Shown here in pieces: positions 1-64,000 of a stretch of DNA of 64,000 nt. Location: contig MU004189.1 in assembly GCA_010093605.1 (NCBI GenBank), forward strand, positions 441,834 to 505,833. The letters are read 5' to 3'. Position 1 is the stretch's first letter; the number at the start of each line of letters is the position of its first letter. Made by a program: the position numbers and the translations under genes. The notes beneath the pieces were generated by a model. That model saw only the letters and a program-made list of their open reading frames with translations, searched no databases and was not told where the DNA came from. The DNA is from Lophium mytilinum (lineage: Eukaryota > Ascomycota > Dothideomycetes > Mytilinidiales > Mytilinidiaceae).

Positions 1-3000
1 CGGGCCAAGTCGCACAGGAGGCTGTCGGTGCGAGCTGTGGCGTCTGGCCCTTCGGCGGTTGCACTGAGGATTTCCCAGGCTGCAAGGGGAGTTGCACAAC
101 GCCCTCGTGGACTGGAGGAATGCAAAAATAAAGGTGCATTGCACATCCGGCGCGAGAGGGACGGCGGGCTGGTTTGGCGAACCGGCGCCGTCGCCAGCGC
201 TGCTGACCACCCTCGCCGTCGAGATAGGCAGGTTGTTAGGAAGGCCTCGCGCACTGTCACCTATTCCAGGCTCAGACATTCTCCCGTCAGCCAGCAGCGC
301 CTCAATTGCCAGGCAGAGATTGTCGCAATCCGGCGATATGATGCCGTCGTATTAGCTCGCATCCAGGCGCGGGTGAGGATTCGAGCAATCTGGGGAACGA
401 CTCCCGGATGACCTGACATCGGAGCCACTTCAGATTCAGGCGGTGGCGTCCAATGGCCGAGCGGCGGATTCTGCCTCTGCAACGAGACGTCAGGCTGGCA
501 ACGGCAGACTCGGAGCAGTTGTCAGCGTTCGGCGCTCATTGGACGGCATGCTCGAAGCGTCCCGAATGAGCACTCGGGACAGCCCTCGGGATAGGTCGTT
601 GGGCACGCCTTGCGGGCAATTCGCGGGCAAGTCGTAGCGGATGACGGTCGACGAGTGGCTGTCGGTACTCTGCGGAGATGGCGTGGAGATGGGACAATCT
701 GCGACTTGGCCTCTTGCACGACGAGTGGCGGCTGGAAAACGAAGGGCTGTGGTGGTGGTGATGCTGATCGCGGTTCTCGAAGTGCGGCCTGGGGCTTCTG
801 GCTCTCAGCGATCAGCTGCACCCCAAGGTCCGCTGGGGCTGGGGGGTCCCACGTCGCAGAGGCTTTCAGCGGCGGACATGGTTCCTGCAGCTGGAGAGCG
901 ACGGCGGCGGGATCGAGGTTGCGGCTTGGACGAAGAGGGCGGAGTGGTTGGCTGTGTTTTGCCTGCACCTACCCGCGCTGCATATGCGTGTGATTTCAGG
1001 CCAATGATCCCTGCGCGCGCGGCCATTCCCGGGATGCGTCAAATTCGCTTGGTGGAGCTGCACCAGCGTTGCGAGATCAGTGCCACGGTGGGATTGTTGG
1101 TGTTGAGTTTTGCTGTTGGCTGTGCTGCGCTCAACCTCATCTCGCCCTTCTCCTGCTCTTACCACCTCGCTCTCCACCACGCTCTGCTCCTCAGCCAGCC
1201 AGCAGCCGAAGGGATTTGGAGAGCAGAGGGCCGGTCCAATCAGGGCCGGCCACGTCTTGCCCAGCATCACCGTTATCGGGGGCGCGGGCAGGCAAGCCAC
1301 GGTGGGCTTCTGGCGTTTGTAGGGCGACACAAACCACTCCTTGCAGTCCGGGAAGAGTCCGTCCATAGGCTCCGCATGCCACCGGGTTCGAGCGCTGCTG
1401 CCGACCACCAGCCGCCCGTGTGTCTCCCTCCATTTTCTAGCGCCGAAGATGCCAAAGACCTCACCTCTCCACACCTCTGTCCACACCACACCACCGAGAA
1501 CATGCGAGCCGCTGATCCTCCCGTTTTGCCGCCATCTTCTTGAACCGAACCTCCCCGTTCTCACCGCTGTTCTAGTCCTGCCCGAGAAACCCATCTTCCC
1601 AGTCTTCCCCTTCCCTTCCGTCCCCTCCCCGTCCTCGCAAGATGCCCGGCCTAGCAATCCATTCCCCCCAGCACGCTCTCTACCCCGCCCGGGTCCCGAC
1701 ACGGCGAATTTGGGGGCCACAGGGTGCGCCGCTCCGTCCCAGGGCCGTCGAGGGCCCACGGCCTGTACATGGCTCACTAAATGCTGAAACAAGCCGGTGA
1801 TTGCTCATGTGCAAGACTCGCTAACGGCGTGCCGTCGTCTGACGCCAGCTGGTCTCGAAGAATAAACGTTGAGAGCAAAAGAGCCGCGTCCTTCGCTTGC
1901 CATGACCCGCATGCGCGGCACGACATACATACCTGCATCCGTCGCCAGTCTGCATCATGTGCCGTCGCCCTCTCACAGGGTTCTACTGCAGCAGCGAGAC
2001 AGATCTCTGACTGCCGCATTACGTAGGGAGCCTGGGGTTCACTCGAGCAGACAGAACCAGCCTGGAATCGTAGACCCTGTTGCTGTTGAACGTGAGGGCC
2101 GTGGCGGAGCAGACGTGGACGGACAGTGCCGCGAGCCTGTGTGCTCTATACATCTTGCTCTATGCATCTTGATACATGTCCATAATTGCCCAGGTGGTGA
2201 GGGCGAAGTGTCGTTGTACGGCCATGCATAAGTTCGAGACACCCACACTCGACCCCGACGCAGCCAACCTTAGTACTCCCGCATCGCATCGCAGCGCAGC
2301 GCATCTGCATCTGCGATTGATCATGCATCGTAGCCGTTGTCGTTCCGTGTCAGCTCACTCGCGCAATGCTATGCCATGCCATGCCGTGCCGTCCAACCCC
2401 CTCGTCACGAAGATGTACCCTACATCGACTTTCCGCTTTCAGCCTAACGAAAAGCACCGACGAAGAAAAATCCTGGCATGGGAAGAGAGTAGTACCAGCC
2501 ACTACTCCAACTGCCAACCACCGCTAACCTCGAATACGCAACTCACGTTATACCTAGGTACGTAGGCAGAGCAGAATCTTCAATCCCGAGGCGAATCAAT
2601 TCCCGCAGTCCGATCCCAGGACTGTGGACGCCTAGCATCGACTAACTCGAGCTATCAAAGTCCAGCGCTTCACGTTTCCACGGTTCGCCCTCCTACCATT
2701 CTACCGTAAACTAATAACCACCATCCATGGCTCAACCAACCTCCCCCAATTCCATTCCCACCAGCCCCTCTTCCTTCTTCCATGTGGCAACTCAGATCCA
2801 ACCCACCGATCCCAACACGCTCGAGTAGTGGCGAAATACCGCCGGCCTGGGTCTAAGTACCAACGTGCAGCGCAGCGGGTATTGCAACCGCGGTTCCGTG
2901 ATGCCTAATTAGGCCAAACATCGCTCTTCCCCCCTCATTTCATCATCCAGGATTGAGCTGTTAATTATCTGTCCCTTCACGCACCAGGGTTCAGGTACGA

Positions 3001-3452
3001 AGATCAGATCAGCAGCGCAGATCGTGAGGGGGGAGGCGGGTCGGAGGGAGGCATGTGTTCTGTGACTTGCATGTGGGCAGGAAAGTGAGGCGGTGATGGC
3101 CGTTGAAAAGTTAATTGTAGTGGGAGAGAGGGTGGGTAGGTCCGATGTGGTTGAACGCGTTTTGATAGGTTTCGCGAACCACAACAGTTTATACTTCTTC
3201 ACTTGACTCCACCTGTACAGTAGACCCCTCTGTTGACTCCTAGCCAGACTTTTCCAATCGGGGAGTACAGTTTCGTCATATTGTGCCAATTGTAAACCCT
3301 TGCTTTCAGCAATCGATTCCCTCTTCTTATCGTCCATAAGTTCCCTTTCTCCAGGCTCCCAATTACTAAATCTGACCCATTTCAATCCCCACACCTTCTA
3401 CTAGAACCTCCCCGGCCCGTGCGCCCTCTCCACCCACCATAGATCCTTTTAT
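1..3452. other. GC-rich region without a convincing gene
   Basis: Many long open frames overlap here on both strands, but their compositions (Arg, Pro, Ser, Ala rich) are what GC-rich noncoding DNA gives by chance. I see no domain, no coherent intron pattern and no frame that stays open with protein-like composition. The plus strand becomes strongly pyrimidine-rich around 1130-1700, like a fungal promoter or 5' leader, and a short reading frame of 46 codons starts at 1641. I could not attach either to a gene. A 142-codon minus frame (3337 down to 2909) has a more protein-like first half but no recognisable family. Confidence 0.5.
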
Positions 3453-4104
3453 GCAGTTCAATCTGTGACTTCTTCCTACAAAAAGGACTGCGTTATGTAC
3501 ACCCAACGTACCCACCTCTGCACCCACTATAAAAAGAATCAACGCAGCTCAATCCATAACTTCTTCCAATAAACGGAAATACGTCAGGTACACCCAACGT
3601 ACCCCTTTGCGTACCCTCTAGGTCTTGCAAAAAGTCTCTTACTCGGTTAGATCCGTGATTTCTTCCAATAAAAGCTACTACGCCAGGTGCACGCAACGTA
3701 CCCCTTTGCGTACCCTCCGCGCCCTACTAAACATTCACTTACACAGTTAGATCCGTACCTTCTTCCTATAATAAGGACTACAACCGGTACCCCTTTACGT
3801 ACCCTCCGTGCCCATGAAAGCTGTTCTTACCACGTCGGATCTATGCCTTCTTCTAATAAAAGCTACTACAATAGGTGCAAGCAGCGTACGCCTTTGCGTT
3901 CCCTCCACGCGGTCCAACACGATCTCTACTTTACGTGCCCTCCACGGCTATCAGATCTCTCCCTACGCGGTCAGATTCGTGACTTCTTCTAACAAAAGCT
4001 ACTACACTAGGTGGACGTAGCGTAGCCCTTTGCGTACCCTCCACGCCATTTGAAAGCTTTCTAAGCGGTTGAATCGGGGCGTTCTTGCAATACAAGGCAC
4101 TACG
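3453..4104. repeat. Degenerate ~100-bp tandem repeat, about seven copies
   Basis: Copies begin near 3453, 3548, 3646, 3747, 3826, 3970 and 4068. Each starts with a GTTAGATCCGTGAYTTCTTC-like segment and continues into an AATAAAAGCTACTAC segment. Most copies then have GTGCACGCAACGTACC and CCTTTGCGTACCCTCC. Spacing varies from about 80 to 145 bp and identity is partial, so this is an old diverged array. Short open frames on both strands in this stretch come from the repeat and are not proposed as genes. Confidence 0.8.
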
Positions 4105-4117
4105 AAGTCCGTCAGCT

Positions 4118-4307
4118 ATGCCATCGCGTTCCTCACCTCGCCTTACCATCCTTCTCTCCCTTGTCGCTGTCTTCGTACTGTCTTTATTCTCCGTAATGCT
4201 CCCCTTCCCAAGCTCTAGCGGTGAGAGATTGATCCCACGACTTTCAATTGTCTCATTTCTCTTCCTGCGCAGGTAGGGAAGAAGCCACTCAGCAAACAGT
4301 CACATAG
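4118..4307 (+). CDS. Possible small membrane or secreted peptide (45 aa, two exons)
   Basis: Exon 1 (4118-4220) joins exon 2 (4273-4307) across a 52-base intron with a GTGAGA donor and a GCGCAG acceptor. The 45-residue product has a basic N terminus (MPSRSSPR), then one strongly hydrophobic stretch at about residues 9-29, then a short polar tail. That is the form of a signal peptide or single membrane anchor. I recognise no family. Alternative acceptors at 4290 or 4319 would change the tail. The frame directly abuts the degenerate tandem repeat and lies convergent to the giant coiled-coil gene. Small size and lack of homology make this tentative. Confidence 0.35.
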
Positions 4308-4540
4308 CATTCTCACAGCACGAATCTGGCCCCCAACATAAAGAAGAACCATAACCATAACCATTGTCGCAAGCACCAGCAAGACTGCATACACAGAGGA
4401 AACCCCTTTAAACACCCCTCCCTTTCCCTGTGCCATCCCCTCGCCCTCCCCTCTCAACATTGAAAGAAAACCCCAAGCACCAAGACCGGCCCAAACACCC
4501 AGAAAAAACAACCAGAGAGTTCAATCTGACCCCAACGCAC

Positions 4541-7500
4541 TCAACCAACCGTACTCTCCTCCTCCGCCGCCCGCCTGAAATAATCCGCCTCGCTCATCTC
4601 CACACCCGTCGGCAAATCCGTCCCCAGCCCACTATCACTCGGCGCCGCAAACACAATCATCTTCCGTCCCTCATCCCCATGCCCACCCACCTCCTTCAGT
4701 TCCTCGAGGTGATCCTCCTTCTCCGCCTCCTCTTCCGATATCTCATGCTCCTGACCATGATGCCCCTGCTCGTCTCCACTCTCCTCCTCCTCCCCCTCCT
4801 CATCAATCGCACCCCCCATCAACGTCGACCGCACCGTACTCCCATAACTCGTGCGCCGATCAAGATCGCTGCCCGTCATATAGCTCCCCGTGCCCGAGCC
4901 ATATGTATACTCGCTATCCCCCGCGCCATAGCTGCTGCGGCCATCGAAGCCATCCGCATACGAGCCAGTCGCCGTAGCGTAGCTATGCCTCCTCTCAGTC
5001 CCCGCGTCGCTCGCGAGATCCTCATCGCCCTCATGCTCATCCTCACGCTCATGCTCATCCTCGTGTTCCACATCCCCCGCCGGCCCGGCCGTGATCTTCC
5101 GCGGCGTGTCGTCGTTGTCGATCTCGCCCTCACTCTCGTTCTCGTTCTCGTCCCGCTCCGCCAGCGCCTCGTTCTCCTTGTTGATCTCCGAGACGCGACG
5201 GCCTCCAGGTCGCCCGTTCCAGCTCGTCTTGCGCATGTAGTTCGTCTTAACTGAGTGGCTGCGCTTCAGGTTGCCGAGGCCGTTGGAGAGAGAGTTGGGA
5301 GCGCCGGCGTAGGCTTGCGCGCCCGTGGGGACGTTGTTGGTGATTTGGCTGAGGGAGAGGATGCGGCGGCTGGCTGGGTTTGGCGGTGGGCCGTTGCGGC
5401 GGATGGCTGGGCGTTGCTTCAGAGCGAGAGAGAGGCCGTTGGCGGCGGCGCTGGGAGGAGGCATGCTGCCCAAGGTGCTGTGGGAGGCGTTGCTGGGCAT
5501 GCGCTGCTTCTTGGGTTTGCCGGGGCTCTTGTTGGTTTTGTTGATGAGGAGAGCGCGGGAGTGGTCCATGATGCCGTTAAGGATGCGCCGTTCGAGAGCA
5601 TCGGCTTTGTGGTCCATGTCGCGTAGTTCCTCGCGGCGGATATCGAGAGCGGTTTGTAGGGAGGAGACTTCGCCGGTAAGACGGACCTTTTGGGTTGCGA
5701 GATTCTCGCGCTCGACTTGCAGAGCGGCGACGATAGCGAGTAAGGAGTCCTTCTCGTCCTTGAGGTTTTGGACGTCAGAGTCGAGTTGTTCCTTTTGTGC
5801 AAGGCGGCGCTCAACTAGAAGAGCCATCTCTTCTGCTTCACGCTCCTTGCTTTCATGGCCATCAGTGATGAGTTGTGTCTGCTTTGCCACGAAATCGGAA
5901 ACTTCGGCGGCAGTGTTCATGACCTGTTGGTGGATCTGATCAAGACGGCTGAGCTGAGCAATTGACTTCTCTGATTCATCCGCATGGTTCAGAAGCTTGT
6001 CGAGCTTCTCCTGCACCTGGCCATCATCATATCTCTCAACCGGCTCGACAGCCGGAGGTGGGGGTGGCAGTAGTGCGGGTAGGTTGGTGAAGTTGCTTCT
6101 GATCTCCTCAGCTCGTGCATTGTTTTCCTCAGCAATAGCTCGCACTTGCTCTTCAGTAGACTCCTTCGCTTTCTGAGAGTGTTCGTAGTGCTGATTGACA
6201 AGAGCGAGAATCTCTCGCAAGGTGACCATGAACTTCGGATGGAATTCAGTGACATCTCCTTGGAGGCCGTTGATTATGCGAATAGCATTGGCTACTTCGT
6301 CGCGGGTGTGCTGGTGCTCGGATTTGGTTTCGACATGGTGATCATCCAGTTTAGCCACCGTGTCATCCATGCGACCAAACACAGTCTGAGAGTCTTGCGC
6401 CATCTTGTTCGTTACCTCAGAGAAGGTGTCAGACAAGCCAGTAATGGTTGCCCCCAAGGTGTCAATAGTCAGCCGGAGCTCGTCAGCCATTGCCTTGGTG
6501 TTGGCTAGGATTTCTTGCTGCTCGGTAGCCTTCTCGTTCATGACCTTGGCCTGCTCATCAGCAAGGAGCTGGGCGTCGTCGTATTTGGTCATGATAGTGT
6601 CGAATTTCTCGTCGAGTTTCTGGCACAGCTCCGCAATGATGGCTTCCTTTGCCTCTTCCTGCTTCTCAAGAGTTGACGCGAGCTTTTCATCCTGATCGAC
6701 CTTCAGACCCTCCACCGAACCGTGCGATCGATCGAACTCCCGGTTCACCGTCTCCATCAGCTCCTTGATATCAGCGGTGATATTGAAGTTTGATCCAATA
6801 GTCTCCTCGAGGCTCTTGAATGACTCCAAAAGGCCGTCAACACCTTGACCACCTTCGCGCAGATTGCTCTTGATGTCTTCCTTGATCTCATCTAGAACAG
6901 TCTTGACTTCGGCGATATTGAGAACCATGTCTTCGGCTTCCTTCTTACGATCGTCGAAGGCCTTTGCTGTGATTGCAATATCAGCCTCGTAGCTGTCCTT
7001 CATCTTGTCGTGGCTATCCCGGAAGTCATGAACCAAGCCTGTCAACTGCTCCACGTCGGCCTTTGAAGGAAGCTGATCGGCATCAGGGGTGTTCATCTCC
7101 TCAACCTTAGCCTTGATGTCCATGCAGATCAAAGCGAGGGTGTCAACATCCGTCTTGGTAAGCTTCTCCTCGCCTTCTTCTTCTTCAGGCTTGGCAAGCT
7201 TCAGCTCTTCCAAAGCAATCTTCATATCCTGCACCAGAACCTCGACTACAGCAATGTCCTCTTTAGTGGCTCCATTCTCATCTATCTTGGTGGCGAGTGC
7301 GTCGATCGCTTCGTTCGTCGATAGAGTAATGCCCTCGATCGCATCCAGATGTTCCTTCTTCATAGCGTTCTCGGAGTCAGCAAGGGGCAGTTCCTCGATG
7401 ACGGCCTTGGTGTTCCTCAAAAGGGTTTCGATGGCATCGGTGTCGTCTTTTGTGGCTAGTCCGTCTGGATTTGGTCCATCTCTTGAAGCAATGACATTGA

Positions 7501-10500
7501 CTGTCGCCTGAAGATCTTGGAGGAGCGCCTCGATACCAATCATGTCATCCTTCATCGCAGATCCAGACGCCGGCTGAGCCTCAGGAACGACGGTTGGCGC
7601 TGGTGTATTCTGAATATTTGCGTCCATCGCCTCAACCTTGATATTCAACTGAGCCAACATGACTTCCATCTTCTCCAAATCGTTGCGCTGAAGTGACTCC
7701 TGCGGTACATGCACAGGCGGCATGTCACGACTCATGGAACCGGGATCTTCGGCAAGCACAACCTCATTACCCCTCGGGGCTTCTTCATCAAAAGACTCTG
7801 CAGAAGACTCGGACCTGGTGTGTCCTTTGAGGCGGTCGATATCTTCACGAAGGCCGGCAAGACCATCCTTCAACGTGTCCAGAATCTCGTACGAAACGGT
7901 CATATCAACTGGCTTGTCGACCAACTTGACGACATCTGAGCGCAGACTGTCGAGACCATCATTTAACGCATCGAGGATTTCTCCAGTTGCGGACATATGG
8001 CGTTCTGGATTGTCCATCCTCTTCTCCAAATGCGAGCGTAGATCGTCGAGACCCAATCTTACTGCATCGAGAACCTCCTCTGTATCAGCCCTGGAACCGT
8101 GACGAGCCATACCGGTCGCAATCGATTGTCGGAGTTGTTCCAATTCGCCACGGAAAGCTTCAAGTAGCTCTTCATTGAGACCACTTGACTCGGATCGAGA
8201 TGCGTTGGCCCTCATTTCCTCAAGACCTGTCCTCAGAGTCTCCAGGATTTCCTCCTTCTCCACGGAATCGCCACTTCGGACGAGCGTAGACCCTAAGGTT
8301 TCCCGCAGATGTTGGACCTCTTCTTGAATTGCGGTTAGAGTTTCCTTGGAGGCGGTGTCCTGCTCAGATGCAAGCTGAGAGCGCAAGCCATCCATAGACT
8401 CTCGCACGGCATCAACAATATCATCTCTATCAGCTGAGCCTCCAGATTTGATTAGAGTGGTCGCCAGAGTCTCTCGAAGATGTTCGAACTCTTCCTTCAT
8501 CGAAGCAAGAATATCGTCGTTGGTGTTTACCGAAGAGTCGGACTGGCCGAGATTGGCATGGAGACCTTCGAGGCTGGCATGGAGGGCTTCAAGAATCTCG
8601 TCCTTGTGAGAGGCACTACCACCGAGTAAGACGTCCTTGAGTTGTTCGAATTCGTCCTTCATCGCTTCGTTAATGTCGTCATTGGTCTCTGGATCAAAGT
8701 CGCGAGTAGTGGTGACTTGAGAGCGCATGCTTTCAAATCCGGCGGTCAGGGCAGTCAGAATCTCCTCCTTGTCTTTGGCAGCCGGGAGGAATTGTGAAGT
8801 GAGCTCTTCGTGAAGATGCTCGAATTCTGACTTGATGTATCCAATCATGTCTCCGCGACTCAGAGCGTGATCACCACGAGGGCCTTCCGCGACGAAGCCT
8901 TGTACATCAGTACGCAGTCGCTCCAATTCGTCTCTCATGGTGTCCACAATTTCGTCTTTTCCGGTGACATCTTGGGCCTTGTCGACATAAGTCTCGATCT
9001 CTGCTCGTAGAGTTTCGAGGCCATCTCTGACCGCATCCAGAACTTGCTCTGTATCTCTTCCGTTGGCAGATGAGTAAGATTTGAACTCCTCTCGCATGTT
9101 GTTCACAACCTCCTTCAGGCTCGTCATGACCTGTTCGCCGTATCCTCCCATCGGAGTGCTGGAGCCTTCAAGGCCCGCCTTTACGGCATCAAACAGATCC
9201 TCACGGCTGATCTCAAGCTCACGAGGAGCGTTGAAGTCGTGATTCGCAAGAGTGTCTTTCACGGCGCCCGCGACGAGTTCTCTGGTGACTGCATGGTCGA
9301 AGGATGGCGGTTGAGCGTTCATGGCTGGCTTGAACTCCTCCAAGCATTCGCGGACAGCGCATAGGACTTCTTCCCGTATTTCGTGGGCCTCATTTGGTGG
9401 AGCTGGGAGAGTGAAGTTCTGGAAAGCTTCGTGAATGGTATCCATGACCTCTTCTCTACTGATGGCGTCTTGGTCTCTTGTAGAATTGGAGTTTCGATAA
9501 TCTTCGAGGCCTTCTTTGAGGCATTGGAGAATTTCATCTCGCTCCAACCCAAATTGCTGAAGCTCGATCTCAGGTTTGTATGCTTCGTAGGCTTCCCTGA
9601 CCGCAGAAAGAATAGCTTCTTTATCGAGAGAAGAATCTGCGGTTACTGGGGCGCGGTCTAGGCCGCGCTCCGCAAGAGCTTGCTTGACAACTTGGTACAC
9701 TTCCTGGCTATCGACCGAGTTTCGGGACATCATGGAAGAGTTTGATTGTCGTCGTTTCTCCCGGATAAGTCGATCCATTTGACCTCGAAGTTCGCCCAGG
9801 CCCTCTTGGACAATTCGTTCGAGGTCTGGTTTGTTCTGGACGTCGTCAATCGCAAGGTGGGATTCCCGCTCTTTGGCGTATTCGTCGATCTGGCGGGCAA
9901 TGTCTCTACCCATACCAAGAACCTCTCCTCGCATAGTCTTGAGGAAAGCTTTGGTTTCGGCAGTCATGCCACCTGTCTCAGCAACACTGTCCTTTATCTT
10001 CTTCAAGTACTTGAGCATTTCCTCGCTGACAAAATCGGCTGCTTTCGGGCTAGCATATGCTTTCTGGCTATCCGTACCGTTTGGCATTGGAAAGCTGGCA
10101 TTCATATCCCGGGTAGTACGAGCAAGCGGCCCGGTGCCTGGTGTGGGCTGGAAAGTTGTGTTCTGTCCATTGACTCCACCTCCATTTCCTCCTCCACGTG
10201 CCACCAGCGCTTGGCTCTGAGGTCCTGTCTTGATGAACTCGACCAGGTCGGTGACCTTCTTAGCGGTGTCGCCAGTGGCCTTGTCGACCAGGGTTGAGAG
10301 CGTTGCCAGAAGGCGTTCTTGGCCATCTTTGGTGACCATCTCGCGAATGATCTTTTCTAACATCGCTACACTGGCGGCTCCTTCGACAGAGTAAGGATTT
10401 GGGCTCCCTATTCTATCATCTCCCCACATGTTAGGAGAGGGAAATCGGGGCAGGACGAAGTTCTTTCCCGGTGGGGTGCTGTGTGAATCCTTCTTCTCTC

Positions 10501-11596
10501 CGAAGAGACCGCTGCTCGATCGACTGAAATCCAATGGAGCTCCAAGGAGACTACTTTGTTGAGGGTGACCAACGTTCGCAACGAGTTCTCGCAGACACTT
10601 GCGAATGTCTTCATCTCGAGAGTTTGTAGCCTCTTTGAGGCTGATCAAATCGCTAGCGTTGTCTTTACTCCGGCGACTCAACTGTGACATCTCCTTCTGG
10701 AGGTTGGAAGCTATAGAGGTAATGCTCAGAAGCTGACTTGAAATGGCATCGAATGTCTGGGGAGTCCTAGCTGTCGACGTATTTGCAGAATTGGCGGAAT
10801 TGGCGGAGTTTGTAGAGTTTGTAGAATTGGCGATATTTGGTAAAGGTTCGAGATGCTCCCGTGGTATGGTCATGGTTTGTAGTGCCAACATGGTGGCCGA
10901 AGGCGGAGTATTTTCACCCAGTATTGCCTTTGTAAGCGGTCGGCTGGATGCTCGCAGGGCCGGGGTATCTTTCAGCACATCTCGCCCAAGGGGTGTGGGC
11001 GTTCCAGATCGAGTGGGACTCTTGTCTGGAGACGTGGGGAATGGGTAGTCCCTGTCATGATCTCGTCCCATATTTGGTGTCGCTGATCTTGATGGGCGCT
11101 CGGGTGAGCGGTCTGGCGACCTCACACCATCGAGGAAGCTCCTCAGGTCTCGGACACTGGTAGTCTGTAGCGACTGCATGCGCTTGTGTTGGGCGGATTT
11201 GACTAGAGACCTATCTGGCGACTTTTCTGGCATACGGTTTGTAGTATATGAGCTTGCAGGCGCGCTCTCCCGTGCCTTTTCTTCAAGTGCCCTGGCAGCA
11301 GCAGCGATTCCTGCAGATACGTTGGGTCGAGTAGAGGCGCTGACAGGCGAACCTGGATTAAGAGGAAGCGGAGGCGGTGCGCGTTCTGGATCAGAGCTAT
11401 CCCACCTGCGACGTCGAAGACGACTGGTCAGTGGCATTGTTCAAGATCGAAAGGGAGGTTGTGGAGTGTTGACATGGGACAACATTGGAGGTGCTTACAT
11501 GGGGATGTGTGATCTGCCAGATTCGGAGGAGAAAGAATGCTGGTGCTTGAGCACCATATCGCGGTCGCGAGAGCTTTCCCTGTCGATGGAACTCAT
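4541..11596 (-). CDS. Giant repeat-containing coiled-coil protein (about 2320 aa)
   Basis: I propose two exons: 11596-11499 and 11405-4541, with a 93-base intron (GTAAGC donor, CGTCGCAG acceptor, CTGAC branch). The splice rebuilds an ATG-TGG junction, giving RSHIPMWDSSDPERAPPP. This start is preferred over the in-frame ATG at 11437, whose first residues come from intron sequence. The N-terminal ~550 residues are low-complexity, rich in Ser/Pro, with SP/TP sites. Residues ~600-1230 hold many imperfect 35-45-residue units of the form DEILDALRDGLESLR. Residues ~1260-1970 are long heptad coiled coil. The tail is basic, then strongly acidic. Related proteins in other moulds carry automatic names such as chromosome segregation ATPase, but no ATPase motif is visible. 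A structural or scaffold role is inferred only. Confidence 0.88.
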
Positions 11597-13054
11597 CGTG
11601 TAGGGTTGCTGGTATTTGGGAGAGAGATGGGTATCGGAATGCGCGGTGGAATGGAACGGCTAAAGCTGAGCGTGCTTAGATCAATTGCATTATACAATAG
11701 TACTCTGCAAGCTTCAGCGATCCAGCGCGTGCGAGAGCCAAAAGAAGTGTGTTCTGGTATGTATGAGAGTGTGGGAGTGAGGATGGTAGAGCGGTGTTGG
11801 TGACATGGGGGGAGCTCGGATGTTGTTGTGTTTTCGTAAACAAAGATCGCTGCGCACGGACCGATTGCAGCCTCACGCCAGCCCATCAGCGCTCTCCACG
11901 TTTGAGCAGACGTCCTAAAGCTCTTGGACTCGATAGACCATGCGTCTAATGCTCCTAGAATGGCAGAATAGGTGCCAGCAACCGTTTGCCTACTTAAAGT
12001 GTATACTATTTGGCCCTCATGGTGCTTCAGCGGCTCGAGGCAATGGCAAACGCATTTCACACGCGCACAGATTGCACCAAAAGTCTTGCTTTCGAGAGAG
12101 AACTCTCTTCATAATGTAGTACTTTGAATGGAGGGAAACCCTTCTCGGGTCAAAACTCTCCTAGATATCCAACTGTATTGACCAAAATCCCATCACCCTC
12201 TGACGATCCAATTCCGCCTAAGTATCTGTGAACACGCTGCCTCGAAAGAGTGACAAAGGGTGGGAATACATGGCCGGGGAAGGGTCTAGATGACATAGTC
12301 TACAAGGGTCGGCTATGCCCTACCCTACATATACAAATATGTGGTGATACAAAAATGCAGAGGATGAGATCTTGGGGGTGGTAGGAGTGGACGGCCCGAG
12401 GGCCAAAGAAGAGAAGAGAGACGGGGTGCAGAGGGATTTATGTACTTCTCGCTGAGTGCGATGTGTCAGCAAGAAGAATTTAGTACCATGGTAAGGTGTG
12501 TACGCATGGGCGAGATCGTGTGAAGATTGTAGAGCAGAACCGTGATATGGGCTTTGGAAATGCGAGCCAAAATGTTGCAACGAATCTGAGTCTGCGTATT
12601 CACACCGGCAATACGGCAGCATACGTGGCCTAACTCGCATTGATGTTATGCCTGCTGCAACTGTTACCATGACTTACATTGTTCACATTTTGGTCATTTA
12701 GTGCAGGCCAAACAGTGGCCTAATCTGTCCTAAATCTTGACATCTCAACATTACCACTATAGTGACCCAGGCAGGTGTAGCACCTTGCTAAAGGCCAAAT
12801 CCCAGCCTAATGGGCACTCAATCAAGTGCAGACTTTGTGAAGACTTCTCGTCACATCAAAGCATCGAAAATAGAAGTAATAATGTACACAGACTCATGTC
12901 TTATTATTCATTCGCGCGTAATATATATATATACAGATCATGTCCATGGGATCAAGAAAGCTCGCGCTGAGGCCTTTCTGTCCAAAATGAAACCCAAATA
13001 CTCCGATCGCTGATGCAAGAACCGTACCCAAAATGCTGAAGCTAACCCGAGTCC
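11597..13054. other. Intergenic region upstream of the coiled-coil gene
   Basis: This holds the promoter and leader of the coiled-coil gene (minus) and the 3' flank of the GH16 gene (minus). Short open frames are present but none shows protein-like features. A short (TA)n run lies near 12921-12932. No RNA gene was recognised. Confidence 0.6.
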
Positions 13055-14555
13055 TTATAGTAGGAGGGCACAGCTGAGGACCGCTAAAATCGCAAAAAGG
13101 CTCCAGTTCAGAAGAACATGGGAGGTATCGCCGGTATGACTCGCAGAAGGGGTCGCAGAAACGGACGCAGACGGACCGCTCTCGATCGTCGCAGTGACAG
13201 AAGAAGCCACCGCATTGTTCTCCAAAACGTTAGTATAAGGAGTAGCACCAGGAGCCGACGGCGTGATCAAGAAACCGCGCCAATCGTATGACTTAGGTGC
13301 GATAGTGTACCCAGCAGGCACCGTCATAAGGGTGGTAAAGCCTTGCTGGTCATAGGCTGTAATTACCTTAGAGGCGCCCGCCGAGGGCAAAGCCTGCTGC
13401 GACACTACAGAAGACAGCGTAGAGGAAGCGTGTGGGGATGTCGACTGGGAGATTGTCAGTAATGTATAGATAACAAGAAATCAGAACGCTCTTACTCACA
13501 GGCGCCGAGCTAGGGGGGACGACTTTGCCTGAACTCGAGACAGTCCACCCGCTCGGGAGTCCGGGAAGAGTGGTGTATGACACTGTCGCCGTCGACATGG
13601 TGGTCGCTTCTGGGACCCAGGGGTAGACAGAGGGGGTGGTGAATTCGGAGGATGATTTGGGGATGAATGGGATTGGCTGGCCACTTGAGGAAGATGTGAC
13701 AGCTGGTGCAGCAGACTCAATAGGAGACCCGCCTCCGTTGTTGATCTTTCCGCCGACAGAAACGATGGATTGCCAAGTGCCGCTGGTGTCACCGTACTTG
13801 TACTGGGTGCCCGTGGAGTAGTCGCTGACTGAGAGAGACTTGACTTGCATCGTGAATGGTCCCTTGGAGTAGTCGGTAGGTCCGCGAGCCCACTCGATGG
13901 TTCCCGGAGCGTTCGAAGGGTCGCCACCGCTCCATGCGCCAATCTTGATTTGCATAGGCGTTTGGGGGTAGAGGTTACCTGAGCCGGTAGCGATATCTGG
14001 AGTCAAAGTTCGCACGGGGTTGTCGTCGATTGACCAGACAATCTGGGTTGAGGTCCATTCAATTGAGTATTTGATGAACTCGGCCTGGTTACCGGTGTTT
14101 GGATGGAATGCGCCGCGGTTGTAGGTTGTTGTCTGTCCCTTGCCGAAGTAGTTGGTCTGAACTTGTGTAGAGTCGGCTCCTAGCCACTCCCAATCGATTT
14201 CGTCGAGGTCGTCAGATTGCATGACGAAGCTGCTAACAATGCCAGCCCCCGGAGCGGCTTTCAGAGTGACCTCGACCTTTCCAAACATGATGTACCATTT
14301 CGAGGTCAATTGTGGGGAGTCGCCGGACTTTGCAACGGTGAAAGAGGCGCCATTCGAGTCGTATGTGACGGTGCCTGACGGTGCGAAGCTGTCGGAGGCG
14401 CTGGAGAAGTCGATGTTCACGCTGCGGCCGAGTGCGGAGTCGTCAGGACACTGACCGGCGGTGGGATTGCAGGTGGTGTAGGTTTGCGCGGAGGCAGGTA
14501 GGATGTGGAGGGCTGCTGCCGCAAAAGCAGCGAGCACTGATGTGGTTGTCCGCAT
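13055..14555 (-). CDS. GPI-anchored GH16 Crh-type cell-wall transglycosidase (481 aa)
   Basis: Two exons, 14555-13500 and 13444-13055, flank a 55-base intron (GTGAGT donor, TCCCAG acceptor, phase 0). The start at 14555 is chosen because it opens a clean signal peptide (about residues 1-23, ending in ASA). The open frame runs on upstream to 14687 but lacks secretion features. The GH16 catalytic motif DEIDWEWLG is intact and includes both acidic residues of the ExDxE pattern. Flanking blocks such as YNRGAFHP and YSIEWT fit Crh/Utr2 family enzymes, which link chitin to beta-glucan in the wall. After the catalytic domain come a Ser/Thr-rich stalk and a hydrophobic C terminus ending in LAVLSCALLL, typical of GPI attachment. 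No chitin-binding domain is seen. It is transcribed divergently from the gamma-glutamyl phosphate reductase gene. Confidence 0.93.
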
Positions 14556-15496
14556 AATGGATGCCGAGTGGATGTGAGGAGGATGGAGTTGATGTAGTCG
14601 GCCGCGGGGATGCAAGCGGAGGACTGGCTCGCAAGGAAGTGGAGGATGTAAGCGGAAGTATGTGAAGGGGAGACAAGTAGATGTCACGAGGGGGAGGCCG
14701 TGGTGAATCTATAAGAAGTCTGGTAGTTGAGTGGTAAGAATGCACAGAGAAGAGTGAGATGGTTTGATGTGATGGGTGGGAGGAGAGCCGGGAAGCTGCA
14801 GTAGTTAAGAAGGCACGACACCAGCCATCGTATTAAGAATTGAGGGGGCATGGGCTGATGGTTGTTAGTGCGCCAGTGTGGCAAGTCAGATGGAGGCATC
14901 GTGTTGGCTGCCAAAGCACGAGGTTGGGGTGGTTGCATCGTATCGTGAATGAATGTGATGCGCCGGAAAGTCGAGTGGCTAGTTAGCGCGAGGCTGGGAA
15001 CTCCACCCCCGGGCCCTGACGATCGCCGAGGCCGTTCCAGCCGGGGAGTGCTGGTAATAATAGCACGGCTCTCTTTATTGATTGCGCGTTTAGCTGCACA
15101 GGTGCGGGACGATGATGAGGCATCAAAGAAGGGTGATGGTGCCCACGTGAAGGTGGAAAGGGGGACCTCCCGGAGGTCGCAGTGCACCATGGGTGTGGCG
15201 TCGAGAGCGTCCCAGCCACTTGAGCGCCAGGCCGAGATCGCACATCGCGGACCCTGCCAAGGTGCATCAAAGAGCCTCCAAGGCAAAATTTATTTTCGGA
15301 AACAAGCCAGCCTGATCGTGGCCGTCGGTGACCTTGTGCAGGGTGTTGTTCGCATCTCTTTCTGTCGAATTTATTGCAGTATCGCGGGCCGGTGCAGCCA
15401 TCGCAAGCCTTTTTTCTGAGTCACGCTCCACGGCAAACATCACCACCACGAGAGACTCTCACCACCTCGTCTTGCCACTCCACTAATCCCACTACA
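14556..15496. other. Divergent promoter region between GH16 and PRO2
   Basis: This gap of about 940 bases separates two divergently transcribed genes. The plus side just before 15497 is C/T-rich with CACCACC runs, like a fungal leader. Open frames on both strands are short and without features. No RNA gene or repeat was recognised. Confidence 0.6.
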
Positions 15497-17129
15497 ATGT
15501 CTCTCACAAACGCGACTCCGCAAGAGGTCGCCCGCGCGGCACGGTTGGGATCTCGAAAACTCGCGATCCTTTCCACTGACGCTCGCAATGCTGCCTTAAT
15601 TGCCATGCATGCGGGTTTGTCGTCCGCCAAAGATGATATTCTGGCCGCAAACAAGTTGGACCTGGAGGCCGCCAATAAAGCCGCCGAGAGTGGAAAGCTA
15701 AGTCAAAGCCTTGTCAAGCGGCTAGATCTGGGCAAGCCCGGAAAATATGAGGACATGCTGCAGGGTATCCTCGATGTGTGCGAGCTGGAGGATCCGAGTA
15801 TGTAAACCCCAATCAGGAAGAGTCATATGTCCAATATCACGTCTATCAATACCTTGTGTCTCTCGATTGTTCGTTGATGTCGTCTTGTCTTGTTCATCCC
15901 TGGGAGTGTGGTGTCTGATGTGTCATTAGTTGGCAAGATCAATCTACGGACAATCCTCGACGATGGTCTCATCCTGGAACGGAAGACGTCTCCAATTGGT
16001 GTTCTGTTGATAATCTTCGAAGCCCGTCCAGAGGTCATCGCAAACATTGCCTCCTTGGCCATCAAATCAGGAAATGCTGCAATTCTAAAAGGTAAGTCTA
16101 GATCATTTCAAAATATACTATACATTGAACTTCTTGAAATCAACTATTTACTGAACGTTTATAGGCGGCAAAGAGTCCACCGAGTCCTTCAAAGCCATCT
16201 CATCCGTCATCTCCAAAGCGCTCCAATCAACCGACGTCCCCTCCGACTGCCTCCAACTCGTGCAAACCCACGATGTCATCAGCGACCTCCTGAAACTAGA
16301 CCAGTACATCGACCTCGTCATCCCCCGCGGCGGCAACAAGCTTGTCCGCACCGTCAAAGACAGCACCGCCATCCCCGTCCTCGGCCACGCCGACGGCATC
16401 TGCAGCATCTACCTCCGCGCCGACTGCCCCATCCCCATCGCCGTCCGCGTCATCGTCGACGCAAAAGCCAGCTACCCCGCCGGCTGCAACGCCGTCGAGA
16501 CCCTCCTCGTCGACGAAAACGCGCTGCAAACCGTGCTTCCGCCAGTCGCAGAAGCGCTCCTAGCCCGCGGCGTCTCGCTGCGGTGTGACGCCGTATCCAA
16601 AGCCGCTCTCTCGTCTGCGTTGGAGAAGCACTCCGCCATCCTGCTCCAAGACGCCACAGACGCGGACTACAGCACCGAGTTCCTCGACCTCATCATAGCT
16701 ATCAAGACTGTTCCGACCCAACCAACCCCTGAAGCAGCCGCCGATATCGCTATATCCCACATCAACGACCACTCTTCCCACCACACCGACGCCATCTTGA
16801 CACTCGACCGCGCGCTTGCTACGCGATTTCAGGACGGGGTCGACAGCTCGTCGGTGTACTGGAACACGAGCACGCGTATGGCCGATGGGCAGCGCTACGG
16901 CTTCGGCACCGAGGTCGGCATTAGCACGAACAAGATCCATTCTAGGGGTCCGGTTGGGCTGGAGGGGCTGACGATCTACCGGTGGCTGATTCATGGGGAG
17001 GGGCAGGTGAGCACGGATTATGGCGCTGGCGGGGGGAAGAAGTTCAGGCATGAGAGTGTGCCGGTGGAGGAGGGGATGGCGCGGAATGAGGAGGAGTTGG
17101 AGTTGTTGAGGAAATTTAGGAATCGGTAG
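15497..17129 (+). CDS. PRO2: Gamma-glutamyl phosphate reductase (475 aa)
   Basis: Three exons, 15497-15797, 15930-16091 and 16165-17129, are joined by introns of 132 and 73 bases with GTATGT and GTAAGT donors. The enzyme reduces gamma-glutamyl phosphate to glutamate semialdehyde with NADPH, the second step of proline synthesis from glutamate, normally in the cytosol. Diagnostic blocks are the [14 protein letters not shown] region, [14 protein letters not shown] around residues 147-160, PRGGNKLV, and the catalytic cysteine in [16 protein letters not shown]-terminal blocks NTSTRMADG and [10 protein letters not shown] are typical ProA signatures. Length matches the single-function fungal enzyme; no glutamate kinase domain is fused. 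The first splice restores DPIGKINL, which supports the model. It has its own promoter and is convergent with the cytochrome b561 gene. Confidence 0.96.
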
Positions 17130-17991
17130 GCTGGGTTGTAGGATAGAGACGGAGGATTAAACATTGGTGTGAAAATCGAGGCGTTGGGATTGTTTGTTTG
17201 CGTGTGTGGTGATGTGGGCGGGTGGCTTCGGGGTGTTGTTGACAGAGCTAAAAGCATGAGAATGAGGTGACGATTTGGAACTTCCAAATCTTTACGTTCG
17301 TTGCACAAAAAGATAAATCATTCAGTGGACCTTCAGCAGGTAAACACCACTGTCATATCTGCAATGACAGGATGGTGATTCTGACCCGAGATTCAAACTT
17401 GTGATGTGGTAAGAAGTATATCAGAGCTTGGAATTCGGTAAACTGTGAGACATCGAGAAGCGTGAAATGGGAGCCAGTCCGCCTGATTTGACCCCTCTGT
17501 TCGCATGCTATTAACAAGACGTGTCAATCGACCCGTACTTCTTATGCGTTAAAAGATGTGCCCAATACAGCGACAGGTTGGAAGGCTTTGCAGACTCGTT
17601 CACCACTGCTTGGGGTGTCCCCCCACGGGATTTAGATATCCTAGGCGCGATGCTACGTCTCAAGCAGTCCAGATTAGACTACATCTTGCCCAGTGAGCTA
17701 CTTGAAGCTCGGGGTACCCCTCACAGTAGTGTCGAGTGAGCAAGACTGGAGTCAAATAGTGATGATTCTGTGTGCCGGGACTTTTGACATGGTACCACAC
17801 ATACACGGAAGGGATTCCTAGGCAGTCAAATTCGTGTCTGAAAACACATTACATATTTATCGAGCCCCAATCACAACACTTTTCAATCTTCCTGCCTCTA
17901 TATACAATATCAGCTCCACCTCGACACCCCTTTGCACGCACCCCCCAGCCCTCTTCAGAGAGTCCCGAGCCTCTCAGCAGCCCACCAAAAC
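17130..17991. other. Convergent intergenic region
   Basis: No gene is seen. The segment 17711-17747 resembles a 37-base sequence that occurs twice near 19.4-19.5 kb (about 27 of 37 positions), suggesting a decayed dispersed repeat. The rest holds the 3' ends of PRO2 and the cytochrome b561 gene. Confidence 0.5.
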
Positions 17992-18875
17992 TCACAATCC
18001 CAGCTTCTGCTTCTTAACCCTCGGCAACAATCCCGCCAACGTAATCACACCCGCCACAATCACCGCCCAAAGCTGGATACCCAGTATCGTCTGGTTGTAC
18101 GTCGTCTGCGTCGCCGCAGCCACCGTCGCCAGCCCCGCCGTGAGTATCACATACCCGGACGCGCGGTGGTACTTGTACACCTTCTTCGCGTTCTCCACGC
18201 CGCCGTATAGCTTCGGGGTGAAGTACTGCGTGAAGCCCACCAGCGCTTGCAGCAGGAAGAGGATGTAGGTGACTAGCCCGAGGATCGCATGGGGCGACTG
18301 CAGGTTTCCGCCGTGGCCGAGCTTGTTGCGCTCGATTACGATGAGGCCGGCGAGCAGGGAGGCGACGGATAGGAGATGTAGGACGGCGTGAATGTAAGTG
18401 CCGTGGCGCTTTTGGTCGGGGGTGTGGGTCGGTTGGAGGATGAGGGCGGCTTGGGTTGCGAGGAGGAGACCGGCGGAATTAAGGAGCTGGGATGATTAGT
18501 CTAGAAGGAAGGAAGAGGGTGGGAGACGTACTGGGTGGGCGGAGAAGAAGATGAGGGGGTGAGAGAAGATGGCGCCCCATACTATAGCTGCGAGCTAGAG
18601 GACTGATGTTAGGATTGTTTGTATTCTTCAGTTATTTTGAGCTTACGATCCAGATGCCTGCTTGAGCGACGACGCCGGTGCCTTCGAATCATACTGTTAG
18701 TCTCAGCTCATGCAAGTTTTGAGAGAATGGGTATCTCACCAATCCATAGGTTGGCCCACAGCGGCTTCCCGTCCTCCTGCTTGACATCGCCGGGTCTCCC
18801 CAGCAGCGGCTCTTCCTCGCCGCGGCCAAGGAGCGTCTCCGGGTTCTGGTCTGGAATGCCGGTTGAAGATGCCAT
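17992..18875 (-). CDS. Cytochrome b561-type membrane protein (242 aa)
   Basis: Four exons, 18875-18740, 18681-18647, 18594-18532 and 18486-17992, are joined by introns of 58, 52 and 45 bases. A polar N terminus of about 40 residues is followed by about six hydrophobic helices. Histidines that could bind two b-type haems sit in SHPLIFFSAHP, in HGTYIHAVLH, in SPHAILG and in KYHRASG. The order and spacing fit the eukaryotic cytochrome b561/ferric reductase transmembrane family, which passes electrons across membranes. The N-terminal segment lacks a DOMON or other sensor domain, so this is the plain b561 form. The tail is short and basic (PRVKKQKLGL). Donor and location are not evident from sequence. 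The splices are supported by unbroken helix sequence such as WIGTGVVAQAGIWI. Confidence 0.9.
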
Positions 18876-21800
18876 TATTATGTGAAGTCGTGCCGTCAAA
18901 ATGAGGGTTATTCAAGCTTTTCGGGAGGTTTGAGGCGAGGAACGCAGTCCGGAAGGCGGGGTTTTAGAGTGAGGTGGGTTTGTCAACAGAGCTTAGACTG
19001 ACGACATTCTGGGATCCTGGAACGCTGTGGCCAATCAGAGTGTAGGGATTTGAATGCTTGACGGTCGAGTTCCGTGAGGTGATGTTTCTCAGAACAGTGG
19101 TATTAGACAGACTGCTACGTTAGTTGTCTAGGACCTCCAGATGTCGTCAGAAGGTATAGAGCACATGGAAATCTACATCCATCACCTGGGCAGCGTAACA
19201 GAGGCTAAAGCGTTAATATCCTTACAGTGCCTCGAATCTATGCATCTCCTCTACTGCTGCTGGAGGTGCCTCCGTAGGCTCACATAATTCTATATGCAAT
19301 GTAGCATTCAAAGTCGTGGAATTGGGCTGTCTCTTGACCCACTATTGACTACTCAGCTGGGCTACTCTTGGCAGTGGTGTTGAGCGAGCAAGAGTGGGGC
19401 CTGCCCAAAGGAATATCGTGTGCTGAAACTCACGACATCTAGAAATGATGTAGGATCGATGCAGCATGAATCAAGCTGCCTCTTGACTGCAGGTACCGAT
19501 GTCGGGGCTACTCCTGACGGTGGTGTTGAACAAGCAAGACTCGAGCTCACCTGGGCAAGCTCCGCTATTCGTGTACCCAGCCTTGTGGCGTAATACTCTA
19601 TGCCAGTTTGCGCGTTCGATATTGGGATACTACCTTATCTGTACACACTGTACATTATATATACATCGTTCGAGGAGCAGCAATAGAATGAAACAACTTC
19701 AGCCTATATCACCGCTTCGAGTGTTGATCGGAATCCTTCACGAAACAACTACCGGCGGCTTCGTAGGAAGAAGCTTTGACTGTCCCCTTCACCTGGGACG
19801 CTTAGTCCTCAAGTAGTGGCCCCATTGATACGAAAGACCATTTGATCTTATCGCTGGCGCCATACGAAGTGGGTATCCTATGTACCCCGTGATGCTAGGT
19901 CGCCAAATACGAAAATAATGCTCTTCAAGCCCCCTCTCACGATAGACCAGCATCGTGAGTGGGCTGAAAGACGTGTCTGAGTGGTCCAAGACGCGTTCTG
20001 CGGCGGCTGTCACGGCGAAACTAGAGAACATTCCGCCTGTCGTCCCAACGCGGACAGTATCACGCGGGGCCTCGGTGGTTAGGCCGTGGGACCGCGGGGG
20101 TCGATGCGTGCAAGATCACGATGGGCGGGGCATGGTGGTGACCGGGATAGGAGATTATGCTCTGATAGATCGCCGGAGCAGCCCTCTAGGCCGACAACAG
20201 AGGAAGACGACGCGGCAGCAACTGCAACAGAGGGCAATAATCCGTGGCAAGCGCGCGAGACAGGCTCACGGGATGGTACGTAGAGTATTGCCAGGCCTCG
20301 CGGGGAGCGAATCGCGGCGCCATCAGTGTCTCACGCACCTCTAGCGCGTATACGGCGAGCCCAAGCAGGCCTCGCAGGCCTCTCATGCCTCCTGCTGTCG
20401 TCGAGCTGGCATCACAGAGTCGAGACTGGACGTGCGGCTGGAGCTGGCCTGCACCGCTGGCCGGACGGGCCTCTCGCAGCGAACCGCACAGACGTGGAGC
20501 TCGTTCCATGTGGGGTTTTGGCTGTGGACGTCGACGATTCGGGCCCTGGATGTGCAAGTTGCAGCAGGCGTCACGGCGTCGTCCCGCGGCCGTTGAATCC
20601 GAGGGGCTCTCCGCTGCTGCATGCACGGCCAGCATGGATGGCCAGCCCGCGACGTGCAAGAAGGGCACTCGTTCGCACGGGCGGCGCGCGCAGGGGCCGG
20701 CGTGGGCGAGCCAGCGGAGGGCTCTGGGGCGTGATGTGACTTGGAGGCTGCAGGTGAAGGCCTGTGAGGCCGTCCTGAGGCCGCTGGGACGAGCACATCG
20801 CGAAACCGACGCGTCCAAGCCGACGAGGCGCCATGTCCAGCTCCTGGCCCTGCTCGCCGTCGTTCTCCACGCGAGGCCTGCGGGCAGCATGGCGATTGGG
20901 TTCCGGGCGGTGCAGCTGGGGAGAAAGCTGCAGCAAGCCTATCGTGCCCTCGACTCGCTGCTGTTTACTGGCGGTTTTCGAGGGCGTCTTGGTCAAGGCC
21001 CGGCCGTTCTTGCCTCGCTGGTGCTTCGAAGACATCGTGGCTTGGCGGCCCCAGTAGCGCCGCGACCCGCTCAAACTGCTGCCAGCGATCGCTGCTGCCG
21101 CCCACGCCCATCCCATCGTGCCATCTCCATCCTCAACGTCGTCCTCTTCTTCTCCCTCCACACTCGCCGCTGCATCCTCCCCCCTCCGCCATGCCGTGAA
21201 CGGGCGCCTGCTCTCACCCACCGTCTGCAGATTTTGATTGTCTTCTTGGAGCCCGCTTCGGAGAATTTTCCGGTCCATGGCCGCCTGACCGCGACTCGCT
21301 TCCTCTTCACCTGCTCGCCGCGACCACCCGCCTCCAACCACCGCGCAAACTCGTCAACACCGACAGCCAGCGCTGCACCGGCATGAACTGCTGCCAGACG
21401 TGCTCTAGCCCTGTCGAGAGCTGCTCCCTTTTTGGCTGACCCCGTTCTCTTCTGCGCACGAGCTGAGCCGCGCTGCACCAGCTCACGACTTTCGTTATCT
21501 CTTTGCGTCCTCGATCACGACCTCGAATCCACCATAATCTCCAATTGACGGCCTCGCGACACCGGCCCTAGACAGTCCCCTTACACGTAATCTCCTTTGT
21601 TTCCGTGCGACTCCTTGCACGCCGCCCTCGCCCTCGCCGTGAACCTGCGACCGCGCACACAACGACTTGCGCCCTCACGCACGTCGCAACAACTGCCCTG
21701 GCTTTGGACTCGTGCAAACCAGCGCAGCGTCTGTCGGGTCCTGTGCCGCGTCGAGTGCGCTAGGCCCACTGTGCGCGCGATTGGTGCGTGTCCCCCTTGC

Positions 21801-21917
21801 AGAGTCTGTAAATTTGGGATTAGCCCTACTTGGACCTCCAGCCATCAAGGGCTTTGAACGGCGTTGGATACAAATCTGGATCCTTGCTGCGGAAGCGTCT
21901 GCAGCCAGTGTGAAAAG
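18876..21917. other. Long divergent intergenic region with GC-rich leader
   Basis: About 3 kb separate the b561 gene (minus) from the next plus-strand gene. From about 20000 to 21900 the DNA is GC-rich and carries long overlapping open frames on both strands (up to 380 codons at 20244-21386). These look like composition artefacts because they are Arg/Ala/Pro-rich and have no domain. The last 700 bases before 21918 are C/T-rich and may be a long 5' leader with upstream ATGs. No RNA gene was recognised. Confidence 0.5.
19327..19541. repeat. Diverged ~141-bp tandem duplication
   Basis: Segments 19327-19395 and 19468-19541 are related. Their cores (19359-19395 and 19505-19541) match at about 31 of 37 positions, starting GGGCTACTC. 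Five of the six differences in the core are transitions, which would suit old repeat-induced point mutation, though the sample is tiny. A third, weaker copy lies at 17711-17747. Confidence 0.5.
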
Positions 21918-23870
21918 ATGCCGCCAATACGCCCCCACCTCTCCATCACGCTGCCGCGCAGCTTCCAATTTCACTACACTGACGGCCAACCACCAAAGAC
22001 CCCAGAGCCCGAGGAGCGCGCAGAAAACACACAACCTCTAGAGCCTCCAGAGCCTCCTCGACAGACCTACCGTGTGCGCCGCCGACGTCGCACTGTTCTT
22101 CCGCCGTATGCCAGCCAACCCGACTATCAGCAAGAACTCTCTGAGAACCCCATACCCACGATTGAAGGCCCTGTTTGCACTAGCGATGACTTCTTAGGTC
22201 TCCCGGTACCATCGCCCGAGCCGGATGACGGATTCCTTGCTCCTGCGTCCTTTGCACGTTTAATGTCCCCACCAAAGACACCAGTGGGACAGCTACTGGG
22301 AGAATCGCGTAGTAGGCTGCATGATTGGGATCACATCGATAGTTTCAGCCGCGGTGACAGTATTAGCAGACCGTCATCTTCATGCTCTGGATTTTCGGAC
22401 TCTTCCGTCTCTTCACGCAATAGCCTTGAGTCTTTCCCGTCGTTTGGAGGCAGCTGTACCAGCCCTGAAAGCGATGCCCCGGATCCTTTCACTTATGAGC
22501 CTTCAAGCATGAAATACGACCGTCAATCATCGCCGCTGGACTCATACCAGCAACACACTGGCCAGCATATCCCGCACCGGAAGCCTGTCTGGACAGAAGA
22601 GTTAGACAACCACCTCTGGATGTCGTACATGCGCTATCTGCAAGACCCAACGGTAACGCCATTCAAAATGCTTCCAGGAACAGCACCGCCGCAGGGAGTC
22701 TGCCATCGAGTTGTACGAAACGCTAAGCAGACTTGGAAGGGTTCTCGAGTCCATCCAGCATCTAGCAGTCGATTCGTACCGCCTATAGGGGGCTCAGATT
22801 CTCCTGATACCATCAAGGCTCCCAAGAGCGGAAGTAACACACCGACCGGAATGAATGTTCCCAAAACCTATCCGAAATGGCCTAAATCAGATGCTCAGAG
22901 TCGAAAACGACTTCGCGCACTGTGCAAGCGGAAGCCGTCGCTATCGGCTCATTATCAACGGCTGCTGCATTGCAGATCTCCGTCGCCCTTCCCGTCTTCA
23001 CCACGTTCTAGCGTGGAGCCGGCTGGTGGCTTATCATCTCCTTTCAGCGAGCACATGGCTAGTTTCTCGACTCGTGACATGAACATCTCCCTTTCGACTA
23101 GTACGGCATCAACGATGCAGTACGGTGGTCCTCTTTCGCAGCTCACCAACGACACCACCCCACGACAGGAAGATTGGTTCAACCAACCCCCCGGACGTTC
23201 TTCCGCTCATCAGAAGAGCCAGTCCCTGCATCTCGGCCTCGGACTGAGTAACAATATGATGGGCTCGTCTTTCTCGTCAATGTCTCAGATCACCCGTGCG
23301 CCTGTCGCATCGTCCACGTTCGAGCCAGTGTCAGCGATGCCGCCGCCGTCGCTTCTACAGGCACCTCGATTGGCACCTCCAGTCGAGCTTCACGCACCTA
23401 ACCCGCTTCCACGATCATTCAAGCGCCGAGCCTTTCATCAACCCTCGGAGGAAGGAAGATATAGAAGGGATTCCAGAGTCCACGAAGCTCTTATTCAGGA
23501 TCTCTTCGGTGCTCCCGCCGACAGCAGCCATCGCCGCGTCCGTAGCCGTGGCTTCAGTCTAGGTGACATGGGTCAAGGTGCTCGACGCCTGTCCTCGATA
23601 TTCACGCCTCCTTCAGAGTTGCATCAAATGACTACCCAAGCGATGGTCGAGCCAGTTCTCACTCCCGAGTCGGTGATTCCACATCCGACAATTCGACTGG
23701 GCTCTCCTTTTGGGGGACGTTCGAGCAATGTACATTTCAACAACACATTTCCTCGTAACTTCACGCCACACGGATTCGAACCTGTCACCTCCTTTGAAGA
23801 CCGTCTCGGTGAAACATCGGGTGGCTCTTTGTACTCGAACTCGAAAGACGAGATGCAGACTCAGAATTAG
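21918..23870 (+). CDS. Conserved fungal protein, possible DNA-binding regulator (650 aa)
   Basis: The frame is open from 21864, but the start at 21918 is preferred because MPPIRPHLSITLPRSF begins the protein-like sequence. Most of the chain is low-complexity and rich in Ser and Pro. Two islands look conserved. The first, around residues 220-275, is rich in aromatic and basic residues (VWTEELDNHLWMSYMRYLQD, then CHRVVRNAKQTWKG) and could be a helical DNA-binding fold akin to SANT or TEA. The second, around residues 315-360, is KTYPKWP followed by SRKRLRALCKRKPSL. Nothing in it is a catalytic motif. I cannot name the family. The unusually long GC- and C/T-rich upstream region is what one often sees before fungal regulatory genes, but a regulator role is only inferred. 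Confidence 0.82.
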   Translation: MPPIRPHLSITLPRSFQFHYTDGQPPKTPEPEERAENTQPLEPPEPPRQTYRVRRRRRTVLPPYASQPDYQQELSENPIPTIEGPVCTSDDFLGLPVPSPEPDDGFLAPASFARLMSPPKTPVGQLLGESRSRLHDWDHIDSFSRGDSISRPSSSCSGFSDSSVSSRNSLESFPSFGGSCTSPESDAPDPFTYEPSSMKYDRQSSPLDSYQQHTGQHIPHRKPVWTEELDNHLWMSYMRYLQDPTVTPFKMLPGTAPPQGVCHRVVRNAKQTWKGSRVHPASSSRFVPPIGGSDSPDTIKAPKSGSNTPTGMNVPKTYPKWPKSDAQSRKRLRALCKRKPSLSAHYQRLLHCRSPSPFPSSPRSSVEPAGGLSSPFSEHMASFSTRDMNISLSTSTASTMQYGGPLSQLTNDTTPRQEDWFNQPPGRSSAHQKSQSLHLGLGLSNNMMGSSFSSMSQITRAPVASSTFEPVSAMPPPSLLQAPRLAPPVELHAPNPLPRSFKRRAFHQPSEEGRYRRDSRVHEALIQDLFGAPADSSHRRVRSRGFSLGDMGQGARRLSSIFTPPSELHQMTTQAMVEPVLTPESVIPHPTIRLGSPFGGRSSNVHFNNTFPRNFTPHGFEPVTSFEDRLGETSGGSLYSNSKDEMQTQN

Positions 23871-24689
23871 TCCACCCCCGCTATACAGTCAGATCTCAGG
23901 ATCTACCATACAGAACTACCATTGCATTTCGGGCGTTGAATTGCATTAGCCATGAGCGAGCGAGCATTATTGCATAACTTGTGTTCTCGACACTCAAAAT
24001 TCTCCGACCTGGGGATCCGCTGACCCGGTCCTGCATTTACGACACTACAAAAAGCTTTTTCCATCTTGTGGATGTTTACCTTGCTGAGAATCTGCATACC
24101 TTTTCCAGATCGTCTCGGCCTTTGTTTCTTTTGTATGATTCACTTCTCCCAATCCCTTTTGCGCGAGTGGTCCTTTGGCCTCTTTTTATACTTGCCAACT
24201 CCAATGACCCAGCCAACCCTTCCCTCTTGTTTCTTTTCCTTAGATCTTGTGCACTTGACGCCGAATCACGACGAACTACACATCATGTCCTCTGTCTAAC
24301 GATCTTACAACCTCTTTTCTTTAATGCATGAAGGAGAGGGGATGCTGGGATAGGCAGCTTAAATGGTTCACATGAGGTTGGGGGAGCTTTCAGGTTTTCA
24401 TTTTGTCTTTTCTTCCTTCACGACGACCCACGTTCGACACGACGATTTGTTATGCTCTGGGGGACTTTTTTTAATTTTCTTTGCGCAGCATTGGGCATGG
24501 GCAACAATGTATGTAAGCGAAAGCCTAGTTTGCCATGGTTTCTAATGCGTGGGCATATTTTTTGCACTTCTTCCTTCATGACATAGCTGGCCCCATGATG
24601 GGTTTTTGGAATATGAGAATGAGAAATTCTTGATAACCCTTTGAACTGGGTGGTGAGTTTTGAATGCTTGTGAAGTGTTAATCGTGGGT
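23871..24689. other. 3' flank with T-rich tract
   Basis: The region is T-rich and CT-rich on the plus strand and probably includes the 3' untranslated part of the preceding gene. Its short hydrophobic open frames come from this composition. No gene or RNA was recognised. Confidence 0.5.
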
Positions 24690-24695
24690 TCTAAT

Positions 24696-24763
24696 AGGGC
24701 ACGAGTATTTCCACACCCTCCTATTGTATATTAACACCCCCCAACTTTGGTAGATGCACACCC
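24696..24763 (+). repeat. Left terminal inverted repeat
   Basis: 68 bases from AGGGCACGAG to GCACACCC. It is the reverse complement of 25373-25440 with five mismatches, at positions 17, 30, 50, 51 and 62 of the repeat. Confidence 0.9.
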
Positions 24764-25372
24764 CTATCATCTAATCTTTCAATTGGCTAGAACGGCTCGG
24801 ACTTTCATTCGGAGCTCCAGTGGCCGGCCGCCTGGCTTAAAGGAGGGCATCATAGAACAGCAGCAGCACCACGGAAGGCAGTATAGCGGCCTGAGAGCGC
24901 CCATCCTAAGCCTCAGCCTTAGCCTTAGCTTGCTCCTTAGCCTTAGCCTTAGCTTGCTCCTCAGCCTTAGGCGGCGCCAGCGCGGCTTCCTTATAAGGAG
25001 CTCCAACGTCAGATAGCATTGTGCGAGGAGGATAGCCAGTGGGGTGCGGCGGCGATGTAGGGGGGGCCAGGTTTAATGCAGAGAGGCCGTAATAAGGTAA
25101 GGATCTAACTGTTTTAGCATGCTTATAGGTACGTAGGCACGTAGGTAGTAATACAACAGCCTATATACACTGTAGGAAACGGGAAGTATGCATAGTAAAA
25201 CGGGTATACTGCACAGCCTTACCATAACTACAGCCTTACGTACAGCCTTATGTACGGATTATATATATAGCCTCATCTACAGCCTTAATAGGCTGCTGGA
25301 AACGGTAAGAATGCGCGATGAAATGGCAGTGATCCGAGCCCTCCGGACCAATCAGAAGATCAGACGGGAGGA

Positions 25373-25440
25373 GGGTGTACATCTACCAATATTGGGGGGT
25401 GTTAATATACGATAGGAGGGTGTAGAAATACTCGTGCCCT
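25373..25440 (-). repeat. Right terminal inverted repeat
   Basis: Inverted partner of 24696-24763, ending CTCGTGCCCT and followed directly by the TCTAAT flank copy. Confidence 0.9.
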
Positions 25441-25446
25441 TCTAAT

Positions 25447-25892
25447 AACTGATTGATATGCAGGCGATCGACCTCTCAATTTTTGCAGACTAATGACAAG
25501 ACGCTGGAGGACCTCTAACGGAGGTGAGCATACACGTGTTAATCATACAGACATAAGGTAAATTATTGTTATTTATGGTATGCTTGTTGTCTTGGCAGTC
25601 TCTCACCTCTGGGCCTCAACTGTTTTGCGTTGGTGCTACGTTCCTAGAACAGATCAAGGCAAGTGACTGCTTCTTATCGAAATTTCGCTGCTTAGCTCAT
25701 CTGTGGTGTCCATGAAGGTGAATTCATCGCAGTTCTCTTGGCATCAATATATAAGTACCTAGTGAAGCTGGCTGCTCTGCTTTCTCAAATCACAATCTTT
25801 CCTTACACCACCGCACTCACCACACTAAAACACCCCATCGGTAGCACTCAATCTACTCCTCCGTGGTTTCTGCTACGACACCGAGCGTCGGC
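25447..25892. other. Promoter region of the first array gene
   Basis: The stretch lies between the transposon-like element and the first paralogue. A TATATAAG sequence at 25748-25755 sits 145 bases before the proposed ATG and may be its TATA element. The open frame continues upstream to 25738, but that part lacks similarity to the paralogues. Confidence 0.5.
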
Positions 25893-26745
25893 ATGTCTGA
25901 GTAAGTCACTATCCTCACTTCATTGCACTAAGTCTAATTGCACTCCCAGCCTTACAGATCCCGCCGTCCCGCCTACGGACGGTACCTGCCACTTCCTTCG
26001 TCTCCCCCAGGAACTTCGCGATGAAGTGTACGGCTATGCTATCACGAGTTCGGAGGACTATGTCGTCTGCGATAAAATCGCAAAGAAGCAGATCCTACGA
26101 TTTCCCGGGGCCAAACCCACTACCAATGCCACAGAGTCGACAATCGTAGTCAACCAGCTTCAATATGTCTCAAAGCAACTTCGCTCCGAAACCCTTGGCT
26201 TTTCGTTCAAGTTGAACAAGAAAGTTGTGATTGTGTCTGAGGATCATAAACGCAAGGGCCCTACTCAAGAAGACCTCGTAGACCTCGAAGACCTCGAAGA
26301 CCATCAGACTGGCGTGCTGCAGCACTCTCTCGACTTTCTCCTCGCGTGCACCCCGACTTCGCTCTCCAAACTCACTACTGTCGTCATCCAGATGGAAGGC
26401 GTAAGTCGTGCTCCTCATGGCGGAATCCTGACTTGGCCTCTGATCAACGGGCCACTCAACGCCTTCTGCATCGCCAATCGACACATTTCCGTCAAGATTG
26501 AATTGTTGGACTGGAAATCGAACTGGGATGCTCAATTCTATGTGCAGGGACGAACCTTGACATTCTTCGCCGATACAGCTCGCGCTAGCATTCCAGATGT
26601 CGCGTCCAATCTGCGATTTGTGCCTGCTGGAAGCTTAGATATCGAAAAGTTGGAAGAAGTCCGTGCTAGGGCGGCCCCGATACAACCTCCGCACTGGCAG
26701 GTGTCACTATCAAATAAGATGGAGAAATGGTTCGAGGGGATCTAG
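25893..26745 (+). CDS. Array paralogue A, unknown function (267 aa)
   Basis: Exon 1 is only 8 bases (25893-25900, ATGTCTGA). A 49-base intron (GTAAGT donor, CTCCCAG acceptor) leads to exon 2, 25950-26745. The start MSDLTDPAVPPTDGTC lines up with the paralogues, whereas an unspliced start at 25738 gives an unrelated N terminus. Shared blocks are CHFLRLPQELRDEVYGYA, NQLQYVSKQLRSETLGF, the FLLACTPTSLSKLTT stretch, NLRFVPAGSLD and the C-terminal KWFEGI. The first block recalls the short F-box-like/2EXR motif of many fungal proteins (LPxELRxxIY). No catalytic site, signal peptide or membrane helix is visible. This is the first of eight paralogues, and the copy nearest the transposon-like element. 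Confidence 0.82.
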
Positions 26746-27257
26746 TGGATGGAAGTGGCTGCATTCGGAGCTAGCCCATGGTTAGTTGTTCAGGGGATGA
26801 CTAAATAAGCTTAGCGGGTCGAGCAAGGGCAAGTCTAGTCGAGTTCTCTTAGAAGAGTTCGTGCACTGATCGAACTTCACTTCGAAGTGTGTGTGCTTTC
26901 TTTCAATCATCGTGTATACCTCCATACATTTTCAAGGCCCTGAACAAGGTGAAAAGTCATGGTTTTGACCCATTGGTACACCTACTGGCGAGATCAAGTC
27001 AGTGGGCCCTTAATTAGATTTATGAGCTTAAGAGGGTGATTCCTATAGTGCTATACTGCCAATGTCTTCGCGAGTCGAGCGGGAGAGGGTTTGACAGATC
27101 TGAGGGTAAGTGAATGTTTCTACTAACCACGTGTTTGCTCTTGATAGACTCCGCTGCCACATATAAAAAACGCTTCCTCGATGTGAGGAACTTCACAACA
27201 TCACCCGCTTCCAGTCTTCCACACCCACCAATTGACGGTCTAGTGCCAACCAATGTT
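26746..27257. other. Intergenic region between array genes A and B
   Basis: No gene is seen. A TATAAAA at 27162-27168 lies 96 bases before the proposed start of the next gene and is a plausible TATA element. Confidence 0.5.
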
Positions 27258-28326
27258 ATGGCGCCGACACCTGACTTGCCTGAGTATGTCCCTTTCCCCT
27301 TCGTGGCTTAATTATGCCAACTCTGACTCCTTCATAGCTGTGCAGTCACTAAGAAGGCAGAAATTGCCAAGGGCCGAAATTCGATGTGCCTCCATCAGTA
27401 TGTGCCCTTTCCGAAAGCTGCATCAAGTCTCGCCTAAACATTTTCTTCGTGTCTAACTAGATAAAAGCGACTCCAGTAATCCAATCATCCCACCGGCAGG
27501 GACATGCCCCTTCCTGCGCATTCCCCAAGAACTGCGAGATCTGGTTTATGACCACGCCCTCACGAACCCCAGCGACCATTTGATCTGCACTACATACGTT
27601 ATCCCCACACACGAGGCGTCCCGAATAATCACGCGTCTCCATCACTCCATCTTCGATATCGAGGACATCAATCAGCTCCAATACGTTTCAAGACAGCTGC
27701 ACGCTGAAACCTCGGGTCTGGTTTCCAGGCTTATCAGATGCATTGAGTTCAGGCCAGAGATGTACGGGGTCGACCCCACCTTGGGACTGAAATCACTGGT
27801 CAGATTCGTTGATTCGGCAGAGGTCGCATACGCGCGAGCCCTCATCTTCCTTCGAGCCTGCAAGCACTCTACTATCGCCAACCTCAATACCGTTTTGTTT
27901 CCGCTCGGGGGTAGGTGGTATGTCAATGTCACGCAAACTCGTCAGGACTCCCCGCTTCACGGTTTATGCTCTGCCTATCCGCACATATCCTTCAAGCTTC
28001 AGTTCGAGCATTGGTGGTTTCAACATGCGGAGGGAACATTGTCCTTCCTGAGATCAGGAGTCCGGCTCGAGGGCGGCCACTACGGATATGCACTCACCTT
28101 CTCGTCCAACTTGTCGTTGATGCCTAACCTATCCTATTGCGATGAGAGCGTTCTCTGGGAGGGCATCGTGGAGCTAGGGCTTGAGGAAGACTTGAGCCAG
28201 GCGACGTTCCGTCATGCAAAGAGATGGCTTACGGAGGGTATCAAAGGAGGAAGGCAACGGCTGACGGAGATTTTACGGATTTCCTCTTCCGCTGCAAGTG
28301 GTGGTCTCTTGCTAGAACTTGCGTAG
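27258..28326 (+). CDS. Array paralogue B, unknown function (about 314 aa)
   Basis: The preferred model has exons 27258-27283, 27338-27397 and 27468-28326, with introns of 54 and 70 bases that both start GTATGT. The last acceptor is the non-consensus AAAAG. A shorter model starts at ATG 27384 inside the second exon and gives 290 residues. The body matches the family: IIPPAGTCPFLRIPQELRD, NQLQYVSRQLHAETSGL, a central AxIFLRACKHST block, CSAYPHISFKLQFEHW, and KRWLTEGIKGG. It is the most diverged N-terminal region of the array, so the exact start is uncertain. Function is unknown. It runs in the same direction as its neighbours, with about 500 bases before it and 1 kb after. Confidence 0.75.
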
Positions 28327-29309
28327 GGCTGCAAATACTGGGGCAGCGTACAAATCTCGAGGCGGCTGAACCTCAGCCGGCTATTGGAGACTCTTGGTGG
28401 ATCGGCTGCATTGCAGAACACCCGCTCTCCTCACTGGTTTCGAGCCGCCAAGAAAGTATCCATCTAGTGCTACATTCAGGCATCCGAACTTGTGGCTAGT
28501 ACAATGACGAGCGGAGAAATATCTGATAAGAGCCCTAGGATAGCTAGGTGTGGTTTAGGTAATGAGCTTCCATATTCTCTTACGATTTCCATCTTCCCTA
28601 AACACTTGCCCGGAGACTTCTCAAGTAGGCTTCCCATCTCGGGACAAGCCGATCAGTACTAACGACCTGGCTACAACTTGCAAGTTGCGGTGTGCGTTGT
28701 CTTATCACACGATAACTACTTACACCTTTGTAATGCTGTTCGTCGTGCTACAATGTGCTTTTGTCATTTCATAGCGACTGTGTACACCTCCTTGCGATTG
28801 TCTAAGGTGCCCTAGCGAGCTTCCTGATTGTTCAAGACAAACAATTTCATATCGTCCGCATCTTCGGAAATAGCTTGAAGGACCACAAGCAGCGGCAACA
28901 CACAGCAGCTAAGGGCAATCCAGCACGTGAGTGTCCTCTGAGCGGTCACATAAAACTAATTGCGTCCATGCAATAACTGCAGCTCAGCTCGACCTCAAAG
29001 TTCGGCAGTCAGTGTTAAGATATCAGTCATAATCGATGTCACGGACATGCTTTCGGGTTTATGTAAGATCATTGCCCCGAGCCATTTGTACGATTGCGGG
29101 TCACGCAACTTGCGTAGCTTTTTTCGCACTCCACGCGATTTCCTTTGCCTTCAGTTGTGAGGGATTTGGACAGTTGCCCAGCTTCACTTCACCTTCGCCT
29201 CACCTTCACTTTATGGATTCTATCTCTCTTATAATGTCCTTTTCCTTACTTCCAACGCTCTTCTTTACAACAACCCAGACCTGGGTCTCGGAACCAGGTT
29301 GTGCCCATC
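28327..29309. other. Intergenic region between array genes B and C
   Basis: About 980 bases without a frame resembling the family. I looked for a decayed copy with the NQLQYVSKQLRAET block and found none. It may include the promoter of gene C. Confidence 0.5.
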
Positions 29310-30143
29310 ATGGCATCGTACGTCTCCATCCAGATCCATATATTGCTCCTTAGTTTGGCTAATTCATAAAGCAGCGTCACCGACCCCTCGATTCCTTCAA
29401 GTGACGGCACCTGTCACTACCTCGGCCTGTCTCAAGAACTCCGATATGAGATATATCGATATGTCCTCACCGGTGATGAGGAGTTCATCACCTATGAAAT
29501 GCTCAAGGAAATCAACCAACTCCAATACGTTTCCAAGCAACTTCGGGCAGAGACCGTTGGCCTGACTCTCAAGTTCAACAAGTGTGTCAAGTTTTGGTCA
29601 GCCCACGACATCATCAAATGGAATCGCACCAGCAATCATAGCTGTTTGGTGGGCGTTACACAGGCGGTCAACTTCCTATGGGCGTGCTCTCCAGCCTCCG
29701 CGAGAAAGTTGGCTACCGTGCTGATCGAGGTGCCTTCTCCAAGAACCCACTCAGTCTACAAACTTCCCCTCGCCGACATTTCTGGGCCACTATCGAGCAT
29801 CTGCCGTTCCCGCACCCACAATCATACCTTGGTAAAGATTCGTATCGCCAGCTGGGATTTCAAGGATGTCGCCAAGATTCGAACGTTCATTCGCACTGGG
29901 AAGTTTTTGGAGGGCAAATGGGTTGCCAAATCGCCAGGAGTGTCATCCAACGTGCGGTTTGTACCATTGGGAAGCTCTTTCGATGAGACACTGTTCTCTG
30001 AAGGTATCTCAGCACAGCTAGGGCTCGCATCTAATACCGCCATCGCAACAACGTTGGGCAGGGCAAAAAAGTGGTATGCCGAGGGAATTTCGGGAGGTGA
30101 CAGGTTTCCAAAGTGCCCCTTCGTATTGTCTATGGTGGTCTAG
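29310..30143 (+). CDS. Array paralogue C, unknown function (258 aa)
   Basis: Exon 1 is 8 bases (29310-29317, ATGGCATC), then a 57-base intron (GTACGT donor, GCAG acceptor), then exon 2, 29375-30143. The N terminus reads MASVTDPSIPSSDGTCHYLG. An alternative acceptor three bases upstream would add one serine. Family blocks are LSQELRYEIYRYVLT, NQLQYVSKQLRAETVGLTL, KFNKCVKF, LWACSPASARKLAT, NVRFVPLGSS and AKKWYAEGISGG. The middle block is closest to paralogue F. The protein appears soluble. Function is unknown. Confidence in the gene is high because splice site, frame and C-terminal block all agree with its paralogues. Confidence 0.85.
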
Positions 30144-30586
30144 CAAGCTTTCTGGTTGTTCAAAAAGATGAATTCTTATCTCGTTTATCTCCTCAAAAGC
30201 AGCTTGAGGCACCACTCGAAGCGGTAAAGGGAGATACGCAAACCTACGATCTCCTCCTTGCGAGGCAGAGAAGCTGTTACTCGTCAGGTTACTTCACCTC
30301 GCTGTAGGAGCTTGGCATTGGTTAGTCCGCAAGTGGCTTGCATAAGGCCAACCGGGCCTATTGGACGGCTCTGCTGGGACCACTTCCGCAATATGTGATA
30401 TATGATATATCAACTCCGCCTCATTTTCACTATCCAATGATACATAGCAAATTTTTAGTGACACACGGCAAGTATCGTCTTGCGTTTAGGCAGCGCGCTC
30501 CCTTCACTATAAAGCGACCTTCCCTCGTTCAGATCCTTACTCCGTATGTCATCAGCTTCAAAGTCTTTTCCAGCCACAATCACAGC
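30144..30586. other. Promoter region of array gene D
   Basis: A TATAAAG at 30508-30514 lies 79 bases before the ATG of gene D. An open frame continues upstream in frame to 30338 but does not resemble the family. Confidence 0.5.
30508..30514 (+). promoter_or_regulatory. TATA-like element of array gene D
   Basis: TATAAAG, 79 bases before the ATG. A matching element at a similar distance occurs before gene E. Confidence 0.45.
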
Positions 30587-31417
30587 ATGGATCCATCCAG
30601 CCCTCCGAAAGACGGCACTTGCCACTTCTTCCGCCCTGCCCAAGAGATCCGGGACATGATATACGAATACGCCCTCACAAGTCCCGACGGCCGTATCATC
30701 TGCAACGAGTACATTGCCTTTGACGACGATGCCCATCAACCTTTCACGCGCCTCGAGTTCCCTCGGAGCAATTGTACAGAGGTTAATCAACTTCGACACG
30801 TCTGCAAGCGATTGTGCGAGGAGACTACTGGTCTTACCCTGAAATTCAACAAACACGTCGAATTCTTTGACAAAACCTTCTTGGTTTCCGAGTATCAGGA
30901 ACCCGAATCCTACTTCAGCGACTGCTCGAATTCAGCCGTTGATAAATGCATCACCTTCTTGAGCGCCTGTACGCCCAAGTCTCGGGCGAAGCTCCATTCT
31001 ATTGTCATCGAGATCCCACACGCTGATGACGCTCCGTATGCCGAAATTGCCACCACACTCAACGACCTCTGCTTCATGGTTCTGCATCTCTCGATCAAGG
31101 TGATCATCGGCGACTGGTATTTCGACCAGGCTAGCGAGGTTCACGACTTTCTGAGGATTGGCTACCTCCTAGAGTCGAAACGACAGGCATACGAGCTTGG
31201 TTCAGCTCCCAATCTAAAGCTTGTCCCGTGCGAGGAGGTTTTCGATGAGGCTATGTTCACGCAAGGCCTCGCAAGGCGCTGGCGTCCCTTCAATGTCAAG
31301 CAATCATTCCCACGAGACACAATTAGGTGGTTGGCGGAGGGTATCGTGGTGCGCGAGGAGAGCTTGGTGGATCCTTTCTTCATCAGGATCGAGCTGCCAA
31401 TTCTACAGCGTCGTTGA
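30587..31417 (+). CDS. Array paralogue D, intronless, unknown function (276 aa)
   Basis: A single exon starts MDPSSPPKDGTCHFFR, at the same distance before the DGTC block as in the spliced paralogues. No donor is needed, so this copy seems to lack the first intron. Blocks are PAQEIRDMIYEYALTS, NQLRHVCKRLCEETTGLTL, KFNKHVEF, FLSACTPKSRAKLHS, LSIKVIIGDWYF, NLKLVPCEEVFDEA and TIRWLAEGI. The second block is more diverged (RHVCKRLCEE instead of QYVSKQLRAE). The TATA-like sequence 79 bases upstream supports this start. Loss of the first intron could come from recombination with a cDNA or from a new start codon, but sequence alone does not decide. Function is unknown. Confidence 0.84.
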   Translation: MDPSSPPKDGTCHFFRPAQEIRDMIYEYALTSPDGRIICNEYIAFDDDAHQPFTRLEFPRSNCTEVNQLRHVCKRLCEETTGLTLKFNKHVEFFDKTFLVSEYQEPESYFSDCSNSAVDKCITFLSACTPKSRAKLHSIVIEIPHADDAPYAEIATTLNDLCFMVLHLSIKVIIGDWYFDQASEVHDFLRIGYLLESKRQAYELGSAPNLKLVPCEEVFDEAMFTQGLARRWRPFNVKQSFPRDTIRWLAEGIVVREESLVDPFFIRIELPILQRR

Positions 31418-31955
31418 ACGATGAACGAGGCTATGGCTTGCCACTGTCAAGGGTGCCTCGGCATACTCCGAGAAGTCAGAACCTCATTACTTTGTATAAT
31501 CGGCGAAGTCATTAGGCCACCTCAGACAGCGGTAGGCGGGGGATCAAAAACTATATCTGACGATACGCTGCTACAGATTCAAATGAGTGACTTGAGGAAA
31601 CTTGATGTACATTCAAATGAGTGACTTGAGGAAACTTGATGTACATTCAAGTGCGACTGTCTGGGGTCCCCCTGGGTTTTAGGAAACTATGACGTGATGT
31701 TATATTGGAGGCAGTGGGTTCCCAGCTAATGTATGAAAGCCATTCTATATCAACTTTGAAACCAACCGGGAGAAAGAGCATGGAACCGGATTGGAATCTA
31801 TTGATGGGGCTAACTTGGTAAGTCTTATATATCTCGACCTTGAAATCATCCCAGAGGCACCATACCCCGAGTATGAGCCCCTATTGCTGCCTAAGACCTG
31901 TAGAGAAGCCTTCTGGTACCTCCCGCAACCCAAGTGCTGGCCGATGGTAGACATT
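31418..31955. other. Convergent gap between array genes D and E
   Basis: No gene is seen. It contains a short tandem duplication (see 31577-31644) and the 3' flanks of two convergent genes. Confidence 0.5.
31577..31644. repeat. Perfect 34-bp tandem duplication
   Basis: The unit ATTCAAATGAGTGACTTGAG plus 14 more bases occurs at 31577-31610 and again identically at 31611-31644, followed by a partial third copy (ATTCAA). Its perfect identity points to a recent slippage event. Confidence 0.9.
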
Positions 31956-32774
31956 TCACAAAATCGAGGGCAGCTGCTCCAAACCCGGACACCAAGCCAT
32001 TTCCACTTCGGACATTCCCTCGGAGAACCACGTTCTCACCCGAGGCAGCCACCTCTCAATTCCAGCAGTATCAAAGATACCTAGATAGTCCCGCTCGGCC
32101 AATAATCGTTGAGCAAGTACACCTTCATCGAACTTTCCGGTGGGTAGCACCCGCAAGTTGGGAAAGCGTAACCGAAAACAATGGTGCTTAGCGTATTTGC
32201 CCTCTAATATGAACCGAGTGACACTCTTGCCATACGTCAATTTCCAGGCTTCCGACCGGAGCTTGACCATAACGTGTATGTGGGTGGAGCACCACCTACG
32301 AAGTGGACCGGTGATAGAGTCCCACTGCGTGCACTTATTTGATATTTGGCTGTATCCTGATTGAAGGTCAATCTGGATGGTGGCGAGTTTCGAGGTAGAG
32401 ACTGTCGTGCAAGTAGTCAGGAAGCTGAGACGCTGATCCAGATACACGTCGATGTCGCATGGTTTCATCCTCAGGATGTCCTTGTCGCATGTAATGTGAA
32501 CCTGTTTGTTCAGTTTGAGGGTCAACCCGAGGGTTTCGGCGCGTAATTGCTTGGAGACGTATTGCAGCTGGTTGAACCCATCGAGTTGGTCGTCGTAGAG
32601 GAAGTCTTCGTCGCTGGTGAGAGCATATTCATAGACTTCGTCGCGGAGTTCCCGCGGAAGACCCAGCAAATAACAGCTCCCATCAACTGGGGGTATGGAA
32701 GGGTCGGTGCTGTTAGAGGAGTTAGTCAGATGAGGTAGTATTACGTTTCTCTAAAGGACGACTTACGAAGACAT
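31956..32774 (-). CDS. Array paralogue E, unknown function (253 aa)
   Basis: This is the only array member on the minus strand. Exon 1 is 8 bases (32774-32767, ATGTCTTC), then a 57-base intron (GTAAGT donor, AACAG acceptor), then exon 2, 32709-31956. The product begins MSSTDPSIPPVDGSCYLLG. Blocks are LPRELRDEVYEYALTS, NQLQYVSKQLRAETLGLTL, KLNKQVHI, FLTTCTTVSTSKLAT, HVMVKLRSEAWKL, NLRVLPTGKFD and RTWFSEGMSE. A minus-strand TATAAAG (32862-32856) lies about 82 bases before the ATG. It shares a 287-base divergent promoter with paralogue F, which has an identical exon 1 (ATGTCTTC). Inversion of one copy in the array is the simplest reading. Function is unknown. Confidence 0.85.
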
Positions 32775-32855
32775 GGAGATTTTGGGGCAGTGAGTGTGTG
32801 TGTGTATGTCGGTGTGGTTTGATGCAACCACAGGCTGGCAAGTAGATACGAGGGC

Positions 32856-32862
32856 CTTTATA
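32856..32862 (-). promoter_or_regulatory. TATA-like element of array gene E
   Basis: TATAAAG on the minus strand about 82 bases before the ATG, matching the placement before gene D. Confidence 0.45.
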
Positions 32863-33061
32863 GTATGGAAACAAGGTAAAGATTTCTTAGGGAACTATTT
32901 TGGCTCAATTCACCGGCATTGCCGCTCATTTCCACTACTCCAAGTTGGTCCGTAGGAACCACCTCACTTCCACAACAGAACCTGCTATCCACTGGGACTC
33001 TCTCTACACAACACGCATTTCACCAGAACACACAACACTTTGGAATCTTCAATCACTTGCC

Positions 33062-33922
33062 ATGTCTTCGTAAGGCCCCTTATATCCGCAAAATCCCAGC
33101 TCATCCATCTAACCGTGAGGATACAGCATCATCAATCCCTACAACCCGGCGGACGGCGTATGCCATTTCCTTCGCCTTCCCCGAGAGCTCCGAGACATGG
33201 TCTACGAATTTGCGATCACCAGCGAATCGGAGTCTGTCACATTCGTGGACGGTAAGATCGGATACATCGACCTATACAGTCAAACCCGAAGCGTCAACGA
33301 GCTACAATACGTCTCTAAGCAACTGCGTGCTGAGACTATTGGTCTCACTCTGAAGTTCAACAAGTGCGTCCGCTTCAACGAGAACGATTCCTTCAAAGAG
33401 CTCGATATCGAGCAAGCGGTCGAAACATCAAAGAGTGTGACCGAATGCCTCAAGTTCCTCAAGGCGTGCACACCGACCTCGATCTCGAAGCTCGCAACAA
33501 TCTTGATCGAGATGCCTGAACCCCACATTAGTGCAGTTCTAACCTACTTGCGCTCGTGGAGAAATATAGTTAGCGAGCTTTCCAAGTTCTGTATCGCGAA
33601 CCCGCACGCCTTGGTCAAGATCTCTGTCACCAAGTGGTACCTCGACGAAAGCGCAACACACGGTCCCTTAGATACATCTTGGTTCTACGAGACTAATTAT
33701 AAGGTCAAACGCACTGCTGCTTGGGGAAGGCTCGGATCTGCGTCCAACTTGCGAGTGTTCCCTTTTGGTAGCCTGCCCGATCAAGGCTTGCTGTCTCATA
33801 GTGTGCCTCTGACTAGTGTGCCTCTAAGGTGGCTTGCCGAGATAAAGAAGGTGTATGCAGACGGGATCTCAAGTGGAGATTTTGATCCAGCAGGCTGGAT
33901 AGCTCTGGCGGACGATCAGTAG
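33062..33922 (+). CDS. Array paralogue F, unknown function (267 aa)
   Basis: Exon 1 is 8 bases (33062-33069, ATGTCTTC), then a 57-base intron (GTAAGG donor, TACAG acceptor), then exon 2, 33127-33922. The product begins MSSIINPYNPADGVCHFLR. Blocks are LPRELRDMVYEFAITS, NELQYVSKQLRAETIGLTL, KFNKCVRF, FLKACTPTSISKLAT, IANPHALVKISVTKWYL, NLRVFPFGSLPDQG and KKVYADGISSG. Length equals paralogue A. The intron length and exon 1 sequence equal those of paralogue E across the divergent promoter. No targeting signal is seen. Function is unknown. Confidence 0.86.
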
Positions 33923-34282
33923 TCCAAAGAGGTGCCTGGGGGGTGATGGTACAGCAGACGGAGCGGTATTGGATCTTTCTTTTTATATCGGATGGTTCTG
34001 GGAGAGCTTCAGCGAGTAGTTGCATATAAGCTGAAGTCTAAATATTAGACCCCCTACCTGAATTCGCCTTCTCTTACCAGTGTAATCAGCCTACTGTCGT
34101 GTCCCTCTGAGCCTCGTCATGTGACCCATACCATAACAGTTTCCCAAAGATTCACCACGACGGACCTTGCGACACTATTTCGGATTATCAAAACCCCCCT
34201 CCTAACTCCTAACTTCCAGCTCTAACAACTCTCTACGTACACGCATACACTCAACCACCCCACCCAAACCCAACAGCAACCA
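33923..34282. other. Intergenic region between array genes F and G
   Basis: 360 bases with C-rich, A-rich sequence just before 34283, like a fungal leader. No gene is seen. Confidence 0.5.
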
Positions 34283-34918
34283 ATGCCTCCATTAGGTACT
34301 CCAATAACCACCATGGACCAGGATGATTCGTAAGAACCCATTTCAACCTGCTTTGCTCTTCGTCTAACAACTTTTGATAGTGTTGCCAATCCCTCAATCC
34401 CGCCGGCGGATGGGACATGCGTCTTCCTACGTCTGCCCCAGGAGCTCCGCGACATGGTGTATAAATACGCCATCACCTCTCCGACCGGCCGTGTGCTTTG
34501 CTGCCAGTACGCCAACAAGCAAGTCCTCAAGATATCACAACCAGACGACCTGGCCCGGCCTATAGTCAAAGCGAACCAGCTGCAATATGTTTCCAAGCAA
34601 TTGCGCGCAGAAACGGTCGGTCTGACGTTGAAGTTCAACACGGAGGTTCTGTTCAAGGGAAATAGGACGACGAACAGTGATAGATACGAGCACTTCGACG
34701 AGCAGCTTCGTACCTTCCACTGTGGGTTCGGTCAAAGGTTCGACCGCGCAAACAGGCAGTGTCTTCGCTTCCTCGGAGACTGCAGCGAAGCTAGCCTGCA
34801 AAAGCTGAGGACTATCGTCCTCGACTTCGCCGGAGATGCCCTCCCATACGAAGATCCTGTTTCCCGCTTCTGTTCCGATTATCCACACATCTCTGTTAAG
34901 ATCCGTGTGATTGAATAG
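34283..34918 (+). CDS. Array paralogue G, C-terminally truncated (194 aa)
   Basis: Exon 1 (34283-34329, or from an in-frame ATG at 34313) is joined to exon 2 (34381-34918) across a 51-base intron with a GTAAGA donor and a GATAG acceptor. The product includes MDQDDSVANPSIPPADGTC, LPQELRDMVYKYAITS, NQLQYVSKQLRAETVGLTL, KFNTEVLF, a C-rich variant of the middle block and YPHISVKIRVIE, where a TAG ends the frame. Full-length paralogues continue about 70-75 residues beyond this point, through the NLRxxPxGS and WYxEGI blocks. I could not recognise those blocks in any frame downstream. The copy is therefore truncated and may be a pseudogene or a short variant. Its remaining frame is intact. Confidence 0.7.
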
Positions 34919-35668
34919 GATTAGACAGGTGGCCAGATCGCTGGGATCACGTTCCCTAATTCACAGAGAGAAGCGAATGAGGCGAGGCAAGTCTATCCAG
35001 GAGGGTGTTCGGGCGGCAGAGTGGGTGGACGGCCGATGGAATTGGCCGGGAAAGTATCCTTAGAACGAGGGCTGAGGAGCTGGCAGGTGTTGATATTAGC
35101 ATTCTGGGAATATTCCAAGGCTAAGATTTCGAGGGATGAGTATCAAGTAATGTAAACAAAAAGTCCTACTCGAATCTGGGGAACTAATATGTGCTTGGCT
35201 AAAGCCTGCGTAAAATCGCCTACGTAATATCGCCTGCCACAGCTTGAACTGGCTCAAAGCATTCTTAGGGCATCATGAAGGAGACTCTTGACAATCCTGA
35301 TATCTGGCCGGGCGGCCCTTGTGGTGGGGAGGATAATCGTAAATATATTGAGCGTGTATCCTGGCTGTCTAGAGCTTAAGCTCATAGCAAGGCGCGGTAG
35401 AATGTATAGGATTTGATCGATTACCTTCTCCTTTGAGAGTATGCGAGCCTGAGGTCTTGATTGCATCAGCACGATCCCTTCACCAAATCATTCACCGCAA
35501 GGTGAACTTACCTGCTCCTAGACACTCACAGCTTCACCTAGCCCGTCATCATAAACAACTCCTTCCTCTTCCAACACTTTCTCCTACACTCCAGCCTCCC
35601 CATTACTCCACTCTCAGACCACAAAACCACCCGCGCACCTCGATCCTAGTAGTACCACTCTACACACC
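34919..35668. other. Intergenic region between array genes G and H
   Basis: No gene is seen. The last ~150 bases are C-rich with CTCC and CACC runs, fitting the leader of gene H. The lost C-terminal third of gene G was not recognised here. Confidence 0.5.
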
Positions 35669-36726
35669 ATGCCTTCGTAAGTTTTCCCTTGATTCGCATC
35701 CGCTCAAAGCGCACCATCTGACCAACCCCTCACAGCACTTCTAACCTCGCCCACGATCCCTCTATTCCACAGGTAGGCGTATGCCATTTCCTGCGCCTAC
35801 CACAAGAACTCCGCGACATCATCTACGAATACGCCATCACCGAGCCCAACAACCGCGTCATATGCTGCCAACAAGGGAACCGCCAAGTGCTCGCAATCTC
35901 TTCACCAAGCCCCATCGCCGCCAACCCGAGCCTAAGCGAAGCAAATCAGCTTCAATTCGTCTCCAAGCAACTCCGCGCCGAGACTCTCGACCTAACGCTC
36001 AAGTTCAACCCGACGGTGGCCTTCCTAGGCATTGTGGAAGAGCGTGGCGACTCTTCCGCATACGGCCAATGCAACCACTTCCTGATGAACTGCAACAACT
36101 TCCTGATGAACTGCGCTCGTGCCATTCTAGCCAAACTGTCTTGTATCGAACTCGAGCTCAGCGGAAATATCTCATACCTCCCAATTGGGTCCATCCAGTC
36201 TTTGGCTAGCAAACTCTATCACATGAATCCTCAAGCTTCCATGGTCGTCCGCCTGGTCCATTGGAATATCATGAGCGACGAGTTCATCTGGTATTTTAGC
36301 GAGTACGGCGAGTATCTCATATACGCGTGTCAGTTTGTTCGATTTGAGAATGTGCCGAATCTGAGGTTCAGGCCGGCCGGGGATCTGGATAGGAAGCGGC
36401 TGAGGCGGAAATTGCTCAGGGAGATGCGGGACTATTTCCCAAGTGGGGAGAGAGAGAAGATGCTGGAGGAGGCAAAGCGGTGGTATAAAGACGGGCTTCC
36501 GAGAACTTCCAAAGCTGGAGAAGGTGTCGGTGGTCAGGATGACGTCGAGGACGATGAGGACGAACACCCTGAGGATGACGAGGACGAGTTTGTCTTTGAT
36601 GAGGGAGATCTCCAATGTCTCTTCGATTACGAGGAGGAATCAGAGTATCCTTCTGATACCGAGGTTCTTGAAGACGGCGAAGGTGGCGAGGATGAAGAGG
36701 AGCTTGATGGAGAAACAGACGACTAA
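35669..36726 (+). CDS. Array paralogue H with acidic tail, unknown function (332 aa)
   Basis: Exon 1 is 8 bases (35669-35676, ATGCCTTC), then a 59-base intron (GTAAGT donor, CACAG acceptor), then exon 2, 35736-36726. The product begins MPSTSNLAHDPSIPQVGVC. Blocks are LPQELRDIIYEYAIT, NQLQFVSKQLRAETLDLTL, KFNPTVAF, NLRFRPAGDLD and KRWYKDGLPRT. A short duplication inside the gene repeats a CNHFLMN / CNNFLMN unit (about 36070-36114). After the last shared block comes an extra tail of about 65 residues, almost half of it Asp and Glu, including DDVEDDEDEHPEDDEDEF. No other array member has this tail. Such tails can bind basic partners, but the function here is unknown. Confidence 0.86.
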
Positions 36727-37136
36727 GTGGCGGTTCCTCACGTCCTAGGGCAATCTGTAGCGGCAACACCAGAGCCTCTTGAGGAAATTGCGTTGTTTCT
36801 GCGGAAAGCTCTACGTGCACTAATTCCCGATCTACTTAAGAGAATAGGAATAAATCTGAGAAATCGACAGTTTCTGGCCCAAAGCTTGGGCATCCGACGC
36901 TGATAAAACATGTGGTTTGAAGTGGGTGAGATCATCGTGAAAAAATGTTGATGGTGCGATGAGTTAAGGCTCGGAATACGGTCAGTTGTTAGTGCTCCGA
37001 ACGGATCAAATCCTCTAGACCGATACTTGGAACGGTCATCATTCAGAGAAATTCAATGCATTTTGAATTACCTACCAATTTGCACCGACTGTGCGGCGTG
37101 AAAGTACTATACATATGCTTGGCCTACCTAGCTCTT
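36727..37136. other. Convergent intergenic region at the array end
   Basis: 410 bases between paralogue H and the convergent acidic-protein gene. No gene or repeat is seen. Confidence 0.5.
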
Positions 37137-38394
37137 CTACCAGGTCGTAGGAACTTTCGGATATTCCGATTTGCTCATCTTCAGATCGTCGAACACCGAG
37201 TCATCGCCTGCAGTAAGTCAGTACCATGTTGAGACGACGCCAGCGATATCACACGTACCATGCAAATGCTGAACCCTCAGCTCGTCCTCATGCTCCAGCT
37301 TCTCCATCTCCTCAAGTGGGGTCTCCTTATCGTCGTTTTTCTGATCTTTGGACGTCGGCTCAACCGCTGTTCCGAGGTCATTGTTGTTCCCTTCGCCTAT
37401 GAGAAGGATTTGAGCATTGGGATAGTCGAGGTAGTTCGGCTTCACCTCTGCCCATGCTAGGCCTCGGAATTCTTCTATTATCCTAGTGCGACGTTAGTGA
37501 TGCGCTTCAGTGGAAGCGCGAAAATACGTACTCTTTCGGGAACTCCGGACCTTGTGGAAGACTTGCATTGGCAGGACCCTTTCGAGTGGGATTCTTGATA
37601 CTTATAGCAAAGCTGCCTTGCGACCGTAGTCCGAGTTCCTCCTGTACCTCTCCCGGCTCGGATGGAATTGTGAGCATGTATACCAAGTGAGTGGAGTTCT
37701 CCACCCGGGTGATAGCATAGACGCCCTCACCGACGGTGTTAATCGGATGGTTGTGACGCGTTCCGGCGGTTTGCGTCTCATACGTCGATCCCTGGAAAAA
37801 TTTCTCTTTCAGGTCTTTCATCGTGGTATTGGCCTTCTCGACAAACGCCATGAACTTGTCGTTGGGTGTTTTGGGGAAGACCTTCTTCGGAAGTGCAAAA
37901 AGGCGGTTGGTATTAGACTCGTCGATAGATCCTTCGCCCAGCTTGGCACCGACGGGAATAGGGCGCATGACGAAGTAGGTGCGCTGCAGGTCTGCAGCAC
38001 TCTCTGCGTCATCAATGCCTACGCGCTTCCGAGTAAAGAAGTAGATGATACCCTTTTCGAGGATGTTTGAAGGCATGGCTTTCGCACGCTCTGGGGACGT
38101 TTCGATAGCTTTGCCATTTGTCTCTGTCTCCATGGTGTCGTCCCCGCCCTCGGTAGAAGATTCCTCTTTCTCGTCTTCTGACTTTTGGTCCGATTCGTTT
38201 TCATTTTTCGGCACATCCTTGTCCTGTTCATCACCACTTTGCTCTTGTCCTAGCATAGTCTGCTCGATCGTCTTTTGCTTCTTTTGCGTATCTTCCTTTC
38301 CCTGCTTAGCCTGAGGTGAGCTATTGGTATCTGCTTTGCGCTTCATTCCCGCAGCCGTCTCCTTGGTCTGGGATCTGAGGTTTGTTCCGGCCAT
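37137..38394 (-). CDS. Conserved fungal acidic protein, probably nuclear (385 aa)
   Basis: Three exons, 38394-37532, 37482-37259 and 37207-37137, are joined by introns of 49 and 51 bases with GTACGT donors. The start at 38394 is chosen because the upstream in-frame extension to 38574 has no protein-like sequence before MAGTNLRSQ. Residues 1-110 are highly charged, with a basic KRK patch (possible nuclear signal) and an Asp/Glu/Ser-rich part. Residues ~115-290 form the conserved core: ILEKGIIYFFTRKRVGI, YFVMRPIPVGAKL, FALPKKVFPKT and EGVYAITRVENSTHLVYML. The tail is again acidic. I recall relatives in other moulds being labelled BTB domain transcription factor, but I see no BTB fold here and cannot verify that name. 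It is convergent with the paralogue array. Confidence 0.88.
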
Positions 38395-39019
38395 GGTGTC
38401 TAGGATTGGGTTGTCAGCTACGCGAACGCAAGCGAAATATGAGAAATAGGCTAGAAGCCAGTGGAAGTCGCTATATGAAAGATGAATAGGCATATGGGCA
38501 GCATATGAACAACTATACCCTTTTGACTTAGGGTATACTGTAATGGAACGATAGGGTACAAGCAATAGTAGCAAATGAGTTGCTCACCTGATTTTGGATG
38601 GACTGCAATTGATTGATTCACTTGGTTTTTACTTGGTAACGGGAATGAGAGATACTGTAGACGCGTTGTTGAGGTCGCGGTCGACTGAGGACGTATGTAG
38701 TCCTTTACCCCATTCGCGTGGTGATGACGTATTCGTGACATTTTGTCAAATGTGCACTAGGAACGTGTCTTTCACGCGACATAACTAAGAATGTAATACT
38801 TCCTCCGCATGATGCAGACTAAAGGTAATGCAGACCCTTGTCTTGTACGCCGACGAAATCTAAGGATGGTCAAAGTGGTACTTCTTGTATGTACAAGGTT
38901 TCCGGAAATACCCAACAACCTTTATAAATACAGATTTCAAGGAAGTAATTTTGATAGTGCCATGTCTGCTATCCTGCTCTTTATGCACATTTGTTGGCCT
39001 TACTACGCGTTAGATCCCA
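38395..39019. other. Intergenic region between the acidic-protein gene and HEM4
   Basis: About 625 bases with no gene. It holds the promoter of the acidic-protein gene and the 3' flank of HEM4, both read on the minus strand. Confidence 0.5.
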
Positions 39020-39949
39020 TTATTGAGACTTTGCCATCGATTCGATAGCAGCTCCAATACCCTCCGGACTCGGCTGGCTTGCACAAACATCCGGGGTAAA
39101 TCCAAATTCAGTCTCCAGATAATCTCGAGTCGTAGGCCCGATAGTAGCAATCAAAATGCCCTGTCGCTTAGGATCAGATCTGACTTTGCCATAGTCGTCC
39201 AGCATGTCCAGACTCTCGAGCATTGCCTTGCATCCGGTAGGAGAGAACACCACGACCCATTGCTTCTCCAGCCCGCGCTCAGTATTTTGCTTCCATATCG
39301 ATGAGAAATGTGACTTGAACAATTGCATTTCTCCCGTCTCGTAAATGACGAGCTCATCTACTTTCGATCTACGCTCGAGCGGTAGACTCTCTGACTCTAG
39401 CGTCTTGGGAATTATATCTCTTCTCTTTTCACCAACAAGAAATAGAATCGGCGGCTTTGGCGATCCCTTGTGGATTGAATCATAATGATCGAGGATGAAA
39501 GCGGCAAGAGCTTCGCCATTTCCACTCTCTTCGCCTAAGATGGGGCACTGAAGATTCAAAGATCGCAAACCCCGAGCTGTAGCTGGCCCAACGACATAAA
39601 GTGGCGTGCTAGCCGGGAGTAAGTCGTCTAAAGATCCGGTTGCCGTGCTCCGGATGTCATTGATAACCTTTGTAAAAGCTTCGACGGCTCGTTGAGAGGT
39701 GAAGATCATGGCGCCATACTTGGACTTATATTTTCCAGCTTTTGCGGCGAGGGCGCCACTGGATACGTACTCCCTCACGTTCTGAAGTGAATCACTCTTG
39801 AATCTGTGCTCGAGAACCGGGACAAACACTGGATCAAAGCTGCCATTGTCAAAGGATGAGAAATACTCTTCGTATCCATCATGCGGAGATGACTTGGTTT
39901 TGAGCAACAAAATAGGAGTTTTCCCCTTTTTGTAAGAGGAATTAGCCAT
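39020..39949 (-). CDS. HEM4: Uroporphyrinogen-III synthase (309 aa)
   Basis: One exon. The start at 39949 (MANSSYKKGKTPILLLKTKS) is preferred. The frame runs on to 40024, which would add 25 residues. The enzyme closes and inverts the D ring of hydroxymethylbilane to make uroporphyrinogen III for haem and sirohaem, in the cytosol. Support comes from family blocks in order: YGAMIFTSQRAVEAF, TPLYVVGPATARGLRSL, ILFLVGEKRRDIIPKTL, ELVIYETGEM, WVVVFSPTGCKAML, IATIGPTTRDYLE and the C-terminal ASQPSPEGIGAAI. Length fits fungal HEM4. Sequence in this family is weakly conserved, but the TSQRAVEA and SPTGxxAM signatures are clear. It is divergent from BFR1. Confidence 0.93.
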   Translation of the reverse strand: MANSSYKKGKTPILLLKTKSSPHDGYEEYFSSFDNGSFDPVFVPVLEHRFKSDSLQNVREYVSSGALAAKAGKYKSKYGAMIFTSQRAVEAFTKVINDIRSTATGSLDDLLPASTPLYVVGPATARGLRSLNLQCPILGEESGNGEALAAFILDHYDSIHKGSPKPPILFLVGEKRRDIIPKTLESESLPLERRSKVDELVIYETGEMQLFKSHFSSIWKQNTERGLEKQWVVVFSPTGCKAMLESLDMLDDYGKVRSDPKRQGILIATIGPTTRDYLETEFGFTPDVCASQPSPEGIGAAIESMAKSQ

Positions 39950-40422
39950 GGTGGAAGAGAGAGGGGTCGAGACAGAAAGGTCGATGGGGATATCAAGGCA
40001 ACTCGGTAGCGAGGTAGAGGGCAAGTTAGAAAGGGCCGATTATTTGGGGATACACTATCAAAACCCACGAGTTGTATATGGCATCTCAACAGCCACATAC
40101 TGGTTAGACAAGGGCCAAATAAAGGCGGTTATATGCGTCTATACCTGGTCCCTACTATTAAGTACCAATACGCTTCATTTTCAGATATCTAGCTACAGCA
40201 TGCGTTGCCCTTGTATCGGAAGAGCGGTAAACTGCGGCTTAGCTTCTTTACTGTGTAAGCGACACCAGCTGGCGGTCGGGAAAAGCTTCCTCACATAAAT
40301 TCCCACGACGTTGCACCATCTCGAATCCTGTCCGCAACTACCTCCGCACCCCCACAACCACAGCTCCCTGCACCAACACCTCCTGTATACCATCAGTGGT
40401 GTCAGATTGTCTCCGCGCCACC
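39950..40422. other. Divergent promoter between HEM4 and BFR1
   Basis: 473 bases between two housekeeping genes. The BFR1 side has a C-rich leader from about 40300. No other gene is seen. Confidence 0.6.
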
Positions 40423-42160
40423 ATGGCCGATGTAGCAACCCCCTCGGCCGCAACCCTGGCCACCTCCGATGCCACCGCCTCGACTGCTTCCGCCGAGAAG
40501 TCGAAGCCGCAATTCGTCAAGCCTGAGAAACCAGACGAGGAGAAATTTCATAAGGAGGAACCCAAGGCTAAGAAGGAGCATGCCGCGGCGCAGGAGAAAT
40601 TTGTACGATGCCCTCAATTGAACTACATACCCTTCACACCCAACATCTGCATGCTCCACCGCAGACGTGGTGGGGCTCTTCATGGTACAGCCTACAGTGT
40701 CTAACTCTATTCCACTCTTAGAACGCCGCTCGCGCGAAACAAGACCTTGCCCGACCGAACAATCGGGATTCTCCTAATGCGAAGAGGCAGCAGGAGCTCA
40801 AGAGCGAATTGAAGAAGATCGGGGAATTGCAGAGAGGGAGCAAGTCTGGGAGGAATGCCATCTTTGAAAAGATGAAGAAGCTCGACGAGCAAATCAAATC
40901 CCGGCAGAACGAACTCAAGACTGCGAAGGGCCGCATCAACTTTCGCACCGTTGACGATGTGGACCGGGAGATCGATCGCCTCCAGAAACAAGTCGATACT
41001 GGCACAATGAAACTAGTTGATGAGAAGAAGGCACTCTCGGAGATCAGCAGTCTGCATAAGGCGCGGAAGAATTTCGCTACTTTCGATCAAATGCAAAAGG
41101 CGATCGACGAGTTGAGGGGTCAACATTCGGAACAGAAGAAGCTACTGGATGACCCTGAGCAGAAAGCGCTCAGCGACAAATACACAGTTCTCCAGAAGGA
41201 GTTGGATGGTCTCAAAGCTGAGGAGGATGACGCTCACAAGAATTCGAGGTCTCTTAAAGATGAGATGCATAAGGCTCACGCAGAGATGCAAGAGAAGTGG
41301 GTTGCGCTGAAAGAAATCAGAGACAACTATCACTCCCAAAAGAAGGCTTTTTCGGATTACGATTACCAGGCGAGAATGGCTAGGCGAGAAAAGCACAAGC
41401 AAGAACAGAAGGAATGGGAAGCCAACAAGCGGAAAGAGGTCGCGGCACAGAAGCTTGAGGAGGCCAGCGCACCTGCGTACCAGGACGATATCATTACTGC
41501 TGAAGGCCTCATTCGATACTTTGACCCTTCAGCTGTTGCCGCCAAGGAAGAAAGCGCTCCCAGTCAATTTACCGCTGCCGCTCAGCGAACGGTCGACGCT
41601 GCTGGTCTGAAAGGTACAAAATTGGTAAAGAAAGATGAAGAGGAGTACTTCATGGGAACTGGAGGCAAGAAGGGAAAGAAGGGAAAGAAGACTAGCGCTC
41701 CTAAACCCGCTGCTGAAGGCAAGTTCAACCTTAGCATCGGAGTGATTGAGCAGCTGTCCAAAATCGGTGTCGATGCTCCATCGAGTCAAGCCGGTGTGCC
41801 TGCTGTCGTAGAGAAGTTGAAGGAGAAGCTTGACTTCTGGAAGAAGGACCAGGACCGCAAGACTAAAGAAGTGAGTTGAAGGCGCCCAGTGCAATTACTC
41901 TAATAATAAATACTAATTATCACCAGAACGTGGCCAAGGCCCAGAAGGAAATCGATCGCCTTGAGGCTGCAGAGGATCAGGCAGAGCATGGCAGCAAAGA
42001 TACTGCCCGCAAGCCTGCTCAGAAGAACCAGGCCGTGAATGGAGGCCATGTCTCCGCTACTGCGGAGCTAGAACAAGAGAAGGACGCCGTGGCCGACGCT
42101 GCCGAGGATCTGAAGGTGGCGAGCCTTGAGGACGGCGATGAAGTGTTGGCAGATGCTTAG
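40423..42160 (+). CDS. BFR1: BFR1-like nuclear segregation/mRNP protein (520 aa)
   Basis: Three exons, 40423-40602, 40722-41870 and 41927-42160, with introns of 119 and 56 bases, all phase 0. In yeast, Bfr1 is linked to mRNA-protein complexes, polyribosomes at the endoplasmic reticulum and nuclear segregation. Residues 1-60 are low-complexity and Lys/Glu-rich. A long helical, highly charged coiled coil fills about 60-280, with the family sequence GRINFRTVDDVDREIDRLQ and MKLVDEKKALSEISSLHKAR. Later come ITAEGLIRYFDPS, the KKGKKGKK patch and FNLSIGVIEQLSKIGVDAPS, all typical of fungal Bfr1. The last exon adds a charged tail. Length agrees with fungal relatives. The gene is divergent from HEM4. 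Confidence 0.93.
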
Positions 42161-42590
42161 AGGGCTAAAACATCTCCACGACGGCGGTCATAGTAAGGGC
42201 AAGGCCTAGCATGTGTTGCTTAATTCCAGAGCATAAAATGTCCTGTTTGGATGCAGGAAGGGACTGTATCAAGGCTGGTCTATCTACTTGCGCTCAGAAT
42301 GAGCAAGAGGGCTATACGAATCTATTCGAACTTCATTCACTGCCTCAATCCAAGTCTTAGGTGCGGTGTATTGTAATCCGATGTGTGGCGCACGATGGCC
42401 CAAGCTTCATCTGTGGCGCATCGATGTCATCGCCGCTAATGGAACCTCCAACTACTACATCATCGCCTTCTTCTAGCAGCATGCTGTATCAATAGCAACG
42501 AGACGTTGAATACACATGTTGCAGGTTGGCTAAATAATCTCATTCATTTGTTTCCAATTCATTCATCCTTAACCCAGCCCCATCTCCAAG
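42161..42590. other. Intergenic region between BFR1 and GH15
   Basis: 430 bases with no gene. It contains the 3' flank of BFR1 and the promoter of the GH15 gene. Confidence 0.5.
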
Positions 42591-44978
42591 ATGGCCACAC
42601 CTGGAGGTCGGAAAGCAGACCAGAATGAAGATAATCGGCATGATTGCACTTCAATGCGTGCTACTACCGGTTATATGCCCGTGAGACCTTCAATTGAAAA
42701 CTTTCCAGGGCATCCGATGCTAATCCAACTCAGATTGAAGATTATGGGCTCATTGGCAATATGAGAACATGTGCCTTGGTGGCTACTGACGGAGGATTAG
42801 ACTACATGTGCTGGTATAATAGATTCTTCCGCTTGGGTTTCAGATCTTAACGCTTTTCAGGCCTGAATTTGACTCCCCGTCCGTCTTCTGCCGCCTTCTC
42901 GACAAGGACAAGGGCGGATACTTCGCCATCAGCCCTAAGAAAGGCCTCAGCCTCACTACTAAGCAGCAATATCTCCCAAGCAGTAACGTCCTGCAGACCA
43001 GATATCTCCACGAAGATGGTGTACTCAACCTGATCGACTTCTTCCCCCGGCCGAACTCCAGGATCCTAGACGCGCAGGCCCTGAACGAGATTGTGTCTGG
43101 CGCCAAGCGAGGCGTCGTGCCACAGCGACTGATGCTCAAAAAGTGGCTCTGTCGCAGAGTTGAATGTATACGCGGTGAAGTCGAGGTTGACGTGGAGGTG
43201 TTCCCTGCCTTCAATTATGCGCAAGATAAGCATACTACGGAAGTCACTAATCAGAGAGGCGAAACTTCTGAAGGGGAGCTTCGGCAGAAGGTAATCTTTC
43301 GGTCGAAGGATCTCACCTTGGAGCTGAATGCTACTGTTGATTGTGGAGAGGATCCCGCCGAAGGATGCCCGTTGCTTGTGTTTTCAAAAAAGGATGAAAA
43401 TTCTCCATTAGGGCAAGGAGTCAGTGCGACTTTCAAGCTCAAGGAGGGCCAGGCAGTATCATTCGTCCTGCGAGATCATGAAAACGATGATGATATTGAG
43501 CATATCACGACGACCCTTATCGATCAGACTCAGTCGGATACTCAGACTTATTGGTTCAATTGGATATCCCAAAAGTACAGTACCTCATGAGAAACGGAAG
43601 TCAATTGTGTAAGATTGCTAACTCAATCTAGCAACTACAAAGGCCGATGGCGAGAGAAAATCTCCCGAAGCCTCATGATCCTTAAGATGCTCACCTACGA
43701 GCCCACCGGCGCCATCATCGCCGCACCCACCTTCTCCCTTCCCGAAGACATCGGCGGCTCACGAAACTGGGACTACCGCTTCTCCTGGGTGCGGGACAGC
43801 TCCTTCACCATCTACATCTTCCTCCGCATGGGCTTCACCTTAGAAGCAGAAGCGTACATGAACTTCATCAGCGACCGCCTACGCTACTCTCGCACTCCAG
43901 AAGGCGCTCTGCCCATCATGTTTAGTACGCCACCCCTTCCCCACCCCATCCCCCCTACCAACACAACTAGGCATCCGCGGCGACACCGACCTCCCCGAAA
44001 TCGAGCTCTCCCATCTCGACGGCTACCGCGGCAGCAAACCCGTGCGCATCGGCAACGGCGCCGCCTTCCACAAGCAACTCGACATCTACGGCGAGCTCCT
44101 CGACGCCATCTACCTCTACAACAAGTACGGCAAGCCCGTCTCCTACGACCAGTGGCTCGCCGTGCGCTCCCTCACCGACTACGTCTGCGGCATCTGGAAC
44201 ACTCCAGACATGTCCATCTGGGAAGTCCGCGGCACGCCGCAGAACTTCGTCTACTCGAAAATCATGCTCTGGGTAGCTCTCGACCGCGCGCTGCGGCTCG
44301 CGGAGAAGCGCAATTTCCCGTGTCCGCGCCGCGCGGAGTGGTTGGCGACCCGGGACCAGATCTGCGAGGATGTGATGGAGAAGGGGTTCAATCCGGCGCT
44401 GGGGTCGTTTATTCAGAGCTATGAGGCGAGGAATGTGTTGGATAGCGCGGTGTTGATTGCGCCGTTGGTGTTTTTTGTGGCGCCGAACGATCCGAGATTC
44501 ACGGGGACGTTGGAGGCGATTCTGAGGCCGGTCGAGAAAGGGGGCCTGACGAGTACGGGGTTGGTATATCGGTATAATCATGAGAGGAGTGATGATGGTA
44601 TGTTGCGTGCGCTCTGGAGAGTTAGATGGGTTGAGGAGGCTAATGTGTGTTTAGGGGTTGGCGGACGGGAAGGTGCATTTAGTATGTGTACGTTCTGGCT
44701 TGTGGAGGCGTTGACTAGAGTGAGTGTCTCTCATCGCACTTGATACATTTTTGCTGACACTATGGCAGGCTGGTGCTTATGACAAGAAGTATCTTGTACA
44801 GGCTATCAATATCTTCGAGAATATGCTTTCATATGGTAATCATCTTAACATGTTCAGCGAGGAGATATCAAGATCTGGGGAACAGCTCGGCAACACTCCG
44901 CAAGCATTCTCTCATCTCGCGCTCATCAGTGCGGCATTCAACTTGAATAGAATCACGGCAGGGCAAGGCGGTGTTTGA
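42591..44978 (+). CDS. GH15 family hydrolase, glucoamylase/trehalase-like (692 aa)
   Basis: Seven exons: 42591-42680, 42734-42813, 42861-43574, 43632-43924, 43971-44597, 44655-44719 and 44769-44978. All introns are 46-57 bases. GH15 enzymes hydrolyse alpha-glucosidic bonds by inversion. The N-terminal beta-sandwich-type part carries [20 protein letters not shown] and [10 protein letters not shown]. The (alpha/alpha)6 barrel holds [15 protein letters not shown], the general-acid Glu in [16 protein letters not shown], and the second catalytic Glu in [16 protein letters not shown]. The block [17 protein letters not shown] is shared with intracellular bacterial-type GH15 trehalases and glucodextranase-like enzymes rather than secreted fungal glucoamylases. 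There is no signal peptide and no starch-binding domain, so a cytosolic role in trehalose or oligosaccharide breakdown is inferred. The true substrate is not shown by the sequence. Confidence 0.92.
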
Positions 44979-45197
44979 TGGGTTATTGCAATACTACGGC
45001 CTTGCACCGAATATGCTTTTTCATCATCCTCAGGAGCCGCTCTCCATGGAGTTCGTGACTGTCTCTGTCAGTGGCCGACGTGACACCTTAAACCATGTAC
45101 CGTTTCAGCTTTGAGACCTTCGTTCCCATCAGCCAAGAAGGTCCTGAACAGACCTACTGTGCAGTAGAGCGCCCTAAGAACTGTCAGTCAACCCTCT

Positions 45198-45946
45198 TCA
45201 ACACATCTTAAGTTGCAACTCACACTGCGCAATCTCCGCCTCGTCCAAGTACCTCAGCCTGTTCACGCTCGGCGCCTCTCCCGTCGCGACACCCTTTGCA
45301 AGCTCCACAAGCCCGCCAATCACCGTACGCTTGCTGATCGCGTACTGAGCAGTCACCGTCTTGACGCGGATGAGGCAGATACGCGGGTCCGATGGACCTC
45401 CATCATGGACGCCGTCACCCAGGTCTCCGATCCAGGCTTTCAGCGCTGGAGAGTAGTACTTCTCAACGTCGGCGCGGTCGGTGCTAATGGTTGCTTTGCC
45501 GCTGAGGGAGGCCCATTCGCCTGATGAGTTGAGGAAACCGAGGTTGATGTCGGAATCGGAGGCGAGGTCGTCGGTTTTGCCTGACTCGGTGTTGGAATGG
45601 AAGATCAGGTCGACGCCTCCACCTTCCTGAAGAGATATTAGTGAGGTAAAAGGGAGCGATGTGGGGTGAGAATGGTTTGAATTAGGAGCTGAAGGGAACG
45701 AGCTTGGTATATGAAAGAGTCCTGGGATACAGGCATAGGACGAGCACTCACCTTCGCAGCGAGCGCCATGCATCGTGAGGCAAGAAGCCCACTGCTCTCT
45801 ATCCTCGTGGTCATCATGCAGAACTTGCTCTTGTCGATGAAGGCGACCAAGTCCTCGACCTTATCCTTGAGGGATGCGACCTCAATGTTCTTCTCCTTGT
45901 ATGGGTCGGCGGCCTTGTTGCCGGTGTCTGCGTTGGAGAAAGACAT
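45198..45946 (-). CDS. bli-3: BLI-3-like pyridoxamine-phosphate-oxidase-fold protein (about 207 aa)
   Basis: Two exons, 45946-45752 and 45626-45198, flank a 125-base intron (GTGAGT donor, TTCAG acceptor, phase 0). The protein matches the blue-light-induced bli-3 family and bacterial general stress protein 26, which have the split-barrel flavin-binding fold. Support includes MSFSNADTGNKAADPYKEKN, the KFCMMTTR strand, VDLIFHSNTESGKTDDL, INLGFLNSSGEWASLSG, LKAWIGDLGDGVHDGGPSDP and VKTVTAQYA. The last few residues are uncertain, because GTGTGAG/GTGAGT sequences at 45226-45218 could start a third exon that changes only the tail. It is convergent with the GH15 gene. In relatives, transcription is induced by light, but no light-response element could be confirmed here. 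Confidence 0.9.
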
Positions 45947-47401
45947 GTCGAACAGGAGAATGGGTGGTTTGGTGATTGGGGTTGGGTCAGTATTCGAGTA
46001 TGTTGTGTAGAGGATTTCTGAGCTGGTGACTGGCTAAAAGATTAGTATGATCTGAGCCTTGGTTGACCGAGAGTCTAAATATAAGCCCATTCGGCGCAGG
46101 AATGGAGAATTGAAGCTCGTTATGGAAGAAGACCCCTCATTGTGTTTGGTATCGTGTGCTTGCTCATGATGTTGCTGTTCTTTAATGGAATCGAAATGAC
46201 AGCATTTGCAGAGACAGTTGAGATTCCACGTACCTCGATAAAATCTGTACAAAGTATTCTGAGAAAGTAGAGACAATCGAGGAAGAAGTCGAGCAATACG
46301 AAAGAATTAAGAGGTGATGAGTCTTTGACGTCATTGTACCTAGTCTAAAGCGGTCACGTGTGCAATTAAGTCGATGACCTGTACCACGCCAAAGTTCCCT
46401 AGCTTCTTTCTCAATATCATCCATCATATGTTGCAAGTCTCGCTTTCTCTAGAACTGAAAGGTAATGCCAAGAACCCCGGACTGAAACAGCTAGTACATA
46501 CATACGATATCCCAATGTGCACCCAAGCGATTTCCTTTCCCCTTCAAGGAACCGCGCTCCAGCCTGAGACGTGAGAGTAGGACCATTTCCTGGGTTCAAG
46601 GGCCCAGTTCTCGAGTAACTTACTTTCCGATGGGGAACATCCCAAGGCTGATTTGCGTTACTTTTATTATCCATGCATGGTTAGAGCTACGAGTGGCTCA
46701 TACGGCCCAACTTTGTCTAGGGGTCTAGAGGCTTTATCGTTGCCGAATCATCCAAGGGCAACATTGGCATGTGTTGGTTCCCAATCCATAGTGTTCAAGT
46801 GCTGATAAGGAGTAGGAGTAGGTGCAGGAGGCCTGCTGGGAATAAAAGATTATTCTAATTGTGAAGAGGCTGGTGTGACGGCGAGCATCCTGAATGCGGA
46901 TAATGTCATTGCAATGCTTCTGGAAAGGAGTAGCGTTGCTGGCCATCGCGGTATCCTCCAGAACTTGAATCCTCAAATCGCATGTGGAGGTGAATATCGG
47001 AAAAGAATCATTCATGATGACAGACTCCAGCAGTTCTCCTTCCACATGAGCAAGATAGTCGCGTACGTCTATGTTGGCTCCCTGCCTCATGTATTGAAGC
47101 TTGTCTGAGCCGTTGGGGCCTGTGGATGAGAGAACCGGGAGTCTAGGAAGGTTCGAAAGTCCTCTATCGTATATAATGCATGGTTGCTCAGTTATGGTAG
47201 GACAATCCTGGCAGCGGTGTTGATGAGTCAGTCAAACATCACAGCCACCAAAATCGCGTTTCGCAATCCACAGATTCATTGCCATTCCTCCATCTAGACC
47301 TCAAAGACCTTACGACCATCAAGCCCTCCATTCACAAGGTCCTCTCCGCAAAACCAAAAACATCAGTATTACATTTGCTCTTCAAAAGCGCATCCATCGT
47401 A
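45947..47401. other. Intergenic region with a possible orphan exon
   Basis: This 1.45-kb gap holds the promoter of the BLI-3 gene and the 3' flank of the NLR gene. On the minus strand, a 17-codon start (ATG near 46674, ending CATCGGAAA) runs straight into a GTAAGT donor and reads MDNKSNANQPWDVPHRK. I could not find matching later exons with confidence, so no gene is called. It may be a decayed or very small gene. Confidence 0.4.
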
Positions 47402-50400
47402 CTACAGCTCGGTTTTAGGGCCCAGGAGCCGCTGCCGCTTTGCATCCCGAGTATTTTCAATATGCGCCTCGATGGTGCCTTGCTTCCGGTAGATAATTGA
47501 AGGCAGATTCGGTGTCTGGTGGTCGTAAACACTGTATGTGCTCTGCGCAGATTTGTTCCATATTACGCGAACCCACTTGTCGTTCTCCGTGCTTGGCAGC
47601 AAGGAGACGTGAGTTTCCTCGCCCTGGCGTAGTCGAGGCAAATGAGCCAGCAGGTGCGAGCTGGTCATGACGGCACTGCTACCTATAATCTGTTGAGTCG
47701 TTGTTTGAGTGTTAACTAGTGTCGATTTGGAACCAGTGGTTTGGATTTGTCTTTCTTCGGAATCTGCATCGGAACCCCATCGAGTGCCAGGACTCCAGTC
47801 CGCTATTTTAGAGAGGTAGTTCAATGGTAGACGCGCGGTTTGGTGTGGGCTTATTATATCAATCAAAGAGTCGGAGTCCCATTGATTGGCAGCCCAGTAT
47901 AAGGACAGGCAAGCTGACACATGCGAGATTTTCCAACGTAGGAAAATCAACGCGTGCTCAAGGTACGGATCTTTGGTTTTGGTGCTTGAATTTGAAGATG
48001 GATCCGGACTCTGGTCGTCCATGTTTGGTTCGACCCAATTGCAATACAGTTTAGTTCCACCCTGGGTGAAACACAAGGAGGTAGCAGACCGCTTGAGTAT
48101 AGCGACCCTGCTTTTAGGTCCTGCAAGGAAAGTTAGTCGATTTCAACGTTCTAGCAAAAGTCCCAATACCAAGCTTACCGGCGTCTGTGTACAACCAAGC
48201 TACTACCGTATTCCACATGCTGTAGACTAATAAAGGCAGTTGAGGATGGAAAACAAATTGATTTCCTGAAGCCTCTTCCCGCCATGAAAGTCTACTGGTT
48301 TTAATCTCTCCCCTGCAGTGGTAAGAGGGCCATTGACCTTCAACATGGACCTCGCTCCACACTTGAACCGTTCTGCAATCAATGGCACCTGATTGCATGC
48401 TCCCGGAAACCAGGCCCAGAGCTCTCCCATCTGGAGAGAAGACGGAGTAAGTTGACATATCTTGCTTCTTTTTAGTGCCCTGGTCGGAAGTTTCTTCTAT
48501 GTCAAGAGATTGGAGGCTGTATTGAATCCTCATTGTTCCAGGCACGCGGCGAATGATGATAACGGAGTGTAGAACGAGAAGTCGATCCAGATCGTGACTG
48601 ATGGCAACTGGAAACGCGAAACGGTGGGGAGTCTTCGAAGATATGCACTGCTGCAGCATCCCAAATACTTGGCGGTCTGGAAGATCTACGTCGATGTCCA
48701 TGAGCAGCGTTTCGTCCTTGGTATTCCTCCGTTGATACCGAACTTTCCATCCGGAGCTGCAGGTCTTGGCCAGACCGATTCTTTCATCATCAGAAACGAG
48801 TGAAGGATTTCGATTAGAGCTCCGGACAGCTGGTTGAACGAAGAAAAGGTCTACTGCGTCAATGTACTTTCTGAACGACCTTAGCACTATCCAGACTACA
48901 TACTAGCATCGAAACTTACTGTGAGGGCAAGACAAGAACTATTCCCAGTTCCTGACCGCAACTCGAAACTTGAGATTGAACTAAGATCGGTCGCTGAGGA
49001 CTGCATCTATGGTATGAGCCAATCGCTTCCGTTGGTAGCATCGACGACACCGTAGTATTCTTTGTCTCGTACCAGAACGAAGACTTAGAGAATGCGGTAA
49101 TGCTGGACCCCCAGATTGCTGATGGGTCTTGTGTCAACACGTGGCCCCATTCATCGTCAAGGCGCTCCAGGTCCATAGCAAGCTCCTCAAGCAAGGATAA
49201 AATCTGATTTCCAATCCCACTCGGCAAGATAGGTGCGAGATCTGAAGGTTTCTTCAGGCCAAGGTTGACCAATAGCTTCAAAGATGGGATCATTTGAAAT
49301 ATCCTTGATGCCTCAATCCAGACGGTCACGGTGAGGGGTCGCCTGACAAGTGTTGATATCAAACTAGAGAAGTCGTTCTCGGCGTTATCCTGAAGTGGCA
49401 TATCGTGAGACTGAAATCCAAGAGCTGCATGTTTTACCCATTGGAGTGCATACTCAATAAAAGGAAAGAGGGCTTTCAGAGCCGCAATAGTTGGAAGGGA
49501 ACTAGTCTGGCGAAGCGGACTCGACGGCAGGTCATAGAGAAGGTACGAAAGACAAATCGAGGAGCATCGGACATGGGCAGCGCGCTCATGGAGACTAAAC
49601 CCGCTACTGTGGGCGAGCCCAGAGGTGGCGGTCAAAAAGTCGCGGAAGGATGAGTGTATGAACCGCACAGTCTTGTCGGTCTGCACTTCTACTAAAGCTC
49701 TACAGATAATGGGGAGGGACTCTTCAAACTCAGCTATCAGATTTGAAGTCTCCGTGACTTTTCCGGGAGCGACCGCAATTGCAACCTGTAGTTCGGTGAG
49801 GAGAAGGGGGCGGGAAGCGATGGCGACGAGCTCGAAGATTTTCCGAACGCTTGCTCTTTCTTCCGCATAGCCTTTGTCGAGGACTCGAAGGATCTTGCCG
49901 TAGACATCATGCAGGCCTTCAACATCAGCGGCTTCGAATATGGCGGCGATACGTTCTTTTGGCGAAAGGGCTCTGCAATTGAGGTATTGGGCCATAAGCC
50001 ATGCCCATAGAAACATGCCTTCAGCTCGAAGAGCTAGCGCATCCACCGCTTTCCCGACTGAAGTTCCAATCGGGATCAGTCTGCGATCTTGTAAGCGGAG
50101 CATTTGTGGCTCGAGGTAAGTTTTGATGTCCTGGAGGTTCGAATATCGCTCAAGATACAGTGAAACGTGGAGGAATCGTATAGGTAAGTCCACGTTTGGC
50201 CGACCTAAGAGCAGAACACGCGTGGAAGTCGTCGCGCAAAGTCTTTGAATGAGATCGAGAAAGGTGCTATCTTGGTCGCATTCATCAAGTCCGTCGAAAA
50301 CAAGGGTGGTGTGCTTTAGAACTTCTAGCAGAAGGGATAGGGCGGCGAATATCTCTTCGTTGGACGCTTTCGGTTCACTACTATCGTTATCTTCCATGAG

Positions 50401-52773
50401 GACCGCACATCGATCAACTACATCCTTTTCTCCACGAAATCGGTGAAGGAGCTGATGGACAATAGCTCGAAAAGCGTTGTATGGTCCGCAGTAGTCCCGT
50501 CGCTCTGAAGCAAAGTGGTAATAGCAAATTGAGCCATAGCGCGGAGATACATGAGTAAAGGAGTTTGAGACCTCTTCGAGATCCTCGATGAGCAAAGACG
50601 ATAATACCGTCTTGCCGTACCCCGGCTTTCCTGGAGTCATTGTTAGGATTACGCGATGCGAGGCAAGGTCATCTTACCCTTGATGAAAAGGACAGGCGGA
50701 ACTTCCGAAGTGACTATATCTAAGCCTAGCCCATACTTTGTTGATGTTTCGGATTTCCAACTTTTATAAACAGGATCATTTAAGATGTAGTCTCCGGTAT
50801 CCGGCATCCGAATCATCTGGGCCTTTTCAAATTCTCGTTTGTACTCTGGGGGGTCGATCCAGCTCTTAATGTCACTCATCTTCGAACCTGCAGGAGTTAG
50901 AGACAACGAAGGGACGTTTATGACCACGCGTACTTATCGCTTCTACTTCAGTCTGCTCCATTTCTTCGCTGGTGGGATGCTTGGATATCTGTTGCCACCA
51001 GTTTTCTTCACTTGTGTCAAATTGAGCCGAAAGTCGGGACTCTAGCTGATCATTTGAAAGACGCAGATCCTCAACTTCCTGTCGGATTTGCTGAAAAGCC
51101 TGCCCCTCCAACAGCGGCTGTTGTAACCGCTTCTCATTTTTACTCTGGAATAGCGTCAACCCCTCCAGTAGAACCTCGGCCCTGAACGAGGCTTGATGAT
51201 ACTGCACCCGCTTCAGGAGAGCGGAGAACCTTGCGTCGAACGGCTGCCAGGATGAATTGGGAATGAAGCGAGACCTTGCATGAGTATCTGTTCAGAGTAA
51301 GCCACTTTTTCTTAAATGAACGAAGTGAAGCAATGACACAGTACCGCTATTTGTATCCAATATTCTGCAAGATTCAGAGAAGAATTGCATAATATCTGCG
51401 TACACGTATGAGAGCCCTTTGTAGACTCGGCGGTAGCGAACCTCGGTATGGAGGGCCAACTCAGTGTCCAATGTAGTCGCTCTTTTATTTGTAAAAGCGT
51501 TCAGGTACTCCTTATACGACGGCAAAGACTCTCGAATTCTCGAAATCATGCACACAATTTTGTCCAGATAGACTCTATGTTTCATTCCCAGCTTTAGAAC
51601 GTGAGATTTAGTATCGTTTGGTGATCTTGGGCTGGCAAGGATGCTTACTAGAAATACCAGACGAATAGCGCCCCAAGCCAGAGCCGTCCATTCAGGGCGA
51701 GTGGGTTCGAAAATCGTCACTATCTCAAAAAAAGGCTCCCAAGCAGCAGTAAATAGCTCAACCTTTCGCTGTAGACTGGAGAGCTTGCGGTGATTGGGGA
51801 CGACCGTGCATTTTGCTTGTAAGTCTCTTAACATCTCGAAAGAGGTATTGAACTCTTGAAACTGCTCCATTCCGTTTCTGTCCAGCGTATCACGAAATGT
51901 CGCAATGACTTGGTAGAAAATCTCGTCGGCTTCGTGCAGCCTAAAAACCGATGATTCGTTTCCAAAAGCTCCAGTATTCGCGAATGTCGTTTCAGTGTGG
52001 GCCTTGCTCTCTTCTCCGGAGCTGGGTTGTAGTGTAGGCCAACGTTCGGTCAGAGACGTTTGTATTTCTCTTCGAAGTCGATTGAACGCCTTTGTGCGTC
52101 CTTCACCGTAGATGAGGGGCATGTGAATGTCGAAAATGCCGAGTAAGGAGTATGCGGAGTCTTCTTCGCGTTTTGTCTCGCGTCTCGCTGCCCATGACAA
52201 ACGTTCGTCAATGCTAAATTGAGACAAAGGTCGTCCTTGGAGCGCTTCCGTACTGATCCCTGTGATCTCGTGGATTTCCTGCACCATCGAATCTTTAATG
52301 CCAATACTCGCCCCTTCAGCGGAAAAGAACTCCAGTTTTGCTGGAGCAACAAGTTCCTGCAATGTCCAGCCACGAGTAAACCACCTACTGTGCCGCCATG
52401 CTGATTTCCAATCGGCAGAGCCACTGTTCGAAACGTCGGATAAGAAGACGAAGCACTTTGCCGCATCGCGGTACCAACGAAACATAGAGTTAATAGACTC
52501 TGTGAGGTCGGAACTGCTTAATTTGTCGATACAGCAGGTGTCCACCCAGGAAAATGGGAGGCCGTTCTTCGCCGCCTCCGATGTACAGAATCTGATCTTT
52601 TCATACCCAGCTTTGGTTTTGCCTCGATCCGGACTCTCCGTCAAATCTTTCAGAGTGACTTCTTGGTCATCAGACCCCCAGGTGTGCGACAGGATCGCAT
52701 ACCGTGGAATATTGCTGCCGACGAACTCGACAAGGCTGAGTTCGCCGTCATCTCCGACCTTCAACAAACGCAT
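47402..52773 (-). CDS. HET-NACHT NOD-like receptor (about 1707 aa)
   Basis: Six exons: 52773-51345, 51287-50934, 50887-50678, 50630-48920, 48879-48179 and 48120-47402. Introns are 57, 46, 47, 40 and 58 bases. A start at 52806 is possible, but MRLLKV at 52773 is the usual HET beginning. Residues ~1-250 are a HET domain (YAILSHTWG, SWVDTCCID, RGWTLQELVAP). Residues ~270-590 are helical; WTALAWGAIRLVFLVS resembles the DUF7708 region found before fungal NACHT domains. The NACHT NTPase follows, with Walker A GKPGYGKT near 665 and Walker B LVFDGLDECD near 775. The C-terminal ~450 residues have beta-rich, WD-like pieces (FSPDGRALGLVSG, VQVWSE). Such proteins control heterokaryon incompatibility and non-self recognition and can trigger cell death. 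The 40-base fourth intron is the weakest junction. Confidence 0.87.
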
Positions 52774-53320
52774 GCGGATAGAAGAGAGCTGCGGGCCAGA
52801 GTGCAAGTATAGTGTGCCTAAGTAGGCTCCGAAGGAGGTCTATGTAGTATTAGTGGTTGGCAGACCCATTAAAGAGTTGTGAGGAGAATCTAGCTGGGGA
52901 GGTGACGCCGGGCACATCGAGTGAGGCTGAACATTTGCCTGCAGCCTGCCCTGCCACTCCATACCTAGACACCGCCACCACCTCGTGCATGCGATAGGCT
53001 CATGCAACACTTACACTCTTTTGATAAAAATGTAAATTAATTGAATAGAATTTCGAAAGCGAGCTAGCTGTTTTAGTAGCATAGTGTATTTAGTATCGAT
53101 GGGAACAAAGTTACATATTTGTCCTCAATGTAGCTCAAGCTGGCAAGGCTTATAATACTATGTAAGACCCTTATACGGGCGCAAATTGCGATGTTGAAAC
53201 AGTAAAATCACGCCAGAGTCATTGAAAATCACTCAATTGGAAGCTCAAATGCAGATACAAATCTGCTGCCGGTTCCAAGAAATCAGTAGACTTTGCGTTA
53301 GCCGTGGACTAGCCAGACAG
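52774..53320. other. NLR promoter region, AT-rich
   Basis: About 550 bases between the NLR start and the end of the repeat-protein gene, both on the minus strand. Around 53020-53060 it is AT-rich. No gene is seen. Confidence 0.5.
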
Positions 53321-54892
53321 CTAGTCGAAGTCGCCTATGGCGTTCCAACCCATCAGACAATTACCACCTTTCCCGGTTGGAATGATCCAGTCTTTGCCAG
53401 TCTTGCCTGGTGGTGGGTTGTCGATTGGTTCCATATAATTGTAATGCGTAGCCGTGACCCCATGCTCCCCCGGGCCATAGTCGTCCTTGTCTTGCGGCTT
53501 AGCAGCGATCCGTCTTAACGTCTCGATCCTGTATGGGTTTGCGGCTTGCACGTTGCCAGGAGGAAGGCTGGTTCCGGGAGTCTGCGAAACCGTTTTTTGC
53601 GGGGCAGAGGCCTTTTTCACGCTCTTTAATTTCTTCGCAACAGGGGCAGATCCTCCTTGCTGACCTTCAGCTTCGTGATCCGCTTTCCGCTTGACCGATG
53701 GGGTTGCGGCGTGTACGTCGCTAGGAGGAACGCTGATTCCCGGGGTGTGCGAAACAGTCTTCTGGGCGGCGGAGGCTTTTTCTACGCTAGTTAACTCCTT
53801 GGCGACAGTGCCTGATCCTTCTTGTTCACCTTCAGCTTCGTGATCCCCTTTCTGCTTGACCGATGGGTTTGCGGCGTGCACGTTCCCAGGAGGAGGGCTA
53901 GCTCCCGGAGTCTGTGAAACAGTCTTTTGGGGGACAGGGGCTTTTTCTATGCTCTTTGACTTCTTCGCGACAGCGCCAGATCCTTCTTGCTGGCCTTCAT
54001 CTTCGTGATCCGCTTTCCGTTTGACCGATGGGTTCATTGGGCCGGAGTTTCCAGGAGGAAGGCTGGCTCCGGGAGTCTGCGAAACCGTCATTTGGGGGGT
54101 GGAAGCCTTCTCCACACTCTTTGACTTCTTCGCGATAGCGCCAGATCCTTCTGGCTGACCCTCATCATTGGGATCCGCTTTCCGCTTGGCCGATGGGTTC
54201 ATTGGGCCAGGCTTGGCTTTCTTTATCGCTGGCTTTTTTCCCTTGGCGGCGGAAAGCTTGCTATCGCTACTGCTCGCGTCCTTCGGGGCGTATGAAGGGT
54301 AATTGCTGTCATGGGCGCGCTTGCGATCGTAGGACTTTGACCAGAAGATGCTGCTGACAGCCAGCCGCTCACGAGTAGGCGCGACAGGAACAGGTTGACC
54401 GACTTCCGTCGTCAAATTCCTAATGATCTCCTCTCGTAAAGCTTGCTCCATCTTGCCCGTAATTTGCACCTCCACCACACCACGAAGTCCGAGGAGTGCG
54501 CTCACGAAAGCTTTCTCCTGCGACAGGACGCTAAAGGGCATTTCTTCCTTCTCTTCGACAGTCGTCTTGCCGGAGAGTAAGCCTTCGAGTTTCTTGTCGA
54601 CGTACCAAGAAGCAACTGGTGAGATGACGGTGTAGTTTTGCCGAGTGAAGAGTATAGTGCCATCCACTTTGATCACGATCTTGGAGATTTTGTGCGGATT
54701 GAGATTGCCGTCGGGTTGAAAGCGCTGGAAAGCCATCGCGAGGAGGTCATCTTCGTAGTCGCAGAAGTCGTGGGCGTTTAGAGTGAGCTCAATAGACCGT
54801 ATTTCCGTCATGCGAGGCTGCGTGGCGAGATGGAAGAACGCCTTTACGTCTTCGAGAGACTTTATTCTGACTGCGATGCGCTGGCGTGTCAT
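53321..54892 (-). CDS. Unknown protein with four 55-residue tandem repeats (523 aa)
   Basis: One exon, starting MTRQRIAVRIKSLEDVKAFF. Residues 1-165 look folded: alternating hydrophobic strands and helices, an EIRSIELTLNAHDFCDYEDD stretch and TRQNYTVISPVASWYVD. Residues ~190-230 are Lys/Ser-rich. Residues 231-450 (54202-53543) are four head-to-tail repeats of exactly 55 residues. Each has PSVKRKADHE, EGQQEGSG, AKKSKSxEKA, QKTVSQTPGAS and PPGN. KRKAD and KKSK may act as nuclear signals. The last 73 residues include YNYMEPIDNPPPGKTGKDW and end in GKGGNCLMGWNAIGDFD. I recognise no family. It lies about 550 bases upstream of the NLR gene on the same strand, so it could be a partner or just a neighbour. 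Confidence 0.82.
   Translation of the reverse strand: MTRQRIAVRIKSLEDVKAFFHLATQPRMTEIRSIELTLNAHDFCDYEDDLLAMAFQRFQPDGNLNPHKISKIVIKVDGTILFTRQNYTVISPVASWYVDKKLEGLLSGKTTVEEKEEMPFSVLSQEKAFVSALLGLRGVVEVQITGKMEQALREEIIRNLTTEVGQPVPVAPTRERLAVSSIFWSKSYDRKRAHDSNYPSYAPKDASSSDSKLSAAKGKKPAIKKAKPGPMNPSAKRKADPNDEGQPEGSGAIAKKSKSVEKASTPQMTVSQTPGASLPPGNSGPMNPSVKRKADHEDEGQQEGSGAVAKKSKSIEKAPVPQKTVSQTPGASPPPGNVHAANPSVKQKGDHEAEGEQEGSGTVAKELTSVEKASAAQKTVSHTPGISVPPSDVHAATPSVKRKADHEAEGQQGGSAPVAKKLKSVKKASAPQKTVSQTPGTSLPPGNVQAANPYRIETLRRIAAKPQDKDDYGPGEHGVTATHYNYMEPIDNPPPGKTGKDWIIPTGKGGNCLMGWNAIGDFD
53543..54202 (-). repeat. Four in-frame 165-bp coding repeats
   Basis: 660 bases made of four 165-bp units, each coding 55 residues with no length change. 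The third unit is the most diverged (KQKGDHEAEGEQEGSG and AKELTSVEKA), while the first, second and fourth keep KRKAD and AKK(S/L)KS. Unequal recombination inside the gene is the likely origin. Confidence 0.9.
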
Positions 54893-55344
54893 ATTTTTGA
54901 AGAGTTGTGTTGGGAACTTGTGGGATGGTGGTTTTGAAGAGTTGTATTGGGACGTCGTGCGATGGTGGTTTGTCGAGAGTTTGGTCGTCGTAAACTAGGT
55001 TGATGGTTTTATGTAGCTGGCCGCGCGCAACAAGCTGGCTCAAGATGGTCAATATGGAAGTGAAGCTATTGTTGTGAACAATCGGTGGACAATACGACTG
55101 CTTACTTTCAAATCGCGTACACGCGCGACAACCGCTGCCCGGGCGCAACTTCCTCGTCAAGCAAATGCGACAAATTCGCTTGAAATTCAGAGGCTAGCGC
55201 TAGCGCTTGACAGCAGGCAAATAGGGCACACCAGAATTAGAGGAATTATTCAGAAAACTCCTCATCAAGTATCTCACCTTCTTCTTTGAAGTTATGATTA
55301 CCGAAAAGAGTCTAGTGCTCTAAACCCCCCAGGCCCCCCCCCAT
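54893..55344. other. Intergenic region
   Basis: About 450 bases with no gene. It is the promoter side of the repeat-protein gene and the 3' flank of the next minus-strand gene. A C run (CCCCCCCCC) lies near 55334-55342. Confidence 0.5.
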
Positions 55345-57288
55345 TTAGTATCCTTCAAAACTGGTATCCGTTCTCCGCGACTTCCCATCGACCTTTTCAT
55401 AGACCCGCCAATAAAGCGCCATGTTAGCTGCCACCAGAAGATCCATCATTTTTAAGCCCTCGTCCTCAATAATGAGTTTCCCTAGTTTTGCTTGTTTGCC
55501 TCCGAACCCTCCGCCAGCTTGTTCCTGACCTAACGAGAGGTCTAGTTTGGAAACGTCATCTTGAAGCGATTTATGTCGACCATGGCGAGGCCTAAAGAAG
55601 GATGATCGCTTAGAGGAGGCGTCGTCGCCTCTTGGTGTTGATGGCAACATAGAGGTACCGGGCAGATTGAAGCGTAGTTCACTGACATTGGCAGCAACGG
55701 GAAAGGACGATGCGGCGCCTTGATGTCCGCCAGACATGATGTGCTTGCACTATATTTCCCGTTAGTCATGCGCAATGCACATTCCGTGGTATAGCTGCTA
55801 TACCTTCAAAGACCGCCCTGCACCACCGGTCGAGAATTCACATCGTCCATTCCACGGACTGGTAAAGGCATACCCGCGAAAGCTGGAAGAGCGCTTCTCA
55901 GGTATCTGAACAGTGGCATAGGCCTGGTCGCCTCGATCTTGAACTGGGGCGGTGGGGCTATTGTAATCTGCTGATAGCCGTTCGTTATTTCTGCCTTCTG
56001 AGCTCTTTCGTGGAACATCCGATCCAGTGCTAGAGTCGTAGGAGTTGAGTCTTCGATGTCCGAAAGATTTGTCGTTGTATCTTGCACCCTCCATCCACAG
56101 CCGCCTTTTGAAGACTGTTTCGCTGGGGACATTATCGCCTTTTGCAGACATGTTGGTAGCCAGGTCCTTTAAAGTCTTAGCGGATACGCCATTTTCTCCA
56201 ACAGCCGCAGACGGGAGGCCTTCCGAGGTGTTTAGGAACTTTGAGTATCCAATGTTATTGATTTCGATGTACATCGGGGCTCCAGCGCGTTTGCTCTTTT
56301 GAGCTGCAGCGGGATTGTGTAAGTTGGAGGAAGATACTTCCACAATTGGAGGATCTTCGATCCGCGCAACATTCCACTGAGAGGAGGAGGATGGGTCCCG
56401 TCGGATGAGGGTAAGCGAAGCCCCAAAGAAGTTAGGGGTGCGAGGTCTTTCTGGACTCGCGGAAAGTCGCCCCTGCATATTTTGAGCTGGGGGCACTTGC
56501 GCGCCATATGTGTTCTGTGATAATGGTCTCGAAGGAAAAGGCTCTCGGAATGCGGGAGGATAACTTCCCTGCGATGATCGGTATGGATCATTCCTTACTG
56601 TGGGGTCCACTGGATACGGTGGCCGTGGGGGTAATGGATGCTGTTCAGATGGCCTACGAGGAGGCAAAATCGGAAGCTGTTCGCCATTGCGCAAGCCACT
56701 CAGATCGGCAGATCGGCCACGGTAATGATCTCGGGCATCTGGCCGCGGGTAGTTCGACTGGATGGTTTCATGGCGATTGTCAATGACTGTCCGTGGAGCT
56801 AACGGCGACGTTGACAGCGGCTTTCTCTGCGTCACATGGGGTGGATTCGTTGAAGGTTGATAAGGTGATTGCTCTGGAGTCAGAAGATTGTTGTTGTACG
56901 TCGAATTACTAGGATCAACAGCTTTCCTATGCACCGGAGGCGGTGGAGGAGCTTCCGTTCCTGTTCCTGGGTTCTCGATAGGGTCGTCAAGAAGTTCGGC
57001 GTCTTCCGGCTGATCTATATGTAGGTAATATAAACAGCTTTGTACATCTTCTGCCGTCACCACTTTCTCCAGAGGTTTCATGGGAGTAAGGAAGACATCT
57101 GAAACGGTTAGCGGGCTAAACATGCGTCTCTAAGCAGCGTTCACACCTCTGCTTCCTGGTACCCGAGCTATGTACAGCACCAACGGCTCGTGCCTCTCGT
57201 GAGTAGGATTCCGTGGATAGCGTGGCGGCTGGGAGGCAAGTGCAGTCAAATTCGATAGTGACCTCGCTTCAATGGCAGCAGAAGCCAT
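55345..57288 (-). CDS. Conserved fungal protein, proline/serine-rich, unknown function (613 aa)
   Basis: Three exons, 57288-57147, 57098-55804 and 55749-55345, are joined by introns of 48 and 54 bases. The splices give PGSRDVFLTPMKPLEKV and GRSLKCKHIMSGGHQGAASS, which read as continuous protein. The N-terminal ~85 residues look conserved and folded (LVLYIARVPGSR, VTAEDVQSCLYYLHIDQPED). The middle ~250 residues are disordered, with many Pro, Ser and Arg. Residues ~300-480 contain a second conserved part (YIEINNIGYSKF, ETVFKRRLWMEGARY, GYAFTSPWNGRCEFSTGG). The C terminus has FPVAANVSELRFNLP and KLIIEDEGLKMMDLLVAANM, which looks structured. No catalytic motif or membrane segment is seen. I cannot assign a function. 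The gene is divergent from the RRP14 homologue. Confidence 0.88.
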
Positions 57289-57888
57289 CGTTCTCGCTGT
57301 TAGACTAGACCTCGAACGCAAGCAAGCGGAATTAGGGCCACGCTTCGGATGTAGGTGGGTTGGACAAGGTAGAAGGAGAGGGTTTATGATTTATGAGACA
57401 TGCCGGAATATAGGCCTAGTTGTTTAGGGCTGTTACGTGTTATACACAAGACGCAGCGGGCTGACGTGAAAGCCCAGGCTCATTTTCTCGAAGCAGGCAT
57501 CCAGCTCAGATTTACGTGGCAGCAGTGGCTGTGCCGGCCCAAAGGTCCTCAGATTTAGATAGGCCGACGCGTCTGCTTCACTCGTAACTCGTACGAAGGC
57601 CGCAGCGGGAAAGAGCCGTGGCAAACAAAATGTAGAGCATAGACAGAAATAACCTCCTACGCCGCTGAGCGGAGTGAATAGGTCTGGGGATCTTCCGCCT
57701 GCGGAAGGGAGGCCGAGGCCTTGGCGCATGTTTTGGCAGGAATACGCGAAGTAACAGAAAAAGTTCGCGGGCACAGCTCTCACGTCCACCTCGCGCCAAT
57801 CACCACCAAAGCCTACTCATACACTGTATAGCAGAGAATCCCTATCCTCAAGCTCACATAAGTCGCCTGCGCCTCAGTTACGGCCAAA
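57289..57888. other. Divergent promoter region
   Basis: 600 bases between two divergent genes. A 118-codon minus-strand frame (57789-57433) is present but lacks features. No RNA gene is seen. Confidence 0.55.
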
Positions 57889-58961
57889 ATGGCGGACGAC
57901 TTAGAGGTATGTCTATTTCTCGCTGTTACATTGCAGAAGACTAAATGCGCCCTAGGAACGTCTTAAAAGCCATGCTCGAGCTTTCGAGGGTTTGATTTCG
58001 CTGATACCAGCTAAGCACTACTATGGTGAAGACACGAGTGTACGTGTCTATTCAAATCTATATAAAACTACCAGACTGACACCTACGTCAGGACCAATGG
58101 CAACGGAAAAAGCAGACGAAGAAGCAGAAACGGGAGGCCAAACGCGCGAAGCTAGACCCGAGCTCCTACAAGAGCGCGAAAGATGTCATGGACGACAACG
58201 AGCGGAAGCGGAAGCGGGAGTTGGAGGCGGAGGATGATTCGGACATCGGAGGAGAGGGCAGAGAACGACCACAGGAGGGCTTAAGAGCAAAGGGCAAAAA
58301 GGCGAAGATGCTGAAGCTAAACGGCGCTAAAGGAGACAAAGCCAAGACGCCCAAGGGAGAGCAAGATGACGCAGAGAGTGGCGTGGAGGGGGAGATAGTA
58401 CCAAAGAAGTCAAAAGCAGAGAAGAGGAGGGAGAAAGATCAGAGGAAGAAGGAGAAGCAAGCGAAGCTGAAGGAGAAAGTGGAGGCAAGGAAGGCGCGGA
58501 AAGAAGAAGCTGCTACTGAGAAACCTGTCGAAGCAGAGCAGGAAAAGGTGGCCAATTCGGACGAGGACGAAGCCAATGGCGATGACATTGAGGCAATCGA
58601 TGTCAGCGGGTTAGTCGAGGACGAGCCTGCGGGCTCTCAAGACAGCGCGGCATCCACGCCAGCGCCGGGAGTAGAAGAAGATCCAGACGATGAAGCAGAA
58701 GTTCTCACAGAAACGCAGGCGCAACGGGATGCCATGAAAGCCAAACTCCAGGCTCAAATCAAGGAGCTACGTGCCCAGCGGAAGGCGGATAGTACTCTAG
58801 GGAAGTCCGGGCAGGACAAACAGAAGATGATCGATGCCAGGCGGAGAAAGGAAGAGCTCAAAAAGGCGGCAAGAAAGGAGCTAAGGAAGGAAGACAAGGT
58901 GGGCAAAAAGGAGGGCAAAAAGGAGGCCAAGGAGAGTAAACAGAAGGCCAAGTTTGGTTGA
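57889..58961 (+). CDS. RRP14: RRP14/SURF6-family ribosome biogenesis protein, short form (323 aa)
   Basis: Three exons, 57889-57906, 57956-58039 and 58092-58961, with introns of 49 and 52 bases, phase 0. Exon 1 is 18 bases (MADDLE). The N terminus is the Rrp14 signature: ERLKSHARAFEGLISLIPAK, HYYGEDTSDQWQRKKQTKKQ and KLDPSSYKSAKDVMDDNERK. A charged Lys/Glu region follows, then part of the SURF6 core (QAQIKELRAQRKAD, IDARRRKEELKKA). SURF6 proteins act in the nucleolus on 60S and 40S precursor assembly. The chain stops at KQKAKFG, where fungal relatives normally continue with another 100 or more residues of the Lys-rich SURF6 domain. I found no splice or frame that restores it. The gene is either truly short, truncated, or affected by a sequence error. 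Confidence 0.85.
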
Positions 58962-59197
58962 CAACTGCAATTACGGGACAGCAAAGGCATGTTGCATGAA
59001 GTACGATAGTCGGCTTAAGCGTCTGGGACCCAATTGATTGATACCATAATGAGGATATTATTTTCACGTCATCACTCATGCAAGCATATGAGCCTGTTAC
59101 AAAGGGATGCATTCTAGGGAGTGCTTATAGTTACAACTATGAGAATCTCGAGGCTCCAGTTCTGAAATATTTACATTTTGACGATCTCGAAATCCAT

Positions 59198-59999
59198 TTA
59201 CCTGTATGGGGCGTCCGCACGAGCAGCTGCCGCGATCTCTGGTTCCCACTTGTCTCCGTTCATCAACAGTTTCTCTTTGTTATATAGCAACTCTTCCCGA
59301 GTCTCAGTTGCATACTCCGCATTGGGACCTATGATACTTAGCAAAACCCTATACATATGTAAATTTAATGACGTACCCTCAACAATTGCATCAACGGGGC
59401 AGCTCTCCTGGCACAGACCGCAGTATATGCACTTGGTCATATCGATATCGTATCTCGTCGTCCTCCTGCTACCATCCTCACGCTCCTCAGCCTCAATCGT
59501 GATGGCCTGGGCCGGGCAGATAGCTTCGCACAGCTTGCATGCAATGCAGCGCTCCTCCCCTGTCGGATATCGTCGGAGTGCGTGTTCCCCGCGAAATCGT
59601 GGCGAGATTGGGCCTTTCTCGAACGGATAGTATATTGTGTACCTTCAGAGTTGATCAACACACTATTCGGAGGCTGGTGGAGAGGTCTCAGGCCCCAATA
59701 GCGTAGACTCACGGTGGACGGAAGAACTGCTCCAAGGACACCCACATCCCTCGCATCATCTCCATCAACAAGAAGTACTTTCCAGCCTTGTCAAGCGCGC
59801 TCTCGCCAGAGTCCATTTCTCTCTTCGGCGGTGCCAGCCTGAAGCCTGGTGGCGGGGGCCCTGCTGGAGTGGCGGCCCGGAACGCTGTGGTGGAGAAGAA
59901 TGCGGCGGTCGTGGCTGAAGGGATTCGGGAGGCCCTGAGCAATGCCACGCCGTGTTGGCCGCGGGCCAGCATCATCAATGGCCTCGTCGCGCTGGCCAT
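59198..59999 (-). CDS. NDUFS8: Complex I 23-kDa iron-sulfur subunit, TYKY/NDUFS8 (227 aa)
   Basis: Three exons, 59999-59713, 59642-59377 and 59328-59198, flank introns of 70 and 48 bases. The product carries two 4Fe-4S clusters (N6a and N6b) that pass electrons toward the quinone site of NADH:ubiquinone oxidoreductase on the inner mitochondrial membrane. Both motifs are complete: [12 protein letters not shown] and [12 protein letters not shown]. Residues 1-~40 are Arg/Ala/Ser-rich without acidic residues, as expected for a mitochondrial presequence. The C terminus [20 protein letters not shown] and [17 protein letters not shown] is the invariant end of this subunit. Length matches fungal homologues. 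The gene shares a 388-base divergent promoter with the mitochondrial acyl carrier protein gene, another complex I subunit. Confidence 0.97.
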
Positions 60000-60387
60000 T
60001 GTGTGCGCAAGGTCGAAAGGAGTGGAGTGTCGGCTTCGGGGTGGGTTGGTGGCAATAGGTGGTCGTCGGGTGTTGAAGCTCTTGAAGTTCAGGAAGTTGC
60101 CGCAGTAATCAAGGCGTCTCTATTCGTCCACAACGTCGCGGCGCGGCCCCCGCGCAACGCAAATAATGGAAGAACCAAATTTATAGAGAGATGAAAGACG
60201 CGGCTTTTGAAGCAGATCCTGTGATATCAGCCCCGAATTAATCTATGTTGGGGTGTTCACGACGAGGCACATTCACAGTCACGTGATCTCAAGATTTGCT
60301 GTGCATCATGGACCTCGATCAGCAACTCCACCTCTAACAACGCTCCATCACCCCATCACCGCCAACGCTCCGCCTACATCACACACC
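60000..60387. promoter_or_regulatory. Shared divergent promoter of two complex I subunit genes
   Basis: 388 bases between the start codons of NDUFS8 (minus) and ACP1 (plus). A CACGTGA sequence at 60280-60286 could bind a bHLH factor. The ACP1 side is C-rich (CATCACCCCATCACC). Co-regulation is inferred from arrangement only. Confidence 0.55.
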
Positions 60388-61075
60388 ATGTTCCGAAATG
60401 CCATCCTCAGGTCAGCGCGAGCTGCTTCCAGGGCTGCCCCTCGGTTTCAGACGCCAATTGCCCGACCGGCTGCGCGAAGCTCCCTCTTCCAGTCAAAGCA
60501 AATAATTCCGGCTGCCAGCTTCCAATCGGTACGATGCTACTCGGCGCCCGCGGGACTGTCCAAAGATGAGGTTGAGGGCAGGATATTGGATCTGTTGAAG
60601 AACTTCGACAAGGTGCGTCCGGAGATAATGTAATGGGCTCTTGCGGATGTAGTGGCTAACTTTGGGGAATGCAGGTCAGCGATGCCTCGAAGGTACATCA
60701 AACCCGCAGGATATCTACAATATGAAGAAGACTTATAAGTTATAGCTGTCCGCGTCTTCCCACTTCTCAAACGACCTCGGCCTCGACAGTCTTGATACCG
60801 TGGAGGTGGTTATGGCGATTGAGGAGGTCAGTCTGCGGCGATATACATGCAGTTGGCCAGGCAGCTAATACCTAAGCAGGAATTCAGCATCGAGATCCCG
60901 GATAAGGAGGCGGATGCGATTCACAGCAGTATGTTGAACCTTAAATCTAACCATGAAAATGATGCTAACCAATTGCTAGTTGACAAGGCCGTGTCATACA
61001 TTCTGAGCCAGCCTGATGGTAAGCTGAGATCTGCGAGCTGCGTGGAAACATACTAATCAATCAATAGCGCACTAA
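60388..61075 (+). CDS. ACP1: Mitochondrial acyl carrier protein (139 aa)
   Basis: Six exons: 60388-60612, 60675-60692, 60746-60826, 60880-60928, 60980-61018 and 61068-61075. The second is 18 bases and the last 8 (ending AH and TAA). Introns are 48-62 bases. The protein carries the growing acyl chain in mitochondrial fatty-acid and lipoate synthesis, and in fungi it is also a subunit of complex I and helps iron-sulfur assembly. A basic, Arg/Ala/Ser-rich presequence covers about residues 1-50. The phosphopantetheine site is the Ser in DLGLDSLDTVEVVMAIEEEF, followed by IEIPDKEADAI and KAVSYILSQPDAH, the typical fungal end. The mature domain length fits ACP. It is divergent from the NDUFS8 gene. 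Confidence 0.96.
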
Positions 61076-61713
61076 ACTGGTCGCTGGAATTGAGATCGTT
61101 GATCGGAGAGGTCGGATGGGGTGGGATACTGGCTTTTCGGGCGCATCCATGGATCTGCGTAGATAGCCTCGAACTCTGTTATATATTCTCTGCGTGCGAG
61201 TCTTGGCCATAGGACTCGGTGCGCGTGTACTATCGCATAAAACACATGCTCACTTCTTCCACTGCTCTGCCGCCGCTTTGTGCCCATTGATACCTTTTGA
61301 GAAATTACAGAGCAGCAGCGCGAAGTATCAGTAAACTCGCCTGGCTTTCCCAGCCGGCGTCATATCTCACTTGTCTACTGTTCAAACCGGTATCAAAAAC
61401 AATCAGTTGACGTACCTCTGCCATTCCAAAAAAAGGCTTGGCGAGGGCTTTCGTTAATCTACCTACCTGTCTTCACCACCGCAACGTCGGAGGCAGAACA
61501 CCACGAGCCAATATTCCTCAACACCGCACCCAATCACTACTGGAGTCCACCTTACGTATACACGCCCGATTCCCAGCGACGATTCGATACCTCACACTTC
61601 CACTGCTGCGTCCCGCATGCCAACTTAGACTGCGCCGCCCACCCCTGCGCTCACACCGAGCCTTGAGCCCTCCAACCCCCAACCCTTGACCAGCCTTCAC
61701 AACACCCCCGCAG
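61076..61713. other. Intergenic region before VPS74
   Basis: About 640 bases with no gene. From 61460 on it is C-rich (CCACC, CACCGC, CTCC), fitting a promoter and 5' leader of VPS74. Confidence 0.55.
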
Positions 61714-62999
61714 ATGGCTTCCACAACTTCCGGTCTCACACGTAGGCGAGGAGGGGCCGCTGCTGGCGGTGCAGGCGCCGACAGTGAAGATGCCAGCCGA
61801 GTGAGCTCGCCCGTGCCTAGGCGCAACGAAGATCGAGCGCCAGAGACGTCGTATGAGAACTCTGAGAATGGACACAAGATTGCATTCGACCCGCGGGATA
61901 TCAGCGAAAGCGCCGAGAGGAACAAGCAGCCCAAGTTGACCCTGATGGAAGAGGTGCTTCTGATGGGCCTGAAAGACAAGCAGGTCAGTGCTTATGCTGC
62001 TCATGGGGAACTGGACTAGTCTGATATCTTGTGAACAGGGCTATCTCTCCTTCTGGAACGACAACATATCGTATGCGCTGCGAGGATGTATCGTCATCGA
62101 ACTGGCGTTCAGGGGGCGTGTGAGCATGCAAAAGGATTCCTCGCGGCGGCGCTTTCCCCTGGCAGACCGTGTCATTGAGGTCGTCGATGATACTCTGACC
62201 GGCGAGGTTTTGCTTGACGAAGCACTCAAGATGATGAAGTCGAGCGAGAAGATGAGCGTCAACTCGTGGATTGATCTTATGAGCGGTAAGAATTGGAGGG
62301 ACATCCTGCCCATGTTATACTCTGAACTAATTGTACTTCTTTATAGGCGAGACCTGGAATTTGATGAAGATTGGCTATCAGCTAAAGCAAGTCCGCGAAC
62401 GACTCGCTAAGGGTCTCGTGGACAAGGGCATCCTCCGCACCGAGAAGAAGAACTTTCTCTTATTCGACATGGCAACACATCCTGTAGCAGACGGTGGAGC
62501 GAAGGACGAGATAAGGCGTAGGGTGCGGAACGTCCTCACAAGTCGGACCGTCGTGCTCCCGGCAAGCCAGTTCCTCCCTGAAGAAATGGAGTTTCGATAC
62601 CTGCGAACGATTGCTATGGTCTGCGCGGCGTATGCGGCGAATGTCCTCGAAAACGCTCTCTCAACACTCGGACATGAGGCACGAGAACGAGCCTTTGCCC
62701 AGGTTGACGAACTTCTCGCTGAATACTCCCAATGGCCTTTTGGCAAGCGAGCTGGAGGGTCTGCGGGAGTGGGCGCAAACTTGGGCCAGGTCATCACTGA
62801 CGAGATCAACGCCGGCAAGGATAAGGAGCTGCAGCTTGAGGTAAGTGGACTTTGCCTACAATGCCGAAATCATATATCTGTGCATGCGGAGCGATGACGA
62901 GGCATTGTAGCCCTGATACTTTGAGCTTAGTACTAACATAGTTTACAGGTCGTGGCTGCGTGCTTGAGCGTGTTTACAAGGCTTGACTCTTTGCTCTGA
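61714..62999 (+). CDS. VPS74: Vps74/GOLPH3 Golgi PI4P-binding protein (353 aa)
   Basis: Four exons, 61714-61983, 62039-62285, 62347-62840 and 62949-62999, with introns of 55, 61 and 108 bases. The protein binds phosphatidylinositol 4-phosphate and the cytosolic tails of Golgi glycosyltransferases, keeping them in the Golgi. Residues 1-70 are a disordered basic and Ser-rich head (LTRRRGG). The GPP34 domain then runs to the end, with [91 protein letters not shown] and [20 protein letters not shown]. The last exon codes [16 protein letters not shown], the conserved closing helix, which supports the final 108-base intron. Length agrees with fungal Vps74. Confidence 0.96.
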
Positions 63000-64000
63000 G
63001 AGTTTGTTAAGACGTTTCAACTAATTCGTCGAGAGTAGTCGCCTTACACGTGTGCCCGATGACCCTTTGTTGTAGCAAAGATCTCTTGGAAGGACGCACG
63101 ATTCCTAGGGATTTCTACAAAGCTATTTGGGAGATCAGGGGCATACACGGGTTACTGGGGTATTGGGCTCGGTATTCGCGGTTCGAAGTTTCGGTTTTGG
63201 CAGAGTGCAGCAGTGCCTTGGGGGTGTTTGTGTACGGCGTCCGCACGGCTTCAAGCACTGTATTAGCACCACTTCTCGTTTTCTCCGTCTTTGTGAGCGG
63301 CTTTCCTCATTTTCCTCGGGCTAGGGATAAAATGGAGAACTGAGCTGCAATTGCTACACCACTCATGTTGTCTTGCTGCTGGATGCGTGTGCTTGTTATT
63401 TTATGTCGCATTGCGGCTGGGTGCATCTGCTTGCTCTCCTTGTCTTCGCTTTGCTACTACTACTTATGCTATGCTCCATATCTTCGCCTTGCTGCTAAGA
63501 CCTACGCTATGCTTCATGTCCTTGCCTTGCTGCTCAGACCTATGCTATACTGTCCATGTTTCTCAGGGTTCGTTGAACAATGTGGCAGTCAACAGCTCTT
63601 TATTATATCCTAAAACCTCCGATACTTCGATACACGCCTACTCCAAGATCATGTACCCTTGCCTAGCACTGCTTGAGGCTTCTGATACGATATCAAAAAA
63701 CTTGGAAACGACGGTTGTGCAGATCTGGTAGCTCTCTGGGCCACTTCAGACGGATTCAAATTGGAACGCTGTTTTTTATCCAGCAAAGCCTGGCTCTTCA
63801 CTCCATATCTGCTGCCGTCATGTCCACCTCATCAGTCGATGCTGACTAATTCGTCACGTGCCGTGAGAGACTCATCCATCTGCAGTGCTCCTCTTCGGCC
63901 TCACTTCAACCCAATAACACGCGGCGCACTGAGCCCTCGTCCCCCCCAGCTGAAACACAGCGCCGCGACTCGCTGGCCCGCCTTGGTCGTTGCCGTCGTC
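63000..64000. other. Region downstream of VPS74
   Basis: No gene is seen in 1 kb. A small tandem repeat sits at 63444-63559. The last ~150 bases are CT- and GC-rich and may be the start of another gene's promoter beyond the window. Confidence 0.5.
63444..63559. repeat. Diverged 38-bp tandem repeat, three copies
   Basis: Units at 63444-63481, 63482-63519 and 63520-63559 share a CTTCGCCTTGCTGCTAAGAC-like half and a CTATGCTTCATGT-like half. The short Leu/Cys-rich open frames here are produced by the repeat. Confidence 0.75.

Follow-up and report, generated by a model that had tools for sequence, protein, structure and literature searches.

F-box genes form large, tandemly duplicated families, and F-box proteins bind Skp1 at the edge of the LPxE core. 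A further large group in fungi is represented in Pfam by 2EXR (PF20150; curated cut-off 24.8 bits) and DUF7730 (PF24864; curated cut-off 27 bits). According to the passage on this family in PMC9621593, PF20150 was built from one DPCfam cluster, its two ExR motifs may matter for function, and the cluster behind it extends over a region that AlphaFold predicts to be mostly unstructured. Although 71 2EXR and 132 DUF7730 matches were counted in the single genome analyzed here, a full-text literature search by family name and accession found no paper on the role of either family, and among the papers listed for F-box expansion and F-box-like arrays, there was none on 2EXR or DUF7730.

In this work, a window of 64,000 nucleotides (the whole stretch of DNA analyzed, C9:441834-505833; assembly of 43.18 Mb in 24 contigs) was found to carry a tandem array of eight homologous genes, A to H, at positions 25893-36726. 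The array is a compact local branch of the known large fungal 2EXR/DUF7730 group and represents an ordinary tandem gene-family expansion. It lies about 0.47 Mb into a 1.995-Mb contig and thus not at a contig end. The short GT-AG introns and a HET-domain frame suggest a filamentous ascomycete as the source of the DNA. Both ends given in the initial annotation are exact, as 25893 is the ATG of A and 36726 is the last base of the stop codon of H. The gene models listed below were predicted from sequence signals, not from transcripts, and the stop codon is counted in the coordinates.

25893-26745, plus strand: paralogue A; exon 1 25893-25900, intron 25901-25949, exon 2 25950-26742, stop codon TAG; 267 aa
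27258-28326, plus strand: paralogue B; exon 1 27258-27283, intron 27284-27476 (193 nt), exon 2 27477-28323; 291 aa
29310-30143, plus strand: paralogue C; exon 1 29310-29317, intron 29318-29374, exon 2 29375-30140; 258 aa
30437-31417, plus strand: paralogue D, homologous part 30587-31414; alternative predicted starts at 30587 or 30437
32774-31956, minus strand: paralogue E, inverted, between D and F; exon 1 32774-32767, intron 32766-32710, exon 2 32709-31959; 253 aa
33062-33922, plus strand: paralogue F; exon 1 33062-33069, intron 33070-33126, exon 2 33127-33919; 267 aa
34313-34918, plus strand: paralogue G, truncated; exon 1 34313-34329, intron 34330-34380, exon 2 34381-34915; 184 aa
35669-36726, plus strand: paralogue H; exon 1 35669-35676, intron 35677-35735, exon 2 35736-36723; 332 aa, with an acidic C-terminal tail

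The initial annotation had described paralogous, clearly diverged copies in eight open frames, one of them inverted, and this picture stands. All 28 pairs match in BLASTP at 27-43% identity, with E values from 6e-17 (B-H) to 6e-49 (C-E), and E is the copy on the minus strand. Chance similarity of a few frames was therefore rejected, and the case in which only two or three of the frames are related did not occur. DNA-level repeat finding recovered the second motif in seven copies and, in inverted orientation, also in E. When F, G, and D served as queries in a six-frame search of the 43.18-Mb genome, only array members were returned at E≤1e-3, and the next matches beyond the array for query G have E values of 0.014 and worse.

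The exon structure points to a common origin as well. Exon 1, including the ATG, comprises 8, 26, 8, 8, 8, 17, and 8 bases in A, B, C, E, F, G, and H, respectively, and the intron that follows comprises 49, 193, 57, 57, 57, 51, and 59 bases and is a phase-2 intron in every case. The B intron is the least certain of all and was placed by splice signals and the shared phase 2. Since a phase-2 intron inside the first three to nine codons is common to seven of the eight copies, at least these seven descend from one gene. In the case of D, translation from ATG 30587, which lies directly behind a possible acceptor, would give a gene at 30587-31417 and a protein of 276 aa. Translation from the in-frame ATG 30437 would give 326 aa without splicing, and removal of a 42-nt phase-2 intron at 30544-30585 would leave 312 aa; with this ATG, the open frame, and the possible intron at hand, the idea that D had lost its first coding exon was dropped.

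Two further copies depart from the common plan at their C-termini. G ends right before column 218 of the alignment, which is Trp in the other seven copies, and tblastn at E≤10 found no C-terminal sequence downstream of it, so that G is a shortened copy without its last third. A stops at WFEGI and has no tail such as the other copies have. It could be argued from the truncation of G, with no C-terminal match downstream, from the start of D without the usual short first exon, and from the missing tail of A that part of the array is degenerating and that some copies are pseudogenes, which would be compatible with the other readings discussed below. We consider this rather unlikely, because seven of the eight copies retain open frames of 253-332 codons despite near-saturated synonymous divergence and the frame of D is open from either start.

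The array consists of old, constrained duplicates. In 13 of the 28 pairs, synonymous sites have reached saturation (Nei-Gojobori), and the other 15 pairs have dS of 1.24-4.29 and dN/dS of 0.15-0.46, values which are rough at such dS but none of which is near 1. The estimable ratios thus point to constraint on the proteins, either at present or over a long past period. In the protein tree, which comes close to a star, G+H alone is fairly supported (94/91), and the grouping of B and D in it may be due to long-branch attraction. Saturation, the lowest dS of 1.24, and the near-star tree together led us to reject a recent amplification, and with such dS values the description of the family as fast-growing cannot be upheld.

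By comparing the copies along the alignment, it was shown that two N-terminal motifs are well kept, while the stretch between them and nearly all of the sequence beyond them vary. In the first motif region, mean pairwise identity amounts to 0.56 and 0.64, and in the second motif to 0.53 and 0.61; it is 0.27 between the motifs and 0.14-0.43 after the second one. Six ordered blocks had initially been assigned to all eight copies. This does not hold for every copy: G ends just past PHxxVKI and has neither the W nor NLRxxPxGS nor WYxEGI, and H carries NPQASMVVR where PHxxVKI is expected.

The N-terminal part connects the array with 2EXR. In the Pfam scan, the 2EXR scores were 25.2 (G), 24.6 (H), 20.4 (F), and 18.3 bits (A), so that only G passes the cut-off and H falls short of it by 0.2 bits. 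These matches lie at the N-terminus of four of the eight copies at E<0.01, and B, C, D, and E gave no 2EXR match at E≤1. Because the single-protein scores straddle the cut-off, profiles were compared instead. The hhalign comparison of the eight-copy array profile with 29 dispersed 2EXR proteins of the same genome (the non-array loci among the best 30 of the 71 genome matches) gave a probability of 96.8% and E 2.4e-10. The match spans columns 19-144 of 281 (19-142 with own alignments) and takes in both motifs and the FLxxCTPxSxxKLxTI block. Furthermore, the second motif, SKQLRAET, resembles CRQIRAEA of the dispersed protein L036 and NKQIRAEA of L032; a simple pattern of this motif is present in 16 of the 29 dispersed members and not in the other 13. 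The profile-profile match and the shared form of the second motif make the array a branch of the 2EXR group. It is a distinct branch, since the array profile scores 247-350 bits with its own full frames, which is high by construction, and 25 bits with the best dispersed protein. In ten dispersed proteins with inspected alignments, the matches lie within model positions 11-88, i.e., in the N-terminal region. The first ExR is invariant in all eight copies, and the second reads QxR in six copies, QxH in B, and RxC in D; QxR also occurs in the dispersed members L015, L023, L030, L032, L034, and L036. The resemblance of the N-terminal block to 2EXR suspected in the initial annotation is thus borne out over about 100 N-terminal residues by the score of G and by hhalign. 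A family already described with a known role would have spoken against the initial annotation: the N-terminal part does belong to a described family, PF20150, but the search by name and accession found no paper on its role. In addition, B, F, G, and H match DUF7730 weakly (E 0.0052-0.12), with a best score of 16.5 bits in G.

Other profile matches were confined to single copies. Five bacterial NCBIfam families each matched a single one of the eight copies (the top model was BlaZ-type, E 0.00027), and the Pfam models SBE2_C (0.012), CUB (0.05), Autoind_synth (0.078), and DUF2538 (0.16) did so below their cut-offs. As no second member shares any of them, these matches were attributed to chance. 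In one scan each of the non-fungal viral_contigs and genome_contigs, 34 and 7 pattern matches were obtained, respectively, and none was confirmed by tblastn.

Across the genome, PF20150 gave its 71 matches at E≤1, 44 of them over the cut-off, including two in the array (G and H), and DUF7730 gave its 132 matches at E≤0.1; the two sets overlap and were counted exon by exon. Adjacent 2EXR pairs no more than 15 kb apart number 13, one in the array and 12 outside it, although the two members of a close pair may in some cases belong to the same gene. The random expectation for such pairs is a mean of 1.6 and a maximum of 7 (2000 placements of 69 loci). Another tight run, apparently of four DUF7730 genes in 5.4 kb, is located at C1:10556-15998. 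The 2EXR loci are thus clustered genome-wide, and the array is a large instance of a widespread tendency, not a unique one. Eight copies at one locus offer a convenient test of the function of the family, as they could be removed by a single deletion.

With regard to the gene products, the highest mean hydropathy over 19 residues is 1.54 (D), with N-termini that are approximate. No stretch is therefore hydrophobic enough for export or membrane insertion, which suggests that the array proteins have no signal peptide or membrane span and agrees with the soluble, cytosolic-type proteins initially proposed. AlphaFold, run on the eight sequences, gave weak models for A (pLDDT 58.2, pTM 0.56) and F (49.3, 0.50), in both of which confidence is low across most of the N-terminal module. 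The two low-confidence models agree in a helix, one or two strands, a second helix, and then alternating strands and helices. A PDB sequence search gave no significant match with either the array profile (best E 0.69) or the dispersed 2EXR profile (best E 0.31).

We tentatively hypothesize that the array encodes soluble receptors in which an N-terminal docking module is constant and a C-terminal recognition part varies. One ancestral gene would have been duplicated in tandem repeatedly, and its products would be soluble intracellular receptors of a modular type. The N-terminal module may dock onto one common partner (Skp1 or another), and the variable C-terminal part may bind different ligands or clients, as in the F-box proteins of SCF ubiquitin ligases. 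The docking module is suggested by the conservation pattern and by weak F-box similarity of the dispersed relatives: among the 29 dispersed 2EXR proteins, six match F-box-like_2 (best 1.7e-5), two F-box-like, and one F-box at E≤1. The homology of all 28 pairs, the intron shared by seven of eight copies, the 2EXR matches, the hhalign result, and the constraint also speak for modular receptors. On the other hand, the array itself has no F-box match, and in place of the LP of the LPxE core C has LS and D has PA, the proline being replaced by Ser and Ala, respectively. The region behind PF20150 that is predicted to be mostly unstructured according to PMC9621593, the weak AlphaFold models, and the lack of a significant PDB match argue against modular receptors as well. 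Moreover, the same constant-plus-variable conservation results when a structural core is kept and the rest of the protein drifts.

An alternative, which we hold to be possible with the same reserve, is that the array is an old 2EXR cluster whose copies are kept for dosage or come and go by drift, with no adaptor or recognition role, and that 2EXR is a structural or other domain. It would account for F-box similarity that is weak and confined to some dispersed relatives, none of them in the array, for the truncated G, and for the general clustering of 2EXR loci, with the 12 close pairs outside the array well above chance. However, the conservation of the motifs and dN/dS well under 1 over long times suggest that functions were kept, without proving that these functions differ. 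An adaptor or recognition role, as put forward in the initial annotation, would fit the modular receptors. In a broader version of that hypothesis, which is unlikely, 2EXR would be a highly expanded fungal docking module of a degradation or signaling machine, and the array would supply locus-specific receptors whose C-terminal halves, for which no counterpart was detected elsewhere in the same genome, diverged for different clients.

A defense role had also been proposed. A NACHT-type frame and a HET-domain frame are located on the minus strand at 48919-52839, 12-16 kb downstream of the array. Their proximity could suggest that the array proteins act in fungal self/non-self recognition or antiviral defense beside HET and NLR genes, which we regard as distinctly improbable. 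HET matches are very numerous in the genome, with at least 152 of them, besides 70 NACHT-type matches. Of 97 merged 2EXR/DUF7730 clusters, 9, 17, and 26 have a HET match no more than 10, 20, and 40 kb away, respectively, compared with means of 7.2, 13.8, and 25.7 in circularly shifted controls; among 1000 shifts, 307, 210, and 516 gave at least the observed values. Thus, no enrichment near HET genes was found at 10, 20, or 40 kb with these partial inputs, which comprised 150 HET positions of the at least 152 matches (the HET frame of the window itself excluded), 71 2EXR entries, and 62 of the 132 DUF7730 entries (second entries of the same place and weaker entries left out), on contigs several of whose sizes are lower bounds set by the largest coordinate seen. 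On these inputs, a link of 2EXR/DUF7730 loci with HET loci was rejected, the loci being no closer than shifted controls. Furthermore, no estimable dN/dS is near 1, which also speaks against defense. Just upstream of the array, at 24696-25440, there is a TIR element with 77 matching pieces across the genome. As its copies occur genome-wide and nothing ties the element to the array, capture of the array by a mobile element was rejected.

Compared with F-box proteins, the SCF substrate receptors, the array is similar in its N-terminal first helix of the LPxEL type and in the variability of the C-terminal part. It differs in that none of its eight members matches a Pfam F-box model at E≤1 and in that the LP core is not invariant, so the array was not filed under F-box. 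DUF7730 overlaps 2EXR on the same proteins, and 20 of the 29 dispersed 2EXR frames match it at E≤1; however, no array copy reaches 27 bits, and the match is confined to the first motif. In relation to 2EXR, seven of the eight array copies are under the cut-off, the second motif is QLR in six of the eight and not ExR, and a search of the 29 dispersed members revealed no counterpart to the part beyond column 144. The array nevertheless shares with 2EXR the N-terminal FLxLPxELRxxIYxxA helix and a second helix of the [CN][KR]Q[IL]RxE type.

Paralogue G of the array (34313-34918) is shortened, and its end directly precedes the alignment column of the Trp that is common to the other seven copies. 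In paralogue H, the FLMNC stretch is duplicated and a long acidic tail is present (36079-36114, 36517-36723), both of which are lacking in the other copies. The following features were recorded around the array:

4544-11440, minus strand: reading frame that stays open for 2299 codons
24696-25440: element of 745 bp with terminal inverted repeats, upstream of the array
48919-50673, minus strand: NACHT-type NPHP3_N frame, placed after the HET-domain frame, with a weak winged-helix match
51295-52839, minus strand: HET-domain frame

The terminal inverted repeats of the upstream element are 68 bases long with 93% complementarity, TTCTAATA lies on either flank as an apparent target duplication of 8 bases, and 77 matching pieces were found genome-wide. 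The element looks like a non-autonomous DNA transposon. The HET-domain frame also has a DUF7708 match slightly below the cut-off, and together with the NPHP3_N frame it possibly represents a single HET-NLR gene (48919-52839). The Pfam search of the 2299-codon frame gave no match at E≤0.01.

Elsewhere in the assembly (G000), locus L039, a 2EXR-group locus outside the array, and its neighbours (C1:10556-15998) apparently comprise four DUF7730 genes of two exons each, at most 16 kb from the start of contig C1. This region looks like a further local cluster of the wider 2EXR/DUF7730 group.
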